NCBI RefSeq assembly: GCF_003751505.1
Contig: NZ_RJVB01000001.1
Location: forward strand, 985,898-1,049,897
Reading direction: 5' to 3'
Source: Erwinia sp. JUb26
GTDB lineage: Bacteria > Pseudomonadota > Gammaproteobacteria > Enterobacterales > Enterobacteriaceae
DNA: 64,000 nucleotides
This document shows, in pieces, positions 1 to 64,000 of the stretch (position 1 is the first letter of the stretch; each line of letters starts with the position of its first letter). The notes below the pieces were generated by a model, which was given only the letters and a program-made list of their open reading frames with translations, did no database searches and was not told the DNA's origin. Position numbers and translations under genes: made by a program.

Positions 1-156
1 TAACAGGCTCACCCCGAGACTGCCTTCAAGCCGCGCCACGCTTTTACCAATCGCCGAAGCCGACACGCCAAGCCGCTCGGCTGCCGCCGCGAAACTGCCT
101 AACTGCGCCGCTTTCACAAAGGCCGTCAGCCCGCTCAGACTCTCCACGCTGCTCAT
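1..156 (-). CDS. LysR-family transcriptional regulator, N-terminal fragment (cut by window edge)
   Basis: The minus strand reads an ATG at 156 followed by 52 codons running off the window. The translation contains the LysR helix-turn-helix signature (FVKAAQLGSFAAAAERLGVS, then SAIGKSVARLE), residues about 12-45. LysR regulators bind promoter DNA of a divergently transcribed target through this domain and sense an effector with the missing C-terminal domain. The neighbour on the other strand, 100 bp away, is an MFS exporter, so regulation of that gene is the likely role (inference). The effector cannot be guessed from this fragment. Confidence 0.85.
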   Translation of the reverse strand, partial: MSSVESLSGLTAFVKAAQLGSFAAAAERLGVSASAIGKSVARLEGSLGVSLL

Positions 157-255
157 TCGATACTTTTTGTCCTTTATCTTCGGCCATGTGGCCTGTTTAA
201 CACCCATGCATGCCAATTTATCCTGCTTTCTTGACTGATGAAAGCGAGATAAACA

Positions 256-1713
256 ATGAGTTCTCTAACCCTTGAAGCCCAAAGTAGCCGCTGGAGTATC
301 CTGGCCGTTTGCAGCGCGGCGCTGATGCTGCCGCTGAGTTTTTCTGCCGGGATCATCGCCACGCCCGCCATTGCCGCTCATCCCGGCGGATCGCCGCTGG
401 CGCTGAGCTGGATAACCAATTCATTCCTCCTCAGCTTCGGCAGTTTGCTGATGGCCGCCGGATCGCTGGCCGATCGTTATGGCCGTAAACGCCTGTTTAT
501 TAGCGGCGTATCCATTTTCACCCTGCTCTCACTGCTGACGCCCTGGCTGCCCTCTGTCGTCTGGCTGGATATTATCCGTGCGCTCCAAGGTGCCGCCGCC
601 GCTGCCGCGTTAGCTGGAGGGGCCGCCGCCATGGCCAACACTTTTAGTGGTGAAGCTCGCGCACGGGCCTTCAGCCTTCTGGGAACCAGCTTCGGCGTGG
701 GTCTGGCGGCCGGACCGGTGGTGGCGGGAATGTTGATGCAGGTGGCAGGCTGGCACAGCGTTTTCCTCTGCTGTGCCCTGTTTGGCGCAGTGGCACTCCT
801 TTTCGGCACCCGCTATCTGGTCGAATCACGTAATCCCGATCCGCAGCCACTGGACTGGCCGGGTATCCTGACCTTCAGCACCGCGCTGACGCTGTTTACC
901 TGGGGACTGCTGCAGATGGCCGACGGCGGCAGCACGCCGCTCACCCGCACGCTGCTGCTGGCTTCCCTGCTGACGGGTGCGCTGTTTGTCTTTATTGAGC
1001 GCCGTACGGCCTACCCAATGCTCGATCTCAGCCTGTTCCGCTACGGCCGTTTCGTTGGTGTGCAGTTACTACCGGTCGCCACATGCTACTGCTTCGTGGT
1101 GCTGCTGGTCCTGCTGCCGCTGCGTTTCATGGGTTTTTACGGCTACGACGCGCTGACTACGGGATTGCTGATGCTGGCCATTTCGCTGCCGATGCTGATT
1201 ATTCCCTCGGTCGCCGTCAGCCTGACCCGTCGCTATCACCCCGGCACGGTCAGCACCGGCGGGCTGCTGCTGGCCGCTGCGGGCATCGGGCTGCTTAGCC
1301 TGGTGACGCCGCAAAGCTCTCTGCTGTTAACTCTGCTGGCGATGCTGCTGATCGGCACGGGAAGCGGGCTGCCCTGGGGGCTGATGGACAATCTTTCGGT
1401 CAGCGTGGTGCCGCCGCAGCGGGCGGGCATGGCTACCGGGATCTTCAGCACGGTGCGCGTGGCCGGGGAAGGCGTGGCGCTGGCCAGCGTCAGCAGCCTG
1501 TTTACCTTCCTGCTGGCCCATCAGGCCCATTTGCACGGGATTTCTGCTGAAGCGATGCCGACGCTGACGGCAGGAGCTGTCGTCGATCCGCAACTGCTGC
1601 CGCTGGCGGAAAGTGCGTTCCAGCTGCTGCTGCTGGTGCTTCTGGCGGTGACCGTACTCTGCGCCGTGGTCATCTGGCTGTGCCTGGTTCCACGACGTAA
1701 GCAGATTAATTAA
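256..1713 (+). CDS. MFS transporter, DHA2-like drug/metabolite exporter
   Basis: This 485-residue inner-membrane protein has the loop 2-3 MFS motif A (GSLADRYGRKRLF, about residues 69-81) and a motif C-like antiporter segment (GTSFGVGLAAGPVVAG). Its length and the number of hydrophobic stretches fit the 14-helix DHA2 drug:proton antiporter group, which expels toxic compounds using the proton gradient. It is divergent from a LysR regulator, a common arrangement for inducible exporters. Substrate unknown. The C-terminus is basic (RRKQIN), as expected for a cytoplasmic tail. Confidence 0.85.
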   Translation: MSSLTLEAQSSRWSILAVCSAALMLPLSFSAGIIATPAIAAHPGGSPLALSWITNSFLLSFGSLLMAAGSLADRYGRKRLFISGVSIFTLLSLLTPWLPSVVWLDIIRALQGAAAAAALAGGAAAMANTFSGEARARAFSLLGTSFGVGLAAGPVVAGMLMQVAGWHSVFLCCALFGAVALLFGTRYLVESRNPDPQPLDWPGILTFSTALTLFTWGLLQMADGGSTPLTRTLLLASLLTGALFVFIERRTAYPMLDLSLFRYGRFVGVQLLPVATCYCFVVLLVLLPLRFMGFYGYDALTTGLLMLAISLPMLIIPSVAVSLTRRYHPGTVSTGGLLLAAAGIGLLSLVTPQSSLLLTLLAMLLIGTGSGLPWGLMDNLSVSVVPPQRAGMATGIFSTVRVAGEGVALASVSSLFTFLLAHQAHLHGISAEAMPTLTAGAVVDPQLLPLAESAFQLLLLVLLAVTVLCAVVIWLCLVPRRKQIN

Positions 1714-1824
1714 GCGTAAAACACAGCCGGACAGTTTTTTTTAGCAATTTGGCCTGGGCCCCCCTGTTGAGGACCATTTATTAATGCTACTTTGCTCGAA
1801 TTGACTTAATCGGAATATTCTTAT

Positions 1825-2994
1825 ATGGCGCTAGACGTCGCAACCCTGTTTATCTGCGAGCTATACGTACTGCTGTTTCTTATCGTGATCACGGCCTTTG
1901 CCTGGAGCGGCGCACAGTACGATAAAGTGTTGGGATTTAACTGTATCTCGCTGATTGTCAGTGTTATTGCCGTCTGGTTAAGCAGCCTTCGCAATGAGGG
2001 CCTGCTGTTCTGGTCCGTGGCGGTGGGCAATATCTGCGTGCTGCTGGCCTACGGACTGTTGCTCAGCGCATTCCGTGCCTTTCGCGGCGCGCGGTGCGGC
2101 TGGGACTGGACGCTGGGCATGGTGCTGTGGGGCATGCTGTGCCTGTTCCCGTGGTTCTGGAACTCGATGCACAACCGCATCCTTGTTTCCTGCCTGCTGT
2201 GCATTATCTACACCGCAGCGATGATCCGTGAACTGCATCGTGCTCGCGCCATGCTGCCGGTCACCTTCTGGCCCGCCCGCCTGCTGCTGTGGATCCACCT
2301 GCTGTTCAGCGTGGTACGGGCGCTGCTGGACGGCGGTATTCCCAGCCCACTCTACGGGGCCATCGGCGGATCGACCTTCTCGGTCTATGTCATCCTGGAG
2401 TCGATACTGATTGTGATTGGGATGAGTTTTACCCTGATGGCGATGGTCAACGAGCGCACGCAAATCAAGTACAAGCAGGCGTCGCTGCTGGATCCGCTAA
2501 CCGGCGTCTGGAACCGCCGCGCGCTGTTTGAGAAGGCTGACCAGTTGGCGAACCCTGCCGGCGCGCCGCGCGAGATCTCCGTGATGCTGTTCGACCTCGA
2601 CCATTTTAAAAGCATTAATGACCGCTTTGGCCACTATCATGGCGATCAGGTGCTGATCGATTTCTGCCACAAAGTCATGACCGAACTGCCCGCCGACAGC
2701 TTCTTTGCACGGCTGGGGGGTGAAGAATTTGCCGCCATTGTGCTTTGCGATGAGAAAGTGGGGATGGAAACGGCAGAGCGGATCCGTCAGACGATAGAGG
2801 CGTCAAGGCCGCAGCAAGTGCATTACAGCGTCAGCATCGGCGTGGCCAGCAGATCAAACGGGCCGCTACTGGTCGATTCGCTGATCGCCGCAGCAGATGA
2901 TGCGCTGTATCAGGCGAAGGCGGCTGGACGTAATCAGGTGAAAATTTTCCGCCCGGATGAGCTACGTTTGCAAACGCTGCCGGTTGCTGGCTAA
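1825..2994 (+). CDS. Membrane-anchored diguanylate cyclase (GGDEF)
   Basis: The protein has 389 residues. The first ~205 form about six or seven hydrophobic helices, a membrane sensor of unassigned type. A GGDEF domain follows, with DPLTGVWNRRAL, FDLDHFKSINDRFGH and the active-site GGEEF at residues 298-302, then SIGVAS. All catalytic features are present, so it should make cyclic di-GMP from two GTP. The usual inhibitory RxxD site just before GGEEF is not recognisable, suggesting weak product feedback. No strong Shine-Dalgarno sequence is visible before the ATG. Cyclic di-GMP commonly controls adhesins and pili, of which the window has a large set, but a functional link is only conjecture. 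Confidence 0.9.
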   Translation: MALDVATLFICELYVLLFLIVITAFAWSGAQYDKVLGFNCISLIVSVIAVWLSSLRNEGLLFWSVAVGNICVLLAYGLLLSAFRAFRGARCGWDWTLGMVLWGMLCLFPWFWNSMHNRILVSCLLCIIYTAAMIRELHRARAMLPVTFWPARLLLWIHLLFSVVRALLDGGIPSPLYGAIGGSTFSVYVILESILIVIGMSFTLMAMVNERTQIKYKQASLLDPLTGVWNRRALFEKADQLANPAGAPREISVMLFDLDHFKSINDRFGHYHGDQVLIDFCHKVMTELPADSFFARLGGEEFAAIVLCDEKVGMETAERIRQTIEASRPQQVHYSVSIGVASRSNGPLLVDSLIAAADDALYQAKAAGRNQVKIFRPDELRLQTLPVAG

Positions 2995-3040
2995 AAGATT
3001 AACGGATGAACTTCCCCACCGCATACCTGATACAAAGCAA

Positions 3041-3062
3041 AATGCCCGCACAGGCGGGCATT
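3041..3062 (-). terminator. Rho-independent terminator of ychH
   Basis: A 9-bp perfect stem (AATGCCCGC / GCGGGCATT) with a 4-base loop. Read on the minus strand it is followed by TTTTGCTTTG. It lies 57 bp beyond the ychH stop and could also stop leftover transcription from the diguanylate cyclase gene. Confidence 0.75.
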
Positions 3063-3118
3063 AATGAAGCAACACGGTTCTGACTTCAGCAACCGTGTTG
3101 CTCGCGACAGGTGACGCC

Positions 3119-3394
3119 TTAATGCTGGCGATTACCCTGACGGCAGCGTTTATCGCCGCAGTGACGTACCCAGTAATAGCGGTCGGCAATTTTTTCACGT
3201 CCGCTAATGCGTGCGCCCACCAGCCACAGCAATGCGCCGATGAAGATACTGAAAATCGCCCCATGCACCATAAACTGCGGTAACTGCAGCTGCGGCATCT
3301 GATTCAGCACCGAATAACCGACACCGAAAATCATCACCACTAACCCCAGCACCATCAGGGCATTGCCCATTACATGTGTATGTTTACGTTTCAT
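3119..3394 (-). CDS. ychH: YchH family inner-membrane stress protein
   Basis: This 91-residue protein starts at the ATG at 3394 (MKRKHTHVMGNALM). A strong GGAGGT ribosome site stands just upstream, while the longer upstream reading has none. Two hydrophobic helices (about residues 10-30 and 42-62) precede a basic tail. Length, N-terminus and position next to pth match E. coli YchH (92 residues), an inner-membrane protein linked to stress and survival whose biochemical role is not known. As in E. coli it is divergent from pth. Confidence 0.9.
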   Translation of the reverse strand: MKRKHTHVMGNALMVLGLVVMIFGVGYSVLNQMPQLQLPQFMVHGAIFSIFIGALLWLVGARISGREKIADRYYWVRHCGDKRCRQGNRQH

Positions 3395-3665
3395 TACGCA
3401 CCTCCAGACGGTTAAACAGGGCAAACTCCATTGCCAGATGTCTACAGTGTAGGAAATCGTCCAAAGCGTCGTTGCGGGCGCGATCACATTTATCGCTAAA
3501 TCTTTGACAGTTCTTTACATGTAATCGCCTGAATTTGTATAGAAAATGTATTATCACGCTGACTAACTATCTGCCGCTGGCTGAGAGTGATCGGCGATCT
3601 TTGAGTTCTCCTCTCCCCTTGAGTAAACTACCCGCCTTAATCCGTACGATTCAGGAAACGACTAC

Positions 3666-4253
3666 GTGAGCAGCATTAAACTGATTGTTGGCCTTGCCAA
3701 TCCCGGCGCTGAATACGCCGCTACGCGCCATAATGCCGGCGCCTGGTATGTTGATTTGCTGGCTGAGCGTCACAATCAGTCGCTAAAGGAAGAAAGTAAG
3801 TTTTATGGCTACACCGCGCGGTTGAATATCGGCGGTGAGGATGTGCGCCTGCTGGTGCCGACCACCTTTATGAACCTCAGCGGGAAAGCCGTGGCGGCGA
3901 TGGCGACGTTTTATCGCATCACACCAGAAGAGATTCTGGTGGCGCACGACGAGCTGGACCTGCCGCCGGGCGTGGCAAAATTCAAGCAGGGCGGCGGCCA
4001 CGGCGGCCATAACGGCCTGAAAGATATCATCAGCAAGCTGGGTAATAATTTGAACTTCCACCGTCTGCGCATCGGCATCGGCCATCCGGGCGATCGCAAT
4101 AAAGTGGTGGGATTCGTGCTGGGTAAACCGATGGCCTCCGAGCAGCCGCTGATTGATAACGCGATTGACGAAGCGGCGCGCTGCACCGAGGTGTGGCTGA
4201 AGGAAGATAAGCTGAAGGCGATGAACCGCCTGCACAGCTACAAAGCTAGCTGA
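3666..4253 (+). CDS. pth: Peptidyl-tRNA hydrolase
   Basis: This 195-residue cytoplasmic enzyme releases peptides from tRNA that dropped off the ribosome. The whole sequence follows the bacterial Pth family, with GLANPG, the catalytic histidine in RHNAGAW, the substrate-binding FMNLSG, the active-site aspartate in HDELDLPPG, and [13 protein letters not shown]. The start is GTG at 3666, preceded by AGGAAA. In E. coli pth is directly followed by ychF. Here a SulP gene on the other strand lies in between, so the usual pth-ychF transcript is broken. Confidence 0.98.
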
Positions 4254-4258
4254 TAGCG

Positions 4259-4280
4259 GCAGGCCCGGATTTGGGCCTGC
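4259..4280. terminator. Hairpin between convergent pth and SulP gene
   Basis: Perfect 8-bp stem GCAGGCCC / GGGCCTGC with a 6-base loop, followed on the plus strand by TACTCTT. It sits in the 42-bp space between two converging genes and probably ends both transcripts. Confidence 0.65.
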
Positions 4281-4295
4281 TACTCTTATCGGCGA

Positions 4296-5777
4296 TCAGG
4301 CGTCGTTGCTGGCGACCTTATAGTCCGGGTCGTCCAGTTCATGCGTGCAGTACGGCCCGGCCTTTTTCAGCAGGCTGATGCAGTCCTCGCTGAGATGGCG
4401 CAGGCGCAGGGTTTTCCCCGCTTCCAGATAGCGCGCGGTCAGCTTATCGAGCGCCTCCACGCCGCTGGAATCCATCACCCGCGTACGGGCAAAATCGATC
4501 ACCACCTGCTCCGGGTCCTGCTGCGGATCGAACAGCTCCTGGAAACTGGTGGTGGAGCCGAAGAACAGCGGGCCTTCCAGGCGATAGGTTTTCTGCCCTT
4601 CCCCACTCTCCTGCGCGACGATAGTGATGCGCGCATGCTGCCAGGCAAAGACCAGCGCCGAGATAATCACCCCGCAGATCACCGCCATCGCCAGGTCGGT
4701 AAAGATCGTCACCAGCGTCACCGCAATCATAATCACCGCATCGGCCTTCGGCATCCGCTTCAGGCGCTTGATGGAGCTCCATTCAAACGTATTAATGCAC
4801 ACCACGAACATAATCCCGGCCAGCGCCGCCACCGGCAGCAGCGCAATGTACTGCGACAGGCTGACGACAAACAGGATCAGCAGCACCGCACCGACCAGGT
4901 TCGAAATACGCCCGCGACCGCCCGAGGTGAAGTTAATAATCGACTGGCCGATCATCGCACAGCCCGCAAAGCTGCCGAAGAAGCCGCACAGCGTATTGCC
5001 GATGCCCTGCGCCACGCACTCCTGGTTGCCCGCGCCTTTTTTACTGCCCATCTCATCCAGTACCGACAGCGTCAGCAGCGACTCAATCAGCCCGACCAGC
5101 GCAATCACCACCGAGTACGGCAGAACGATTTTCAGCGTTTCCCAGCTCACCGGCACCTGCGGCAGATGGAACATCGGCAGCGTGCCGGAGATATCCGCCA
5201 GATCGCCAACGCGTTTGGTATCCAGACCAAAACCAATTGCAATCGCGCTAATCACGATCAGCGCCGCCAGCGAACCAGGGATGATTTTGGTCACTTTCGG
5301 GAACAGCCAGACAATCAGCATCGCCAGGGCAACCAGCGCGTACATCATCGGGCCCTGCCCTTTAATCATCGGGAACTGCGCCAGCATAATGACAATCGCC
5401 AGACCGTTAACAAAGCCGTAAATCGCCGGCTGCGGCACCAGACGGATAAACTTGCCCAGCTTCAGCACGCCAATCGCCAGCTGGATCAGCCCGGCGAGAA
5501 TGCTGGCCACCAGCACATACTCGTAGCCGTGCTGGGTAATCAGGCTAATCAGCACCACCACGATCGATCCGGCCGCACCGGAGATCATCCCCGGCTTTCC
5601 GCCGAAGAACGCGGTAATAATGCCGAGGATAAAGGCGGTATGCAGGCCGATAGTCGGCGACAGCCCGGCCAGCAGGGAAAAGGCGGTCGCTTCCGGGATC
5701 AGCGCCACCGAAACGACAGCACCGGCCAGGACGTCGTTTTTGACGTCTCTCGCCCTGAAATTGCTCAGGTTAAACAT
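4296..5777 (-). CDS. SulP-family inorganic anion transporter with STAS domain
   Basis: The protein has 493 residues. A hydrophobic SulP/SLC26 core (about residues 15-390) is followed by a short cytoplasmic STAS domain with VVIDFARTRVMDSSGVEAL around residue 430. SulP proteins move sulfate, bicarbonate, dicarboxylates or other anions. The sequence is shorter than E. coli DauA (YchM), which lies near this locus in E. coli, and its N-terminus (MFNLSNFRARDVKNDVLAG) does not resemble DauA. I therefore regard it as another SulP subgroup and leave the symbol empty. It is transcribed away from ychF across a 366-bp divergent spacer. Confidence 0.88.
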   Translation of the reverse strand: MFNLSNFRARDVKNDVLAGAVVSVALIPEATAFSLLAGLSPTIGLHTAFILGIITAFFGGKPGMISGAAGSIVVVLISLITQHGYEYVLVASILAGLIQLAIGVLKLGKFIRLVPQPAIYGFVNGLAIVIMLAQFPMIKGQGPMMYALVALAMLIVWLFPKVTKIIPGSLAALIVISAIAIGFGLDTKRVGDLADISGTLPMFHLPQVPVSWETLKIVLPYSVVIALVGLIESLLTLSVLDEMGSKKGAGNQECVAQGIGNTLCGFFGSFAGCAMIGQSIINFTSGGRGRISNLVGAVLLILFVVSLSQYIALLPVAALAGIMFVVCINTFEWSSIKRLKRMPKADAVIMIAVTLVTIFTDLAMAVICGVIISALVFAWQHARITIVAQESGEGQKTYRLEGPLFFGSTTSFQELFDPQQDPEQVVIDFARTRVMDSSGVEALDKLTARYLEAGKTLRLRHLSEDCISLLKKAGPYCTHELDDPDYKVASNDA

Positions 5778-6143
5778 GTTATTTCCAGTTATTTTTTTAC
5801 ACGCAGACGTTCTGCACCGCGCGATTCAGGACATCAGCGGGCACAGCGAACTCGTTCAAACGACGAGTGAAGGCAACGGATCTGTTGCGCAGAAGGGAGC
5901 ATTCTCAGGGTGGCGTAAGCAGGAAGCAATGCATCTGCGCGGTTCTCCGACAAGGGTAAAGATGTGTCAGTATGGGAAATTGTGAAGGCGATCTCAAGTG
6001 AAACCTGCCCGCTGCGCGACAAATCAACCCCATCGCGGCCGGTTTTACGTGTATAATGCGCGGAAACTTTTAAGACACTGTCTGTGACAACATTGAGGTA
6101 TTTAACAATACCTTGATTATCAAGCTATTAAGGTGATTCAAAC
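5778..6143 (+). promoter_or_regulatory. Divergent spacer with ychF promoter and leader hairpin
   Basis: The 366 bp hold no convincing gene. For ychF there is a consensus -10 TATAAT at 6052-6057 preceded directly by TG, with no good -35. A leader hairpin (AGGTATT / AATACCT, 6096-6113) follows, then an AAGGTG ribosome site 8 bases before the ATG. No clear promoter for the leftward SulP gene was identified. Confidence 0.5.
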
Positions 6144-7235
6144 ATGGGATTCAAATGCGGTATTGTGGGCCTGCCAAACGTCGGGAAATCCACCCTGTTC
6201 AATGCGTTAACCAAAGCGGGCATCGAAGCAGCTAACTTCCCGTTCTGTACCATTGAGCCGAATACCGGCGTAGTGCCAATGCCTGACTCACGCCTGGATC
6301 AGCTGGCCGAAATCGTTAAGCCGCAGCGTATTCTGCCAACCACCATGGAATTCGTGGATATCGCGGGCCTGGTTAAGGGCGCGTCAAAAGGCGAAGGCCT
6401 GGGCAACCAGTTCCTGACCAACATCCGTGAAACCGAAGCGATCGGCCACGTGGTGCGCTGCTTTGAGAACGACAACATTATTCACGTGAATAACAAGGTC
6501 GATCCGGCTGACGATATCGAAACCATCAACACCGAGCTGGCGCTTTCTGACCTTGATACCTGCGAACGTGCCCTGCAGCGCGTGCAGAAGAAAGCCAAAG
6601 GCGGCGACAAAGACGCCAAAGCCGAACAGGCCGCGCTGGAAAAATGCCTGCCGCACCTGGAAAACGCCGGGATGCTGCGCGCGCTGAACCTGAGCGAAGA
6701 AGACAAAGCGGCTATCCGCTACCTGAGCTTCCTGACCCTGAAACCGACCATGTACATCGCGAACGTCAATGAAGACGGCTTCGAGAATAACCCGTACCTG
6801 GATAAAGTGCGTGAAATCGCTGCCGCCGAAGGTTCCGTTGTGGTCCCGGTGTGCGCCGCCGTTGAGTCAGATATCGCCGAGCTGGAAGACGGTGACCGCG
6901 AAGAGTTTATGGCCGAGCTGGGTATTGAAGAGCCGGGCCTGAACCGCGTGATCCGCGCCGGTTACTCCCTGCTGAACCTGCAAACCTACTTCACCGCGGG
7001 CGTGAAGGAAGTGCGTGCCTGGACCATCCCGGTGGGTGCAACCGCGCCACAGGCCGCCGGTAAAATCCACACCGACTTCGAAAAAGGCTTTATCCGCGCA
7101 CAGACCATCGCATTTGATGACTTCATCGCCTTCAAGGGTGAACAGGGCGCGAAAGAAGCCGGTAAGATGCGTTCAGAAGGCAAAGACTACATCGTGAAAG
7201 ATGGCGATGTGATGAACTTCCTGTTTAACGTGTAA
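6144..7235 (+). CDS. ychF: Redox-regulated ATPase YchF (Obg-like)
   Basis: This 363-residue universally conserved P-loop NTPase of the Obg superfamily prefers ATP and associates with ribosomes; it is implicated in oxidative stress. Visible features are the G1 motif GLPNVGKST (residues 8-16), the switch region with [17 protein letters not shown] (from about residue 72), a coiled-coil insertion rich in K/A/E (about 130-170) and the C-terminal TGS domain ([14 protein letters not shown] to the end). Length matches E. coli YchF exactly. It ends at a strong terminator. Confidence 0.97.
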
Positions 7236-7286
7236 GTCGTTGCCTTATGAGGTTTTAGCGAATCTCATGACAAACGCAAAACCTAT

Positions 7287-7317
7287 AAAATCCACGCCAC
7301 GCCATGGCGTGGATTTT
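7287..7317 (+). terminator. Strong Rho-independent terminator of ychF
   Basis: A 13-bp perfect stem (AAAATCCACGCCA / TGGCGTGGATTTT) with the 5-base loop CGCCA, running into a T-tract. The integrase remnant begins immediately after it, so this hairpin marks the edge of inserted DNA. Confidence 0.9.
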
Positions 7318-7320
7318 TTC

Positions 7321-7677
7321 ATGGTGCTTCAGATGTTTGCGGCGGGTGAACATCCAGCGGTCAAACTTGCCGAAGCTCACGAGCAATCCAGGCAAGCGCG
7401 AAAGCATGTCGCGGAGGGGGTCAGTCCGGCACAAGCTCTCCAGTTAGATAAAAACAGCAAGATCAATTGTTCATCAAACACTTTTGCGCTTATCGGCAAA
7501 GAGTGGCTGTAGATGAACGACTGGGCAAAAATCACCAAAACGCGCCGCCTTGATATGCTGTAACAAATCGTCTTCCACGGTATCGGCAAACTTCCAGGTA
7601 AGCACCACATTCTTAAAATTCTTAAGGAAACGGCTAGGCGCGGCACACCGACAGTTGCCGCTGAGGTACGACGCCTT
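7321..7677 (+). pseudogene. P4-type tyrosine integrase remnant
   Basis: One reading frame from 7321 to 7677 translates to sequence resembling the N-terminal and core-binding parts of P4-family phage/island integrases: GEHPAVKLAEAHEQSRQAR, HVAEGVSPAQA, NTFALIGKEWL, then GIGKLPGKHHILKILKETA and RGTPTVAAEVRR. Two in-frame stops (TAG 7510-7512, TAA 7561-7563) interrupt it. The first ~60 residues and the whole catalytic domain are missing, and it is cut off by the end of an IS3-type element at 7678. The frame shift-free alignment of several short motifs supports the call; a search would settle it. Confidence 0.65.
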
Positions 7678-8185
7678 TGGACTGCCCCCACAACACTAGA
7701 CAGATGCTGTCCTCACGACGGGACCTGTTCAAAGGCCTCCTGATTGACGCCGCAGAGATGGCTAAGGCGTCGGGCCCGGTCTTAGAGGACTTCAATGTAA
7801 TCGAAGATATCGGCCCGTGCCAGATCCCGGATTTTGTATATTCTTCTTCTGATGCGTTCTTTTTTCAGTGAACTGAAGAACGATTTGGCCACCTCGGCCA
7901 CCGCGTTAAGCGTCAGTAGAGGCTGGTTATCTTAATCACGTGCCGAGACCGGGTTATTCAGCCATGTTTAGACCCCGCCCTGGCGACATTCATTACCCGA
8001 CACATCGTTATCACACCCCATACAGTGCGGTGCTCATTGATAAAGCGGTACTTCATTCGGGCTCCCTTGCAAAGTACCGCGCGGCCTTTTTCAGGATATC
8101 CCGTTCTTCGGTGACTTTTAGCTGCGCCCGTAGTTTCAGGACCTCGCTTTTGGCTCCCAGGAATCCCGGGCATGCTGTTCGCTTT
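7678..8185 (-). mobile_element. IS3-family insertion sequence remnant (internal deletion)
   Basis: On the minus strand the end of an orfA-like frame (LRAQLKVTEERDILKKAARY) is followed by the start of orfB (MKYRFINEHRTVWGVITMCR). After a deletion come only the last ~65 residues of the orfB transposase (SFFSSLKKERIRRRIY, RDLARADIFDYIEVL, a stop, then HLCGVNQEAFEQVPS and TGA at 7713-7715). The DDE catalytic region is gone, so it cannot move itself. The plus-strand sequence TGGACTGCCCCCACAACA starting at 7678 looks like the terminal repeat. The other end is not clearly preserved. Confidence 0.8.
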
Positions 8186-8366
8186 TATCAGGTTTGATAG
8201 CCGTAGCCACTTGTAGAGGCTGTGTGCAGTCTATAAGGCTACAGCAGTATTTAAAAACGGAATGAAGAACACTGTGTTGCAACTAAACTCAAGCACTTAG
8301 GAAACAACAGTTACTAGAGGGTTAGTTTCACTCTGGTAATACAAGGCGGGTTTCCCCGCCCCAAAG

Positions 8367-8618
8367 TTACTTACGACCTTTATTCGCCTGAGCAAGAACT
8401 GATGCAGCAAGTTCTTTTGTCACAGCACTGGAGTTCGGGTTTTTGAGTGCAGCCGATGCTTTGTGTTCCATTGCACCCCCAGTTTGATTAGGAGAACCGG
8501 ACTGAGAGAGCGCAGAACCTGCAAGGCTTTTTTGAATGCCAGACGCGTTAGGATTGTTGAGAGTTTTAGCCGCTAGTGAAGCCACGCTGCCACCAGTTTG
8601 CTTTGTATTATTTGCCAT
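8367..8618 (-). CDS. Small Ala/Ser/Asn-rich protein with internal duplication
   Basis: This 83-residue soluble protein belongs to a family I cannot name. It begins MANNTKQTGGSVASLAAK, has no signal peptide or membrane segment, and is made of two similar ~26-residue units: SLAAKTLNNPNASGIQKSLA (then GSALSQ) and HKASAALKNPNSSAVTKELA (then ASVLAQ). The unit pattern 'NPN-S--(T/Q)K-LA-S-L-Q' suggests a repeated helical hairpin. It lies in the decay zone between IS remnants yet is intact, with a possible terminator (GGCGGG/CCCGCC, 8345-8360) after it and a 12-bp inverted repeat 36 bp upstream. Likely horizontally acquired; function unknown. Confidence 0.75.
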   Translation of the reverse strand: MANNTKQTGGSVASLAAKTLNNPNASGIQKSLAGSALSQSGSPNQTGGAMEHKASAALKNPNSSAVTKELAASVLAQANKGRK

Positions 8619-8653
8619 TGGTATAACTCCTAAGCATAGGTATTAAAGATAAT

Positions 8654-8691
8654 ACATATAGTGCCTACAAGTGACAATTGGCACTATATGT
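8654..8691. repeat. 12-bp perfect inverted repeat, operator-like
   Basis: ACATATAGTGCC (8654-8665) and GGCACTATATGT (8680-8691) are perfect inverted copies separated by 14 bases. The pair lies 36 bp upstream of the leftward 83-residue gene, where a regulator or attenuating RNA hairpin would act. No known binding-site family was recognised. Confidence 0.6.
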
Positions 8692-8950
8692 GGTGTTGAT
8701 ATTATGGCGAAGCGCCAAAAATTCAATACCTAAACATGCTATAAACTGTATAAATCCACATGAAGAAATTTTGATGGTTTTTTATACTATTTTAACTCAA
8801 CTGGATAGCAGAAGATCATCAGTCACCTTTTACACACATTCGGATAGCTCACCTAATCATGAAGAGTTTCAACAAACACCCGTCTAAATGGCGGGTTTTT
8901 TATTGCCTGCTGGATAATCCCTTGGTGAGGTCAAAGGTGAGGTAATCAGG
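8692..8950 (+). other. AT-rich stretch without a gene, ending in a terminator-like hairpin
   Basis: I see no convincing coding sequence here. A hairpin ACCCGTC / GGCGGGT (8878-8896, one G-T wobble) followed by six T residues looks like a Rho-independent terminator on the plus strand. It has no recognisable gene in front of it, so it may end a decayed gene or a small RNA. Confidence 0.45.
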
Positions 8951-9085
8951 TGACCTGCTCCCCGTTGATTAATACATGCTGATGTTAGTAATGTCTTCAT
9001 AAGCCACATGAGGACATCCCCATGAAGAAGCGTTTTTCCGACGAACAGATCATCAGTACCCTCCCCGAGGCTGAACCCGTGGTTA
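8951..9085 (+). mobile_element. IS3-family left-end fragment with start of orfA
   Basis: TGACCTGCTCCCCGTTGATT at 8951 resembles an IS3-group terminal repeat. It is followed at 9022 by an orfA start (MKKRFSDEQIISTLPEAE) that runs only ~20 codons before homology ends inside a truncated AraC gene on the other strand. Orientation is opposite to the remnant at 7678, so it is a separate insertion event or an inverted piece. Confidence 0.7.
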
Positions 9086-9632
9086 TACAGCTTGCCAGCT
9101 CCCGAAGCGCAACGATCAGATGCAGCTGCTGACGCCATCGCCCGAAGGTCAGACCGGTTTCACGCAGCATCAAACGGGCTAATGAACGCTCGCTGAGTGC
9201 CAGCCGCTTTGCCCAGACTTTAAATGTGCTCCGATCTTCCGGCTGGCTGACCAGCGCATCGGCCATCGCGCGAATTTTAGGATGCGTCGAAACCGGCAGG
9301 CTCAGTTTCTGCTGCGGCATAGTCACCAGTTCATCGAGCGTCACTCTGGTTAGCCTGCCCGCATGGCTTTCCGCTTCGAAATTAATATCTTCGCGGGTCA
9401 GGCGGCCAACCAGCTCTTTAATCAGCGGTGAAATCGCCAGCATGCAGCACTTCTCCGGCAGCGCGGCGGCTCCCGGTTCAATAAACAAGTAATTGAGATG
9501 GGCATTCCAGGTGGCTTTGGCACTGTGCGGGATCCCGCCGGGGATCCACATGGCGCAATCTGGCGGCACTATCCAGATATCATTTTCCGCGCGACAAATT
9601 ACCGCGCACCTGTTTTTTGTTGTAGAATGATC
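9086..9632 (-). pseudogene. AraC-family regulator, truncated at both ends
   Basis: The minus strand translates to the middle of an AraC regulator: a cupin-like segment (DIWIVPPDCAMWIPGGIPHS), a linker, and the first half of the AraC DNA-binding domain (WAKRLALSERSLARLMLRET, then GLTFGRWRQQLHLIVALREL). After RELA the frame enters the IS3 fragment, so the second helix-turn-helix is lost. At the 5' end the open frame runs without a start codon of AraC type into a TetR-type operator (9621-9640), suggesting a missing N-terminus joined to a foreign promoter. A GTG at 9569 could start a ~160-residue product, but DNA binding would be crippled. Confidence 0.7.
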
Positions 9633-9647
9633 ATTCTACACAGTCAA
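9619..9647 (-). promoter_or_regulatory. Leftward promoter with perfect 20-bp TetR-type operator (site 1)
   Basis: Read on the minus strand: -35 TTGACT (9642-9647), 17-bp spacer, -10 TACAAC (9619-9624). A perfect palindrome TGTAGAATGATCATTCTACA spans 9621-9640 and fills the spacer and -10. The same layout occurs at 10344 and 11456, so all three probably answer to the TetR protein encoded at 10379. Confidence 0.7.
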
Positions 9648-9778
9648 GGGTTTCTGCTGAGGCATAAGAACAGAGAAGCTAAGTGCCGTTATACAAAACA
9701 GTAAAAATCACGGGTATAAGGTGAGAATATTTCCGCTTGAAACCTGGAGTTTCCTAACCACTTTTCCCGAGGAGAACG

Positions 9779-10177
9779 ATGAAAATGTCAGTTACCAATG
9801 GTGTGCATCATATTGGCTTAGCCGTCAGCAAGCTTGAAGAAAGTGCTGAATTCTTCACTAAATTATTGGGCTGGGAGGAAGTTAAACGGCGTGAGGATTA
9901 TCCTGCGATCTTCGTGAAAGATGACTCACTGATGATTACGCTCTGGAAAACGCAAACAGAAGAGCCGGCTAAATTCGATCGCAAAACGAACATCGGGCTC
10001 CATCACTTAGCTTTGCGGGTTAACAGTCAGGAATCTATGTATCATCTCCTTGCTGTGTTGAAAGAAAACCAGATTGAGATCGAGTTTGAGCCAACCCTCA
10101 GAGGCGAAGGTCCGTCAATGCACATGATGTGTTATGAACCAAGCGGCATCAGGGTCGAATTCTATTATGCTGCGTAG
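9779..10177 (+). CDS. VOC (glyoxalase/dioxygenase superfamily) protein
   Basis: A 132-residue cytoplasmic protein made of two beta-alpha-beta-beta-beta units, as in the vicinal-oxygen-chelate fold: VHHIGLAVSKLEESAEFFTK at the start and HHLALRV near residue 75, ending IRVEFYYA. Histidine and glutamate at these strand positions are the usual metal ligands. The start is fixed by GAGGAGA nine bases upstream. Such proteins isomerise or detoxify small electrophiles or bind antibiotics; the substrate is unknown. It precedes the TetR repressor gene by 200 bp and may belong to the same detoxification module, but no operator of that type lies in front of it. Confidence 0.8.
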   Translation: MKMSVTNGVHHIGLAVSKLEESAEFFTKLLGWEEVKRREDYPAIFVKDDSLMITLWKTQTEEPAKFDRKTNIGLHHLALRVNSQESMYHLLAVLKENQIEIEFEPTLRGEGPSMHMMCYEPSGIRVEFYYAA

Positions 10178-10343
10178 TTGCTTTCTGCCATTTTCATCAG
10201 GACATGTTAGTCATCTGATGCGGCATCCCATCGTTATGGGAATCGCTTAGGCGTTCGCTACCATCAATTTTTTATATCTTCTCTTTTAAAATTTCAGGTT
10301 GCACATATTCAGGGGAATGATGAAGGCTCATTTTTAAAAATCG

Positions 10344-10372
10344 TTGACTGAGTAGAACGATAATTCTACATT
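10344..10372 (+). promoter_or_regulatory. tetR promoter with self-operator (site 2)
   Basis: -35 TTGACT (10344-10349), 17-bp spacer, -10 TACATT (10367-10372). Operator GTAGAA-CGATAA-TTCTAC at 10352-10369. It stands just before the TetR gene, consistent with autoregulation. Confidence 0.7.
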
Positions 10373-10378
10373 TGGTGC

Positions 10379-10960
10379 ATGAACATGAAAACAACTGATA
10401 CTCGGGATAAAATCCTGAAAACCGCCGAGCAGCTTATCTACCAGAACGGGATACATGCCATGGGGATGGATCTGCTGGTCAAGACCTCTGGTGTCGCAAG
10501 AAAGAGTATTTATCGCCATTTCGCGAATAAAGAAGACGTGGCGTCGGCCGCGTTGACCGAGCGCGACGAACGATGGATGCAATGGTTCAGGACAGAGTCT
10601 GACAAAGGTGCGACGCCTCAGGAACGCGTTCTGAACATGTTCACCGTTCTGAAGAGCTGGTTTGAGTCCGACGGCTTCCGGGGCTGCGCGTTTATCAATA
10701 CTGCCGGGGAAGTTGGCGACCCTGAAGATCCTGTGCGTCAGATAGCGAAGATGCACAAGCAGAAGTTACTGGATTACACCCTTGAGCTTTCCAGACAGCT
10801 GAACGTCGAAAACCCGGAGGCTCTGGCCAAACAGCTGCTGATCCTTTTGGAAGGCGCTATCACAATGTCCTACGTGATGGGCGACTGGAGTGCGGCCGAC
10901 AACGCACGAGAAATCGCCAAACTCATGCTGGAGAAGACTCCACCTTCGGGAGCTAACTAG
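10379..10960 (+). CDS. TetR/AcrR-family transcriptional repressor
   Basis: This 193-residue protein has an N-terminal TetR helix-turn-helix (about residues 8-55; TRDKILKTAEQLIYQNG, then KTSGVARKSIYRHFANKED) and a helical ligand-binding C-terminal domain (FINTAGEVGDPEDPVRQIA). TetR repressors leave DNA on binding a small molecule. Three similar palindromes with GTAGAA half-sites (9621, 10352, 11464) sit inside promoters near this gene, including its own, which defines a local regulon: itself, the DUF1348-esterase pair, and the AraC remnant. The inducing ligand is unknown; an esterase and a VOC enzyme nearby hint at detoxification of an electrophilic or ester compound. Confidence 0.9.
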   Translation: MNMKTTDTRDKILKTAEQLIYQNGIHAMGMDLLVKTSGVARKSIYRHFANKEDVASAALTERDERWMQWFRTESDKGATPQERVLNMFTVLKSWFESDGFRGCAFINTAGEVGDPEDPVRQIAKMHKQKLLDYTLELSRQLNVENPEALAKQLLILLEGAITMSYVMGDWSAADNAREIAKLMLEKTPPSGAN

Positions 10961-11455
10961 CGTGACCGGTTTTTGACCTGAACGACGATCCACTGAAATT
11001 TTACCGGCAGGTTGCCCGTTGATAGTAAAAACCCTTCGTGTATGCCGGGATTGGTTTCTCCGAGGCAGGTTCACCTGCTGTTAAAGGGGGGATATATCGT
11101 CATGTTCCCCTTTTCTCTATCCCTTAAATGTTTAATTCGGATTATCCCCAAATCAGCAGGCCCCTTAAAAGGCCCCGCCATCAGTATGTATGGTCTGCGG
11201 AACATTCATATTCCTGCGTTCGCCAGTGACTTCCTCTTTTACTCATTCTGATGCCATGAGCGGCAGAAAACTCATTTGATAACGCGCTATCGTCTCGCTT
11301 TATCGTGCCTCCTCCCCATTTTGTGCATTAGTTACTCCCCATTCACGCCTGAAGCGCAACGAATTAAAATAATATTTAATTCATTAAAAACAATAAATTA
11401 AACACAACCCGCACCAAATAACCACCTTCACCAGAATTATTATTATAAAAAACCG
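10961..11455 (+). other. Intergenic stretch after tetR
   Basis: About 500 bp without a convincing gene. A hairpin AAAGGGG / CCCCTTT (11083-11113) running into TTCTCT could terminate tetR transcription. The rest becomes AT-rich toward the next promoter (11370-11450). No conserved coding sequence recognised. Confidence 0.4.
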
Positions 11456-11484
11456 TTGACGAGGTAGAACGATCATTCTACCTT
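11456..11484 (+). promoter_or_regulatory. Promoter with TetR-type operator (site 3) for DUF1348-esterase genes
   Basis: -35 TTGACG (11456-11461), 17-bp spacer, -10 TACCTT (11479-11484). Operator GTAGAA-CGATCA-TTCTAC at 11464-11481. Same geometry as sites 1 and 2, so repression by the TetR protein at 10379 is expected. Confidence 0.7.
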
Positions 11485-11579
11485 TAAGCCACAGACAAGG
11501 GGCCCGGTGATACCGTGTCGATATCCCTGAAATTTCTGAACGATTTTCAACCTAAACCAAAATTTACAGGAGTTTTACC

Positions 11580-12056
11580 ATGACTGATTCACAAGTACGT
11601 CCGCCGCTGCCTCCTTTCACTCTGGAAACGGCAATCGAGAAAGTCCGACTGGCCGAAGACGGCTGGAACACCCGCGATGCTGCAAAAGTCGCGCTGGCTT
11701 ACTCACTGGATACCAAATGGCGTAACCGCGCTGAGTTCGCCAACAACCGCGAAGAAGCACAGGGATTCCTTGATCGTAAGTGGAAAAAAGAGCACGAGTA
11801 TCGCCTGATTAAAGAGCTGTGGGCGTTTGGCGGCAACCGCATCGCGGTCCGTTACGCTTACGAATGGCATGATGATTCCGGCAACTGGTTCCGCTCTTAC
11901 GGCAACGAAAACTGGGAGTTTGGCGCTGATGGACTGATGGAGCGTCGTTTCGCCTGTATTAACGATATGCCCATCAAAGAAAGCGAACGCAAATATTTCT
12001 GGCCGCTGGGACGTCGCCCGGACGATCATCCGAGCCTGTCCGACCTGGGTCTGTAA
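11580..12056 (+). CDS. DUF1348 / NTF2-like (SnoaL-type) protein
   Basis: 158 residues with the compact cone-shaped NTF2-like fold signature of DUF1348 proteins: helices [19 protein letters not shown], then [20 protein letters not shown], and beta strands with [20 protein letters not shown] and YGNENWEF. Aromatic and charged residues line the putative pocket. Family members are often found with short-chain dehydrogenases, hydrolases or regulators, but their reaction is not established. Start supported by an AGGAG site. It is the first gene behind operator site 3 and precedes an esterase by 111 bp. Confidence 0.85.
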
Positions 12057-12167
12057 GTCACACAGCTATCCCGCGTGAGGCCCCGTATTTCCTGTCCTGG
12101 CAGGGGGGCTTTAATCAGCCAGTTTAGTAGCGCGCCATGCAGTTTCGCACAATATTAACAGGGTCAT

Positions 12168-13178
12168 ATGATGAATATTAAATCAGCTTTACTGACTGCC
12201 GCAATGGCAGCCGTTTCTGCCAGCAGCTTTGCCGATGCGCCTCAGCCAGACCGCCACGTGCAGGAATTCCTTAAAGCGCTGAACGGTGGCGGCGGCAAAC
12301 CCATTGAGCAGCTGTCACCGGATGACGCACGCCAGGTCCTGATAAACGCTCAGAAAGGCGCGAAGCTGCCCGCCGCTGACGTCACTGAAAAAACCATCAA
12401 CATTGATGGCGGCACGCTGAGACTCAACATCGTGAAACCTCATAACGCGCAGGGAACGTTGCCCGTGTTTATGTTCTTCCACGGCGGTGGCTGGATTCTG
12501 GGCGATTTTGCAACGCACGAACGTCTGGTACGGGACCTTGTCACGGAGTCCGGTGCGGCGGCCGTCTTTGTCAACTACACGCCATCGCCGGAGGCACATT
12601 TCCCGGTTGCCATTAATCAGGCATATGCAGCAACCCGCTGGGTTGCCGAGCACGGAAGTGAAATCGGCGTTGACGGCAAGCGCCTGGCGCTGGTCGGTAA
12701 CAGCGTCGGCGGAAACATGGTTGCAGCCGTAGCGCTTCAGGCTAAACAGCATAAAGCGCCGGCAATCCGCTACGAGGTGATGCTGTGGCCGGTGACTGAC
12801 GCGCATTTCAACACCGGTTCTTATGACCAGTTTGAGAACGGCTATTTCCTGTCGCGGAACATGATGAAGTGGTTCTGGGATGCCTACACCACGAAAGAAA
12901 GCGATCGCAATAACATTCTGGCATCGCCGCTGCGCGCAACCCCTGAGCAGCTGAAGGGTCTGCCGCCGACCCTGATCCAGACTGCCGAACTGGATGTGCT
13001 GCGCGACGAAGGTGAAGCTTATGGTCGTAAGCTTGATGCCGCCGGCGTTGACGTCACGGTTACCCGCTACAACGGCCTGATCCATGATTATGGTCTGCTG
13101 AACGCGTTGAGCGACGTTCCAGCCGTACGCGCCGCCCTCGGCCAGGCTGCATATGGCCTTAAAGAACACCTGAAGTAA
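12168..13178 (+). CDS. Periplasmic alpha/beta-hydrolase, HSL-type esterase
   Basis: This 336-residue protein has an N-terminal signal peptide (MMNIKSALLTAAMAAVSASS, cut near ADA). The hormone-sensitive-lipase family signatures are complete: oxyanion loop HGGGW at 105-109, nucleophile elbow GNSVG with Ser179, and the probable acid Asp276 (ELDVLRDEG) and His306 (LIHDYG). It should hydrolyse short-chain esters outside the cytoplasm. Two adjacent ATG codons (12168, 12171) are possible starts. Probably co-transcribed with the DUF1348 gene and under the TetR operator. A small GC-rich hairpin (CCGGTT/AACCGG) follows the stop. Confidence 0.9.
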   Translation: MMNIKSALLTAAMAAVSASSFADAPQPDRHVQEFLKALNGGGGKPIEQLSPDDARQVLINAQKGAKLPAADVTEKTINIDGGTLRLNIVKPHNAQGTLPVFMFFHGGGWILGDFATHERLVRDLVTESGAAAVFVNYTPSPEAHFPVAINQAYAATRWVAEHGSEIGVDGKRLALVGNSVGGNMVAAVALQAKQHKAPAIRYEVMLWPVTDAHFNTGSYDQFENGYFLSRNMMKWFWDAYTTKESDRNNILASPLRATPEQLKGLPPTLIQTAELDVLRDEGEAYGRKLDAAGVDVTVTRYNGLIHDYGLLNALSDVPAVRAALGQAAYGLKEHLK

Positions 13179-13306
13179 CTGCCGTATGGCCGGCCGGTTT
13201 TAACCGGCTGGTCACCGCCACTCCTGGCTCTCTTCCTGTTTCCATACTCAAAAGCACGAGGGTTTTTATTAGTACATCAATAATGCTCGAAAGAATTCTC
13301 CATACT

Positions 13307-13804
13307 TCACCCGCCCCACCCCCCCAACAAACACACCGCCGCCAGGTACATCCCACAGCCGAAAACCCCGTGTGTGGCCAGACTGCGCAGCCGGTTTTTC
13401 ATCGGAGTGGGCGTGCGTGACGCGGCAAACCCGGCGCCCATCGCAGGCTGCATAATAAACAGCGGAAACGCGACGGTTGCCAGACCAACGGATACGGCAG
13501 GCAGCAGGGTCGGATCCTCCAGCCATCCGCTGCCCGCAAACGCCACCAGCAACGATGCAAACAGCACGCCGGTAGCATAGTGAATCGTCCAGCCCAGCCC
13601 GCGCTCTCCCATTACTGGTGATGCCCGGCCGATGGCCTCGTGCGCAAACCTTCCGTGCAACATGTGGCCGACCCAGCGGCCGACCAGGGCGTAATCCAGC
13701 GTGGAAACTCCCAACCGTTTCAGGATTCCAGACCACAGATCCATCACCAGCGTTGCACCTGCCCCCACCAGAACAATTTTTACCACCTCGTCGAATACGC
13801 CCAT
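13307..13804 (-). CDS. DUF2938 membrane protein
   Basis: 165 residues with about four hydrophobic helices and the family's early signature MDLWSGILKRLGV-TLDYALVGRW and HYATGVLFA. It matches my memory of DUF2938, membrane proteins of unknown function. It is divergent from a MerR regulator 80 bp away, sharing a dyad at 13854-13869. A regulator/membrane-protein pair of this kind could be an exporter or stress protein, but function is unassigned. Confidence 0.75.
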   Translation of the reverse strand: MGVFDEVVKIVLVGAGATLVMDLWSGILKRLGVSTLDYALVGRWVGHMLHGRFAHEAIGRASPVMGERGLGWTIHYATGVLFASLLVAFAGSGWLEDPTLLPAVSVGLATVAFPLFIMQPAMGAGFAASRTPTPMKNRLRSLATHGVFGCGMYLAAVCLLGGWGG

Positions 13805-13853
13805 ATCAGCCTGTTCCTCTTTCTCATTTTAACGGTTGCAGGCATGATAGAAG

Positions 13854-13869
13854 TTAAAGTCAACTTTAA
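13854..13869. promoter_or_regulatory. Dyad operator between DUF2938 and MerR genes
   Basis: TTAAAGT-CA-ACTTTAA, 7-bp perfect arms, 15 bp before the MerR start. MerR proteins bind such dyads within promoters that have long spacers, so this is the likely control point for both genes. Confidence 0.6.
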
Positions 13870-13884
13870 GTCAAGAGGCTCACG

Positions 13885-14286
13885 ATGGATATCTCCGAGG
13901 CTGCCCGGCGTTCGGGCGTACCCGCCTCCACGCTGCGTTACTATCAGAAAATGGGCCTGATCCGCGCGATCAGCCCCGAGGGGGAACGGCGTCACTTTGC
14001 CGCAGACGTGCTGGACCAGCTGGCGCTGATTGCTCTGGGCCAGGCCGGTGGGCTTTCGCTGGATGAGATCCGCAGCATGCTGTCTCCTGGTGGCGAACCG
14101 CAGGTTGAGCGGGCAGTGTTGCTGAGCCGGGCCGATGAGATTGATGCCACCATCCGCCGCCTGCGGGCCATGAGCCAGGGGCTGCGCCATGTGGCGGAAT
14201 GCCCTGCCCCGAGCCATGCTGAGTGCCCAACCTTTCAGCGATGGCTCAAGGCCGCCACCGCGGAAAAAATAAAGCAAAAGCGCTGA
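13885..14286 (+). CDS. MerR-family transcriptional regulator
   Basis: 133 residues. The N-terminal winged helix is clear (DISEAARRSGVPASTLRYYQ, KMGLIRAISPEGERRHF, residues 1-45), followed by the dimerisation coiled coil (VERAVLLSRADEIDATIRRL) and a C-terminal tail with two cysteines (ECPAPSHAECP). Those cysteines could bind a metal or sense redox state, but the exact MerR metal-site pattern is not present. It is divergent from the DUF2938 gene and probably controls it. Confidence 0.87.
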   Translation: MDISEAARRSGVPASTLRYYQKMGLIRAISPEGERRHFAADVLDQLALIALGQAGGLSLDEIRSMLSPGGEPQVERAVLLSRADEIDATIRRLRAMSQGLRHVAECPAPSHAECPTFQRWLKAATAEKIKQKR

Positions 14287-14317
14287 GCGTCTTTTCCGCG
14301 CCACCCCCCCGACAAAC

Positions 14318-14343
14318 AGCAGGGAAGCCGACGCTTCCCTGCT
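14318..14343. terminator. Bidirectional terminator between merR and aceE paralogue
   Basis: 11-bp perfect stem AGCAGGGAAGC / GCTTCCCTGCT, 4-base loop, flanked by AATAAAAA on one side and TGTTTGTC on the other strand. It separates two converging genes. Confidence 0.75.
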
Positions 14344-14376
14344 AATAAAAACCGTCATCCCAGGGGGTGAATACCG

Positions 14377-17049
14377 CTACACCGCCGCCGGATCGGGCTT
14401 GTCACCGCGAAGACCATACAGCGCTATCGCCCGCCCCACCGTCTCCCTCGGCACGGCACCTTCGTCGGCCAGCAGCTTCAGCGAGGCGACAACGATATAG
14501 TGCCGGTTGACCTCAAAGAACTCGCGCAGCGCTTCACGGGTATCCGAACGACCAAAGCCGTCGGTGCCGAGCGACATAAAACGTCTGCCGACCAGGAACG
14601 GCTTAATCTGATCGCCGACGATTTTCATATAGTCCGTCGCCACCACAACCGGCCCGCTGTGGCCCTCGAACATCCGCTGGACGTAAGGCACCTTCGGCGC
14701 GTCGTCCGGGTGCAGCAGATTCCAGCGCTCGGCGGCCATCCCTTCGCGGCGCAGTTCCGTCAGGCTGGTTGCGCTCCAGATATCGCTCACCACACCGAAA
14801 TCGCTGAGCAGCAGTTCAGACGCGGCCATTACCTCGCGCAGGATTGCACCGCTACCCATTAGCTGAACGCAGGGGCGCGAACCGCTGGCGTCCTCATGCG
14901 CCCTGAACAGATAGGCGCCCTTCACGATGCCGTCCTCGACCCCTTCCGGCATCGCGGGCTGCGGATAGCCCTCGTTCAGCAGCGTGATGTAGTAATAAAT
15001 ATCCTCAAAATCGGCGTACATCCTGCGCATCCCGTCGCGAACGATAACCGCCAGCTCGAAGGAAAAAGCAGGATCGTAAGAAATGCAGCTGGGGATCACC
15101 GAGGATAAAACGTGGCTGTGGCCGTCATCATGCTGTAGCCCTTCCCCCATCAGCGTGGTTCTGCCCGCCGTCGCGCCCAGCAAAAAGCCTTTGGTTCGCG
15201 CATCGGCCGCCGCCCAGGCGAGATCGCCCACCCGCTGCAGACCAAACATCGAGTAGAATATATAGAACGGGATCGTCGGAACATCGTGGTTGCTGTAGGC
15301 GGTCCCGGCAGCGATCCAGCTCGAAATCGCCCCGGATTCATTTATCCCCTCCTGCAGGATCTGCCCGTCCTTCGCCTCTTTGTAATAGCTCAGCTGTCCG
15401 GCATCCTGTGGGGTGTAAAGCTGCCCGAGATACGAGTGAATACCAATCTGGCGGAACAGTCCTTCCATGCCAAAAGTTCGCGACTCGTCCGGCACGATGG
15501 GGACAATCAGCTTGCCCAGCGCCTTATCCTTCAGCAGCGCATTCAGGATCGTGACAAAGGCCATCGTCGTTGACTGATTACGTTCGCCGCTGCCCTTCAG
15601 CAGGCTGGCAAACTGACTGAGCGACGGCACGGGCAGGGCCGTCGACTGGTTAAACCGCGCCGGAATAACCCCACCCAGCCGTTCGCGCGTAGCCTGCAGG
15701 TAGCGAGCCTCCTCGCTGCCCGGCTCGGCTTTCAGGAACGGGATTTCTTCCAGCTGGGCATCTGGCACCGGGAGCTGAAAGCGATCGCGGAACGCCCTGA
15801 CCGCATCCTGACTCATTTTTTTCAGCTGATGATTAATGTTCTGCCCTTCTCCCGCCTCCCCCATGCCAAAGCCCTTGACCGTTTTGGCGAGGATCACCGA
15901 CGGCATACCGCGCGTATTCACCGCCTGATGGTAGGCGGCATAGACCTTCTCAGGATCGTGGCCGCCGCGGTTCAGCTGCCAGATATCGTCATCGCTCATA
16001 TCGGCTACCAGCGCCAGTAGTTCCGGATACTTACCGAAGAAGTGCTCGCGAACGTAGGCCCCGCTTTGCGACTTAAAGGTCTGATAATCACCGTCCACGC
16101 ACTCCATCATGCGCTGTGCCAGCAGGCCGCTGGTGTCTTTAGCCAGCAGCGCATCCCAGCCGCTGCCCCAGATGACTTTTATTACGTTCCAGCCAGCGGC
16201 TTTAAATGCCCCTTCCAGCTCCTGAACAATTTTACTGTTACCGCGCACCGGGCCATCCAGCCGCTGCAAATTACAGTTAACGACGAAAATCAGGTTATCC
16301 AGTTTCTCTCGGCCGCCGAGGGAGATAGCCGCCAGCGATTCCGGCTGATCCATTTCGCCGTCGCCGAGAAATGCCCAGACTTTTCGCCCCTGATGCGGTT
16401 TGAGATCGCGGTATTCAAGGTAGCGCATATAGCGCGCCTGATAAGCCGCGGTGAGCGGCCCCAGCCCCATCGACACGGTAGGATACTGCCAGAAGTCCGG
16501 CATCAGGCGCGGATGGGGATAAGAAGAGAGCCCGCGCCGGTTTGATTCACGGCGGAAGTTATCCATCAACTCGTTATCCAGCCGCCCTTCCAGCCATGCG
16601 CGGCCGTAAATCCCCGGCGCCGAATGCCCCTGAAAATAGACCATATCCCCGGCAAAGCTTTCCGTTCGGCCACGGAAGAAATGATTGAATCCCACATCGT
16701 AAAGCACCGCCGCAGACTGGTAAGTGGCAATATGTCCGCCGACGTTAGAGTGCTTACCCGCCCGCAGCACGATGGCCATCGCGTTCCAGCGCACCAGCGC
16801 ATTCAGCTTCGATTCGGTGGCTAAATTACCGGGGTACACCGGCTGCTTATCGGCAGGAATCGAGTTGACGTAGGGCGTGGTGACCAGGCTGTAAAAATCG
16901 CCGTGCCGCCGGTTATCCGCTTCCGCCATTTTATCGATCAGAAAATGCGCCCGCGCCCGCCCGTCCGCATCGACGACACTGTCAAAAGCCTGAAGCCATT
17001 CGGCCGTTTCCTGCGGGTCCAGGTCTGCTTCTACTGCGTGTTGATTCAT
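14377..17049 (-). CDS. Pyruvate dehydrogenase E1-type protein (AceE paralogue)
   Basis: This is a homodimeric 2-oxoacid dehydrogenase E1 of 890 residues from the ATG at 17049 (GGAGAA ribosome site), close to E. coli AceE (887). The thiamine diphosphate motif (GDGEMDQPES, about residue 228, to NCNLQRLDGPV) and the AceE blocks YNSIP-like start, GHSAPG, TAGRTTLMGEGLQHDDGHSH and STDYMK-type C-terminus are present, so it should decarboxylate pyruvate or a related 2-oxoacid. It is not in a pdhR-aceEF-lpd operon. It stands alone, divergent from a MarR regulator with palindromes between them. An inducible second copy, perhaps with a different substrate such as 2-oxobutyrate, is an inference. Confidence 0.9.
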   Translation of the reverse strand: MNQHAVEADLDPQETAEWLQAFDSVVDADGRARAHFLIDKMAEADNRRHGDFYSLVTTPYVNSIPADKQPVYPGNLATESKLNALVRWNAMAIVLRAGKHSNVGGHIATYQSAAVLYDVGFNHFFRGRTESFAGDMVYFQGHSAPGIYGRAWLEGRLDNELMDNFRRESNRRGLSSYPHPRLMPDFWQYPTVSMGLGPLTAAYQARYMRYLEYRDLKPHQGRKVWAFLGDGEMDQPESLAAISLGGREKLDNLIFVVNCNLQRLDGPVRGNSKIVQELEGAFKAAGWNVIKVIWGSGWDALLAKDTSGLLAQRMMECVDGDYQTFKSQSGAYVREHFFGKYPELLALVADMSDDDIWQLNRGGHDPEKVYAAYHQAVNTRGMPSVILAKTVKGFGMGEAGEGQNINHQLKKMSQDAVRAFRDRFQLPVPDAQLEEIPFLKAEPGSEEARYLQATRERLGGVIPARFNQSTALPVPSLSQFASLLKGSGERNQSTTMAFVTILNALLKDKALGKLIVPIVPDESRTFGMEGLFRQIGIHSYLGQLYTPQDAGQLSYYKEAKDGQILQEGINESGAISSWIAAGTAYSNHDVPTIPFYIFYSMFGLQRVGDLAWAAADARTKGFLLGATAGRTTLMGEGLQHDDGHSHVLSSVIPSCISYDPAFSFELAVIVRDGMRRMYADFEDIYYYITLLNEGYPQPAMPEGVEDGIVKGAYLFRAHEDASGSRPCVQLMGSGAILREVMAASELLLSDFGVVSDIWSATSLTELRREGMAAERWNLLHPDDAPKVPYVQRMFEGHSGPVVVATDYMKIVGDQIKPFLVGRRFMSLGTDGFGRSDTREALREFFEVNRHYIVVASLKLLADEGAVPRETVGRAIALYGLRGDKPDPAAV

Positions 17050-17109
17050 ATCTTCTCCGAGAATAGTAGCGGTGAAATCTGCGCGACAGCGAGTCTCACC
17101 CACCAGTTA

Positions 17110-17180
17110 ATTGCAACCGCAATCATTGCAATTGCAACAATAGCAAAAGCAACTCTATCCGCTTATAATTGCATTTGCAA
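17110..17180. promoter_or_regulatory. MarR-type operator cluster between aceE paralogue and marR
   Basis: Three related sites: ATTGCAACCGCAAT (17110-17123), the perfect palindrome TTGCAATTGCAA (17126-17137), and ATTGCATTTGCAA (17168-17180). The last overlaps a consensus -10 TATAAT (17164-17169) for marR. A fourth copy lies at 18811. The layout suggests the MarR protein represses both divergent genes. Confidence 0.7.
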
Positions 17181-17207
17181 CTCACAGTCAGACTAAGAGG
17201 ATCGTCA

Positions 17208-17651
17208 ATGGCAGGTAACACACCGGATTTATGGTTTTCATTTGTGCGCTCCCACCGCACTATAATCAGGCTGGTTGAGGCGCGTCTGAGCGCGGCCGGG
17301 CTGCCGGTTTATGCCTGGTATGATGTGCTCTGGGGGCTGGAAAGCGGCGAGAACGGCACCCGCCGGATGCATGAACTGGCCGACGTACTGGTGATCGAGC
17401 GCTATAACCTCACCCGTTTGATTGACCGGCTGGAGAAAGAAAATCTGGTGGAGCGCCACCGTTCGGCAGATGATGGCCGCGCGGCGTTTGCCACTATTAC
17501 CGCGCAGGGCAAGGCGCTGCGAAAAGAAATGTGGGCGGTTTATCAGGCGGTGATTAAACAGCACTTTCTAAACCAGTTCAGTGAAGAGCAGGTTGCTCAG
17601 TTCTCTTCTGCACTGGATGCCGCTGCGCATTCCGTCCGGGCGGCTGAATGA
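17208..17651 (+). CDS. MarR-family transcriptional regulator
   Basis: 147 residues starting at the ATG at 17208, behind an AGAGG site. The MarR winged helix is clear: LADVLVIERYNLTRLIDRLE, KENLVERHRSADDGRAAFAT, with the wing DDGRA. MarR proteins are usually ligand-released repressors of degradation or efflux genes. The cluster of TTGCAA palindromes at its own promoter, at the aceE paralogue and at 18811 indicates that it controls all three genes. Confidence 0.92.
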   Translation: MAGNTPDLWFSFVRSHRTIIRLVEARLSAAGLPVYAWYDVLWGLESGENGTRRMHELADVLVIERYNLTRLIDRLEKENLVERHRSADDGRAAFATITAQGKALRKEMWAVYQAVIKQHFLNQFSEEQVAQFSSALDAAAHSVRAAE

Positions 17652-17676
17652 TTGCCCCCGAAACGGCGCGCTTAAT

Positions 17677-18777
17677 TTAGTCAGACATCAGGCGTAACTG
17701 CTTCATTGCGCTTTCTAACTGCGCGGCCGCTATTCTGCCGTCGTCGGCAAGCAGCTTCAGCGCACACAGGGTAATCCATTCGGCGCGGGGAGCGTTCGCC
17801 CCGTCGCGGCGCAGGGAATCCGAACCAACGGCGATAAACCGCCCGCGAATAAACGGCTTCAGCTGCGCGGCGATCAGATGGTGATAATCGGTAACGGCTA
17901 TCACCGGGGAGTCCTCTCCCGCCATGCAGCGGTGCAGATGCGAAAGGGATAATTCATCAGCATCGTCAGCCAGCGAGGTCAACTGTGCCGCTTCTGCCTC
18001 CCGCGCCAGCCGGGTATAGCTGGGACAGCTCCAGACATCTGAACTGACGCCCCAGTGCTGCTCCAGAATCGCCGCGGCCTTGAGCACGCGCGACAGCGAT
18101 TTTCCCGCGCCGCACAGGCGAACGTGCAGGTCATTGGAGGGATTATCACGGCGAACACGATACATCCCCTTCCATGCCATCTCGCCATCGCACGCCGTTA
18201 AATCGGGTAAAACGACCCGCTCACCATGCGTGGCGATATAGGCTATTTTATGCCGATCGGCCAGATACAGCGAGCGCAGGGCGTGGCTGACAATCGCGCG
18301 GGTTTCCTGCGCATTGGCCGGATCGTAAGGCAGACAGTCCTGCATTGCCGTCACGCCGATTGGGAACCAGGGCAACACGCCTTTCGGTAAAAAGCTGTCG
18401 CCATCATCCGCGAGGTTAAGAAAGATAGCCCGCCGGTTAACTTCAGTCAGCAGCGTCCTCAATGCTTCCGGCCGCTCGGTATTGATGCAGTAAAAAACGG
18501 GCTTTTCATAATGTTCCTGGCCGTGGCTAAACCACAGTGGCCAGGCGGTCTGGAGTGCGCCACGGCTTTTATCGGGCATCGCGGCGAGATCGCCTCTAAT
18601 CAGCCAGGCACAACCCGACATTCCGTCTTTATCGACCATCTGCTGCATCAGCCAGTTAATAAAGCGCCTGGGTGTGTCCTGCGCCCGGGCACGCTGTTCG
18701 ATAAAGGTCAGACACGCCAGGGCAGCCTGCCTGGAGTGTTCGCTAAAGCCGGGGTAAAGCGGCACGGCATTATTCAT
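17677..18777 (-). CDS. AceE C-terminal-half homologue (transketolase C-domain protein)
   Basis: A 366-residue protein resembling only the last ~40% of AceE. The part from about residue 120 on aligns with the pyrimidine-binding domain end and the transketolase C-terminal domain (CLPYDPANAQETRAIVSHAL; GMYRVRRDN; LCGAGKSLSRVLKAAAILEQ; WGVSSDVWSCPSYTRLARE; VIAVTDYHHLIAAQLKPFI; AVGSDSLRRDG). The thiamine-binding GDG...N domain is absent, so it cannot be a complete E1. Start at ATG 18777 (AGGA upstream). Its promoter carries the same MarR-type palindrome as the nearby full-length paralogue. It could be a regulatory or partner subunit, or a decaying duplicate; the intact frame argues against simple decay. 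Confidence 0.75.
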   Translation of the reverse strand: MNNAVPLYPGFSEHSRQAALACLTFIEQRARAQDTPRRFINWLMQQMVDKDGMSGCAWLIRGDLAAMPDKSRGALQTAWPLWFSHGQEHYEKPVFYCINTERPEALRTLLTEVNRRAIFLNLADDGDSFLPKGVLPWFPIGVTAMQDCLPYDPANAQETRAIVSHALRSLYLADRHKIAYIATHGERVVLPDLTACDGEMAWKGMYRVRRDNPSNDLHVRLCGAGKSLSRVLKAAAILEQHWGVSSDVWSCPSYTRLAREAEAAQLTSLADDADELSLSHLHRCMAGEDSPVIAVTDYHHLIAAQLKPFIRGRFIAVGSDSLRRDGANAPRAEWITLCALKLLADDGRIAAAQLESAMKQLRLMSD

Positions 18778-18810
18778 GCATTCATTCCTGTATTGTCGCT
18801 GAAGCACTCA

Positions 18811-18838
18811 ATTGCAAATGCAATGATTGTAATTGCAA
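18811..18838. promoter_or_regulatory. MarR-type operator upstream of the AceE-half gene
   Basis: ATTGCAAATGCAAT (18811-18824) followed by a second half-matching TGTAATTGCAACA (18829-18841). Same TTGCAA/TGCAAT code as at 17110-17180, 34 bp before the gene start. Confidence 0.68.
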
Positions 18839-18903
18839 CAATATAAGCCGTCAATCTCCCTTCCAGTGGATGCCTGGGAAAAATGAATGGGCGACGAAAG
18901 TAG

Positions 18904-19053
18904 AATGAGAAGTTGGCCAGTGCACCGTCCGTGCAGGAGGTGCGTCAGAGAGTGCAGAAATACTGCGCGAGTCAGGCGAACAGTAAACCCAATATCGCTA
19001 TTGGTAATAGCTGGAGCCGCTCACAGCGGGTGATTTATAACGTGGTGAAGTAA
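18904..19053 (+). pseudogene. 3' remnant of an unidentified gene
   Basis: A 49-codon open stretch without a plausible start encodes VQEVRQRVQKYCASQANSKP, NIAIGNSWSRSQRVIYNVVK and stops with TAA at 19051. It reads like the tail of a real protein, but I cannot name it. The rest of the 18842-19064 spacer shows nothing. Confidence 0.3.
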
Positions 19054-19064
19054 GGCACAAAAAA

Positions 19065-19087
19065 ATGGCCCTTCATAAAAGGGCCAT
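19065..19087 (-). terminator. Terminator of the 19103-20290 aminotransferase
   Basis: ATGGCCCTT / AAGGGCCAT, 9-bp stem, short loop, followed on the minus strand by a run of seven T residues. It lies 16 bp beyond the aminotransferase stop. Confidence 0.88.
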
Positions 19088-19102
19088 CAGCATACAGGAC
19101 GG

Positions 19103-20290
19103 TTACTGCGGCAGCGAAGCCTTCAACCGTCTTGCCGCTTCGGCCAGGTTAGCTTCAGACACCGTCGAATAGGACAGGCGCAGCGTTGAGGTATCCGGGC
19201 GGTCGCAGTAGAAGAACTCACCGGGAACGTAGACTACGCCGTTATTCAGCGTGGTTTTCAGCCACTCGGTGGTATTAAACGCCTCGGTAAAGGTGGCCCA
19301 CAAGAACATCCCGCCCTGCGGACGGTGGAAGCGAATGCGATCGCCCAGCTCGTTTTGCAGCGCCGACACCAGCGCATCACATTTCTGCTGATAGGCCTTG
19401 CTGATTAACGCAATCTGCGGACGCAGACGGCCGCTTTCCAGGTAGTGGCGGGTCAGCGCCTGCGACAGCGAGCTGGTGTGCAGATCGGTAGCCTGCTTGA
19501 GGATCACCGCCTGCTGTTTTAACCACGATGGCAGGGTGATCCAGCCCACGCGTGCGCCGGGAGCCAGGATCTTGGAAAACGTTGAGGTATAGATCACCTG
19601 CTCGCCAACGCCGATGGCCTGCGCGTGGGATTTCAGCGTGCGGAAGGTTTCGCCGGAGAAGTTGATTTCGCTGTACGGGTCATCTTCGAAAATCAGGAAG
19701 TCATAGCGAGCGGCCAGCGCCACCAGCTGCTGACGACGGGCATCGGTCAGCGTCACGCCGCCCGGGTTGCCGAAGGTCGGCACGATGTACACGGCTTTAA
19801 TCGGGGTCTGTTTAACCAGCTCTTCCAGCTCGTCAACAATCATCCCCTCGCCGTCGGTGCCCACCGATTTCAGCTCGGCTTCTGCCAGCTGGAACACCTG
19901 GAGCGCCGCCAGGTAGGTTGGTCGCTCAACCACAATCACATCACCGGGATTGATGATTGCCCGCGCCACAATATCCAGCGACTGCTGTGAGCCGGAGGTG
20001 ACAACCACATCGTCCGGCGTGCACTGAATGCCGCGCTCCGCCGAAATCTGGCAGATCGCTTCACGTAATTTCGGGTCACCCTCGCTCAGACCGTACTGAA
20101 ACGCATTGTGACCGTCTTCAGTCAGCACGCGGTCCATAGCGATTCTCAGGCCTTCCGTATCGAACAGATCCGGATTCGGTATTCCTCCGCCCAACGAGAT
20201 CACACCTTCCATCTTGCTGTGTTTTAACAGCTCACGGATTGCCGATGACTGAAGGTCTTTAACTCTGTTGGCCAACTTCTGCGACGACAT
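19103..20290 (-). CDS. PLP-dependent aminotransferase (class I/II, aminoadipate/MocR-like)
   Basis: A 395-residue cytoplasmic fold-type I enzyme. Visible features: GGGIPNPDLFD near the start, the tyrosine/serine cofactor region (VVTSGSQQSLDIVARA), the PTFGNPGGVTL segment, the aspartate in FEDDPYSEI and the cofactor lysine in YTSTFSKILAPGARVGW, ending with substrate-carboxylate arginine (STLRLSYS). The sequence resembles the 2-aminoadipate / aromatic-amino-acid aminotransferase group without the GntR domain of MocR regulators. Amino-acid substrate unknown. It is transcribed alone, ending at a strong terminator, and lies next to a second aminotransferase gene in the same direction. Confidence 0.9.
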   Translation of the reverse strand: MSSQKLANRVKDLQSSAIRELLKHSKMEGVISLGGGIPNPDLFDTEGLRIAMDRVLTEDGHNAFQYGLSEGDPKLREAICQISAERGIQCTPDDVVVTSGSQQSLDIVARAIINPGDVIVVERPTYLAALQVFQLAEAELKSVGTDGEGMIVDELEELVKQTPIKAVYIVPTFGNPGGVTLTDARRQQLVALAARYDFLIFEDDPYSEINFSGETFRTLKSHAQAIGVGEQVIYTSTFSKILAPGARVGWITLPSWLKQQAVILKQATDLHTSSLSQALTRHYLESGRLRPQIALISKAYQQKCDALVSALQNELGDRIRFHRPQGGMFLWATFTEAFNTTEWLKTTLNNGVVYVPGEFFYCDRPDTSTLRLSYSTVSEANLAEAARRLKASLPQ

Positions 20291-20385
20291 AACACTTACC
20301 TTTTCTTTATTTTAGTGTTGAATTTATACCATAAGTCGCCAAAGAAAATAGCAGGTAAGCGCCTCTCGCCCCCACCTGCCGCAAA

Positions 20386-21519
20386 TTATTTTAGTTCGTC
20401 CTGCAGTTCGCGCAGATACTGGCTGACCCGGGCCAGGCCTTTTTTCATCACCTCGCCGTTATTGGCAAAGCCGATACGCACATAGCCCTCCATATCCATC
20501 GCCTCGCCGGGGGTAAACATCACCCCGTAGCGCTCGAGTAAACCAATACAAAACTGGCGCGAGCCGATCGGCAGATGGTATTTCAGCAGCGCCGTGGTAC
20601 CGGCCTGCGGCTTGATATAGTCGATCAGCGGTTCGCGGCTCACCCACTCATCCAGCAGTTGCAAATTGTCGCGCAGCATCGTCTGGTTACGGCTGAGGAT
20701 TTTATCGCGATTTTCCAGCGCGATGGTGGCGAAGTAGTCATCCAGCACGCCGACGCTGACAGTGTTGTAATCGCGGTGGATCTCTACCGCCTTCAGCAGC
20801 GATTCCGGGCCAGCCATCCAGCCGAGGCGCAGCCCCGCCAGCGAGTAAGTTTTTGACATGCTGGCGGTGCTGATGCCCTTCTCGTACAAATCGGCCACCG
20901 CCGCGCCGTAGCCATCGCCAACCTGATTGGTGCCGCGATACACTTCATCGCACAGCAGCCAGGCTCCGGCCTCCCGCGCTACCGCCACGATATCCTTCAG
21001 CAGCGCATCATCCATCAGCGCGCCGGTGGGGTTATTCGGGTTATTGATGGCGATCAGCCGGGTTTTATCATCCATCAGCGACTTCAGTTCGATGACATCC
21101 GGCAGAAAACCGTTCTCCTCGCGCAGCGGCAGGATCTTTACTTCCGCGCCGAGGCTGGCGGGGATCGAATAGTGCTGCTGGTAGGTCGGCAGCACGGAAA
21201 TCACCGTATCGCCCGGCTCCACCAGCGCCTGATAAATCAGCGCGTTGGCACCGATAGCGCCGTGGGCAATCAGGATATTGTCAGCCGACTGCGTCTGGTA
21301 TTGCATCGAAATCACCCGGCGCAGCCGCTCGGAGCCGGTGATAGCGCCGTAGGTCATTTTGATGTTCAGCATCTCATCCAGCACCGCAGGGGTATCGCCC
21401 GACATCGCCAGCAGCTGCCGCATGGTCAGGGACTCCACACAGGTTTCCGCCAGGTTGTACTCGCAGTGGTTTTCCCACTCGTTCATCCACTGTTCAACGC
21501 CAAAAGGTCTGATTTTCAT
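20386..21519 (-). CDS. PLP-dependent aminotransferase, co-transcribed with the cyclodeaminase-family gene
   Basis: 377 residues, fold-type I: substrate loop INNPNNPTGALM, cofactor aspartate in LLCDEVYRG, and the Schiff-base lysine in SMSKTYSLAGLRLGW, with the C-terminal arginine in GYVRIGFAN. All catalytic residues are present. Its start is 2 bp from the stop of the ornithine-cyclodeaminase-family gene, so the two are translated from one message. This pairing suggests conversion of a basic or branched amino acid through an imine/2-oxoacid intermediate; the substrate is an inference. Confidence 0.9.
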   Translation of the reverse strand: MKIRPFGVEQWMNEWENHCEYNLAETCVESLTMRQLLAMSGDTPAVLDEMLNIKMTYGAITGSERLRRVISMQYQTQSADNILIAHGAIGANALIYQALVEPGDTVISVLPTYQQHYSIPASLGAEVKILPLREENGFLPDVIELKSLMDDKTRLIAINNPNNPTGALMDDALLKDIVAVAREAGAWLLCDEVYRGTNQVGDGYGAAVADLYEKGISTASMSKTYSLAGLRLGWMAGPESLLKAVEIHRDYNTVSVGVLDDYFATIALENRDKILSRNQTMLRDNLQLLDEWVSREPLIDYIKPQAGTTALLKYHLPIGSRQFCIGLLERYGVMFTPGEAMDMEGYVRIGFANNGEVMKKGLARVSQYLRELQDELK

Positions 21520-21520
21520 G

Positions 21521-22483
21521 TTATTTATCCTGTTGGTTAAGATAAGTCAGCATCGCATCGGCGATAACGATATCTTCCAGCCCCAGCCCGAGGGAGCGGA
21601 AGTAAACGTGCCGTGAGTAATCGGGTTTAGCAGCGGCCTGGGTTACCAGTTCCGGCAGGTCGCCGCGAATATCCGCACTGTTCCAGCCGTGCTCCTCCTC
21701 CGCGATAACCATTTCACCGGCCGAGCCCGGCGTGGTCTGGCGATAATCGCAATACACGTCCATCGCATTCAGCGCCACCGGCGGGATCTCGTGCGCGCCC
21801 GGCGCGTTGGTGCTGATGGAAGTAATCAGACACGGCCCCGTCAGCATCGCCGTATCGACCACCGGCGTGGCGGAAGAGGTACAAAGCATCAGCACATCGG
21901 TATTCTCCAGCGCATCTTCCACACGGGTGAAGATTTTCAGCCGCCCATCCGCCATCCCCAGCTCCCGGTTGAGCTCCTCCGCGCTCGGTGCAGAATTCCT
22001 GCTGAAAACGCGAATTTCCTGCCAGTCGCGCAACGCCAGCACGTGGCGCAGATGGGCACGCCCCACCGCACCACTGCCGATCAGCGTCAGGGTCCGCGCC
22101 TCGGCCGGGGCCAGCAGATCCACCGCCAGCGCGGTGGTGGCCGCCGTGCGCTCCACCGTCAGCAGCGAGGCATCGCACAGCAGCAGCGGCATGCCGGTTT
22201 CCGTCGACATCAGCAGCGTCCAGGCGGTAATCAGCGGTTTATCCGGCGTCACCAGATACGGGGAGATCTTCACCCCAAGCCGCTGCTGCGGCATATCCAC
22301 GCCGAAATAATTAATAAAATCCCCTTTGCGATCGGGCAGCAGCACCACTTTCTGCGCGGGCTGCACCGCTTCACCGCGCGCAAGGTGGGTGAACACCCGG
22401 CGCAGGGCCGCCATCACATCAATTTTTTTCAGCAGCGCAGCCGTCTGTTCGGCTGTCACAATCGGAATCGCCGTCGGTGTCAT
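21521..22483 (-). CDS. Ornithine cyclodeaminase / mu-crystallin family dehydrogenase
   Basis: 320 residues with the family core: substrate lysine region (LGVKISPYLV), CDASLLTVERTAATTALAVD, the Rossmann motif LIGSGAVGRAHLRH, and the aspartate near DYRQTTPGSAGE. Members include ornithine cyclodeaminase, alanine and arginine dehydrogenases (DauB) and ketimine reductases. It is the first gene of the leftward pair and is divergent from a YheO/DauR-type regulator. In Pseudomonas a DauR regulator controls a DauB homologue in D-arginine use, so a role in catabolism of a D- or unusual amino acid is plausible. Confidence 0.88.
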   Translation of the reverse strand: MTPTAIPIVTAEQTAALLKKIDVMAALRRVFTHLARGEAVQPAQKVVLLPDRKGDFINYFGVDMPQQRLGVKISPYLVTPDKPLITAWTLLMSTETGMPLLLCDASLLTVERTAATTALAVDLLAPAEARTLTLIGSGAVGRAHLRHVLALRDWQEIRVFSRNSAPSAEELNRELGMADGRLKIFTRVEDALENTDVLMLCTSSATPVVDTAMLTGPCLITSISTNAPGAHEIPPVALNAMDVYCDYRQTTPGSAGEMVIAEEEHGWNSADIRGDLPELVTQAAAKPDYSRHVYFRSLGLGLEDIVIADAMLTYLNQQDK

Positions 22484-22661
22484 TTTGCTTCCTTTTTATC
22501 CACTCGGCTCGATAATCGAGAATTAATGCGAACTAAAAAGTACATCATGCACTTTTTGTTTACAATGAAAATCTGATTGCGTAAAACAGGCCGGCAGAAG
22601 CGAACAGCGCGCGGCATAAATCGGCTATGATTGGCGCCCGCAGAACTAAGAGGACAACACA

Positions 22662-23288
22662 GTGGCAAACGTAACGCTCAGCGATAAACCGCCCTTCCCG
22701 CTGCTAAAATCGATGGCGGACGGCATCGCTGCGCTGTTCTTTCCCAGCGTTGAGGTGGTTATCCACGACGTCGCCGCCGGCAAAGTGGCGTATATCGCCA
22801 ATAACCTGTCGCAGCGCAGTATAGGTGATGATGCCGGGTTGGATGAGTTTGAAGGCCAGACGCTGGCCGCGGTAACCGGGCCTTACGAGAAGCTGAACTG
22901 GGACGGCAAAAAGATGCGTTCGGTGACCATTGCCACGGGTAATAACGCCGATCCCGGCTATCTGCTGTGTATTAACTTCAGCACCGCACCCTTTGAAGAA
23001 GCGCGCAACGCGCTGGAGCTGTTTTTGTCCGTCACCCGCCTGCAGCCGCAGCCGGAAGCGCTGTTCCGCGACGACTGGCAGGAGAAAATCAACACCTTCC
23101 TGCACGACTGGATACGGCGGGAAAACACCTCGCTGAGCGCGCTCACCCGCACGCAGAAAAAGGATCTGGTGATGGATCTCCATAAGGAAGGGGCGTTCCG
23201 GGCAAAAAACTCGGCGGATTACATCGCCAGCGTGCTGTCGCTGGGGCGCACCACCGTTTATAAATATCTGCGCGAACTGAAAGGCTGA
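22662..23288 (+). CDS. YheO/DauR-type transcriptional regulator (PAS-like + HTH)
   Basis: 208 residues. The N-terminal two thirds form the YheO-like PAS domain (LLKSMADGIAALFFPSVEVV; GYLLCINFSTAPFEEARNAL). The C-terminal helix-turn-helix reads DLHKEGAFRAKNSADYIASV then LSLGRTTVYKYLRELKG. Start is GTG at 22662 with AGAGGA upstream. It faces the cyclodeaminase-aminotransferase genes over a 178-bp spacer and most likely controls them in response to their substrate. Confidence 0.87.
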   Translation: MANVTLSDKPPFPLLKSMADGIAALFFPSVEVVIHDVAAGKVAYIANNLSQRSIGDDAGLDEFEGQTLAAVTGPYEKLNWDGKKMRSVTIATGNNADPGYLLCINFSTAPFEEARNALELFLSVTRLQPQPEALFRDDWQEKINTFLHDWIRRENTSLSALTRTQKKDLVMDLHKEGAFRAKNSADYIASVLSLGRTTVYKYLRELKG

Positions 23289-23445
23289 AGGTTGAAGGGC
23301 TAAGTGGGTGACGGAGCAATGACCTGGCAAAATCGCCCGCAAGTCCCTGAGGATAAATACTCGCTCCACGCGCCAGTCCGGCGGCAATGACTGCCGCCGG
23401 ACTGCCTGCTCCATGAGCCGTCGCCTGTTTCAGGCCCGGCGGACC

Positions 23446-23883
23446 TTATTCCACAGGCAAAGCCAGAAACTCGCGCGCCTTCTTACAGGCATCTTCCGGG
23501 TCATCTGCCAGCGTTTTCGGGAACGGCATAATCTTCTTCAGTTTCGGGAACAGCACGCTGAGGCTGGCGCGCACTTCCTCGTCGCTGGTCAGATAAACGT
23601 AGCCCGCACACCAGTCGCGCAGCTCGGTTTTATACTGTTTCATCCAGCGGGTGGACTGCTTCTCTTCTTCGTGCGGCTCGCGCTCGTGTCCGTGCCGCGC
23701 GGGTATCCAGACAAACACCACCCGCTGCTGCTGTAGCAGAAAGTCGGTCAGGCCGTTCAGCAGGCGGTTGGTGCGGTCCGGCATGCCGAGCTGCGGGAAG
23801 CGGATAAACACGATCGGCCAGTGGCTGATATCAAAAATTTCTGCATCCGGCTGCGCGCCGGTGTAAACGCTTTTGTCACTCAT
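23446..23883 (-). CDS. Unknown 145-residue protein, last gene of the siderophore operon
   Basis: I do not recognise this family. It has no signal peptide or membrane helix. It contains FDISHWPIVFIRFPQLGMPD, an amphipathic segment, then VVFVWIPARHGHEREPHEEE with clustered His/Glu, and a lysine-rich end. The strands PIVFIRFP and RVVFVWIP suggest a Rossmann-like or STAS-like alpha/beta fold. It overlaps the RhtX-type permease gene by 8 bp, so it belongs to the iron-siderophore unit and might act on the imported complex or regulate the permease; this is guesswork. Confidence 0.7.
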   Translation of the reverse strand: MSDKSVYTGAQPDAEIFDISHWPIVFIRFPQLGMPDRTNRLLNGLTDFLLQQQRVVFVWIPARHGHEREPHEEEKQSTRWMKQYKTELRDWCAGYVYLTSDEEVRASLSVLFPKLKKIMPFPKTLADDPEDACKKAREFLALPVE

Positions 23884-25126
23884 ATTCTGTTTCCTTTTCT
23901 TCTACGGAACGGCGCAGTAATGCCACTACGGTCAGCAACACCAGCGCGCCGCACAGGTAAAACAGCGGCCAGCTAATCAGCGCCACCATCTGCGCAAAAG
24001 CGATGGTGGCCAGCGTACTGACAAAGCGCCCGACGCCGTAAAACGTGGCGTAGTCGGTCGCGGGTTGTTCCCCGTGCGACCAGCCGAGGATGCGGGCGCT
24101 GAGCACAACATAAATTCCGCTGACCGCCGCGCCCATGGTGACCGCACCGGCTATCGCCAGCCACGGCAGCGTCAGCAGATAGCCCGCCGCCATTGCCGCC
24201 AGCGCCGCAATGCCCAGCGCGGTAAACAGCCCGATCGCCCGCGACAAACCGAAACGGTGCATCATCGGTGCGGCGATCCCGGCGGTGATCAGCATGGTGA
24301 CCGGCCCCAGCGTACCGACAACGCCACCGATCGTCTCCATCGGTACCTGCATATCGATCAGCATCAGGCGGTTCAGCGCGGAAAGCGGGAAGATCACGCA
24401 GCAGGTCAGCGTCAGCAGTACCAGCCGCCTGCGCTGCAGCGAATTGCGCAGCAGTCGGCGGAAGCTGGCTTTCTGCTGCGGTGCGACGGGCGGCGGAGCC
24501 ACCGGTGACTTTGCTCTGCTGACCAGCAGCATCGGCACAATCAGCAGCAGCAGGCTGGCGGCATAGATCAGGAAGATAGTTTCCCAGCCGAAGCGCTGGA
24601 ACAAGGCCACAAACGCCCCGCCGCCGATCATCGCCCCGATGGAAAGCGCAGCCAGCTTGCAGGCCGCCGCACGCGGTCGCCAGGCCGGATCAATGCGCTC
24701 CACCGCCAGCGCGTCCAGCGCAATATCCATCGTCGCCATCGCGAAGGCGACGAACAGCCCCATCGCAAACAGCAGGCGCAGATCGGCCCCCGGCATCAGC
24801 GCCACTGCGGCCACCACCAGCGCGGAGGCCAGCTGCATCGGCACAATCCACGCCAGCTCCACCGCCAGAAACGGTGGCCGCCAGCGGTCAACCAGCGGCG
24901 ACCACAGAAACGCCACGCCCAGCGGCAGGTACAGCGCATACAGCCAGCCCACCGCCCCCAGACTCATCCCCTGCGCCCGCATAATGGCCGGGAATCCGCC
25001 CTGGATCAGCCCCATGGTCATGCCGAAACCGATATACAGCGCGCTGATGGCCAGCAGCACCGCCAGCTGCCCATTACCGGTGTGTGCCCGAGGCGTATGT
25101 TGTTGCATTACGGTCATCGGCTTCAC
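23876..25126 (-). CDS. MFS siderophore permease, RhtX/FptX-like
   Basis: A 416-residue protein with about 12 transmembrane helices (GFGMTMGLIQGGFPAIMRAQ at helix 1, PLGVAFLWSPLVDRW in loop 2-3, MDIALDALAVERI). It resembles RhtX/FptX single-component permeases that bring ferri-siderophores across the inner membrane without an ABC system. GTG at 25126 overlaps the receptor stop (GTGA); ATG at 25117 is an alternative start with GGTGA before it. Placement directly behind a TonB receptor supports siderophore import. Confidence 0.85.
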   Translation of the reverse strand: MKPMTVMQQHTPRAHTGNGQLAVLLAISALYIGFGMTMGLIQGGFPAIMRAQGMSLGAVGWLYALYLPLGVAFLWSPLVDRWRPPFLAVELAWIVPMQLASALVVAAVALMPGADLRLLFAMGLFVAFAMATMDIALDALAVERIDPAWRPRAAACKLAALSIGAMIGGGAFVALFQRFGWETIFLIYAASLLLLIVPMLLVSRAKSPVAPPPVAPQQKASFRRLLRNSLQRRRLVLLTLTCCVIFPLSALNRLMLIDMQVPMETIGGVVGTLGPVTMLITAGIAAPMMHRFGLSRAIGLFTALGIAALAAMAAGYLLTLPWLAIAGAVTMGAAVSGIYVVLSARILGWSHGEQPATDYATFYGVGRFVSTLATIAFAQMVALISWPLFYLCGALVLLTVVALLRRSVEEKETEYE

Positions 25127-27552
25127 CAGCGATAGTTCACGGACAGGTTCACCACGCGTTCGTTACCGTAGTTACAGAAGTTGTTGGACAGGCATGTCAC
25201 ATAGCTTTTATCGAACAGGTTGTTGACGCTCACCCGAGTGCTTAAGCCATCGAGGTTGCCAAACCGCTTGCCAAAGTCGTAGCCGATGGCCGAATCAAAC
25301 ACCGTGTAGCCCGGCGCATCCAGACGAACCGCGTTAGCGGTATAGACGTTCGGTGAATAGCCTCCTACCGTTTCCCCCACGTAGCGCCCGCCGCCGCCGA
25401 CGGTCAGGCCCTGCATCAGGCCGCTGCGGAAGGTGTAATCGGCCCACAGCGAAGCGGTGTAATCCGGGATACCGATCGGCCGCTGGCCGGCATCCACCGC
25501 CAGACTTTTGGTGACTTCGGCTTTGGTATAGGTGAAGGCGCCGGTCAGGTTAATGCTGTCGGTGATCGCCATTTTGGTTTCAAATTCCACCCCGCGCGAA
25601 CGCTGTTCCCCGGTCTGATAGGAGGTGAGCGCGTTGGCGTAGGTCACCACATTTTTCTGGGTAATATCGAACCAGGCCAGGGTAAACAACGCATCCAGTC
25701 CGGTCGGCTGGTACTTCACGCCGACCTCACGCTGCTGCGCGGTATTGGGTTTAAAGGCATTACCGTTGCTGCCGGTGCCGGTCACCGGCAGGAACGAGGT
25801 GGAATAGCTGGCATACGGCGCAATGCCGTTATCAAAGTTGTAAATCAGGCCGACCTTACCGCTGAACGCTTCGTCATCCTGCACGCTGTGCGAGGCGTTC
25901 AGATAGTTATCGGTGCGGGTGCGCGCGGTGTCGTAGCGCCCACCCGCCACCAGCGTCCAGTTATCCAGATCGATCTGATCCTGCAGATAATACCCGGCCT
26001 GGGTGATGTGCTGTTTCTGGTTGGTGATCCGCGCCAGCGCCAGGTTGGTCGCCACGCCGTAAACCGGGTTGAGATAGTCGATTGAAGGTGCCGCGCCGTA
26101 GTCGCGGATCTGCCGCCATGACGATTCCTGATAGTCGAACCCCGCCACCGTCGTGTGGGAGAAACGCCCGGTATCAAACTCCGCCTGCAGCTGCAGATCG
26201 GACGTTATCCCGCGCAGGGATTCATCGGTGCCCAGCGCATAGCGGGAAATGGTGTGCCCGTCGGCGGCCAGCGCGGCGGTACCGACGCTTTTGGTCACGG
26301 TGGTAAGATCGAGGTAACGCAGGTTATGGCGCACCGTCCAGGTATCGTTAAAACGGTGCTCAAACTGCCAGCCCACCGCCGTTTGCGTACGGCTGAATTC
26401 GTCGTATTCCGGGTCGCCGTCGTTAAAATTACGTGCGATCTGCCCGGCCGGACTGGACCACAGGCTGCCCACCGTCGGCAGTACGCCGTAGTAGCCGCCT
26501 TCCGGATCGCGCTGATAGCTCATATTGAGGGTGAAAGAGGTATCGGCATCGGGGATCCAGGTCAGCGACGGTGCCACGAACAGCCGTTCTTCTTTGGTGT
26601 TCACCACCTGGGTATTCGATTTACGGCCAAGGGCAATCACCCGGTACAGCAGGGAATTATCGTCGGCCAGCGGCCCGGTGGAATCCAGCCCCAGCTGCAT
26701 GCGTTTGTGGCTGCCGTACAGCATCTCCACGGAGTTCTGCGCTTCGCTGGACGGCGCTTTCGACACCGCATTAATCAGCCCGCCGGGATTCACCCCGCCG
26801 TACAGCGTCGATGAAGGCCCCTTGAGGAACTCGATGCGCTCAATGCCGAAGGTTTCAATCTGCGGGATCACATAGCCGCCGCCGCGCAGCAGGCGCAGGC
26901 CGTCCAGATACTGGTTGCCGTCGGTCGGCGATCCAAAGCCCCGGATATAGGGCAGATCGTAACGCGATGCCGAACCGCGCACCTCTGCCGATACACCGGC
27001 CGAGTAGCGCAGCGCCTGGGTCAGGCTTTGTGCGCCCTGCACATCGACCTGATCGCGGGTGATCACGCTGACCGACTGCGGGTTTTTCATCAGCGGGGTA
27101 TTGGTTTTGGTCCCGGCGGTGCTGTTGCTGGCGACATAGCCGTTCACCGGCCCGAGCCTGCCGTTATCCAAGGCTCTGACCACCATGGTGCCGGTGCGGG
27201 CGGCCTGGTCCGGCGGCAGCCGGTAAATCTGTACGGTGCTGTCGTTGCTGAAACGGTAGCCCAGTCCTGTACCGTTCAGCAGGGTGGTCAGCGCCTGCTC
27301 AACGCTCATCCGCCCCTGCACCGGCCTGCCGGTTATCTCAATCGCCTGGTCTTCGCGGAACACCACGGACAGACCGGCAATCCGGCCAATCTCATTGACG
27401 GCCTGAGTAACCGGTTTAGCCGGCAGGTTAAAACTGAACTGCTCTACCTGAGGTTGCTGTACGGCGGCCACCGCCATACCCGTTGCGCCTGCGCCTGCCA
27501 GCAGTGCCGAGGCTAATGCATAGCCTGCGCGACGAACTTTCTTGTTGTTCAT
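25123..27552 (-). CDS. TonB-dependent siderophore receptor with STN signalling domain
   Basis: About 809 residues from the ATG at 27552. A signal peptide (KKVRRAGYALASALLAGAGA) precedes an STN domain (FNLPAKPVTQAVNEIGRIAG to YRLPP, about 35-95), then the plug (NPQSVSVITRDQVDVQGAQS; FGSPTDGNQYLDGLRLL; FLKGPSSTLYGGVNPGGLIN) and a 22-strand barrel ending in VNLSVNYRW. The STN domain signals substrate binding to a FecR partner across the inner membrane, and the FecR/FecI genes lie just upstream. The architecture matches ferric-siderophore receptors of the FpvA/FhuE/FoxA kind; ligand unknown. A Fur-like box precedes it. Confidence 0.93.
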   Translation of the reverse strand: MNNKKVRRAGYALASALLAGAGATGMAVAAVQQPQVEQFSFNLPAKPVTQAVNEIGRIAGLSVVFREDQAIEITGRPVQGRMSVEQALTTLLNGTGLGYRFSNDSTVQIYRLPPDQAARTGTMVVRALDNGRLGPVNGYVASNSTAGTKTNTPLMKNPQSVSVITRDQVDVQGAQSLTQALRYSAGVSAEVRGSASRYDLPYIRGFGSPTDGNQYLDGLRLLRGGGYVIPQIETFGIERIEFLKGPSSTLYGGVNPGGLINAVSKAPSSEAQNSVEMLYGSHKRMQLGLDSTGPLADDNSLLYRVIALGRKSNTQVVNTKEERLFVAPSLTWIPDADTSFTLNMSYQRDPEGGYYGVLPTVGSLWSSPAGQIARNFNDGDPEYDEFSRTQTAVGWQFEHRFNDTWTVRHNLRYLDLTTVTKSVGTAALAADGHTISRYALGTDESLRGITSDLQLQAEFDTGRFSHTTVAGFDYQESSWRQIRDYGAAPSIDYLNPVYGVATNLALARITNQKQHITQAGYYLQDQIDLDNWTLVAGGRYDTARTRTDNYLNASHSVQDDEAFSGKVGLIYNFDNGIAPYASYSTSFLPVTGTGSNGNAFKPNTAQQREVGVKYQPTGLDALFTLAWFDITQKNVVTYANALTSYQTGEQRSRGVEFETKMAITDSINLTGAFTYTKAEVTKSLAVDAGQRPIGIPDYTASLWADYTFRSGLMQGLTVGGGGRYVGETVGGYSPNVYTANAVRLDAPGYTVFDSAIGYDFGKRFGNLDGLSTRVSVNNLFDKSYVTCLSNNFCNYGNERVVNLSVNYRW

Positions 27553-27597
27553 TAAGGTGCCCCATATCTGATAAGACGATCGCAATTAAACGAAAAT

Positions 27598-27616
27598 AAG
27601 AGTAATTATCATTTTC
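27598..27616 (-). promoter_or_regulatory. Fur-box-like sequence before the receptor gene
   Basis: Minus-strand GAAAATGATAATTACTCTT matches the 19-bp Fur consensus at 14 positions by eye, and a third hexamer (GATAGT) lies next to it. It is 46 bp upstream of the receptor start, between fecR-like and receptor genes, so the receptor probably has its own iron-repressed promoter. Confidence 0.6.
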
Positions 27617-27712
27617 ACTATCACTACGATCACGCATCAGATGACGCACCACTGAACCTGAAAAAGAAAATTTTTTATAAAAAAAACATAACCGACTGTA
27701 AAACAGACATTT

Positions 27713-28702
27713 TTACTGAGTAACAATCACCAGATAGTCGGTGACTTTGCGCAGGCGGAAGCCGACGCTGGCCTGCAGCGAATCCAGCGCTTTATCGGTA
27801 TCGGCAAGGGAGAAGCTGCCGGTGACCCGCTGATCCGCCAGCGCCGAGGACGGGATCAGCACCCGGCCCGGTCGATAGCGTTCCACTTCCCGCATCACAT
27901 CGCCCAGCCGCGCACGGTAGAAAATATAGCGGCCGCCGTGCCACGCCATTGCATCCTGAACGTTAACGCTGGTGGGAGTCGCCACTCTCTGGGAACTGAA
28001 CGCCACCTGCTGGCCGGGTTTGATCACCGTGGGCTGCGGCTGGCCTTCGCTGCTAACCGCCACGCTGCCGCGCGCCAGAGTCACCACACCGCCGCTCTCC
28101 TGCAGGCGCACGTCAAACTGCGTACCCAGAACGCGAACGCTTCCCGCAGGGGTTTCAACAACAAACGGTGTTTTTGAGGGAACCACATCGAAATACGCCC
28201 CGCCGCGCAGCAGCTGAACGCGGCGCACGTCCGCAGTGAGGTCGATGCTGAACGCGCTGTCGGCATCCAGCAGCACGGTTGAGCCGTCGGCCAGCAGCAC
28301 CTCACGCCGCTCGCCTTTTGCCGCCACCTGGTCGGCGGACAAATTCTGCATCCACGACGGATTTTGCAGCCACAGACCGGCCAGCATCATCAGCGTGACG
28401 CACAACGCAGCGGCAGAACCCGCGCGGCGACGCGTCGCCTTTCGCGCACGATTTTTATCCATCGCCGCCAGATAGCCGGACAGCACGTCGGCCTCTTTTT
28501 CCGCCAGCTGCTGGCTCGGTGCGGCGGTATCCTGCCAGACGGATTCAATTGCCCGCCAGGCCTCTTCGTGTGCTGGATGTGCATTACGCCACTTATCACA
28601 GGCGGCCAGCTGGCGGCGCGACGGGCCGTTTTGCATCGCCAGAAACCAGCGTCGCGCCTCGGCGCGCATTGCGGCATCGTTTGACTCAGGTTTAATCGAC
28701 AT
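27713..28702 (-). CDS. FecR-like sigma regulator (anti-/pro-sigma)
   Basis: 329 residues. A cytoplasmic N-terminus with the FecR tryptophan-rich DUF4880 segment (EARRWFLAMQNGPSRRQL; WRNAHPAHEEAWRAIESVW) is followed by one transmembrane helix (about residues 93-112) and a periplasmic FecR domain (GERREVLLADGSTVLLDADS; RVQLLRGGAYFDVV; PFVVETPAGSVRVLGTQFDV) with an STN-like C-terminus (VTGSFSLADTDKALDSLQAS). It relays the state of the STN receptor to the sigma factor. Its start overlaps the sigma gene by 11 bp, so they are co-translated. Confidence 0.93.
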   Translation of the reverse strand: MSIKPESNDAAMRAEARRWFLAMQNGPSRRQLAACDKWRNAHPAHEEAWRAIESVWQDTAAPSQQLAEKEADVLSGYLAAMDKNRARKATRRRAGSAAALCVTLMMLAGLWLQNPSWMQNLSADQVAAKGERREVLLADGSTVLLDADSAFSIDLTADVRRVQLLRGGAYFDVVPSKTPFVVETPAGSVRVLGTQFDVRLQESGGVVTLARGSVAVSSEGQPQPTVIKPGQQVAFSSQRVATPTSVNVQDAMAWHGGRYIFYRARLGDVMREVERYRPGRVLIPSSALADQRVTGSFSLADTDKALDSLQASVGFRLRKVTDYLVIVTQ

Positions 28703-29204
28703 TGTTCACTCCCGTCGCGGATAGATCTAAGGCGGCAACCGCGCGTGCCATATGCTTTGCCACCGCGCGCGATGATATTCCCATCACCCCGGCGATCTCA
28801 GAAAAACTGCGGCCGTGTACCCGGTTCAGCAGAAAGATATGACGTGTTTTATCCGGCAGCGAGGCCAGCACCTCGTCGATCTGGCGAATACTCTGCTCGG
28901 CAGCCAGGATCTCGTGCGGCGACAGCGGCGGCTCGGAAAACGGCTCCGGCAGTTCGCCCTGCAAATACGCTTCGCGGGTTTTCTCGGCGCGCAGATGATC
29001 GATGGCGGCGTTGCGCGCGCAGCGGCTCAGATAGGCGGCGGAATCGCCCTTCCACTCGACGGCCTTTTCCCACAGCCGCAGAAAAATATCCTGCACCAGA
29101 TCGCTGGCCGTACTGCGGCAGCCCACTTTGCGGCCAATCTGGCGCTCAAGGCGTTTTCGTTCGGAAAGATACAGTGCTGCGAGATCCTTGCCTTTATCGG
29201 CCAT
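28692..29204 (-). CDS. FecI-like ECF sigma factor
   Basis: About 170 residues, with sigma region 2 (DLVQDIFLRLWEKA; AAYLSRCARNAAIDHLRA) and region 4 (LPDKTRHIFLLNRVHGRSFS EIAG). I take the ATG at 29204 (MADKGKDLAALYLSERKRL); a GTG at 29246 would add 14 hydrophobic residues untypical of the family. It directs RNA polymerase to the linked receptor promoter when the receptor binds its siderophore. No clear Fur box was found directly upstream. Confidence 0.92.
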   Translation of the reverse strand: MADKGKDLAALYLSERKRLERQIGRKVGCRSTASDLVQDIFLRLWEKAVEWKGDSAAYLSRCARNAAIDHLRAEKTREAYLQGELPEPFSEPPLSPHEILAAEQSIRQIDEVLASLPDKTRHIFLLNRVHGRSFSEIAGVMGISSRAVAKHMARAVAALDLSATGVNNVD

Positions 29205-29958
29205 AAGATCGAGTCCCGGAAGGTAAAGAAAAATAGCGAAATACACACAGATCCTGTGCCATCAGTCTTCGCTGCTGGTCAGTTGGTCGGGGATTATTGC
29301 GCAGGCGTTAGGAGAATTCTAGTGTGTTTTTTGGCTAGGATTTCCCGCCTTGATTATTGCTAAATCACCCGCTAAAAACGAATCTGCAATAAACAATGCC
29401 GTAGAAAGACGGGGTGAGGCGCTGCCCGCACGACATCGACTCATGCAGAGGGCTTGTGGAATATTTCGCGCTATACGCAGGCAATGATGATTAAAATCCT
29501 CAGCTGCTACGACCAGTGAAAACTGCTTCTTCGCCTGCGTCCACGGCGTGACAATCCCGACCGTAACGTTTCCGGTTTTAGTCAAAACAATTTCACTCTG
29601 ATAATCATCGGCACTGAAATAATTTAATCTAAACACCATACTCAACGTTTGTTAATGGTTATTAACTCCCAACAGAAAAATAGTCCTTTTAAATATTAAA
29701 AACTCAAAAAAACACCAATCTATCCAATTAAAAATTAATCGTAAAACTTAGATCTTCGTCGCTGAAACTCCGTTGTGTTTTTATATGACAGGGTGTAGAT
29801 TTCTGCCACTTCGCCCAGATCGATTCGGCTAAAAAATAACACACCTCGGCTATTCTGAGTGTTATGCCGTTAACGCGTAGTTTTTATTGTTAACGTTATT
29901 TATGATTAAAAATAAAAGAATTATATAATCCCACTCTTTAAATTCCAGGATACTCATT
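29205..29958. other. Intergenic region upstream of the sigma gene with a doubtful ORF
   Basis: 750 bp, increasingly AT-rich to the right. A minus-strand open frame 29319-29639 begins MVFRLNYFSADDYQSEIVLT and looks protein-like for ~55 codons (TPWTQAKKQFSLVVAAEDFN), then loses character; it may be a decayed orphan gene and matches nothing I know. A possible minus-strand terminator (ATAACAC...GTGTTAT then six T) lies at 29834-29863 with no obvious gene in front. The sigma-gene promoter must lie near 29205-29320 but was not resolved. Confidence 0.35.
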
Positions 29959-30258
29959 ATGGCAAAAATTACAGCAGCAATTTTACTGACCGTTATTCCT
30001 CTGTTCACCACCGGCTGTATTTCACTTAGTCCGAGCGAAAAACCGTCTGCCACGTCGCCGCAGCTTCAGGCTTCAGGAAAGGCAAAGCTATGGAACGATG
30101 CTACGCTGTTCGGGAAGGTACCTGCAACGCTACAGCACGAAGGCGATGTGAAATGCGCGGCCCAGCATAAAGGCGCGGCGATTGGCTATCACCCGCATGC
30201 GAAAAAAGCGGACGGCAGCTATTTCCAGGGCAACGCTTATCTGTGCTCGATGATTTAA
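29959..30258 (+). CDS. Small lipoprotein of unknown function
   Basis: 99 residues. A lipoprotein signal peptide ends in LFTTGC with the lipidated cysteine at residue 20, so the product is anchored in a membrane facing the periplasm. The mature part has a conserved-looking C-terminus (CAAQHKGAAIGYHPHAKK, SYFQGNAYLC) with two cysteines able to form a disulfide. AGGAT lies upstream of the ATG. I do not recognise the family. A hairpin follows at 30278-30306. Confidence 0.78.
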   Translation: MAKITAAILLTVIPLFTTGCISLSPSEKPSATSPQLQASGKAKLWNDATLFGKVPATLQHEGDVKCAAQHKGAAIGYHPHAKKADGSYFQGNAYLCSMI

Positions 30259-30277
30259 TTCAGCATCCTGCAACCTT

Positions 30278-30306
30278 ACGGTCCCGGTTTGATTTTCCGG
30301 GACCGT
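30278..30306 (+). terminator. Hairpin after the lipoprotein gene
   Basis: 10-bp perfect stem ACGGTCCCGG / CCGGGACCGT with a 9-base loop. There is no T-tract after it, so termination would be weak or Rho-assisted. Confidence 0.5.
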
Positions 30307-30536
30307 ATCCGAACGGTCGCGACACAGGCAATCGATCGACCACTCTGTACCCTTCGGTCGCCAAAAATAAACCTGACTAAAAATAAATTTATCGATAAAG
30401 CGGCTGTTCCAGTTCCTGCCCTTGTTTTATGCCACATTTTTCCTGGTATTTATCATGCTCATAATCCTTTGCTATAGGATCAACGAATGGTAAAATTTAC
30501 TTACCAATAAAACCACAAACCAAATGGATTTCACGC

Positions 30537-31133
30537 ATGACCACTGAGGCTCCGAACGCCGTAGAACAGGTTAAAGACCATCGTATATTTATGTTTTTAA
30601 AAAAGATCGTGGGAGAATCGTATCATGGCTGTGTCTTTTACATCTTTTTAAGTCTTGTTCTTTATCTGTGTATCGGCCTGGATCTCCGCGGATTTGTTAA
30701 TCAAAAGGCCGTCAGCATATTTTTCGAAAACATTGCTCCCGATTCCATTATGATATTATTTACCGCAGGCGGAATGCTCACCATCATCAGAATGATGGCC
30801 ACCGGTCCAACTAAAGACTCTCTCCCCAAAAAAGGCAAGTTCTATCGTTTTTTGGTTTTCCCGGTAGTCAACACGGGAAAGGTGTTAGCGATTTCAGGTC
30901 TTGGGATGATGATCGGTAACTTTATTGTTAGTCTTTTTTTTATCGACACCGAAAACGCCTCATTAAAGGCGTTCTATTTACTGGCTGTGTTTACCATGTA
31001 CATCTTTTTTTTCGGCGTGATGGAATACTTTGGAAAATACGGTTACACGCCGATTATTAGCGAATGCTGTACGCAGTTTATGCTGGCCACCCTGCTGGTT
31101 ATCCTTCCCTGCCTTTATGTGTGGGCTAATTAA
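30537..31133 (+). CDS. Unknown integral membrane protein, AT-rich
   Basis: 198 residues with about five hydrophobic helices (CVFYIFLSLVLYLCIGLDL; IMILFTAGGMLTIIRMMA; VLAISGLGMMIGNFIVSLFF; AFYLLAVFTMYIFFFGVM; FMLATLLVILPCLYVW). I recognise no family. Base composition is clearly more AT-rich than the neighbouring genes, and short inverted repeats (TGGTAA / TTACCA, 30488-30506) lie in its upstream region, which points to acquired DNA. It converges with the secretion cluster at a strong terminator. Confidence 0.7.
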   Translation: MTTEAPNAVEQVKDHRIFMFLKKIVGESYHGCVFYIFLSLVLYLCIGLDLRGFVNQKAVSIFFENIAPDSIMILFTAGGMLTIIRMMATGPTKDSLPKKGKFYRFLVFPVVNTGKVLAISGLGMMIGNFIVSLFFIDTENASLKAFYLLAVFTMYIFFFGVMEYFGKYGYTPIISECCTQFMLATLLVILPCLYVWAN

Positions 31134-31145
31134 TTATCGCTGACG

Positions 31146-31179
31146 ATCCGGCACGTTATTATTGGACAACGTGCCGGAT
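31146..31179. terminator. Strong hairpin between convergent transcripts
   Basis: 12-bp perfect stem ATCCGGCACGTT / AACGTGCCGGAT with a 10-base loop, followed on the plus strand by TGTTT. It closes the membrane-protein gene and probably also the long leftward secretion operon. Confidence 0.75.
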
Positions 31180-31182
31180 TGT

Positions 31183-33429
31183 TTAAAACGACAGCTCGCG
31201 GATCAATACCGCGTGCACCCGCTGCCACAGTTTGACCGCCAGGCTTTGCGATTGCCCCTTCAGCGACACCGTACCGACCAGCACCTGCTGTGGCGCAATG
31301 CTGTCGCTGGGCAGCTTCAGCACCACGCGATAGACCGCCTGTTCAGGCATCAGCCTGCGCTGCGAATCGCTCAGCGTCGCCACCGGGCCGCCATACACCG
31401 AGGCCAGCTCCGCCAGCGGCTTCATATCCGCCAACGCCGCATGTTCAATATCCAGCACGGTAATCTCACTGGCGGCGCGAGAGGCATCGCGAGGATAGAA
31501 AGTGCCGCTGTCGCCCACCTTCAGCCTCCGCCAGTCCTGTTCGGACACCAGCGCCTCTACTACGCCGCCCTGAGAGCCGATCAGCGTCCCAAGCCACTCC
31601 CCCGGCGGCAGCCATTCTCCCGGTGTGAGCGGCAGCATTTGGTCGACCATGATCCCGTCTGCGGGGGCACGCACGGTCAGTGCCTGCTGCTGCTGTTCCA
31701 GCACCTGGAGCCGCTGATTTGCGGCCTCGCGCTCCTGACGCACGCGCTGATGGTTCTGCGCTGCCCGGCGGTTCATCAGTTGATACTGCTGCTGCCAGTT
31801 AAGGGTGGCCACCTGCTTTTCCAACTGCTGTCGCTGGTGCGATTCACCGTCGGCCTGCAGGATAAACAGCGGATCCCCGGCCTTCACCTGCTGCCCGGGT
31901 TTCACCAGAATCTCGCCGACTCGTCCGGCCAGCGGCATATAAAAGCTGTGCTGCTCGGCGGCGCGCAGCAGCGCCGGAGCCGTAACGGTGCGCTGCCACG
32001 GCACGATCAGCGCCAGCAGGGCCAGCGTTATGGCACCCAGCGTCACACCAAGATGGCGATTCATTCGATAATCCTTACGTCGTTGGGCCCATTCACGTAG
32101 CTCCTGCCAGATCGGCAGCAGGATAAACCAGCCAATTTCCACCGCGAACAGCGCCATCCCCAGCAGCTTAAACGCCATGTGATAAACCAGCAGCGCAATC
32201 CCGGTAAACAAAAACAGGCGATACACCCAGGTGGCGAAGGCGTAGCTCAGCAGCGTGCGCCGCAGCCAGTCCGGCCAATGTTCGGGCGGGGCATCGCCGA
32301 GCCCGAACAGCCATTCGCGCAGCCGCCAGCGGGCCAGCGCAAAGCCGCGCGCCTGCAAATTCGGCACGCCCAGCGCGTCGGAGAGCAGGAAGTAGCCGTC
32401 AAAGCGCATTAGCGGGCTGAGGTTGATCAGCAGAGTCATTATCCAGGTGGTGGTCGCCAGCATAAACGCCGCGCTGCGCCACATGCCGTCCGGCAGGAAG
32501 CTCCATGCCAGCGTCGCCCAGGCCGCCAGCGCCAGCTCCACCAGCATGCCGGAAGCCCCTATCGCCAGCCGCTGGCGGCGCTTCGGCAGTTTCCACGACG
32601 CCGATGTATCGGTATACAGCACCGGCATCAGCACCAGCAGCGCCACCCCCAGCGTGGAGACGCGCGCGCCGTAGCGGGTGCAGGTAAAGGCATGCCCCAG
32701 CTCGTGCAGGCACTTGGTGACCACCAGCGTGCCCCCGGCCAGCAGTGCGCCCTCCAGGGTGAAGAAGTGCAGGAAGGTGTGCAGAAAGGTCTGCCACTGG
32801 CGACTGGCGAACAGCAGTCCGCAGGCCCCGGCGGCCAGGGTCGCCAGCCAGAACGGTCGCCGATAGAACAGCTCAACGTGCGGCAGTAGCCGCTGCAGCA
32901 GGCGGTGCGGATGCAGCAGCGGAATGCGCATAAACAGATAGTTATGCAACAGCCAGCGCCACCAGACGCTGCGGCTCTGCTGCTGCTGATTGAGGAACTG
33001 CTTCAGCGCGGCTTCGCCTTCAGGCCGGGTCAGCGAATGAAACTGCAGGAAGCGGCTGAAGCTCTCCACCTCCTCGTCGCCGATCTCCAGCGGCAGCCGC
33101 TGATTCACCTCGGCAATCAGCCTCTGCCGATCGCCCAGCGACCAGCGCGACAGCAGCGCCATCTCCAGCCAGCCGAGGCGGAAAAAGCGCCCGCGCTGTG
33201 GATCTTCCAGCGTCCAGCTGGGGGAACCGTCCCAGTTTGCCGGGCCGCGATGCAGAATTAACTCTTCGCGCAGCGGCGGCAGCGGGGCCGAATTTGCGGC
33301 AGAACGCGCTGCCGAAGCCCCCCCGGCATGCAGCTGCGCATCGACGCCTGTTGTCATTACGCCCTGAGCAGCCAGAGCTGCCGAATCAGGAAAGGAGCCC
33401 GTCGCAGTGCCGTTAACAGAAGCCCGCAC
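31183..33429 (-). CDS. M50-peptidase-like membrane protein fused to HlyD-type adaptor
   Basis: 748 residues from the GTG at 33429 (GGGAG seven bases upstream, 2 bp after the preceding stop). The first ~190 residues are cytoplasmic. Then come several transmembrane helices with a site-2-protease-like metal site: HELGH at 242-246 and the second motif NLSPLMRFDG (Asp344). After residue ~470 one more helix leads into an HlyD/biotinyl-lipoyl adaptor with a Q/R-rich coiled coil (EKQVATLNWQQQYQLMNRRA). It is the last gene after the adhesin, TolC-like and adaptor genes. I infer it is the inner-membrane channel or processing part of the exporter in place of an ABC transporter. Confidence 0.85.
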   Translation of the reverse strand: MRASVNGTATGSFPDSAALAAQGVMTTGVDAQLHAGGASAARSAANSAPLPPLREELILHRGPANWDGSPSWTLEDPQRGRFFRLGWLEMALLSRWSLGDRQRLIAEVNQRLPLEIGDEEVESFSRFLQFHSLTRPEGEAALKQFLNQQQQSRSVWWRWLLHNYLFMRIPLLHPHRLLQRLLPHVELFYRRPFWLATLAAGACGLLFASRQWQTFLHTFLHFFTLEGALLAGGTLVVTKCLHELGHAFTCTRYGARVSTLGVALLVLMPVLYTDTSASWKLPKRRQRLAIGASGMLVELALAAWATLAWSFLPDGMWRSAAFMLATTTWIMTLLINLSPLMRFDGYFLLSDALGVPNLQARGFALARWRLREWLFGLGDAPPEHWPDWLRRTLLSYAFATWVYRLFLFTGIALLVYHMAFKLLGMALFAVEIGWFILLPIWQELREWAQRRKDYRMNRHLGVTLGAITLALLALIVPWQRTVTAPALLRAAEQHSFYMPLAGRVGEILVKPGQQVKAGDPLFILQADGESHQRQQLEKQVATLNWQQQYQLMNRRAAQNHQRVRQEREAANQRLQVLEQQQQALTVRAPADGIMVDQMLPLTPGEWLPPGEWLGTLIGSQGGVVEALVSEQDWRRLKVGDSGTFYPRDASRAASEITVLDIEHAALADMKPLAELASVYGGPVATLSDSQRRLMPEQAVYRVVLKLPSDSIAPQQVLVGTVSLKGQSQSLAVKLWQRVHAVLIRELSF

Positions 33430-33431
33430 GG

Positions 33432-34772
33432 TTACACTCCCAGCCAGACGCGCATCGCCGACCACGGCTTACGCAGCAGCCAGGCGATCAGCACCGTGCG
33501 TTCTCCGTAGATTTTCGCACTGCCCTTCAGCCCGACACGCAGCAGCGGATCCGGCTGGCTGAATCCAGCGCGTAGTCGGTAGGCCATAATGTTCTCCGCC
33601 GTCAGTGCCGCGCGGTAGCCGGTCTGCTGTAACGTTGCCGCCACCGATTTATCCGGCGCAACGTTGAGGAACAGCCGCACGTCGGCACCCGGTGCCAGCG
33701 CGATGGCGTCGGCGGCGGGCAGTTGGATCTCCAGCTCGCTGTCTGCCGGATCGGCCACCAGCATAATTTTCTCACCGACCGCCACCGGACGGCCGGTAAG
33801 ATCGCTGACGTCGTCAAAAATCGCCACGCCGTCGCGCGGGGCGACCAGCTCGGTACGCGCCAGCTGCGCCTGCAGGAAGGTCATTTCGGATCGCCCCTGA
33901 TTGCGGCGGCTGGCCAGCACCGCCAGCTGGGCTTTCGCGTCGGTATCGCTCAGCGCCTGCTGCTGCGCCTGGCGATATTCGCCGTCGCTGGCGGCAAACT
34001 GCTGCCTGGCGCTTTCCAGCTGGTTTTGCAGCTCGCGGGAGTCCAGCCGCACCAGCGCCTGGCCCTGCTTCACCGCCTGGTTGGGCCGTACCAGGATCTC
34101 ATCAATCACCCCGGCCAGCGGCGCGCGCAGCAGCGCCGGGCGATGCGCCACCACTTCCGCCGGTGCAATCACCGACTGGCGCACCGGGATCAGCATCAGC
34201 GCCAGCAGCACGGCGCAGGCGGCAATCACCCTGCCGCGCTTCGGCTTCTGTCGCTTAGCCCCGCGCCGGTTATTCAGGCCGAACCAGGCGTGACCATAAG
34301 CTCCGCCCAGCTCTTTCAACAATAGCAGGTCGCCGTCCTGCCACGGCGTTTCACGCAGCAGCAGCAGCGCCAGTGCGGTTTCGCCCTGCGCGGCAGGCAG
34401 CGGCAGCCACAGCCCGTACGCGGGCAGATACTCCTGCCACACCGCGCGGTCGGCGGGGTCCAGCACGCTGGCATCCAGCCGCGACGGCTGGCTGTAACTC
34501 TGCTGCCAGCGCGAACACAGCCGGGCCATCTCCTGGCTGAACGGCGCGTGGCCGTCCGGCGCGGCGATGCCGGAAACGGCACGCAGCCTGCCGCTGACGC
34601 CATCCCACAGCAGCGCCTGGCGGTAGGGCGTCAGGCGATGGGTTTCGTTGACCATAAAGAAGGCCAGCTCGTCGCTGCTGGCCAGCTCGCGCACCCGTCC
34701 CTGCAGGCGTAGCAGTTCGCTCAGCGCCCGCAGATGCCCTTCCGCTGCCGCGGTCTGGTTCATCTCACTCAT
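33432..34772 (-). CDS. HlyD-family adaptor with N-terminal GAF-like domain
   Basis: 446 residues. The N-terminal ~165 residues are cytoplasmic and look GAF-like (VRELASSDELAFFMVNETHR; ALLWDGVSGRLRAVSGIAA; GLWLPLPAAQGETALALLLL). One transmembrane helix follows (about 186-203, IAACAVLLALMLIPVR), then an HlyD/RND-type membrane fusion protein with lipoyl half-motifs (LRAPLAGVIDEILVRPNQAV), a coiled coil and beta-barrel. GAF domains bind small ligands or partners, so the adaptor may sense a cytoplasmic signal. It overlaps the upstream adaptor gene by ATGA. An adaptor with a cytoplasmic sensor domain is unusual. Confidence 0.82.
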   Translation of the reverse strand: MSEMNQTAAAEGHLRALSELLRLQGRVRELASSDELAFFMVNETHRLTPYRQALLWDGVSGRLRAVSGIAAPDGHAPFSQEMARLCSRWQQSYSQPSRLDASVLDPADRAVWQEYLPAYGLWLPLPAAQGETALALLLLRETPWQDGDLLLLKELGGAYGHAWFGLNNRRGAKRQKPKRGRVIAACAVLLALMLIPVRQSVIAPAEVVAHRPALLRAPLAGVIDEILVRPNQAVKQGQALVRLDSRELQNQLESARQQFAASDGEYRQAQQQALSDTDAKAQLAVLASRRNQGRSEMTFLQAQLARTELVAPRDGVAIFDDVSDLTGRPVAVGEKIMLVADPADSELEIQLPAADAIALAPGADVRLFLNVAPDKSVAATLQQTGYRAALTAENIMAYRLRAGFSQPDPLLRVGLKGSAKIYGERTVLIAWLLRKPWSAMRVWLGV

Positions 34773-35536
34773 TCCGCCGCCGTGCCCGAGGCGGCAGGCA
34801 GGCTGAACTGCGCCGCGCCGCTCATGCCGGGCAGCAGCAGGCCGTCACCCTTCTCTTCAATGCGGCCAAACACCTTCACCGACTGGCTGACCGGATCCAC
34901 CGCCGAGGAGAGCCGGACGATTTTCGCCGGGTAGCTTTCCCCGGTTTCATCCAGCGCCACGGTAAACGGCGTACCGGCTTTCAGCCAGCGCAGCCAGCGC
35001 GACGGCACGATCATTTCCAGCTCAAAGGCGCTGTCGTCGTACAGCGTCAGCAGCGGCTTGCCTTCCGGCACCGTTTCCCAGTTGCGCACCAGCGTTTCGG
35101 TCACGCGGCCGGAGAACGGCGCTTTCAGTACGCAGCGGTCGAGCATCGCCCGGTTCACGCCGCTTTCCGCCTGCGCCATGCTCACCGCCGAACGCGCCTG
35201 CTCAACGTCCGAGACGCTAATTGAGTTCAGGCGATCCAGCCGGTTGGCCACCGCCAGCTTTTTCCGCGCCGCCTGTTCGTTGGCGCTGGCATAGTTCAGC
35301 TTCTCTTTCAGCATGGTGCAGTCGAAGCTCAGCAGGGTGGCACCCTGCTTCACCCGATCGCCCTCTTTCACCGTCAGCGTGTTAATCCGCGCCGCAATGC
35401 CGCTGGAGAGCGTGGTCTGCTGTACCGCACTGAGCTGGACGCGCACCGGCTCCGGCGGCGCGTCCTCCGCCAGCGCGCGGTCGGCACACACCATCATCAG
35501 CGCCAGCAGCAGCGGATGGGCCAGTTTTTTGTGCAT
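34769..35536 (-). CDS. Periplasmic adaptor (membrane fusion protein)
   Basis: 255 residues from the ATG at 35536, which overlaps the TolC-like gene stop by one base. A signal peptide (LAHPLLLALMMVCADRALA) precedes a lipoyl-type motif (RINTLTVKEGDRVKQGATLL), a short hairpin and LKAPFSGRVTETLVRNWETV, typical of soluble RND/HlyD adaptors. It probably bridges the inner-membrane fusion proteins and the outer-membrane channel of the exporter encoded by its neighbours. Confidence 0.87.
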   Translation of the reverse strand: MHKKLAHPLLLALMMVCADRALAEDAPPEPVRVQLSAVQQTTLSSGIAARINTLTVKEGDRVKQGATLLSFDCTMLKEKLNYASANEQAARKKLAVANRLDRLNSISVSDVEQARSAVSMAQAESGVNRAMLDRCVLKAPFSGRVTETLVRNWETVPEGKPLLTLYDDSAFELEMIVPSRWLRWLKAGTPFTVALDETGESYPAKIVRLSSAVDPVSQSVKVFGRIEEKGDGLLLPGMSGAAQFSLPAASGTAAE

Positions 35537-37290
35537 CACTGCGCACCACCGGACAGGGAGCTGTAGCTGTCCCACATGTTGCCTGAACTCACCGCGTACG
35601 GCTGGCTGCTCACCGCCTGCTGCGCCGGTGTCGGTGTCGGTGCCGGACGGCTGGCGGCCAGCAGCGCGGCGGATGGCGTGGCGGTGGTGACTTTGCCCGT
35701 AGGCGCACCCAGTACCGGCACGGCAATCGCCCCGTTTTCAATCTGCTTGCTGGTGCTGTTGATGCTGCTGCTGAGCGCGGCCAGGCTGGTGTCGTTAACG
35801 CGGTCCGGCAGAATATCCAGACCGGCGGCCTGCCAGATGCTGCCCAGCGCGTTCTGCATCACCGCGAAGCTGCGGTCGCGAGCGCGAGTGGTCAGAATGG
35901 TTTCGGTGCTGACGCGAATCTGTTCCATCTGGGTGGCAGCCTGGTTACGGTAGCTGAGGTCGGTCTGCTGGTAGATGCCCTGCTGCACGCGCGCCAGTTC
36001 CTGGTAGCGGTTAAACATCTGCACGCTGCTCAGGTACTCCTGCCAGGAGACGTTAACCTGGGCCATCACCGCCATGCGCATCGCCTGGCGACGGGCTTCC
36101 GCCACCTGCTCTGCCGACTCGCCCGCACGCTTCACCGACGACCACGCCAGCACGTTCAGCAGGTTGCCGCTAACCTGTACCCCGGCAGAGGCCCAGCCGT
36201 GGTTCACCAGGTAGCTGTTGCTGTCGCCGTTCACCCCGGCAAACAGCGTCGCACCCGGCATCAGGCGCAGCAGCGAGCGGCGGGTTTCCAGCACCGCGTT
36301 GCGCGCTTCGTAGCTCTCCTCGCGGATTTCCGGGCGGCGCACCATGGAAATATTTTCCAGATCGCCGAGGGTGTAGCTCATCTTCGGCGCGGTCATGCTG
36401 CTTTCAGCAGGTACCACCAGACTGAAGTCGCTGGCCGGCGGCAGGTTCATCAGCGAGGACAGGCGGGCTTTCGCCAGCGCCAGGTCGCTGTCCACCACTT
36501 CCAGCTGGCGTACCATTTCCAGCATATTTTTCTGGAAGCGCAGGGATTCTACCGGCGGCAGCAGGCGCTCGCGCTCGGTGGCGCGGGCGTACTCCAGCGA
36601 GCGTTTCGCTTCGCCCAGCGCACGGGTCACTTCGGGCTTCAGGCGTTGTGCGGTGGCCGCTTCCCACCAGGCGGTACGCACCTGACGGGTAATATCCGCC
36701 ACCACTTTGCGGCGACGCTCCTCGGCGGCAAGGGTTTTATTCGCCTGCATATGGGCGTTGACGTAGCTGATACCGAAGTCCAGCACGTTCCAGCTCATGG
36801 TCAGGTCGGCGGTACGGGTGGTCTGATCCTGGCTGGTGGACGATTCCAGCGACTGCTGGCCGGTGGTCACCGACTGGCTGCTGGAACCGGCGACGTTGTC
36901 GCGGGTTTGCAGCCCGGCACGGGCCGCCAGCTTCGGCAGCATATCCAGGCTGGCCACGCTGCGCAGATCGTCCTGCATCGCCTGCTCCATCAGCGCCACG
37001 CGCTGCTGCAGGTTATACTTCAGCGCGCGGGCAATCGCTTCATCCAGGGTAATGTTGCCGCGCACCGGTTCCTGATCGCTGAACATCTGCGTGCGGTCGG
37101 TCATCGCCTGGGTCACCTGTTCCGCGGGGGTCATCGCCTCGGGAGTGACGGCGCATCCGGCCAGCAGGGTGCAGGCCAGCGCCACGGCCAGGCTTAAACG
37201 ACGCGGCGCGCTGACCGGCGCCTGTACTGGTGCAGAAACAGAGGTAAAGTGAGTCACTGAAAGCGTTCCCATCGTATTGAAATTATTCAT
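35536..37290 (-). CDS. TolC-family outer-membrane channel lipoprotein
   Basis: 584 residues. A long N-terminus leads to a lipobox (LLAGC, Cys46). Two outer-membrane-efflux-protein repeats follow, with NITLDEAIARALKYNLQQRV at the start and long coiled coils (ADITRQVRTAWWEAATAQRL; MAVMAQVNVSWQEYLSSVQM). The C-terminal ~90 residues are low-complexity (Ala/Pro/Thr/Ser). It forms the trimeric exit duct. Its gene follows the giant adhesin by 19 bp and is joined to the adaptor genes, so the adhesin is its likely cargo. Confidence 0.92.
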   Translation of the reverse strand: MNNFNTMGTLSVTHFTSVSAPVQAPVSAPRRLSLAVALACTLLAGCAVTPEAMTPAEQVTQAMTDRTQMFSDQEPVRGNITLDEAIARALKYNLQQRVALMEQAMQDDLRSVASLDMLPKLAARAGLQTRDNVAGSSSQSVTTGQQSLESSTSQDQTTRTADLTMSWNVLDFGISYVNAHMQANKTLAAEERRRKVVADITRQVRTAWWEAATAQRLKPEVTRALGEAKRSLEYARATERERLLPPVESLRFQKNMLEMVRQLEVVDSDLALAKARLSSLMNLPPASDFSLVVPAESSMTAPKMSYTLGDLENISMVRRPEIREESYEARNAVLETRRSLLRLMPGATLFAGVNGDSNSYLVNHGWASAGVQVSGNLLNVLAWSSVKRAGESAEQVAEARRQAMRMAVMAQVNVSWQEYLSSVQMFNRYQELARVQQGIYQQTDLSYRNQAATQMEQIRVSTETILTTRARDRSFAVMQNALGSIWQAAGLDILPDRVNDTSLAALSSSINSTSKQIENGAIAVPVLGAPTGKVTTATPSAALLAASRPAPTPTPAQQAVSSQPYAVSSGNMWDSYSSLSGGAQ

Positions 37291-37309
37291 TTATAAAGTT
37301 AAATCCCTG

Positions 37310-40300
37310 TTAGTCACGCGCCAGCGCATTCAGCGCCTGGAGCAAATCGTCGCCGTCGCCGCGCAGGGCATTCAGCGAGTGTGAAACACCCTGATTAAAG
37401 GCCACATCCGGCTGCGCCTGAACGCGTACGCCGGTGGTCGGTATCAGGAAGCGTTCGCTGGCTTCCGCCGCCGCGCGCGCTGACTCGCTGCCGTGCAGCG
37501 TCAACAGCAGCGACGGGGCACCGCCCGCACGCTCAAGGCGCAGCTGAATCTGACCGACGCGACCGGCATCGGCGGCATTAATTTGCAGCTCGCGGCGTGC
37601 GGCGTCATAGCGGATCCATTCCGGCAGCGGACGACCGTTGGCCAGCTGAACCGACACAATGCCGCCGCGCCCCGCCAGGCCAGGCGGTAGCGCATAGACC
37701 TGCTGACCGTTGCCGCCGTCGTGCCATTCACCGCGCCATGCGGTGGCGCGCGCCAGCGCCGGGTTATCGGCGGTACGGGAAGTAAAGTTGACCTTCTCCA
37801 GCGGCGGCATCAGCGTTGGCATCAGCGGATCGAGCTGCCACGGCGTGGCCTGGTAGTCCAGCGGACCGCTGGCCAGCACCGGGGTATCGCTCAGCACCAG
37901 CGGGTCGCGCGGTGCCTCGGCGCTGACCGGGATAAATTCCGGCTCGCGCTCCTGCCAGATAAAGCGTTCGGCATTGCCGTCCGCCTGCGGGAATAGCCTG
38001 ACCGGGGTCATCACCACCGGTGAGACGCCCGCGCCCGCAGGCTGGATAGTCAGCGTAAAGGTGCGGCTGGCCACGCCGCCGTAAGGATCGGTGACGCTAA
38101 CGGTAATCAGGTAGCTGCCGTCGGTGGCGGCGCGGCCGCTGAGGGTGCGGCTGTCAGCGTCAAAGCTCAGCCCGTCCGGCAGCCCGCTGACGCTCCAGGT
38201 GAGGTCATCGCCATCGGCATCGTTAAACAGATCCGCGGGCAGCGTCTGCTGCCAGTCAATGCCGGCTATCGGCTGGTCCGGGGTAAATGTGACGTCGGTG
38301 ACCTGCGGCGCGCGGTTGGCCAGTAGCACCAGCGTGCGGCTGACGCTGGCACCCCAGGCATCGGTCGCAGTCAGCGTCAGGGTGTAGCGCCCGGACGGCA
38401 GCGTGCCGCTCAGCGTGTGGGTTTCGGCATCAAAGCGAAGTCCCGCAGGCAGGTTATCCGCCTGCCAGGTCAACGCATCGCCGTCGGCGTCGGTAAACAG
38501 CGTGTCGGCCAGCGCCACGCTAATGGCCGTACCGGATGAGACGCTGAAGCTGGTCTCACCGCTGCCCAGTTCCGGCGTGGTATTCACCCGCAGTTCAAGC
38601 TGGCGGGTCGCGCTGGCACCGTCGCCGTCGGTCACGGTAATGGTCAGGGAATAGACCCCTGCCGAGGTAGCGGTACCGCTCAGCGTGCGGGTGGCCGCAT
38701 CAAAGGTGACCCCGTCCGGCAGGCCGCTGATGCGCCAGCTCAACGTGTCGTTATCAGCATCGGTAAACATCCCCTGTGGCAGCGTGGCGGTGTACGCCGT
38801 ACCAAGGGTGATCACCGCAGGCTGATAGCTGACGTCGGTACTCTGCGGCGCGTGGTTAATGGTGACATCCTGCTGCCAGGCACCGCTGGTGAGCTCACCG
38901 TCGCTGACAATAAGTGACAGTGTCACTGTGCGTCCGGTGCTGTTGTCCGCATTGTTGTAGACCAGGCTGCTGATAACCCGGCCTGCGGTGGCGCTGCTGA
39001 CGCCGTCGGCGAAGGTGACGATCAGCACACCGTCGTGCTGGCTGAAGCTACCAATCACCGTGCCGTTATCCAGAACCCGGCCGTCGGCGTTCAGGGTCAG
39101 GCCGCTGTCGGCGGTGAAGGCAAAGCTGCCCAACCCGCTGCTGTCGGTGACGGTAACGCTCGCCCCGCCGTAGTTGCCGCTGCCGTCGTTAAGCACGTCC
39201 AGCGCTTTGTCTTTTAGCGTAACGTCGCTGCTGAAGTTCAGCTCCGCGCCGCTGCCGACGGTGTAACGCACCTCTTCAACCACGGTAATCAGGCTGGCGA
39301 GCTGGCTGCCGCTGACGATCACTCCGCCGTCGCTGGTGGTGAGGATTTTGGTTGCGCCGTTCAGCGCCGCGTACTCGCTGCTGCTCCAGCTGGAGGTCAG
39401 GGTCAGCTTGCCGCTGTTGCCGATGCTGTAAGCCTGCAACGTCCCGTCGCTCAGGGTAACGTACAGGCTGTCGCTGCTGGTCGCCAGCGCGGTCACGCCG
39501 CTGATATCGCTCATCACGCCGGTCTGCACGATCTGGCCGCTCTTCTGGTTCAGGCTGAAGATTTGCAGGCCGCTGCTGGTGGCGACGTAAATCAGGCTGC
39601 CGTCCTCGCTGACGGTCATCGCCGACGGTGAGTCGATGGACAGCTTGCTGCCGCTGGCGTCGGTGTCCTGATCGAAGACCGCGCCGAGCAGCGCCAGCGT
39701 ACCGTCCGCCTGGCGCTGGTAGACAATAATGGCGTTGGGGAACTGATCCGCTACCGGGTCGGTGACGATAAACAGATAATCGCCGCTGAGCACCTGCGCC
39801 ACCGGCTGCCACAGGTGCGGCGGATCGAAGGCATTGGCTTCGACATCCCCGAGATTGGTCATCTTGCCGGTTTCGGCATCGATGGCGATCGCGCTGAGAC
39901 CGCTCTGGTTATACACGTAGATCGTCAGCCCGTCGTCGGAGACCAGCACCGAGCTGATATCCCACATTTGCACGGTATCGAGCTGCGTCAGCGTACCGTC
40001 GGTCCCGATACTGAAGATATTCAGGCTGTAATTGATTTCATCATCCGACGCACCTTCCGCTTTGCCGCTGGTGCTGATCACCAGCTTGCTGCCGTTATCA
40101 ATCAGGGCGATCTTGTCGATTTTACCCAGCCCGCTGTCCATGTTGCCGAGCCAGGTCAGCGCCCCGGTGGTGGTATCGCGGCTGAACAGCGCGACCTTGC
40201 CGCTGCCGTCGATGGCGTACAGGCTGGTGCCGTCATCCGACAGCACGGTTTGGATCAGGGTGCCGAGGCCGCTCACTTCACTGAGGCTGCCGGCCCAGGC

Positions 40301-43300
40301 CAGCTTATCGCTGTCCGGTGAGCTGAGCTGCGGACCGGCGTCCTGCGCCTGAAGCGTAATCACCGAGTGGATATCCAGATCGGTGCTGTCGCTGCCGCCG
40401 AGCGCGGTACCGCCACTGTCTTTAATCCCGGTCAGCACGATTTCGCGGCTGCCGAGATAGGCATCCGGGTTGCCGTAGCCAAGGGTATTGATCAGCGTCT
40501 GGGCTTTTTCAGCGCTGATGCCCGCGTCGCTGACGAGGGTTAACGAGGCCACGCCGTCGGTCACGCTGACGGTGACCACGATATTGCTGTCGGTCAGCAC
40601 GCGAACGCCGTCGGCCAGCAGGACGTTTTTGCCGTCAATCACCAGATAATCGCTCTCGCCGCTCACCAGTCCGCTGACGCTGAGGGTGATTTGTACGATG
40701 CTCTGGCCGTTCTCGATGGTATCCACCACCGTGTTGCTGAACACCAGCGTGCTGCCGCTGGTGTCGCGGTAGGTCGGGTCGGTGGCCTGGCTGCTCACTT
40801 CCGGCGCGTCGTTAATCTGAGTGACATTGACCTCAACCGACTGGCTGGCGGTGGTCCAGGGATCGCTGATGCTGACCACCATCTTCAGGGTGCTGCCCGG
40901 CGCTTTACTGGTGCTCTGCCAGCTGATTTGATGCAGCACCTGATTAGCGACCGCGGTGGTGACATCGGCGGTAAAGGTCACGGTCAGGGTACCCTCGCTG
41001 ACGGTGAAGCTGGCGATGGCGGTGCCGTTAAGCAGGATGTTGCCGTTCTCCAGCGTCAGCCCGTTACCCTCTTGCAGACTGTAACTGTCGTCGGCGTTGG
41101 TTCCCCCGTCACGCGCCATGGTAATGCTGGCACCGTTATAGTTGCCCGCACCGCCGTTGGCCGCATCGTAATCCACGTCGCGGAGCACCAGCTGGCTGGC
41201 GATCTGGCTGCTGCCGCGTTCGGTCCACGCCACCGAGACCAGATCCGTTGAACTGTCGAACGCGCGCAGGCCGGTTTTGTAGTAGCGCGATCCGCCGTAG
41301 ATCGATTTGCCGTCGGCGGAGATCGCCACCGCAATCATCGCGCCGTCGCCCTGAAGGGTATTGCGCAAGGTCAGGCTGCCGCCGTCACCGATGGTGTACA
41401 CCGCCAGGCTGGCGGCGTTGGTGCCAACGTACAGCGCCGTGCCGTCGGCGGAAAGCGTCACCGACATCGGGAAGCCGCCGACCTCGGCGTTGACGGATTT
41501 TGACGAAATCAGGCTCATGCTGCCGTTCGCCGCATCGTAGTGCAGCACGGTCAGGTAGTTAGCGGTACCGGTCACCACGTAGATATAGCCGTCATCGGAA
41601 ACCGTCATCTGGGTGAAGACGCCGCCGTTTAATCCGCTGCTGGAGCTTAGCGTGCCCGCGCTGCTGGCGTTGCCGTCTTTATCGGTCCAGGTCAGTGCGG
41701 TGGCGTCGCGGGTCAGCTTGCCGGCATAGCTCAAAACGCCACTGCTGTCGGTGGTGTAGAGATTCATATTACCGGTGCTGCTGATGATGTACAGCGTGCC
41801 GCTGGCGTCGAAGTCCATGCTGACGGCGCTGCTCAGGCCGGTGAAGTTCTCCTGCGCGGCGAGTTTGCCCTGCGCATCCACGCTGTAGCGGTACAGCCCG
41901 CTGGCGGTCAGCGCGTAAACGCTGCTGCCGTCATCGGACATCGCCAGTTTTACCGCCGTCGCGCTGAGATTCACGCTGGAAACCGCCGTCAGCGAACCGT
42001 CATCGCCGAGGGTAAACGCCTGCAGTACCGCCTGACCGCTGCTGTTGGTGCCGGACAGATACAGGGTGTTGCCATCGGCGGAAAACGCCGTCTGGGTGGT
42101 GCCCTGAATACCTTCGATTTCGATACCGTTGGTATCGTTACCGTCATTGACGCTGCCCTGGGTATAGGTTTTTTGCAGCGTCAGTACGCCGGTGCTGGTA
42201 TCGCGGCTGTACACACTGACGTAAATAGTGCCGGTCCAGTTAGCCCCGGTGCCGCCGATCACCACCAGGCTGGTGCCATCGTCCGAAAGCTTGATCGCGT
42301 CCACGTAGTAGCCATAGTTCTCAAGGCCACCCTTCGAGGTGTAGATCAGCGAACTGGACTGCGGGCCGAGCGTCGGTTGGGTGTTGGCAGCCTCATCGGC
42401 GGTAATCACCCGCAGGGTCATATCACGGCTGGCGCTGTCGCCGGACTTATCGGTGACGGTAATGGTCAGGTAGTTATCGCTAAGCGAGGTCGCCGTACCG
42501 CTGATGGTCAGGGTTTTTGCATCGAAGGTCAGCCCTTCCGGCAGTCCGTCTACCGTCCACGTCAGCGTGTCGCCGTAAATGGCATCGGCATCGTTAAACA
42601 GCGTGGTGTCCAGCTTCAGGGTGAACGACTCGTTGACCACCGCCGAGCTTAGCTGACTGCTGGCGTCCCAGTTGGTTTCCGGGGCGCGGTTATCGATCTG
42701 CGCCACCGCCAGCGACAGCGTCAGACTGGCGGTGGCACCGGTGCTGTCCTTCGCGCTGAGAGTGATGCTGAAGGTGCCAACCGCCGTGGTGGAGCCGGAA
42801 ATGGTATGGGTTTCGGCATTAAAAGTCAGGCCGTCCGGCAGGCCGGTGACGCTCCAGATCAGGTTTTCGCCGTCAGCATCGCTAAACAGCGCAGGCAGCT
42901 CCAGCCAGTAGTCCGTCTCGGTAGTGGCCTGCGGCAGAGTATAACCGGCGGTCACCTCCTGGTTGAGCAGCGGACTGGTGTTGACGCGCAGCAGCACGGT
43001 GCCGGTGTTGCTGTTCAGCTGGCCGTCATTGACCACCACACTGAGCGTCACCAGCGCGCTGCTGGTCCCGGTGGTCGCCCACATCACCTGCTGCAGCACC
43101 TGGTTGGCGGTGGCGGTGGTCACGTCGGCGGTGAAGGTGATTTTCACCGTATTACCGCTGGCGGCAACGGTGCCAATCACGCTGCCGTTCAGCAGCAGCT
43201 GGCTGCCCTGCTGGGTCAGGCCGCCGTCGCTGGCGAAGCTGTACTGGCTATCGCTGCTGCCGGAGGCGGTCAGGGTGATCGAGGCGCCTATATAGTTGCC

Positions 43301-44995
43301 CGCGCCGTTGTTCAGCACGTCGAAGTTGCTGTCGGAGACGTTCATGCCGGTGGTCACCGCCACCGGGCTGCCGCCGACGGTGTAGGTGATCAGCGAGGTA
43401 TAGACCTCCACGCTGCTGCCGCCAACCACCGCCAGCGAGGTGCCGTTGCTGGCCAGCGCGGCGCTGCCGCCGGTGGTCTGGCTGCTGACCAGGGTCAGCG
43501 CGCCGGTGCTGGCAATGGCATAGACCGACAGCTGGCCAGTACTGGTGCTGACGTACAGCAGGCTGCCGTCGCTGCTGATCGCCACGTCCTGCGCTGAGGT
43601 AATGGTGCGGCTTTCGACCTGCGTCAGCACGCTGCCGTTGAAGCGCCAGGCGATCAGCGCTCCGGTGCTGGTATTCAGGGTATAGATCACGCTGCCGTCG
43701 CTGCTGGCGGCAACCTGATATTGATAGGAGTAATTAAGCGGCGAGGCCACGGTGGTGTTATCCACTTCAACCAGCGTAGTGACGCCATTCTTTACCTCGC
43801 GCTTCAGTACAGTCAGCGTCTGAAAGTCTCCGCCTGCGGTCATGACAAAGACATAATCTCCTACCGAGGTCAACCCGGCATGGCGATCCACATTACCGGT
43901 AAGACGGGAGGCATAGACCAGCGCGCCCTGCTCATTGATGTCATAGACATAAATCCCGTTCACTTCAGAGCTGATATAGAGCTGTTTACCATCCTCGCTG
44001 ATGGCCATATTGATCGGCTTGTCGCCGATGGCTTCTTTACTGGCGAAGGTCAGCGTACCGTCCGCTGCGCGGGTCAGAGTGATGATAGAACTGGTGGCGC
44101 TATTTCCATCGGCACTCAGCACCACGTTCAGCAGATAAACCGCCTTATCGCCCACCGCCATACCGCTGGTCACGGCAAAATTCGCCGTGTCGCTAAAGGT
44201 TTGCAGTTTAGTCAGCACGCCGCTGTCGGAAACGCTGTAAACCACCACGCTTCCCTTGCTGCTGGCGACGTAGGCGAAGTCACCGTCCGGCGAATAGCTC
44301 ACGGCATTCGCGCCGTCGGCGAGATCGGACACGGTGAGATCGTCCAGCAGCGTCAGATCGCCGGTGCTGTCCACTTCGGGCGCGAGGTTTTTATCGTTAT
44401 CGATGGTGACGGTGCTGCTGATATCGAGATCGGTGCTGTGATTTTGCGCGTCGCTAAGGGTTCCCAGCCGCACGGTGACGGTGCCGTTGCCCACGTCGCC
44501 GTCCAGCGCGCGATAGCTGATGCCGTTAATCAGGCTCTCTACCGCATCGGGCGTCACGGTACCCGCATTGTTTAGAAATAGCGTTATCGTGGTGGTGTTA
44601 TCGGCAATCGCCACGCTGTAGGAGTAGTGGCTGTTGGCCGTTTCACCGAAAGCGCTGGTGGTGGTCAGCGTAATCGCCGTGCCGTCAATCACCAGCGCCT
44701 GGTTGCTGCCGCTGGTGTTGACGCTGATAGTCAGCTTGCTGATTTCGTGGCCGGTGCTGTCCGCCGATACGCTGGCGTTGCTGAACAGGTGCACGTCGGC
44801 ACCCGGCGTGCCGGCGGTATCAATGCTAAACACTGCATCGCTGACCGGCGTAGCGGTGGCGACCGGTGCGGTGGTGGCAACGGCGGTGGCATCGGCCACG
44901 TCGGCGGCGGTGGTGACCGCTGCGGCATCAAACATCATGCGCGGCTCAAGCGCCAGCGTCAGGCTCCAGGCCGGGCGTGTGGATGATTTTTTCAT
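37310..44995 (-). CDS. Giant LEPR-motif surface protein with beta-propellers and cadherin-like repeats
   Basis: 2561 residues. The N-terminus has no Sec signal but a LEPRMMFDAA motif (16-25), a mark of very large exported proteins. The body holds three supermodules, each a lactonase/YVTN-type beta-propeller (about 190-545, 893-1265, 1575-1920) followed by a ~110-residue beta domain with '(D/A)-N-G-GNY-GAS' (about 550, 1270, 1925). Five dystroglycan/He_PIG cadherin-like domains (DADGD-LTW-V-GLPDGL) lie near 700, 800, 2075, 2165 and 2258. A distinct ~230-residue C-terminus follows. I saw no RTX nonapeptides. AGGTGA precedes the ATG, 37 bp after tadG. It is probably an adhesin or matrix protein exported by the genes behind it. 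Confidence 0.9.
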   Translation of the reverse strand: MKKSSTRPAWSLTLALEPRMMFDAAAVTTAADVADATAVATTAPVATATPVSDAVFSIDTAGTPGADVHLFSNASVSADSTGHEISKLTISVNTSGSNQALVIDGTAITLTTTSAFGETANSHYSYSVAIADNTTTITLFLNNAGTVTPDAVESLINGISYRALDGDVGNGTVTVRLGTLSDAQNHSTDLDISSTVTIDNDKNLAPEVDSTGDLTLLDDLTVSDLADGANAVSYSPDGDFAYVASSKGSVVVYSVSDSGVLTKLQTFSDTANFAVTSGMAVGDKAVYLLNVVLSADGNSATSSIITLTRAADGTLTFASKEAIGDKPINMAISEDGKQLYISSEVNGIYVYDINEQGALVYASRLTGNVDRHAGLTSVGDYVFVMTAGGDFQTLTVLKREVKNGVTTLVEVDNTTVASPLNYSYQYQVAASSDGSVIYTLNTSTGALIAWRFNGSVLTQVESRTITSAQDVAISSDGSLLYVSTSTGQLSVYAIASTGALTLVSSQTTGGSAALASNGTSLAVVGGSSVEVYTSLITYTVGGSPVAVTTGMNVSDSNFDVLNNGAGNYIGASITLTASGSSDSQYSFASDGGLTQQGSQLLLNGSVIGTVAASGNTVKITFTADVTTATANQVLQQVMWATTGTSSALVTLSVVVNDGQLNSNTGTVLLRVNTSPLLNQEVTAGYTLPQATTETDYWLELPALFSDADGENLIWSVTGLPDGLTFNAETHTISGSTTAVGTFSITLSAKDSTGATASLTLSLAVAQIDNRAPETNWDASSQLSSAVVNESFTLKLDTTLFNDADAIYGDTLTWTVDGLPEGLTFDAKTLTISGTATSLSDNYLTITVTDKSGDSASRDMTLRVITADEAANTQPTLGPQSSSLIYTSKGGLENYGYYVDAIKLSDDGTSLVVIGGTGANWTGTIYVSVYSRDTSTGVLTLQKTYTQGSVNDGNDTNGIEIEGIQGTTQTAFSADGNTLYLSGTNSSGQAVLQAFTLGDDGSLTAVSSVNLSATAVKLAMSDDGSSVYALTASGLYRYSVDAQGKLAAQENFTGLSSAVSMDFDASGTLYIISSTGNMNLYTTDSSGVLSYAGKLTRDATALTWTDKDGNASSAGTLSSSSGLNGGVFTQMTVSDDGYIYVVTGTANYLTVLHYDAANGSMSLISSKSVNAEVGGFPMSVTLSADGTALYVGTNAASLAVYTIGDGGSLTLRNTLQGDGAMIAVAISADGKSIYGGSRYYKTGLRAFDSSTDLVSVAWTERGSSQIASQLVLRDVDYDAANGGAGNYNGASITMARDGGTNADDSYSLQEGNGLTLENGNILLNGTAIASFTVSEGTLTVTFTADVTTAVANQVLHQISWQSTSKAPGSTLKMVVSISDPWTTASQSVEVNVTQINDAPEVSSQATDPTYRDTSGSTLVFSNTVVDTIENGQSIVQITLSVSGLVSGESDYLVIDGKNVLLADGVRVLTDSNIVVTVSVTDGVASLTLVSDAGISAEKAQTLINTLGYGNPDAYLGSREIVLTGIKDSGGTALGGSDSTDLDIHSVITLQAQDAGPQLSSPDSDKLAWAGSLSEVSGLGTLIQTVLSDDGTSLYAIDGSGKVALFSRDTTTGALTWLGNMDSGLGKIDKIALIDNGSKLVISTSGKAEGASDDEINYSLNIFSIGTDGTLTQLDTVQMWDISSVLVSDDGLTIYVYNQSGLSAIAIDAETGKMTNLGDVEANAFDPPHLWQPVAQVLSGDYLFIVTDPVADQFPNAIIVYQRQADGTLALLGAVFDQDTDASGSKLSIDSPSAMTVSEDGSLIYVATSSGLQIFSLNQKSGQIVQTGVMSDISGVTALATSSDSLYVTLSDGTLQAYSIGNSGKLTLTSSWSSSEYAALNGATKILTTSDGGVIVSGSQLASLITVVEEVRYTVGSGAELNFSSDVTLKDKALDVLNDGSGNYGGASVTVTDSSGLGSFAFTADSGLTLNADGRVLDNGTVIGSFSQHDGVLIVTFADGVSSATAGRVISSLVYNNADNSTGRTVTLSLIVSDGELTSGAWQQDVTINHAPQSTDVSYQPAVITLGTAYTATLPQGMFTDADNDTLSWRISGLPDGVTFDAATRTLSGTATSAGVYSLTITVTDGDGASATRQLELRVNTTPELGSGETSFSVSSGTAISVALADTLFTDADGDALTWQADNLPAGLRFDAETHTLSGTLPSGRYTLTLTATDAWGASVSRTLVLLANRAPQVTDVTFTPDQPIAGIDWQQTLPADLFNDADGDDLTWSVSGLPDGLSFDADSRTLSGRAATDGSYLITVSVTDPYGGVASRTFTLTIQPAGAGVSPVVMTPVRLFPQADGNAERFIWQEREPEFIPVSAEAPRDPLVLSDTPVLASGPLDYQATPWQLDPLMPTLMPPLEKVNFTSRTADNPALARATAWRGEWHDGGNGQQVYALPPGLAGRGGIVSVQLANGRPLPEWIRYDAARRELQINAADAGRVGQIQLRLERAGGAPSLLLTLHGSESARAAAEASERFLIPTTGVRVQAQPDVAFNQGVSHSLNALRGDGDDLLQALNALARD

Positions 44996-45032
44996 GAGTT
45001 CACCTAATAATTAACGCGTTCTGCCGGATGAA

Positions 45033-46610
45033 TTACTCGATCAGGCGTACGGAACTACTCTGTTTATCGATACTCGCCAGAATGTCATCCAGCTTGTTGC
45101 TGATTTGACCTTCTGCTCCGGAGAAGCTGGAGCTGTCGGCAAATTCCACCGAACCGCCATCGTTGTTGGTACACTCCTGCAATCCGGGCAGCGCAATGCG
45201 GTCAAACAGCCCGCGTCCAAAATCTTCCGGGTCGCCCGGCCGCACGCCGATGAAATAGAACTTGATATCGCGATTGCGGAAGCTTTCGCACAGTGAACGG
45301 AAGCGTTCGGTGGCGGCCGTGGTGGCCTGCCCGGTTTCTTCACCGCCGTCGATCGCCTCGCCGACGTAGCTGTTGTAGGAATCGGTGTCGAACCAGTCGC
45401 CGGTGGTGTTGGCCATCATCACGATCGCTTTCAGGTTGCCGCTGCCGCCGTCGTTAAAGTCCAGCGGATATTCGCTGTCGCCCCAGCCGTCGCCGCCGCG
45501 AAACGCCGGGGACAGCGCCATGGCGCCCCAGCCCATGGCGATGGCGTAGTTGATGTTAAAGTGCGACTCCATCTGGTCGAGGCGGTCGGAAATCTTGCCG
45601 AGATCGTCGGTCAGCGGCAGCAGCGCCGCCGTCGGGCAGCCCTTGTCACCGACGATAAAGCGGGTGTCGTTCACACCGGTCGCCTGGCCAAAGTCCGGGT
45701 TCGGCCCTACCCACTGAATAAACGGCATCCAGGTGGCGTTAATCGGCAGATCGTGGCGATAGTGGATCCAGAAGCTTTTGGCCGGCGCCTCTTCCCAGAA
45801 GTAGTTTTCCCCCTGATCCAGCCCGCGATAGAGGCACATGCGCTGAGTCTGCAGGTCGGGCATCATGCGGCTGGCCATATTGGCGATACCGTAATCGTTG
45901 TTACGAAACAGCGACGACAGCTCTACCGGGGTCAGCGCCTGGGTCAGCGACCAGCTGCGAATGCGGGTGCTCCAGTTATCGGCATCCCAGACGCTGACCG
46001 ACTGGCTGTAGGGCACCAGCGCTATCCGGCGGTCGGGGAAGTCGGTGAGAAAATCATTGGCAAAGGTATTGGTCAGGCGGCGCAGCACGGCCAGGTCACC
46101 GGCCTGCTCGCTGGAGGTGTTCGGCAGAATCATCGCCACTTCCGCCGGGCGGTAGATCACCTCGGCGGTCGAAAAGATCTCCTGCTCCTGCGAGCCGACA
46201 TCCAGCAGTTCGGGATCGCTGGCGTAGCTGACGCTGACGGTAAAGGTACGGTGGGCCTTATCCGTCCGCCCTTCGCTGACCGCAATATCGGAAATCCGCA
46301 GCTGTTCCGCCAGGCGGCTGTTGAGGCCGAGGTTGGTGCGCACGTATTCCCACGCCAGCTGCTGCTTTTCACCGTCGCCGAAGCTGCTGTTATTTTTAAT
46401 CAGCGACTCGCGCCCCACCGCCAGCGCCGCCGCATCCGCCGCGCGCTTGATCTGCGCCGCATCGCCGGTGGTCTGTACGCTGTCGAGGATAAAGGCCCCG
46501 CTGACCAGCAGCGCCATCATGCCCAGCACGTAGAAAGCGGTTCCTGCCCCTTTTTCCTGGCGGCAGAAGCGGCGCACCGCGCGGTTCAGCGCGCTGAGAG
46601 AGTTATTCAT
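45033..46610 (-). CDS. tadG: TadG-like pilus assembly protein with degenerate von Willebrand A region
   Basis: 525 residues. A pseudopilin-like start (QEKGAGTAFYVLGMMALLVS) lacks the usual glutamate at position +5. The periplasmic part resembles vWA domains of TadG, but the metal site expected as DxSxS reads MILPNTSSEQ, so MIDAS aspartate is lost. Other strands (RIALVPYSQSV, IVMMANTTGDWFDTD) are kept. TadG acts late in Flp pilus assembly or anchoring. It overlaps tadF by 8 bp and is followed directly by the giant surface protein gene. Confidence 0.85.
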   Translation of the reverse strand: MNNSLSALNRAVRRFCRQEKGAGTAFYVLGMMALLVSGAFILDSVQTTGDAAQIKRAADAAALAVGRESLIKNNSSFGDGEKQQLAWEYVRTNLGLNSRLAEQLRISDIAVSEGRTDKAHRTFTVSVSYASDPELLDVGSQEQEIFSTAEVIYRPAEVAMILPNTSSEQAGDLAVLRRLTNTFANDFLTDFPDRRIALVPYSQSVSVWDADNWSTRIRSWSLTQALTPVELSSLFRNNDYGIANMASRMMPDLQTQRMCLYRGLDQGENYFWEEAPAKSFWIHYRHDLPINATWMPFIQWVGPNPDFGQATGVNDTRFIVGDKGCPTAALLPLTDDLGKISDRLDQMESHFNINYAIAMGWGAMALSPAFRGGDGWGDSEYPLDFNDGGSGNLKAIVMMANTTGDWFDTDSYNSYVGEAIDGGEETGQATTAATERFRSLCESFRNRDIKFYFIGVRPGDPEDFGRGLFDRIALPGLQECTNNDGGSVEFADSSSFSGAEGQISNKLDDILASIDKQSSSVRLIE

Positions 46611-47190
46611 CGGCGTCTTCCTCCAGCCCGGCTTCCGCCGCCAGCGTGGCGTCCAGCGTCAGGGTATTACGCGTGACTCGGTTAACGGCGGTGGCCTTCA
46701 GCTGGTTTTTCACCGTCAGGCCGCCCAGCATGGTGATATCACTGCCGTTGCGGCACAGTTCGACCACGATCATCGACACATTCTCTTTACCCGACTCTTC
46801 ATTCACTTCCGGCAGTTCGCCGGGCCAGGTGCTGCCGGCCGGCACCACGTTATCGGTGCAGATACCGGTGTTATTGCCGCGCGACAGCTGCCAGTAGACC
46901 TGGCTATTCTGCCGCACGTTGGCGATATTCAGCTGGTAGCTGCCGGTGTTTTCATCGGGGATGGTCGCGGCCAGCAGCCCGCTCAGGCCCTGGCGGCTCA
47001 GCTCGGTCTGCATCGCCAGCACCGAGGCAATCGCCCCGGCGCGCTGTTCCATATGTTCGCGCTCCAGCTCAACGGTAATCAGATCGGTGAGCACCGCGCC
47101 CGCCGCCAGCACGATCGGCAGCGCCAGCGCGGTTTCCACCGCCAGCGAGCCGTGCTGTTGCCGCCACAGGCGACGCAGAAGGTTATTCAT
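46603..47190 (-). CDS. tadF: TadF minor pseudopilin
   Basis: 195 residues with a prepilin-like start, QQHGSLAVETALALPIVLAA, where cleavage after G leaves glutamate at +5, then a membrane helix and a periplasmic domain with two cysteines (GICTDN, ELCRNG). Length and place between tadE and tadG fit TadF. Minor pseudopilins are processed by TadV and needed for pilus assembly. Overlaps both neighbours by 8 bp. Confidence 0.85.
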   Translation of the reverse strand: MNNLLRRLWRQQHGSLAVETALALPIVLAAGAVLTDLITVELEREHMEQRAGAIASVLAMQTELSRQGLSGLLAATIPDENTGSYQLNIANVRQNSQVYWQLSRGNNTGICTDNVVPAGSTWPGELPEVNEESGKENVSMIVVELCRNGSDITMLGGLTVKNQLKATAVNRVTRNTLTLDATLAAEAGLEEDADE

Positions 47191-47689
47191 CGTTCAGTTC
47201 CGTGCCGAAAACGTGTTTGTACTGGTAGCGGAAGGTGTTCCCCAGCGACAGCACTTCCGGCAGCGGCGAGAGAAACTCCTTTTTGATCTGCACGGTCACC
47301 GACCACACCGGCAGCGTCTGGCGGTTTTCGCCCTGCTCGTCGTCGGACACCGTAAGCCCGCCCAGCTCGCTCAGGCTGTCAAAGTGCAGCACGCTGACCG
47401 ACAGATCGTCGGCGGAGATATAGCCGTAGCCCGCTTTCACCATCCGGCTGCGCAGCGAATCGGCCATATCGCTGGCGCTTTCGCTTTCCAGCGTGTCCAG
47501 GCGAAACGACTGCACGGCGTTATCCAGCGCCACGCTGCCAATGCCGATCACCAGACCGATGCGCGCCAGTTCGAACAGCATCATCACGCCCACCAGCACC
47601 ACCGGTGCAAGGAATGCCAGTTCGGTGGCGATCACCCCACGTTCGCTGCGCGCGGCGGCGAAGAGGCGGCGCAGTTTTGCGGCTGTCAT
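47183..47689 (-). CDS. tadE: TadE minor pseudopilin
   Basis: 168 residues. The start SERGVIATELAFLAPVVLVG is a class of prepilin site (G then VIATE) recognised by the TadV peptidase, followed by a hydrophobic helix and a soluble periplasmic domain. TadE-like proteins are pseudopilins that help prime Flp pilus assembly. The gene overlaps tadD by 4 bp and tadF by 8 bp, indicating coupled translation. Confidence 0.86.
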   Translation of the reverse strand: MTAAKLRRLFAAARSERGVIATELAFLAPVVLVGVMMLFELARIGLVIGIGSVALDNAVQSFRLDTLESESASDMADSLRSRMVKAGYGYISADDLSVSVLHFDSLSELGGLTVSDDEQGENRQTLPVWSVTVQIKKEFLSPLPEVLSLGNTFRYQYKHVFGTELNDE

Positions 47690-48540
47690 TGGGCGTTTTC
47701 GCTTAGCGGCAGCATCTGGGTGCTGGCCAGCAGCAGCGGATTACCGTTTCCGCCTTTCTGCTTCAGCTCGTCGGCGCGGGTGCTCAGCGTGGCGATCAGC
47801 CCGTCGATGCGGTCGGCAGCGGCCAGATGGGACAGCGTGTCGCGCGCGCCGGCCTCATCGCCCTTATAGAGATAGGCCAGCGCCAGGTTCAGCCGCAGCG
47901 ACGGGTTATTCATATCGGCGGTGCGCAGCTGACCGATGGCGCGATCCGGCTGGCCGCTGGAGAGCCAGGAGAGCGCGAGGTTGTTCATCACCGCTACGTT
48001 GCCCGGCTCGCTTTGCAGCGCCTGCTCAAAGCGACGGCGGGCGTCGTCGTGGCGGCCCTGCGCGTCCAGCAGCACGCCCATGCCGTTCAGCGCGGTGGCG
48101 TTGCTGTCATCGCGGCGCAGCGCGCACTCGAAGTCTTTCGCGGCGGTGGTCATGCGGCCCAGCGCCAGCTCGGCGCGGCCCATGCCGAGGCACAGCGCCA
48201 GCGCTTCGGTGTCCGCCATTTTGTCGATGTTGCCGCCCAGCGCATTGCGCGCGCGGCCATACAGCGCCAGCGCCTGGGCGGGCTGCTGCACGGGCGCACT
48301 GACGGTGGCGAATTCCAGCATCTCGGCCCCGCTCAGCTTGCCGCGCGCGTCAAGGCGGGCATAGACTTCGCTGGCCGCTTCCAGCCGACCCTGATCGCGC
48401 AGCAGGCGCGCCAGCTTCAGCCCTTCTTCTTTACTGCCCTTCAGGGTCAGGCCGGAACTGCACCCGGCCAGCATCAGGCCGCAGATCAGCGCCAGCAGCA
48501 GGCGCGGGGTAAACAGTGATGGAGCGTTTTTGATCGGCAT
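47686..48540 (-). CDS. tadD: TadD-like TPR lipoprotein
   Basis: 284 residues with a lipobox (LMLAGC, Cys27). Tetratricopeptide repeats fill the rest (AKDFECALRRDDSNATALNG; ARRRFEQALQSEPGNVAVMN; AIGQLRTADMNNPSLRLNLA). In Tad systems TadD is the pilotin that helps the RcpA secretin reach the outer membrane. It sits between tadC and tadE. Confidence 0.87.
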   Translation of the reverse strand: MPIKNAPSLFTPRLLLALICGLMLAGCSSGLTLKGSKEEGLKLARLLRDQGRLEAASEVYARLDARGKLSGAEMLEFATVSAPVQQPAQALALYGRARNALGGNIDKMADTEALALCLGMGRAELALGRMTTAAKDFECALRRDDSNATALNGMGVLLDAQGRHDDARRRFEQALQSEPGNVAVMNNLALSWLSSGQPDRAIGQLRTADMNNPSLRLNLALAYLYKGDEAGARDTLSHLAAADRIDGLIATLSTRADELKQKGGNGNPLLLASTQMLPLSENAQ

Positions 48541-48554
48541 GTCGGGTTCTCTCG

Positions 48555-49523
48555 TTATTGGGCCAGCAGGCGGATCACGCGCAGCAGCGCGGGAGCGGCC
48601 ATAATGGCGATAATCGGTGGCAGAATAAGGGCCATCAGCGGCACACTGAGCTGCGCGGGCAGCTTGCCCGCCTTCTCTTCCAGGGTCAGCAGCAGGGTTT
48701 TACGGCTTTCATCGGCGATGGTGCGCAGCGCCTGAGACAGCGGCGTGCCATAGCGCTCCGCCTGCAGCAGGGTGGCGACCATGCTTTCGATTTCCGCCAC
48801 CCGGGTGCGTTCGGCCAGGTGATACAGCGCGGTGTTACGGTCGGCAAGAATTTGCAGTTCGGCGGCGGTGTAACGCAGCTCGTCGGCCATTTCCGGGGCG
48901 GACAGCCCCAGCTCCTTCGAGACCACTTGCAAAACGCGGCCAATCGGCAGGCCCGCTTCGGCGCAGACCACCATCAGATCGAGCGCATCGGGCACCGCAC
49001 GCGCCAGCTTTTCACCGCGACCGGCGGCGCGCATCTTCAGCCAGAACTCCGGGAGCAGCCCACCCACGAAGAAGCCAATCAGCATTGCCGCCAGTCCGGT
49101 CAGGCTGAAACGGTCACCGGCGGGCAGCGCGCCGACGTTGAGCAGCAGGCCCAACGCCACGCCGAACGCCAGCTTGCCGCTCAGCAGCCAGCCGAGCGTT
49201 TCCACGCGGCGGAATCCGGCCAGGTCCAGCAGGCGGCGCAGCTGCTGGCGATCGCGATCCGATCCCGCCATGCGCTCGCCGAAACGCGCCACCGGCAGCA
49301 GCACTTTTTCCAGCTGCGGCGACAGCGCCGCGCCCTGGTTGCGCAGAATACTCAGTTCGTCGGCCGTGCCGCCCTGCCCGGCGTCACCGGCACCGAGGTG
49401 TGGGGCCAGCCGCGCCTGCAGGCGCTGTAGCGCACCGCTGCGGCGGCTTCTCAGCAGCAGCCACAGGCCGGCGACAATCAGCAGCAGCGACAGCCACAGC
49501 ATAGAATCCGGGTTATGACTCAT
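48555..49523 (-). CDS. tadC: TadC inner-membrane platform protein
   Basis: 322 residues with an N-terminal helix, a T2SSF domain (ARAVPDALDLMVVCAEAGLP; LADRNTALYHLAERTRVAEI; AERYGTPLSQALRTIADESR) and C-terminal membrane helices. Together with TadB it forms the platform on which the TadA ATPase drives pilus growth. Position directly after tadB, 12 bp apart, is typical. Confidence 0.92.
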   Translation of the reverse strand: MSHNPDSMLWLSLLLIVAGLWLLLRSRRSGALQRLQARLAPHLGAGDAGQGGTADELSILRNQGAALSPQLEKVLLPVARFGERMAGSDRDRQQLRRLLDLAGFRRVETLGWLLSGKLAFGVALGLLLNVGALPAGDRFSLTGLAAMLIGFFVGGLLPEFWLKMRAAGRGEKLARAVPDALDLMVVCAEAGLPIGRVLQVVSKELGLSAPEMADELRYTAAELQILADRNTALYHLAERTRVAEIESMVATLLQAERYGTPLSQALRTIADESRKTLLLTLEEKAGKLPAQLSVPLMALILPPIIAIMAAPALLRVIRLLAQ

Positions 49524-49535
49524 GGTTACGGCTCC

Positions 49536-50513
49536 TTACGCGATGCGTTTAACCATCAGGTGGGTGATCAACATGCCCAGCGTGATGCTGCACAGCGCGT
49601 AAATCAGAATGGTGCTGCCGACCGGATCGCTGAACAGGAAGGTGATATCTTCCGGCGACTTGAGGTACATGTAGCCCAGGCAGCAGGGGAACAGCGCGGC
49701 GACAATCTTGGCCGACGCGCGGGCCTCTGAGGTTTTCGACTGCACCTTCATCGCCAGCTCGCGGCGCTGGCGCAGTGTGGTGGCGAGGCGTTCCAGGGTT
49801 TCTCCCAGCCGACCGCCCGCTTCCTGATTGATAATCAGGATCACCGCAAAGAAGCGGTATTCGGCCATCGGCACCCGTCCGGCGGAGGTCTGGATCACCT
49901 GGCGCAGCGGGATGCCGAGCTTGAGCCAGTGATCGATGGTGCGGAACTCGGTGGCCAGCGGGCCGCTGAGGTGTGAGGCCACCTGACCGAAGGTGTTGGC
50001 GACAGGCACCCCGGCGCGTACGCTGCGGGTGATGGCGTCAATGGCATCCGGCAGCCCTTCGCGCAGCTGGTGCAGGTGCTTTTGCAGCGTACTGCGGAAC
50101 AGCATCACGCCGAGCACCAGCGTGACCAGCAGCGAGAACAGCAGACCGAAGGTCAGCGGCAGCGGCGTGCGCTGACCGAGGGTCATTCCCACCAGCAGCC
50201 CAACTGCAGAGAGGATCAGCAGGCGCTTACGCAGGGTCTGCTGCCAGCCGATAAACGCCAGCTGCTGCCACAGTTTTGCCAGCAGCGGCCCGAGCAGCGG
50301 CACCGTGGCCAGCGGGGTCTGCGCCTGGCTGCGGAGAATCGACACATCCTCTTCCCCGGCGGCCTCCGCTCCCTCACCGAGGATCTGCGCAAAGCGCAGG
50401 CGGCGCTGTTCATCCAGCTGGCGCTGACGCCGCCAGTGGCTGACGGCCAGCACCACAATCAGCACGCTGAGAAATACCAGCCCGGTGATCAGATTCAGCT
50501 TAAACGCGTTCAT
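49536..50513 (-). CDS. tadB: TadB inner-membrane platform protein
   Basis: 325 residues with membrane helices at the start (LITGLVFLSVLIVVLAVS), a T2SSF domain (LREGLPDAIDAITRSVRAGV; VILIINQEAGGRLGETLERL) and terminal helices. It partners TadC in the pilus platform. It lies 9 bp after tadA. Confidence 0.92.
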   Translation of the reverse strand: MNAFKLNLITGLVFLSVLIVVLAVSHWRRQRQLDEQRRLRFAQILGEGAEAAGEEDVSILRSQAQTPLATVPLLGPLLAKLWQQLAFIGWQQTLRKRLLILSAVGLLVGMTLGQRTPLPLTFGLLFSLLVTLVLGVMLFRSTLQKHLHQLREGLPDAIDAITRSVRAGVPVANTFGQVASHLSGPLATEFRTIDHWLKLGIPLRQVIQTSAGRVPMAEYRFFAVILIINQEAGGRLGETLERLATTLRQRRELAMKVQSKTSEARASAKIVAALFPCCLGYMYLKSPEDITFLFSDPVGSTILIYALCSITLGMLITHLMVKRIA

Positions 50514-50522
50514 CAGGCTCCC

Positions 50523-51905
50523 TTAGTGCGCATCGAACAGGTGCGCTTTGTCCGCATAGAACTGCGGGCGCTGGATGGTCTGCACGTATTCGCCGGTGAT
50601 GCGTCCCTGGCCGTCCGAGCCGGTAATGCGGAAGTTAAACAGGTCCTGCATTTGCAGCACCTCGTTTTCCATGCCGCACAGTTCGCTGACCGCCACCACG
50701 CGGCGCATGCCGTCGCGCATACGTTCGATCTGGACGATCAGATGCACCGCGCTGGAGATCTGGCGGCGAATAGCCATCAGCGGCAGCTGCATGTTGGCCA
50801 TCATCACCATGTTTTCCAGGCGCTGAACCGCATCGCGGGTGGTGTTGGCGTGAACGGTACACAGCGAACCGTCGTGGCCGGTGTTCATCGCCTGCAGCAT
50901 GTCGAAGCACTCGCCGCCGCGCACCTCGCCCAGGATGATGCGATCCGGACGCATACGCAGGGCGTTACGCATCAGGTCGCGCTGGTCAACTTTACCGCTG
51001 CCCTCGGCGCTGACCGGACGGGTTTCCAGACGCACCACGTGCTCCTGCTGTAGCTGCAGCTCGGCGGCGTCTTCGATGGTGATAATGCGGTCGGTGCTGT
51101 CGATTTTCTGCGACAGCGCGTTCAGCAGCGTGGTTTTACCGGCACCGGTACCGCCGGAAACAATCACGTTCAGCCGCGCCTGCATCGCCTTGTTCAGCAC
51201 GTCGGCCATCGCCGGAGACATACAGCCCTGCGAGGCCAGGTGCTCCAGCGACAGGTTGCGGCGCATAAATTTACGGATCGAGATGGTGGTGCCGTCGATC
51301 GCCAGCGGATAGGTGATGACGTTAACGCGGCTGCCGTCCGGCAGGCGGGCATCCACCATCGGGCTGGATTCATCGATGCGGCGGCCCACCCCGGCGGCAA
51401 TGCGCTGGGCGGTGTTAAACACGTGCTCTTCGTCGATAAAGGTGATCGGCGACAGCTCCAGTTTGCCGAAGCGCTCAACAAACACCTGTCCGGCACCGTT
51501 GACCAGAATATCGTTGACCGTGTCGTCAGAGAGCAGCGGCTGGATCGGGCCGATGCCGGTCATCTCGTCGAGCATTTCACCGGCGATCAGCTCCTCTTCC
51601 TGCCGTGAGAGCTGCAGGCGCTGGTCATCGCACAGCTGACGAATGGCCGACTGGATTTGCAGCAGCAGCTTGTCGCGGGACATCGCCGCTGCGCGACCGG
51701 CATCGATCAGGTCATAGAGCTGCGAGCGGATCAGCCGACGGTTGCCGTTGCGGCTTTCCGCCTGCGGGCGCGGCGCGGCAGAAACCTGGCGCGGCTCCGG
51801 CACCTCGGCAACGCTGGCCGCCTGCGGTGCGGCATCCGGCTTTCTGACCGGTTCTTCGCGGCGCGGGGTCGCGGGTTTACGCATCAGCATGGGATTTTTC
51901 CTCAC
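50523..51905 (-). CDS. tadA: TadA/CpaF pilus assembly ATPase
   Basis: 460 residues, a type II/IV secretion ATPase of the CpaF branch. Seen: the N-terminal helical domain, DDTVNDILVNGAGQVFVERF, Walker A GGTGAGKTTLLNAL (about 250), the Asp/His boxes (DRIITIEDAAELQLQQEHVV) and Walker B region (RPDRIILGEVRGGECFDMLQ). It powers polymerisation of the Flp pilin. An Arg/Pro/Ala-rich N-terminal ~60 residues is a disordered extension. Confidence 0.96.
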   Translation of the reverse strand: MRKNPMLMRKPATPRREEPVRKPDAAPQAASVAEVPEPRQVSAAPRPQAESRNGNRRLIRSQLYDLIDAGRAAAMSRDKLLLQIQSAIRQLCDDQRLQLSRQEEELIAGEMLDEMTGIGPIQPLLSDDTVNDILVNGAGQVFVERFGKLELSPITFIDEEHVFNTAQRIAAGVGRRIDESSPMVDARLPDGSRVNVITYPLAIDGTTISIRKFMRRNLSLEHLASQGCMSPAMADVLNKAMQARLNVIVSGGTGAGKTTLLNALSQKIDSTDRIITIEDAAELQLQQEHVVRLETRPVSAEGSGKVDQRDLMRNALRMRPDRIILGEVRGGECFDMLQAMNTGHDGSLCTVHANTTRDAVQRLENMVMMANMQLPLMAIRRQISSAVHLIVQIERMRDGMRRVVAVSELCGMENEVLQMQDLFNFRITGSDGQGRITGEYVQTIQRPQFYADKAHLFDAH

Positions 51906-51915
51906 GTTAGTTCGC

Positions 51916-53124
51916 TCAGGCGCGCTTAAGCAGGCCGTTCAGCCAGTTCTTTTTCACCGGCTGCAGGCGCTGCCCGCAGGCGAGATCCACCAGTTGGCGC
52001 ATCGCCTGGCGGAACGGTCCGCTGGCGGCCAGATCCAGCGCGCCCAGGCTCAGGCTCTGCCCCAGCCCGACGCCGGCATGCGGCAGCACCAGGTCCAGTG
52101 GACGGCCGACCAGCGCTTCGAACTGCGCGCGGGTCAGCGGCGCGGCGGCGGCATAGTGGCTCTGGTTATGCACCAGCATCAGCCGCTGCCCTTCGCTCTC
52201 GTCGCCGATGGCCTGGATGATGCGCTTGACGTTGCGCGCGTCCTGCACCGTCAGTTCGGTGACGATAATCCGCAGGTCGGCACAGCAGATCACATCCAGC
52301 GCGCCGTTCGGGAACGAGCCGGGCAGATCCCATACCACCTGATTGAACATGCGGCACAGGCTGCCGCCGAGGTGCAGCACCGCGTCGGCATCCGGCTCGT
52401 TCAGCGGACCTAAATCCGGTTTTTGAGCCAGCAAATGCAGGCGGGTATCCACCTGCAACATCGCGCGCTGGAGCAGACGGGTATCCAGCTGGCTGCTTTC
52501 CAGCACCGCCGACAGGCCGCCGCTCTCGCTGACGCCCTGCAGCAGCAGCTGATCACCGTGGCGACGATCGAAGTCCACCAGCGCCACCGGCAGATGCCGT
52601 TCGCCGGACATCAGCTGCGCCAGTCCGGCAGCAATGGTGCTGGTGCCGACGCCGCCGCTGGCACCGACGACCGCCACGGTGCGCCCGGTGCGGGCATATT
52701 CCGGGCCGGACTGCTGACCGTCGCACTTCGCCAGGGTGGCGGAGAGCAGGTCAAGGGTGCAGGGTTTCACCAGATAGTCGGTGACGCCCAATTGCAGCAG
52801 CGCACGATACAGGCCGATATCCTGACCCTGGCCGAGCGCGATAATCCGCGTCTGCGGGCCGCACATCGCCATCAGGCTTTCCAGCCCCGGCAGCGGCCAG
52901 GCTTCGCCGTCCAGATCCACCAGCAGCACCTGCGGCGGCAGATTCACTTCGCACCACTGCGCGGCGGCGCTCAGGCCACCGGCCAGCACCTGCGCATCGC
53001 TGCGCTTCAGCCGCGCCAGATCCTCACGCAGCTGGCTCTGCGGCCCGCTGCCCTGGATAAACGCCACCAGTCCGGTGCCCCACTCTTCGCCTTCCTGCTG
53101 GGCGGAATTCGTTGGCTCGCTCAT
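51916..53124 (-). CDS. tadZ: TadZ/CpaE-like localisation protein
   Basis: 402 residues. The N-terminal half resembles an atypical receiver domain (VLLVDLDGEAWPLPGLESLM; LGVTDYLVKPCTL). The C-terminal half is a MinD/ParA-like ATPase, but its Walker A is GASGGVGTST, with both signature lysines of the deviant P-loop replaced. TadZ proteins place the Tad machine at a cell pole; an altered P-loop has been noted in the family. It lies 10 bp before tadA. Confidence 0.88.
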   Translation of the reverse strand: MSEPTNSAQQEGEEWGTGLVAFIQGSGPQSQLREDLARLKRSDAQVLAGGLSAAAQWCEVNLPPQVLLVDLDGEAWPLPGLESLMAMCGPQTRIIALGQGQDIGLYRALLQLGVTDYLVKPCTLDLLSATLAKCDGQQSGPEYARTGRTVAVVGASGGVGTSTIAAGLAQLMSGERHLPVALVDFDRRHGDQLLLQGVSESGGLSAVLESSQLDTRLLQRAMLQVDTRLHLLAQKPDLGPLNEPDADAVLHLGGSLCRMFNQVVWDLPGSFPNGALDVICCADLRIIVTELTVQDARNVKRIIQAIGDESEGQRLMLVHNQSHYAAAAPLTRAQFEALVGRPLDLVLPHAGVGLGQSLSLGALDLAASGPFRQAMRQLVDLACGQRLQPVKKNWLNGLLKRA

Positions 53125-53139
53125 ACGCTTAACCTTCCG

Positions 53140-53805
53140 TTAATCTTCGTCGAAGTTAATGTCGATGAGGTCTTTCACCTCGTTCTGCTGGTAGCGTTCG
53201 ATGCTGTTGACGATCACCACGCCGTCGGCATCATCCAGGCTGCGCGCCTGAATCAGATCGCGCGGATCCGCCACCATCTGCGCCAGGTTGCTCTGGTTGG
53301 CACAGCCGAGGTAGCCCACTGCCTCATACGGCTTGACCATCAGCAGGTTGGGATCGTTGATCTGACAACGGGTATTGGTCACCGCCAGCGCCTGCGACTG
53401 AAGTTGCAGATCGCCACCGCGCCCGGCGGACGGCACGCGGCCCATCACCCGTACGTGACGCTTGTCGGCACCGGCGTTCTGTAAGGCGTTCGCCAGACGA
53501 TTCGCCAGCTGTTCGCCGCGTGGGGTCCACGGGGTCAGCGTCAGGGTCTGTTTTTCCAGCCTGCCCTGCTGTTTCAGCAGCTGATTGACCGCCGCCAGCG
53601 ATTCCGGGGTCAGCCCCTGGCCGTTGCGATCGACCTGAAGATTGACCGCCAGCGAGGACGGCTTCACCTTCACCGCCGCCAGATCCGGCTGATTGAAACG
53701 CGCCATGCGTTCGGCGCTGATGTTGCGGTCGCTACACGCGACCAGCGTGGTCATCAGCAGCGCCATGCCGCTCAGGCGCAGGGTAAATAAAGAAGAGGTT
53801 TTCAT
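53140..53805 (-). CDS. cpaD: CpaD-family pilus lipoprotein
   Basis: 221 residues with a lipobox (TTLVAC, Cys24). The mature part has the CpaD pattern (LTPWTPRGEQLANRLANALQ; GCANQSNLAQMVADPRDLIQ). It is probably an outer-membrane partner of the secretin, encoded directly upstream. The family is sequence-divergent, so the call rests on position plus the 'GCA-QSNLA-MVADP-DL' block. Confidence 0.85.
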   Translation of the reverse strand: MKTSSLFTLRLSGMALLMTTLVACSDRNISAERMARFNQPDLAAVKVKPSSLAVNLQVDRNGQGLTPESLAAVNQLLKQQGRLEKQTLTLTPWTPRGEQLANRLANALQNAGADKRHVRVMGRVPSAGRGGDLQLQSQALAVTNTRCQINDPNLLMVKPYEAVGYLGCANQSNLAQMVADPRDLIQARSLDDADGVVIVNSIERYQQNEVKDLIDINFDED

Positions 53806-53817
53806 GTTGTTCGCCTG

Positions 53818-55266
53818 TCAGTAGAGGTAGCCAGCGGCACCGAATTCAGGAGTTACGGCATCGATCATCTTCACGCCGCTGCCCGGAGTTTGCAGCTGAC
53901 CGGCACTGACCGGCGCAACCACGTAGGCGGTGGCGATGATCACCAGTTCGGTTTCTTCGCTGCTGGTGGACTCTTTCTCAAACATGCGGCCCACCACCGG
54001 AATCGATGACAGGCCCGGCACGCCGTCGACCGTCTGGCTGTTGCTGCTGCGCAGCATCCCGGCGAGTGCGAAGCTCTGGCCGCTGGCCAGCTCGACGGTG
54101 GTGTCGGCGCGGCGCACGGTCAGGGCAGGAATGGTGGAGCCGCCTTCCAGCTGGACCGATCCGACCGAGGTCAGCTCGCTGACTTCCGGCGCAATGTGCA
54201 GGCTGATGCGGTTACCCGACAGCAGAGTTGGCGTCATGCGCAGGATCACGCCGTAAGATTTGTAGTCGATGCTGATGCTGTTGCCGGTGACCAGCACAAT
54301 CGGCACCTCGCCACCGGCGGCAAACGCCGCGGTTTCGCCGGACATCGCCGTCAGGTTCGGCTCGGCGAGCACCGAGGCCAGGCCCTGCGAGTTCATCGCC
54401 GACAGCAGCGTGCTCAGCGAGCCGTCGCTGCCGGTGCTGCTGTAACCCAGGATGCCGCTGCCGCCTTCACGAGTGAAGGTGTTGCTGGTGGCGCTGAAGA
54501 AGTCGGTCAGCGCACCGCTGCCGAAGCCGAAGCTGTTGCCGCCGCGATTCAGCGAGGCATCCCAGTTAAAGCCCAGCTCGTGGGTCAGCTTGCGGGAGAC
54601 TTCCACCACGCGAACGCGAATGTTGATCTGCGAAGGCGTACGCACCTTCAGCTGGTTGACCACGTTAGGTGACGTGGTGCTGGAGCCCGGCTGTGCGTTG
54701 CCTGAACCACCACCGCCGCCGCCAGCACCGCCGCCCTGCCCGCCTTGTCCACCGCCACCCGCGCCGCCGGAAGACCCGATCCACGCCTGCACGCTGTCGA
54801 TCACTTTTTTGGCATCCTGCGGAGTTTCCACGCTGCCGCGCACGATCACGCCGCTCGGCACCGAGGCTTCCAGCTGGATCTGCGCATCCGGGAACTCACG
54901 GCGCAGACGCTCTTTCAGCGCCGCCAGGTCATGCTCGGCCACCAGGCGGATCGCGCTGATCACCTGGCCGTCGGCGTCCATCGCATACAGCGTGGTGGTG
55001 CCGACGGTTTTGGCATAGACAAACACATTGCCCGGTGACGGCAGCTCAAAGCTGGCGATTTCCGGGTCGGCAACCAGCACGCTGTCCGGGACTTCATCCA
55101 GCTGCAGCATGCGGCCCTGGTGCACGTTCAGGTGGATCTCGCTGGTGGCGTCAATCTGGGTGACCGCAGCCGCCGGCAGCGCCAGGGTGGCTAACAGCCA
55201 GCTGAGGGCCGTCAGCAATCGTTTGCCAGCCGGGCGGCGGCAAAAGTCGGTAGGTTTCATCTTCAT
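53818..55266 (-). CDS. rcpA: RcpA/CpaC outer-membrane secretin
   Basis: 482 residues with a signal peptide (LLTALSWLLATLALPAAA), the pilus-secretin N domain (MLQLDEVPDSVLVADPEIAS; VFVYAKTVGTTTLYAMDADG), a BON-like segment, and the secretin core (NVFTREGG; SGETAAFAAGGEVPIVLVTG; MRSSNSQTVDGVPGLSSIP). Between them, about residues 164-192, lies an unusual run of mostly glycine. The secretin is the outer-membrane pore through which the Flp pilus passes. Confidence 0.95.
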   Translation of the reverse strand: MKMKPTDFCRRPAGKRLLTALSWLLATLALPAAAVTQIDATSEIHLNVHQGRMLQLDEVPDSVLVADPEIASFELPSPGNVFVYAKTVGTTTLYAMDADGQVISAIRLVAEHDLAALKERLRREFPDAQIQLEASVPSGVIVRGSVETPQDAKKVIDSVQAWIGSSGGAGGGGQGGQGGGAGGGGGGSGNAQPGSSTTSPNVVNQLKVRTPSQINIRVRVVEVSRKLTHELGFNWDASLNRGGNSFGFGSGALTDFFSATSNTFTREGGSGILGYSSTGSDGSLSTLLSAMNSQGLASVLAEPNLTAMSGETAAFAAGGEVPIVLVTGNSISIDYKSYGVILRMTPTLLSGNRISLHIAPEVSELTSVGSVQLEGGSTIPALTVRRADTTVELASGQSFALAGMLRSSNSQTVDGVPGLSSIPVVGRMFEKESTSSEETELVIIATAYVVAPVSAGQLQTPGSGVKMIDAVTPEFGAAGYLY

Positions 55267-55298
55267 TTAGGAATATCCGTGACTGGGATTATCTCATC

Positions 55299-55325
55299 CG
55301 TGCTGCCGCAGCGTGCGGCAGCACG
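55299..55325 (-). repeat. Hairpin between rcpC and rcpA
   Basis: 12-bp perfect stem CGTGCTGCCGCA / TGCGGCAGCACG with a 3-base loop and no T-tract. It lies 3 bases after the rcpC stop and 33 bases before the rcpA start, within the operon. It may protect the upstream mRNA or lower downstream expression. Confidence 0.7.
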
Positions 55326-55328
55326 CTG

Positions 55329-56213
55329 TCATCTTGCCTGGAACTGCTGTACGTTCTGCTTATCGGCCCGGAACGTTTTCACCTTCACATTCGAATCGAA
55401 GATCGCGGTGCTGTCCGCCAGTCGGGTGACCGCTGACGGGCCCGCATCGGCATCATCATCCGACTCTAAAGGGCTGCGCAGCGCCAGCTGGAGCAGGCCA
55501 ACCTCTTTCGCAACGGCAAGCACCTCCGCCTGCTGCGGCGTGGCTTCAACGGTGACGGTTTGATAGACCGGATTGCGCGGGCGCGCCGGGGCGTTCTTAC
55601 CCGTCGCATCACCGTCAACGTCCTGACGCGGACGCACATCGGTGTCGGTCTGGCTGTTCATCGCCAGCACCCGCAGGTTGCGGGCCACGGTCTGGGCGGC
55701 CAGCATCGGGGCGGCTGCCGACGGGGCCTGCTGCGTTTGTTCGTCACGTCGCAGGCTGAGGATCACATCCACACGGTCACCGGCGGAAACCAGACCGGAG
55801 CTGCTGGCGACGGCGCTGGTGGGAATGGAGATGGCACGCATGCCCGGGTGCAGCACGGCGGCAACGAATCCAGGCTCGTTGGGACGCACCAGCATATTGC
55901 TGCTCAGGCGCGTGCCTGCCGGAATACGTTCGCGCAGCGTGGCGCCGAACAGTTTATTTTCTGAATCTTTACCGCTGACGAAATAAAACGAGCGGGAAAC
56001 GGACTCCGACGTTTCTTCCCAGCGTAGGGCAGAGGGATCGATAAAATCACCCGGTGAGAGATCGCGCGCGGCGACTAATACCGCCGTTTTTTCCACTGGC
56101 GCCTTTGTCGCCTGTTTAACCACCGGTGCAGAGAGCTGGCTGCGAACCACCAGCGCGACCACACCGGCAGCAATCAGCGCCCCGGCTAATAGTACCGTTG
56201 AATTTATTTTCAT
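55329..56213 (-). CDS. rcpC: RcpC/CpaB pilus assembly protein
   Basis: 294 residues with an N-terminal membrane helix (STVLLAGALIAAGVVALVV), an SAF domain (AVLVAARDLSPGDFIDPSAL; RERIPAGTRLSSNMLV) and the RcpC/CpaB C-terminus (AISIPTSAVASSSGLVSAGD, RVDVILSLRRDEQ). RcpC is periplasmic and works with the secretin. Order flp-tadV-rcpC-rcpA is the standard Tad layout. Confidence 0.93.
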   Translation of the reverse strand: MKINSTVLLAGALIAAGVVALVVRSQLSAPVVKQATKAPVEKTAVLVAARDLSPGDFIDPSALRWEETSESVSRSFYFVSGKDSENKLFGATLRERIPAGTRLSSNMLVRPNEPGFVAAVLHPGMRAISIPTSAVASSSGLVSAGDRVDVILSLRRDEQTQQAPSAAAPMLAAQTVARNLRVLAMNSQTDTDVRPRQDVDGDATGKNAPARPRNPVYQTVTVEATPQQAEVLAVAKEVGLLQLALRSPLESDDDADAGPSAVTRLADSTAIFDSNVKVKTFRADKQNVQQFQAR

Positions 56214-56245
56214 TTTTTTATATTTACCGGTTCAGATTCTTTTAT

Positions 56246-56803
56246 TCAGAACTGAGGCCAAATAAGGATATAAGCCGCACCAAAGGCAATGGCAATTCCG
56301 TAAGGAATACCCCGCGATAATTCATCGGGTAATACCGGCGGCGGTGTAATATTTATCCGCAGATTGCTGTTCAATCGTTCAATAAACAACGCTATGCCGG
56401 TGGTTAAGGTATTCAGCAGCGGCAGCGCCAGCGCCAGTACCCCACCCGCTATCGCGGTGATCATCACAAATCGCGTCTGGTGCCCGTAACCCACCCAGAG
56501 GCAGAGCACGCTCATCAGCTTCACATCTCCGGCTCCCAGACGGCCGGTGAGAAACATGGCGAAACCCACGACAAACACCAGCGCGGCACCGGGTAATGCC
56601 TGCAGTAGCGAACCTGAAATACGCGGTAGCGGCCCGGCGATTCCTTCAGCCGCCAGCGCGCAAAGCGCCAGAAAACCGAGTAACAGCAGCAGCACGGCGC
56701 GATTAGGAATACGCCGCGACAGCAGATCGCTAATCACGCACCACAGCAAACCGACAACCAGCAGGACATACCAGGCAAGCTGTACGCCTGACTGCATCAC
56801 CAT
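56246..56803 (-). CDS. tadV: TadV/CpaA prepilin peptidase
   Basis: 185 residues, about six membrane helices, an A24-type aspartic prepilin peptidase. The two catalytic aspartates are visible in CVISDLLSRRIPN and in GAGDVKLMS (GxGD). It cuts the leader from Flp, TadE and TadF. The ATG shares its A with the flp stop (TAATG), so translation is coupled. Confidence 0.95.
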   Translation of the reverse strand: MVMQSGVQLAWYVLLVVGLLWCVISDLLSRRIPNRAVLLLLLGFLALCALAAEGIAGPLPRISGSLLQALPGAALVFVVGFAMFLTGRLGAGDVKLMSVLCLWVGYGHQTRFVMITAIAGGVLALALPLLNTLTTGIALFIERLNSNLRINITPPPVLPDELSRGIPYGIAIAFGAAYILIWPQF

Positions 56804-57006
56804 TATTTCGTGGTGGTGCCTGAGCCGGTGATCTGATCGGCAATCTGCGTGAACTTATCGTTCAGCGCCTTAACAAAGATACCGTCATCGCCGAAGATCG
56901 CCGCAATCGCTGCCGCCATCGCCGCCGCCAGAATGCCGTATTCAATGGCCGTTACGCCGCTTTCGTCTTGGAAAAAGGCACGCAGCTTTGCACTTAACTG
57001 TTTCAT
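56803..57006 (-). CDS. flp: Flp-type IVb major pilin
   Basis: 67 residues from the ATG at 57006 (MKQLSAKLRAFFQDESG). A leader of 17 residues ends in G, followed by VTAIEYGILAAAMAAAIAAI with the diagnostic Glu-Tyr at mature positions 5-6. The ~50-residue mature pilin is the small Flp type that forms bundled adhesive fibres. The upstream longer frame has no supporting start. First gene of the tad operon. Confidence 0.95.
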   Translation of the reverse strand: MKQLSAKLRAFFQDESGVTAIEYGILAAAMAAAIAAIFGDDGIFVKALNDKFTQIADQITGSGTTTK

Positions 57007-57365
57007 TATTCCGCTACTCTCTTTCAGGTTATTGCGTTGCCTTCCGCGCACGGCAGAAGCACAACCAGAGGCGTCAATAATGAGACTTATTCTCACGAAC
57101 AACAAGATGCCGAAGATTAAGATACGTTAATTTTCGCTATTTTCTTGCCGGAATAACCGTAATTTACGCGATGAAAAACGTTGCGTGGAAAAATATAACC
57201 GGACTTCACGAAGGGATTATAATTTGCAGGGGATTCGCGCAGGGAATAATTCCCTGCGCGCAGAGGGAGAATTAATAATTCTTAATGGTGAATAATATTA
57301 CACAGAGAACAAACGGCATAAATATAGCCAGATTGATGCTAAGACTTTCCTGGAGATATCCTTCA
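57007..57365 (-). promoter_or_regulatory. flp/tad promoter region with long palindrome
   Basis: 359 bp without a gene between the histidine kinase and flp. A perfect 11-bp inverted repeat CGCGCAGGGAA-TAA-TTCCCTGCGCG spans 57236-57260. A leftward -10 TATAAT (plus 57216-57221) lies just downstream, with no clear -35. The palindrome could be an operator for the adjacent response regulator or a terminator stem without a T-tract. Confidence 0.55.
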
Positions 57366-58829
57366 CTAGCTGCGATTAAGACACAAATAGACCACCAGCC
57401 CGGGATCGGCAGATCCAAAATAGAGTTTACCATGATGTAATTCGGCAATCGCTTTTACCAGCGAAAGTCCGAGCCCAAAACCACTGTGCGTACCGTCCTG
57501 CCCCAGTCGTTCAAAGCGCTCCGTCGCCCGCGGATACAGGTCCGGTGCAATACCCGGGCCCAAATCCGCCACTACCAGCGCCAGCCAGCCGCGATGCAGC
57601 TGTACGCTGAGAGTGATCCGTCCACGTTCGGCGGCGTACTTCAGCGAATTCTCAATCAGATTCGCCATCGCCTGGAACACCAGCGCCCGATCGCCAAACA
57701 GCGGCATCGAGGCGTTCAGTTCAACCGCCAGCAGGCACTGCTTCTCTTCCGCCAGCGGCTGATAGTATTCGGCTAAATCATTCAGCAAGTCCTGCGCGCT
57801 GAAGGGTTCAAACTGGTGCACGCAGCGGCCGCTTTCAATTTCACCAATGCGCATCACGTTGCGGAACAGCGCCAGAACGTCCTGTACTTCGCTGGTCGCC
57901 GCGTCGATCTCCCGCCGCACGCTGCCGCTGAGATCGTCGCGCTCACCGAGGCTGAACAGCCGGTTCTGCAAATGCGTCAGCGGCGTCCGCAGCTCATGCG
58001 CCACGTGCCCGGCGGTACTGCGCACCTGATTCATCAGGCGATCGATACGCTCCAGATTCTGGTTAATATCGGTGCACAGTCCGTCGAAATCGTTGCCCCA
58101 CGGTGAAACCGGCATCCTCACGTGCTGCTCGCCGGTGCTGTAGCGCCGCAGCGCCTCGCGTATTTGCCGCACGCTGTTGAGGTTACGCTGGCTGAAGCGG
58201 CTGCTGACCAGCAGGCAGCACATCAGCAGAATAAACACCCCGGCCCCCGCCACCAGCGGGATGGTCCTCAGACGCTCCATCATCGGCACGATGTTATACG
58301 CGCGGAAGAAGGTGGCACCGTCGTCCAGCCGTACCGCCAGCGCGATCACCTGGTTGCTGCCCGCCACGCCCAGCAGCCCTTTCAGACATTCAATATCCAT
58401 GCCACAGTGACCGCGCGCGGGCATCATCGGCGCGTTGTGGTAAATCAGCGCGCCGTCGGCGGCCAGCACCATCACCATCGGCAGTTCGCCGCTCTGCTCG
58501 TCCCGCTCCTGGCGCAGAAATTCCACCAGGCTCTCGCTGGTTTTCAGGCGCGATTGGGCTGAATAGCTGTAGATATCGTTGGTGATAATATCATGCACGT
58601 GGGTGCGTAACAGTGATTCACTTAGCACACTCACACCAACGATGCAGCCGAGCATCATCATCATAAACAGATAGGCGATGGTGATGGCCTGGCGAAAGTT
58701 GGAGGTCGACAGAAATGCCGGATCGTAGTTGGCAAGAATAGCCTGCCACTGATGCAGCTTCATCAGCGTTCGCCGCCGGAACAGCCGCAGGCGCAGGCCG
58801 TGCTCGCGCAGATTGTTAACGGACGACAC
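57366..58829 (-). CDS. Sensor histidine kinase adjoining the tad locus
   Basis: 487 residues from the GTG at 58829, where GAGGTAAGG gives a good ribosome site 2 bp behind the response-regulator stop. Features: a membrane helix (about 50-70), a periplasmic domain of ~130 residues with two cysteines (GHCGMDIECL), a second helix (about 190-210), HAMP-like linker, phospho-acceptor HELRTPLTHL, N box NLIENSLKYA, G1 DLGPGI and G2 GFGLGL. It should phosphorylate the partner encoded upstream. Placement in front of flp suggests that it controls the pilus and surface-protein operon. Confidence 0.92.
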   Translation of the reverse strand: MSSVNNLREHGLRLRLFRRRTLMKLHQWQAILANYDPAFLSTSNFRQAITIAYLFMMMMLGCIVGVSVLSESLLRTHVHDIITNDIYSYSAQSRLKTSESLVEFLRQERDEQSGELPMVMVLAADGALIYHNAPMMPARGHCGMDIECLKGLLGVAGSNQVIALAVRLDDGATFFRAYNIVPMMERLRTIPLVAGAGVFILLMCCLLVSSRFSQRNLNSVRQIREALRRYSTGEQHVRMPVSPWGNDFDGLCTDINQNLERIDRLMNQVRSTAGHVAHELRTPLTHLQNRLFSLGERDDLSGSVRREIDAATSEVQDVLALFRNVMRIGEIESGRCVHQFEPFSAQDLLNDLAEYYQPLAEEKQCLLAVELNASMPLFGDRALVFQAMANLIENSLKYAAERGRITLSVQLHRGWLALVVADLGPGIAPDLYPRATERFERLGQDGTHSGFGLGLSLVKAIAELHHGKLYFGSADPGLVVYLCLNRS

Positions 58830-58831
58830 CC

Positions 58832-59515
58832 TTACCTCTTCTCCACTTCACCAAGGCAGTACCCCACCGAACGCAGGGTGCGGATCAGCGGCAGCGAGAA
58901 GCCCTTATCGATCTTGGCGCGCAGCTTGGACAGGTGTACGTCGATCAGGTTGGTCTGCGGGTCGAACTGATAGCCCCAGACCCGCTCCAGCAGCAGCGTG
59001 CGACTGAGCACTTTGCCGGGATGCTCCATCAGCAGCATCAGCAGCTTGATCTCTTTATCGGTCAGTTCGATGCGCTTGCCGCCGCGCCAGGCGGATCGCT
59101 GCAGGCAGTCGACCTTCAGATCGGCAAAGGTCAGCACCTGGCTGTGCTCGCTGCGGCGCTTGTCGCGGCCGACGATAATATCCAGCCGCAGGCGCAGCTC
59201 GTTCATATTGAACGGCTTGCCCATATAATCCTCGGCCCCCAGTTCCAGGCCCATCACCCGATCGATATCGCGATCGAGCGCCGACAGCAGCATAACCGGC
59301 GGGTGCTGGCGGCCCTGAAGCGCGCGCAGGACGCTGAAGCCGTCCATTCCTGGCAGCATTCGGTCAAGCAGAACCACGTCATAGACCTCCTGTTCGATGG
59401 CTTCCAGCGCCAGCGCGCCGTCGTGAACCAGACGACAGGAGTGTCCGTGGGCGTGTAATTTCTCACTCAGCCACTGGCAAAGCGTGGAATCATCATCAAC
59501 CACTAAAACGCGCAT
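58832..59515 (-). CDS. OmpR-family response regulator adjoining the tad locus
   Basis: 227 residues. Receiver domain with acidic pocket (VVDDD), phospho-acceptor Asp51 (VVLLDRMLPGMDG) and Lys in MGKPFNMNEL, then the OmpR winged helix (LTDKEIKLLMLLMEHPGKVL; DVHLSKLRAKID). It pairs with the kinase gene 2 bp downstream. A strong Fur box lies 133 bp upstream, suggesting iron control of the whole unit. Confidence 0.94.
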   Translation of the reverse strand: MRVLVVDDDSTLCQWLSEKLHAHGHSCRLVHDGALALEAIEQEVYDVVLLDRMLPGMDGFSVLRALQGRQHPPVMLLSALDRDIDRVMGLELGAEDYMGKPFNMNELRLRLDIIVGRDKRRSEHSQVLTFADLKVDCLQRSAWRGGKRIELTDKEIKLLMLLMEHPGKVLSRTLLLERVWGYQFDPQTNLIDVHLSKLRAKIDKGFSLPLIRTLRSVGYCLGEVEKR

Positions 59516-59877
59516 AAAATTCCCCTGAACTGCACTTTCTTTCAGCCCGCCCGCTGAATGCAGGTACTTGTTATTAATATGAATCAGTTATTACTTTACT
59601 ACTCGGGAAGGGAGGCGGCCGGTAACAACCGACTAAATACTCTAACAGATAATAACAATCATTATCATTTGATTACAAGATATTTGCAATGATTGTGTAA
59701 GCGTTTGCACACAGGCGGATTCAGGGTGTAAGCCCCGGCGGGCAAGGGATGGCGGCGAACGGCGTTCGGGCGAGCGCCGTAACCTTAACGAAATTTAATG
59801 CTGGCGCGATATGATCTCGCCCTGCCCCTCAGCAGTCGCTGTGCCGAGGAGGAAAGCGCGGTTGCGGCAACACCGCC
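59516..59877 (-). other. Intergenic region upstream of the two-component genes
   Basis: 362 bp between cobA and the response regulator, both leftward. It contains the Fur box described separately and AT-rich sequence likely to hold the two-component promoter. No gene seen. Confidence 0.5.
59648..59666. promoter_or_regulatory. Strong Fur box
   Basis: GATAATAACAATCATTATC matches the 19-bp consensus GATAATGATAATCATTATC at 17 positions. The only gene that it can serve is the leftward response-regulator/kinase pair, since cobA ends to its right. Confidence 0.75.
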
Positions 59878-60753
59878 TCAGCCGAGCGCCAGCGCTGAAG
59901 GTTGCGGGTGATTTTCCACGCAGGCGTCCGCTGCCCCGCTTCTCCGGGGGCCAGCGTCCCGGTACATTTTCACCACCTCTCCGACGATTAACAGTGCAGG
60001 CGTTTTCACCTTTTCGCGGGCGACAATCTGCGCCAGCGAATCCAGCGTGGCGGTCAGCACCCGCTGCTCCGGCTGGGTGCCGCGTTCGATCACCGCCACC
60101 GGCGTGGCGGCTGGCAGGCCGTGCGCCACCAGCCGCTGGCTGATATGGCCGCTGTGGGTAATGCCCATGTAAAACACCAGCGTCTGCCGCGCCGAGGCCA
60201 GCGCCGACCAGTCGACGTCCGGTTCACCCTGCGCGCCGTGGCCGGTGACAAAGCGCACCGACTGCGCCAGGTCACGATGGGTCAGCGGGATACCGCTGGC
60301 GGCCGCGCAGCCCATCGCTGCGGTAATCCCAGGCACGATATGGCACGGCACGCCGTACCGCTGGCAGTGCGCCATTTCCTCGCCGCCGCGACCAAACACA
60401 AACGGATCGCCCCCTTTCAGCCGCACCACGCGGTGACCGCTGTGCGCCAGGTCGACCAGCAGCTGGTTAATCTCACCCTGCCCGAGGGTGTGATTGCGCA
60501 TCGATTTACCGACGTCAATGCGCAGCGCTTCATCGGGGATCAGCGCCATGACCGGCGGAGACACCAGCCGGTCAAACACCACCACGTCCGCCTGCTGGAT
60601 CGCCCGCAGCGCCTTCAGGGTAAGCAGCTCAACGTCGCCCGGCCCCGCGCCGACCAGCCAGACTTCACCGCCGCGTACCGGCTGCTGCCGATCGCCCGCA
60701 GTCAGGATGTTTGCTATCTGCTGTAACTTCAGAGCGTATTCAAGCGTATTCAT
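59878..60753 (-). CDS. cobA: Uroporphyrinogen-III C-methyltransferase (sirohaem synthesis)
   Basis: 291 residues from the ATG at 60753, overlapping the nasA stop (ATGA). The SUMT fold motifs are clear: VWLVGAGPGDVELLTLKALR, VVFDRLVSP, RLKGGDPFVFGRGGEE, PGITAAMGCAAASGIPLTHR. It methylates uroporphyrinogen III with S-adenosylmethionine to precorrin-2, for the sirohaem of the linked nitrite reductase. It corresponds to the N-terminal-free, CobA-like form without the CysG dehydrogenase part. Confidence 0.94.
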   Translation of the reverse strand: MNTLEYALKLQQIANILTAGDRQQPVRGGEVWLVGAGPGDVELLTLKALRAIQQADVVVFDRLVSPPVMALIPDEALRIDVGKSMRNHTLGQGEINQLLVDLAHSGHRVVRLKGGDPFVFGRGGEEMAHCQRYGVPCHIVPGITAAMGCAAASGIPLTHRDLAQSVRFVTGHGAQGEPDVDWSALASARQTLVFYMGITHSGHISQRLVAHGLPAATPVAVIERGTQPEQRVLTATLDSLAQIVAREKVKTPALLIVGEVVKMYRDAGPRRSGAADACVENHPQPSALALG

Positions 60754-63419
60754 TCGGCCTCTCCCGCCGTCAGCGTGCTGAGCTGAACGGCAATGATTTT
60801 TTTGAGTTCGGGGATGCAGGATCCACAGTTGGTGCCGCATTTAAGTGTGTCGCCCAGCTGCTGCACGCTGCGGCAGCCCTGGCGTACGGCATCCGCAATC
60901 GGGATTTCGCCGATGGAAAAGCAGCTACAGATGATGGCACCGGTTGGTGCTTTATCGCCCCCGGCGCGCCCGGCCAGCAGCGCCAGACGCTGCGCGGCGG
61001 TTTGCGGCGGCACGCTGAAGGCCGCCACTACCGCCTGGCGATCTACGGACGGTGCGCTGCGGCGGGCATAAAACGCCAGCTGTAATTCACCATCGGCCCA
61101 GGCCAGCAGGCTGTAGCCGTCGTCGCCCAGATCGGCGATCTGGCAGAGACAGCCGTCGGTGGCGTTCTGCTCGCTCAGCCACGCCGGCCAGTCAGCGGGC
61201 CGTGACGAATCCGCGAGTGTGAAATGGCTAACGCCCGGCTGGGTAATCCGGCTCCAGTACTGCGCAAGCGGCGGCGCAATCCCTTCGCCGCGCACAAACA
61301 GTTCCGCCTGCCACGCGGCGCGCCAGCGGCGCAGGCTGACCGGCATATGTTTGCTTTCCGGCTGCCCGGACAGCGGATCGACGTGGGCCTCAATCAGCGC
61401 ATCGACCCGCGCCTGCTGGCTGAACTGGCTGTTCCAGTGCATCGGCACAAACACGCTGCCGCGCGGCTGCAAAGGGTCCGGCTGCGCACGCAGCAGCAGC
61501 CAGCCGTGCGAGGAGGAGACGCGCAGCAGATCGCCGGCGCGGATCTGCGGGGCATCGTCGGGATGGAACTGGCAAAATGGCTCGCTGATATGCTGCATCA
61601 GCCGCGCCGATTTGCCGGTGCGGGTCATGGTGTGCCACTGGTCGCGCACCCGGCCGGTGTTCATCACCAGCGGGTACACGTCGTCCGGTCTGTTCAGCGG
61701 CAGGCGCGGCGTCACGGGGATCAGCCGGGCCCTGCCGTCGGGATGATAAAAGCGCTTATCGCTGAACAGCCGTGCCGTGCCCTGCGGGTGAAGCGCGTTA
61801 ACCGGCCACTGCACCGGCTGCAGGCTGTCCCACTCCGCGTTGGTCAGCTGCGCCAGGCCGCTGATATCAAACGCCCGAGAACCGTGGTTTTCAAAGCCCG
61901 AGAGCGCCGCGTGCTCGCGGAAGATCTCCGCCGGATGCCGATACGCAAAGGCGTCAGTAAACCCCAGCCGCTGCGCCACCTGGCTGAGGATCCACCAGTC
62001 AGGTTTCGCCTCGCCCGGCGCGGGTAAGAATCCACGCTGGCGCGAAATGCACCGCTCGGAGTTGGTCACCGTGCCGTTCTTCTCGCCCCAGCCCAGCGCG
62101 GGCAGGCAGATATGCGCCACGCGGGTGGTATCGGTGTCGCGCATAATATCGGAGACAATCACCAACGGGCAGCGCATCAGCCCGGCCCGCACCCGGTCGG
62201 CATCCGGCAGCGACACCAGCGGGTTGGTGCCCATAATCCACACCGCCTTGATCTGCCCCGCTTCCACCGCCCGGAACAGGTCCACCGCGTTCAGCCCGGC
62301 CGAATGCGTGACATTGTCACTCTTCCAGAAGCGCCCTACCCGGCTGATATCCTCCGGGGTAAAGCCCATATGGCACGCCAGCTGATTCGCCAGCCCGCCC
62401 ACTTCCCGCCCGCCCATGGCGTTCGGCTGACCGGTTATCGAAAACGGCCCGCAGCCCTCGCGCCCGATCTGCCCCATAGCCAGATGCAGATTGATGATGG
62501 CGTTGCATTTATCCACCCCGGAGCTGGACTGGTTGATGCCCATCGAATAGAGCGTCACCATCCTTTCGCTGTCGCCGATCAGCTGGTAAAAGTCCCGCAG
62601 CTGCGCCTCCGCCAGGCCGCAGAATTCGGCGGTGCGCGCCAGCGTCCACTCCTGCACCGCGCGCAGCGTGTCTTCTGCACCCTGCGTATGCTGCTGGAGA
62701 AAGTTGCCATCCAGCCTGCCACGCTCCGCCATCGCCTGCAGCGCACCGCAGAACAGCGCGGCGTCGCTGCCCGGCCGCAGCGCCAGATGCATATCGGCGA
62801 TGTCGCAGGTGGCGGTCTGGCGCGGATCGATCACGATAATCCGCATTCCCGGCCGCTCTTTCTTCGCCTGCGCCAGCCGCTGGTAGACCACCGGATGCGC
62901 CCACGCGGTATTTGAACCGGTTAACACCACGCAGTCCGCTCGTTCCAGATCCTCATAGCGGCACGGCACCGCGTCGGCGCCGAACGCCCGCTTGTAGCCC
63001 ACCACGGCGGAGGCCATACACAGCCGCGAATTGGTATCCATATTTCCCGCGCCGATAAAGCCCTTCATCAGCTTGTTGGCAATGTAGTAATCCTCGGTCA
63101 GCAGCTGGCCGGAACCGTAAAATGCCACCGCCTGCGAGCCATGTTCGGCAATAATCGCCCGCAGGCGCTCCGCTACCGCATCCAGCGCCTGCGCCCAGCT
63201 GACCGGCCGGCGGTCGATCTCCGGCTGCAGCAGCCGCCCCTGCAGATCCAGCGTTTCCCCCAGCGCGCTGCCCTTCACGCACAGCCGCCCCAGATTAGCG
63301 GGATGGTTTGTGATACCGCTGGCGCTGAAGCCGTCGCCCTGCGGCTGCATGCTGACGCCGCACCCGACGCCGCAGTAGGCGCAGGTGGTCTGCGTCGGTG
63401 CTGCTGGCGTCGCTTTCAT
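60750..63419 (-). CDS. nasA: Assimilatory nitrate reductase catalytic subunit
   Basis: 889 residues from the ATG at 63419, overlapping the nirBD stop. An N-terminal [4Fe-4S] site (Cys13, Cys16, Cys20, Cys47), the molybdopterin domains (NTNSRLCMASAVVGYKRAFG; IVIDPRQTATCDIADMHLAL; GINQSSSGVDKCNAIINLHL), the dinucleotide-binding C-terminal domain, and a BFD-like [2Fe-2S] module at the end (CSCFSIGEIPIADAVRQGC, CGTNCGSC). It reduces nitrate to nitrite in the cytoplasm for nitrogen assimilation. Confidence 0.96.
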   Translation of the reverse strand: MKATPAAPTQTTCAYCGVGCGVSMQPQGDGFSASGITNHPANLGRLCVKGSALGETLDLQGRLLQPEIDRRPVSWAQALDAVAERLRAIIAEHGSQAVAFYGSGQLLTEDYYIANKLMKGFIGAGNMDTNSRLCMASAVVGYKRAFGADAVPCRYEDLERADCVVLTGSNTAWAHPVVYQRLAQAKKERPGMRIIVIDPRQTATCDIADMHLALRPGSDAALFCGALQAMAERGRLDGNFLQQHTQGAEDTLRAVQEWTLARTAEFCGLAEAQLRDFYQLIGDSERMVTLYSMGINQSSSGVDKCNAIINLHLAMGQIGREGCGPFSITGQPNAMGGREVGGLANQLACHMGFTPEDISRVGRFWKSDNVTHSAGLNAVDLFRAVEAGQIKAVWIMGTNPLVSLPDADRVRAGLMRCPLVIVSDIMRDTDTTRVAHICLPALGWGEKNGTVTNSERCISRQRGFLPAPGEAKPDWWILSQVAQRLGFTDAFAYRHPAEIFREHAALSGFENHGSRAFDISGLAQLTNAEWDSLQPVQWPVNALHPQGTARLFSDKRFYHPDGRARLIPVTPRLPLNRPDDVYPLVMNTGRVRDQWHTMTRTGKSARLMQHISEPFCQFHPDDAPQIRAGDLLRVSSSHGWLLLRAQPDPLQPRGSVFVPMHWNSQFSQQARVDALIEAHVDPLSGQPESKHMPVSLRRWRAAWQAELFVRGEGIAPPLAQYWSRITQPGVSHFTLADSSRPADWPAWLSEQNATDGCLCQIADLGDDGYSLLAWADGELQLAFYARRSAPSVDRQAVVAAFSVPPQTAAQRLALLAGRAGGDKAPTGAIICSCFSIGEIPIADAVRQGCRSVQQLGDTLKCGTNCGSCIPELKKIIAVQLSTLTAGEAE

Positions 63420-64000
63420 ACGCTGACCGTCGCGATGATCTCCGCGGTTTTCACCGCCGACGCGACCGGCTGTTCCTGCACCCACACGCGGCCGTTTTCC
63501 ACCTTCACCGGCCAGACGCTGAGCGCCGACGGGCCGCCGTCTACGCTGTGACCGTCGTGCAGGCGGAAGCGCTGTTTGTACAGCGGGGAGATCACTACCG
63601 GCTCGCCCCTCACGTCGCCCACCAGCCCACGGGCCAGCACGTTGGCGTCGCTGTCCGGCTCGTGGTTACTCAGGGCAAATACCTGCTGCGGATGCGTCGG
63701 CAGGTGGAACAGCGCAATCTGTCGGTTCGCCAGCCGCGCCGCCATACCGGCATTGGCCGGGATCGCCTGCAGGTCGCACAGCTCCACCCAGCCCTGCACC
63801 GCACTCACCGGCTGACCGCTCGCGCCGGTGGAGAGTTCGCCGCGCTCCTGCGACGTTGCCGGGCGGATCTGCTGGCGCTCGGTGACCATCACCACCGCCT
63901 CATCCGGTTCCGTACTGTTGACGAACGGACGGAACAGCGCCAGCCGGTCCGGTTCCGCCAGCGTGGTCTGCCATTCGCACTGGTAGGTGCCGACCACCGC
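63416..64000 (-). CDS. nirBD: NADH-dependent nitrite reductase, NirB-NirD fusion, C-terminal part
   Basis: The 195 codons run off the window edge. The first ~50 residues (YQCEWQTTLAEPDRLALFRP, FVNSTEPDEA) match the end of NirB. They continue, without a stop, into a complete NirD Rieske-like domain (WVELCDLQAIPANAGMAARL; QIALFHLPTHPQQVFALSNH; PLYKQRFRLHDGHSVDG). So large and small subunits are fused, as in Klebsiella NasB. The enzyme reduces nitrite to ammonium using sirohaem and NADH. It is the gene before nasA in the same operon. Confidence 0.9.
   Translation of the reverse strand, partial: AVVGTYQCEWQTTLAEPDRLALFRPFVNSTEPDEAVVMVTERQQIRPATSQERGELSTGASGQPVSAVQGWVELCDLQAIPANAGMAARLANRQIALFHLPTHPQQVFALSNHEPDSDANVLARGLVGDVRGEPVVISPLYKQRFRLHDGHSVDGGPSALSVWPVKVENGRVWVQEQPVASAVKTAEIIATVSV

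Follow-up and report, generated by a model that had tools for sequence, protein, structure and literature searches.

A conserved gene cassette with a fused RRE-like domain, membrane metalloprotease and HlyD adaptor as a candidate export system for giant surface proteins

Organisation of the cassette and its fusion protein

The stretch of 64,000 nucleotides analysed here, referred to as the window, carries a recurrent cassette that encodes a giant surface protein, a TolC-like channel, a small adaptor, a GAF-type adaptor and a fusion protein, M50-HlyD, which is the centre of our analysis. The five genes run from position 44995 down to 31183 (C1:1017080-1030892). The genes and features of the locus are:

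45033..46610, minus strand: TadG, final gene of the Tad pilus operon
37310..44995, minus strand: cargo, a surface protein of 2561 aa whose repeats are Ig-like (He_PIG) and beta-propeller-like
44927..44950, minus strand: LEPRMMFD leader motif, cargo residues 16-23 (NF012209, leader model A4, DNA reading)
35536..37290, minus strand: TolC-like channel of the outer membrane (OEP), with an N-terminus like that of a lipoprotein
34769..35575, minus strand: small periplasmic adaptor, signal-peptide-like N-terminus (RND_mfp over cut-off)
33432..34772, minus strand: HlyD-type adaptor, one membrane segment near residues 182-201
31183..33429, minus strand: RRE-M50-HlyD fusion, 748 aa
33019..33285, minus strand: PqqD/RRE-like domain, residues 49-137, predicted cytosolic (fold, profile)
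32080..32907, minus strand: site-2-protease-like membrane core, about residues 175-450 (M50 profile, fold)
32692..32706, minus strand: HELGH motif, residues 242-246
32395..32424, minus strand: NLSPLMRFDG motif, residues 336-345 (Asp344)
31237..32013, minus strand: HlyD/MacA-like periplasmic adaptor domain, residues 473-731 (fold)

M50-HlyD starts with a GTG codon at 33429, and the stop codon of the upstream gene ends at 33432. A preliminary description of this DNA had already located the gene and reported two site-2-protease motifs and a C-terminal HlyD domain, all of which we confirmed while placing the gene on the minus strand. In the protein the second motif reads N336-L-S-P-L-M-R-F-D344-G. 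The catalytic residues H242, E243, H246, N336 and D344 are invariant in all 82 aligned relatives, which rules out plain chance or a misread frame. This alignment (A3) comprises 63 of 80 scanned loci, the window and 18 rows from the genome search; 17 scanned loci that were at least 75% alike or longer than 760 aa were dropped. Peptidase_M50 matched 82 of 82 relatives at E <=0.05. For the whole window ORF it scored 26.6 bits, slightly below the Pfam cut-off of 27.2, and for residues 44-455 alone 28.2 bits, which is above it. The same residues were folded apart from the whole-chain model because the HlyD part had filled the fold list of the latter; the models of the chain had a mean pLDDT of 90. 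The membrane core resembled RseP (Z 11.1), SpoIVFB (Z 10.1) and the M. jannaschii S2P (Z 9.2). With HExxH, the aspartate in NxxPxxxxDG and the S2P fold, the window protein has the features of an M50/site-2 protease, and with its complete and conserved metal site it is probably proteolytically active. The HlyD_3 profile matched residues 597-676 of the 760-aa ORF, and the adaptor domain is similar to MacA of MacAB-TolC (9qgy_G; Z 16.8, 5.1 A over 219 residues).

In the window copy of M50-HlyD, Pfam gave no match within the first 243 residues and NCBIfam none ahead of residue 139. The N-terminal domain consists of three strands followed by three helices and superposes on leader-bound lasso-peptide RREs with Z 10.0-10.6 and an rmsd of 2.5-2.6 A (VIA-align). 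Moreover, hhalign matched it to PqqD at 95.4%, with controls at 1.2% or less. On the weaker side, the Pfam PqqD profile was found at E <=0.05 in only 7 of the 82 relatives, and Foldseek alone matched an RRE with E 0.11 (probability 1.00). The PqqD/RRE fold of this domain, which is new in this analysis, is that of the leader-peptide readers of RiPP pathways. One chain therefore combines RRE-like, S2P-like and MacA-like folds. Hydrophobicity and loop charge suggest about seven membrane helices, with the RRE in the cytosol and the HlyD domain in the periplasm.

The cassette contains both an HlyD-type adaptor and a TolC-type channel. In agreement with the preliminary description, no ABC ATPase is encoded in the window cluster, where M50-HlyD is accompanied by a single TolC-like protein and another two adaptors. 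An RND or MFS inner-membrane transporter is likewise absent from the five genes, among which M50-HlyD is the sole multi-helix inner-membrane protein. On the strand of M50-HlyD, 68 of the 85 loci carry an OEP gene; of the 17 that do not, 11 have less than 3.4 kb of upstream sequence. A second adaptor gene lies no more than 4.5 kb upstream in 80 of the 85. In Azospirillum brasilense Sp7 (L032) all five genes are annotated next to one another. In the adaptor family of 33432..34772 the N-terminal domain was recognised as GAF in 7 of 32 members at E <=0.05; in the window copy GAF gave no match and Pfam was blank over the GAF-like region. Promoter and terminator scans gave no excess over shuffled sequences. 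The Tad pilus operon, which encodes its own ATPase TadA, precedes the cassette on the same strand, and TadG adjoins the cargo in several relatives too; Tad genes were named by reading and by similarity to the relatives' loci.

At least 589 relatives of M50-HlyD were confirmed. They are present in many Proteobacteria, in Nitrospirota and in other groups, as well as on plasmids of E. coli; viral contigs contained no relatives. The tree was built from 40 chosen rows, with long-branch warnings for L021 and L024, and with G158 and G277 left out.

The cargo and its N-terminal leader motif

The cargo N-terminus scored 19.6 bits against the LEPR-8K model (NF012209), above its cut-off of 17. An N-terminal ALEPRxMFD[AG]A motif is common to the cargos and tracks M50-HlyD across genomes, a relation that is new in this analysis. 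Of 185 class genomes, 12 contained LEPR-8K, and 11 of these 12 also matched M50-HlyD strongly (Fisher p = 3e-10, without correction for relatedness). Leader model A4 matched 5 of the 185 genomes at E <1e-3, all five with M50-HlyD. At E <=0.01, matches appeared in 7 of the 185 genomes, compared with 45 in a set of 50 genomes that had been selected for M50-HlyD and had contributed no rows to A4. Among the five of these 50 genomes without a match, one has the variant LEKRLMLDAS. A cargo-like gene of 492 aa on a Magnetospirillum plasmid lacks the LEPR motif at its start.

No hydrophobic stretch resembling a signal peptide is present at the N-terminus of the cargo, where the best 19-residue mean is 1.06 at residues 38-56. 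As regards the uncleaved C-terminal signal that characterises type 1 secretion, a C-terminal motif, picked after looking, occurs in 35 of 47 cargos, and the N-terminal feature is the more widely shared one; in its strict form the C-terminal motif is absent from the window cargo. This count covers the window cargo and 46 of 58 ORFs that had been identified as cargo-like from their length and composition, including four doubtful ones (L069, L070, L107 and L112).

Proposed export mechanism and its source of energy

The conserved gene set may be a secretion system of undescribed type, and we lean, with moderate confidence, towards an ABC-free exporter in which M50-HlyD recognises the leader of the cargo and probably removes it. 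The five genes would then be a self-contained unit that exports a single giant surface protein. Judging from its fold and from the co-occurrence described above, the cytosolic RRE domain may bind the N-terminal ALEPRMMFDAA leader and present it to the site-2-protease-like membrane domain, which probably clips it. Together with the two separate adaptors, the small one and that of GAF type, the HlyD domain would link the inner-membrane complex with the TolC-like channel, through which, as the protein families and the gene order suggest, the cargo would pass to the cell surface. The motor would lie outside the cassette. The preliminary description had proposed that the metalloprotein either processes the cargo or forms the channel. 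These need not be strict alternatives; leader recognition and processing coupled to export are favoured because of the RRE-like domain and the N-terminal motif of the cargo. In this cassette the place of an energised inner-membrane transporter is taken by an apparent leader-reading protease. If the proposal is true, it provides an export route and a targeting signal for many giant surface proteins so far named only 'LEPR-XLL' or 'DUF4347', it ties RiPP leader biology to protein secretion, and it offers a direct test of SecA working with a gate other than SecYEG.

The earlier idea of an HlyD fusion that replaces an ABC transporter agrees with the sequence, and the arrangement is conserved in different phyla, but an ABC motor could be encoded elsewhere. 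The dedicated ABC exporter of type 1 secretion is missing from the window cassette, and the nearest scored ABC_tran match lies at C1:1053835, about 23 kb past the cargo gene (150 of 265 candidates scored). The search for an orphan partner that had been suggested yielded none in the cassette and one unlinked canonical type 1 exporter in the window genome, where an HlyD gene (C3:51734-52846) adjoins an LssB-type ABC protein (C3:53016-55097) that scores 747 bits over cut-off. Such an exporter might power transport, with M50-HlyD processing or tethering the cargo as an extra adaptor. Moreover, a canonical type 1 adaptor was over cut-off in 41 of 50 cassette genomes, window genome included, and a Serratia marcescens locus (L039) has, on the opposite strand, an HlyB-type exporter 2.1 kb beyond M50-HlyD (884.6 bits against a cut-off of 725.6) and an HlyD gene 0.8 kb beyond it. 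These findings keep an ABC motor acting in trans in play. However, the other 84 of 85 loci showed no type 1 exporter by similarity, and the cassette has its own channel and three adaptors and moves on plasmids. In addition, 7 of the 50 genomes had no TIGR01843 match at E 1e-30 (28 candidates scored in most), and no protein of these seven passed the LssB cut-off (at most 48 candidates scored). Two of the seven, G217 and G260, are listed as 100% complete. Generic ABC exporters are still present in the seven genomes, and a 745-aa, 322-bit protein of G331 could be an LssB-type exporter. We regard a motor role of an unlinked type 1 exporter as unlikely.

The similarity search returned 13 ABC ORFs in 10 of the 85 loci, of which the L039 exporter is the only one of type 1. 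Among the other twelve, five were named as ABC-F, importer or stand-alone ATPases, and seven ORFs of 228-375 aa (two in L047, one each in L051, L084, L091, L099 and L100) were judged from length alone. Proteins rejected as hidden exporters were AAA_15-like (L058, 485 aa), a stand-alone ATPase (L066, 269 aa), ABC-F-like (L208, 622 aa; L100, 493 aa), importer-like (L100, 596 aa), of the TIGR03864 kind (L083, 245 aa) or sugar-importer-like (L070, 845 aa).

The preliminary description had also pointed out that an energy source is missing, which is true of the cassette itself. A pointer to the motor comes from the sister clade, in many members of which M50-HlyD is neighboured by a short SecA ATPase of its own, an observation that is new here. 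The short SecA directly adjoins M50-HlyD in 11 genomes and two further loci, and the 11 rows form one side of a tree branch (99/95). None of the 85 loci of the window's own clade contains a SecA-like gene, and the window genome offered no second SecA; its matches were the SecA of 906 aa and a single one of 26 bits. The SecA search was incompletely sensitive, since it missed the housekeeping SecA in G102, G121, G174 and G316 and found two fragments in G198; its 21 control genomes were hand-picked among those without a strong M50-HlyD match. Because of the dedicated SecA in the sister clade, a SecA-type motor is now the leading idea, and by analogy the housekeeping SecA is, tentatively, the likeliest candidate for the window cassette; failing that, export would be driven by the proton-motive force or by an ABC exporter encoded elsewhere. 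The fullest form of the proposal, which we put forward with corresponding caution, sees M50-HlyD as an inner-membrane gate that would read and clip the LEPR leader and feed the TolC-like channel while SecA pushes, a dedicated one in the sister clade and the housekeeping one in the window clade. The Tad ATPase was rejected as a general motor because Tad genes lie beside the cargo in just 6 of 16 fetched upstream regions (L184-L188 and L193, one with TadG alone), besides L037, L041 and L046.

The SecA genes of the sister clade and the S2P-family fold would also suit a route in which SecA and SecYEG take the cargo across the inner membrane, after which M50-HlyD clips the leader and passes the cargo to the adaptors and TolC. 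Nevertheless, this is less probable still than the unlinked exporter, as the cargo lacks a signal-peptide-like stretch and the RRE is predicted to be cytosolic, which implies leader recognition before transport. A role of M50-HlyD in regulated intramembrane proteolysis, with GAF and HlyD sensors and a cargo that exits otherwise, would agree with its closest solved S2P folds, the signalling proteases RseP and SpoIVFB, and with the GAF domains in some partner adaptors, but is very improbable given that its gene is linked to those of a giant surface protein, adaptors and a TolC-like channel, and that it co-occurs with the leader motif.

Comparison with known systems

In the open-access literature, exclusive of bioRxiv preprints, we found no description of an RRE-M50-HlyD export system. 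Type 1 secretion, including the C39 exporters, shares with the cassette a TolC-like channel, an HlyD-type adaptor and very large surface cargo. According to PMC8277102, the inner-membrane component of known TolC-dependent exporters is an energised transporter of the ABC, RND or MFS type, and C39-peptidase ABC exporters carry a leader-processing peptidase on the inner-membrane part, in which they resemble M50-HlyD. In contrast, our cassette has an RRE-metalloprotease as inner-membrane part and no ABC protein, and its most widely conserved cargo signal is N-terminal.

By profile, the nearest named families are M50 RiPP proteases (EpeP/YydH-LiaK and the daptide HExxH protease). The M50 protease EpeP is thought to both cleave and export a RiPP (PMC10885120). 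The daptide_HExxH model (NF041824) matched residues 152-445 of the 760-aa ORF with E 2.4e-45, and LiaK had E 2.9e-5. As the former score was 155.3 bits and the curated cut-off is 300, M50-HlyD is not a member of the daptide HExxH proteases. Unlike the M50 RiPP proteases, the window protein additionally has an RRE and an HlyD domain, and its cargo is a giant protein instead of a small peptide. We noticed no enzyme for RiPP modification among the cassette genes.

The window cargo shares its N-terminus with LEPR-XLL proteins (LEPR-8K), for which no export route was found in the literature searched; the window clade has LEPRxMFD[AG]A, whereas sister-clade cargos have LEPRxLLSAD. Accessory SecA2 systems use a dedicated second SecA for giant streptococcal adhesins. 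The sister clade likewise combines a dedicated SecA with giant surface proteins, but differs from these systems in its Gram-negative envelope, TolC with adaptors and metalloprotease, and the window cassette has no SecA. The known RREs PqqD, TbiB1 and lasso B1 have the fold of the M50-HlyD N-terminal domain, with leader-bound structures and a PqqD profile match; the RRE of M50-HlyD differs from them in being fused to a membrane protease and an export adaptor.

Gene order and distribution of the cassette

M50-HlyD, a 748-aa protein that joins a predicted PqqD-like RiPP recognition element (RRE), a site-2-protease-like membrane part and an HlyD domain, is encoded in a five-gene cassette that directly follows a Tad pilus operon. 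The genes of this region are arranged as follows (window coordinates):

59515-57366, minus strand: two-component pair, upstream of the Tad pilus operon
57105-45033, minus strand: Tad pilus operon with Flp pilin, CpaA, RcpCAB and TadZABCDEFG (named by reading and from the relatives' loci)
44995-37310, minus strand: cargo, a giant surface protein of 2561 aa, starting 37 bases after the Tad operon
downstream of the cargo, minus strand, in this order: TolC-like OEP, small adaptor, second adaptor (one membrane segment), M50-HlyD
33429 to 31183, minus strand: M50-HlyD reading frame, with a GTG start directly 3' of the stop codon of the upstream gene
30537-31133, plus strand: 198-aa probable membrane protein, adjoining the end of the M50-HlyD gene; no match in Pfam or NCBIfam
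25123-29246, minus strand: TonB-dependent receptor, FecR-like regulator and ECF-type sigma factor (named by reading), apparently an ordinary uptake set

The five cassette genes include no ABC protein, in agreement with the preliminary description of a cluster with a TolC-like channel and adaptors but no ATPase. ABC proteins are numerous in the genome, the nearest match among those scored being some 23 kb past the end of the cluster formed by the cargo gene. The search for an orphan partner elsewhere in the genome, suggested in the preliminary description, led to one canonical type 1 exporter with HlyD and ABC parts, unlinked on another contig.

A scan of genome contigs yielded at least 589 confirmed relatives of M50-HlyD, and the best 80 of these 589 together with five annotated records gave the 85 loci that were read. 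Host titles among the best 80 covered Alpha-, Beta-, Gamma- and Zetaproteobacteria, Nitrospirota and Desulfobacterota-type organisms. All five annotated records showed a cargo-like gene followed by TolC, two adaptors and M50-HlyD. A same-strand OEP gene was found in 68 of the 85 loci (64 of the 70 where at least 5 kb lies upstream), and in 80 loci a further adaptor gene is no more than 4.5 kb upstream of M50-HlyD; a GAF domain was detected in the partner adaptor of 7 of 32 family members scanned. Besides the window's own genome, 24 of 185 genomes of a class sample matched M50-HlyD better than 1e-20, many weaker matches being to the HlyD part alone. Plasmid-borne copies occur in Escherichia, Citrobacter, Hafnia, Azospirillum, Burkholderia, Magnetospirillum and others. 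Among 5,426 complete E. coli genomes 23 had a partial DNA match, with 24% of the query in the matches listed, and 21 of the 24 match places were on plasmids. The large E. coli plasmid pKL53-L carries the whole cassette with a 4473-aa cargo (283-20076), flanked by Tn3, IS5 and TnsA-like remnants.

Metal site and predicted fold of M50-HlyD

Both site-2-protease motifs noted in the preliminary description, HELGH at 242-246 and Asp344 within NLSPLMRFDG, were confirmed, as was the HlyD domain of the fusion by a Pfam HlyD_3 match; Pfam also matched biotin-lipoyl-like parts. Peptidase_M50 (Pfam) stayed just under the cut-off for the whole ORF and exceeded it for residues 44-455. Residues H242, E243, H246, N336 and D344 were invariant across 82 aligned relatives, and so were K239, E298, W309, D351 and R404, among others. 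Because the motif residues do not vary, the metal site is, on the evidence of this alignment, maintained by selection.

AlphaFold models were obtained for the whole protein (pLDDT 90.2, pTM 0.79) and for residues 44-455 alone (pLDDT 90.4, pTM 0.86). In the latter, residues ~49-137 aligned with 6jx3_B, a lasso synthetase B1 with leader peptide (Z 10.6, 2.5 Å, 82 residues), and with TbiB1 5v1u and 5v1v (Z 10.2 and 10.0, 2.6 Å); the RRE of sactipeptide enzymes aligned more weakly (Z 6.8). The membrane core matched RseP (Z 11.1), SpoIVFB (10.1) and M. jannaschii S2P (9.2); since values below about 13 can arise by chance for helical bundles, its assignment as a protease core also leans on the motifs and the M50 profile. 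Below these matches the next row scored 6.1, and most lower rows were unrelated. Foldseek alone put S2P at the top (E 6e-4), followed by TbiB1 (E 0.11, probability 1.00). In a structure-independent comparison, the profile of the 82 rows matched that of 14 PqqD-family proteins at 95.4% (E 1.9e-8), while controls reached no more than 1.2% (20 column shuffles) and 0.2% (reversed profile); a shorter slice of 52 rows reached 86.6%. With an E limit of 0.05, Pfam detected PqqD in 7 of the 82 relatives, and when 94 genomes were scanned in six frames, PqqD exceeded its cut-off within the M50-HlyD frames of two, G107 and G150. Hydrophobicity and loop charge point to a protein with some seven membrane helices, a cytosolic RRE and a periplasmic HlyD domain.

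Cargo signals and the Tad link

The cargo begins with MKKSSTRPAWSLTLALEPRMMFDAAAV, in which no signal-peptide-like stretch was seen, and its N-terminus passes LEPR-8K (NF012209), the model of LEPR-XLL proteins. An alignment of fifteen cassette cargos on LEPR..FD shows no variation at L, E, P, R and D, partly by choice, since every cargo but that of the window had been selected through an EPR pattern. LEPR-8K matched 12 of the 185 class genomes, 11 with a strong M50-HlyD and one (G174) without; 14 others had M50-HlyD but no match and 159 had neither (p = 3e-10, relatedness not corrected). A model built from the 15 cargos matched five class genomes at E < 1e-3, all with M50-HlyD and one of them the window genome, which had contributed its cargo to the model. 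Relaxing the limit to E 0.01 gave seven, the added two being G107, with M50-HlyD, and G200, without it and in a 51-aa frame. At the same threshold 45 of 50 genomes chosen for M50-HlyD matched, none of which had contributed a row to the model, and the best match lay in a frame of at least 1,000 aa in 39 of the 45. Surroundings were fetched for 16 leader matches. Ten of them fall immediately outside the cassette locus, at the position expected for the start of the truncated cargo gene; another is at the distal end of an equally long contig, and five are on other contigs, so that one machine may serve unlinked cargos as well. Leader variants include LESRQLFDGAA in the E. coli plasmid cargo, LEKRLMLDAS and LEQRMMFDAAG; a 492-aa cargo-like gene on a Magnetospirillum plasmid starts without the motif.

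At the other end, a pattern chosen after viewing the ends, [LF][TSNDHAE]xQ[LFVIM] within the last 75 residues, occurred in 35 of 47 cargos, compared with a mean of 1.5 (maximum 6) for interior windows and 2.7 for shuffled ends. The window cargo lacks its strict form. This second conserved cargo motif, of the KPxLxxQ[LFV] type, was noticed at the C-termini of cargos in loci L030-L112.

TadG adjoins the cargo in relatives from Pantoea, Pectobacterium, Serratia, Pseudomonas and Marinomonas; in P. mosselii TadG alone was seen within the stretch fetched. The link looks like a local elaboration, not a general trait, and perhaps ties the surface protein to the pilus.

Proposed export mechanism and candidate motors

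We consider an ABC-free exporter, with an RRE-protease-adaptor that would read and probably clip the leader, to be the best explanation, and a somewhat probable one. Its basis computed here is the three-domain predicted fold, the conserved metal site, the cassette, the cargo motif, the co-occurrence and the SecA of a sister clade. The RRE domain would bind the LEPR leader of the cargo, the protease domain would clip it, and M50-HlyD would gate the inner membrane, connected to the TolC-like channel by its HlyD domain and the two other adaptors, with SecA as a possible motor. Among named families, RiPP proteases have the profiles closest to the protease part. A review describes EpeP, a RiPP M50 protease, as thought to perform both cleavage and export (PMC10885120), which is a precedent, short of proof. 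No description of the present system was found in the open-access literature, bioRxiv preprints being outside the search scope. Of the papers listed there, two mention LEPR-XLL and four DUF4347.

Distant relatives of M50-HlyD (~20-29% identity) adjoin GAF-HlyD genes, and many of these sister-clade loci also encode a SecA-like protein. Its frame measures ~570-760 aa and contains SecA_DEAD (E as low as 6e-99 among three tested) plus the P-loop and preprotein cross-linking domains of SecA. Short SecA-like proteins of ~660-680 aa were noted next to sister-clade M50-HlyD genes at L202:12748-14778, L205:10870-12852 and L206:11505-13505. A SecA_DEAD scan of 61 genomes placed a second SecA directly beside M50-HlyD in 11 and on another contig in G179; none was seen in 21 control genomes, although in two of these, G102 and G121, the scan missed even the housekeeping SecA and so has gaps. 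In a 40-row tree a single branch (99/95, present in all 200 bootstrap trees) separates the 11 SecA-linked rows from the rest. None of the 85 window-clade loci had SecA beside M50-HlyD; two window-clade genomes possess a second SecA, but adjoining a second, sister-type M50-HlyD.

Alternatively, the motor of the window-clade cassette could be an ABC exporter acting in trans, which we regard as unlikely. It is conceivable because canonical type 1 secretion (T1SS) adaptors are widespread, exceeding the cut-off in 41 of 50 cassette genomes including the window's, and because a type 1 pair adjoins the cassette in L039, a Serratia marcescens locus. This pair raised the probability of an ABC motor in trans and lowered that of the ABC-free exporter. 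However, 7 of the 50 genomes, two of them listed as 100% complete, had no T1SS adaptor at E 1e-30, and none of their scored ABC candidates passed the LssB cut-off, although generic exporters are present.

An ABC motif scan of the 85 loci was positive in 8. Searching the loci by similarity, with five queries that included the type 1 ABC protein of the window genome itself, yielded 13 ORFs spread over 10 loci. A single one of these ORFs, the 700-aa HlyB-type protein of L039 (884.6 bits, cut-off 725.6), was identified as a type 1 exporter; the others that were checked proved to be importer, ABC-F or stand-alone ATPases. The HlyB-type gene of L039 lies 2.1 kb and a 443-aa HlyD-type gene 0.8 kb past M50-HlyD, both on the opposite strand. 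They belong to a divergent stretch beside the cassette (L039:13758-18859, minus strand) that holds the HlyD-type gene, the HlyB-type exporter and a further 553-aa gene.
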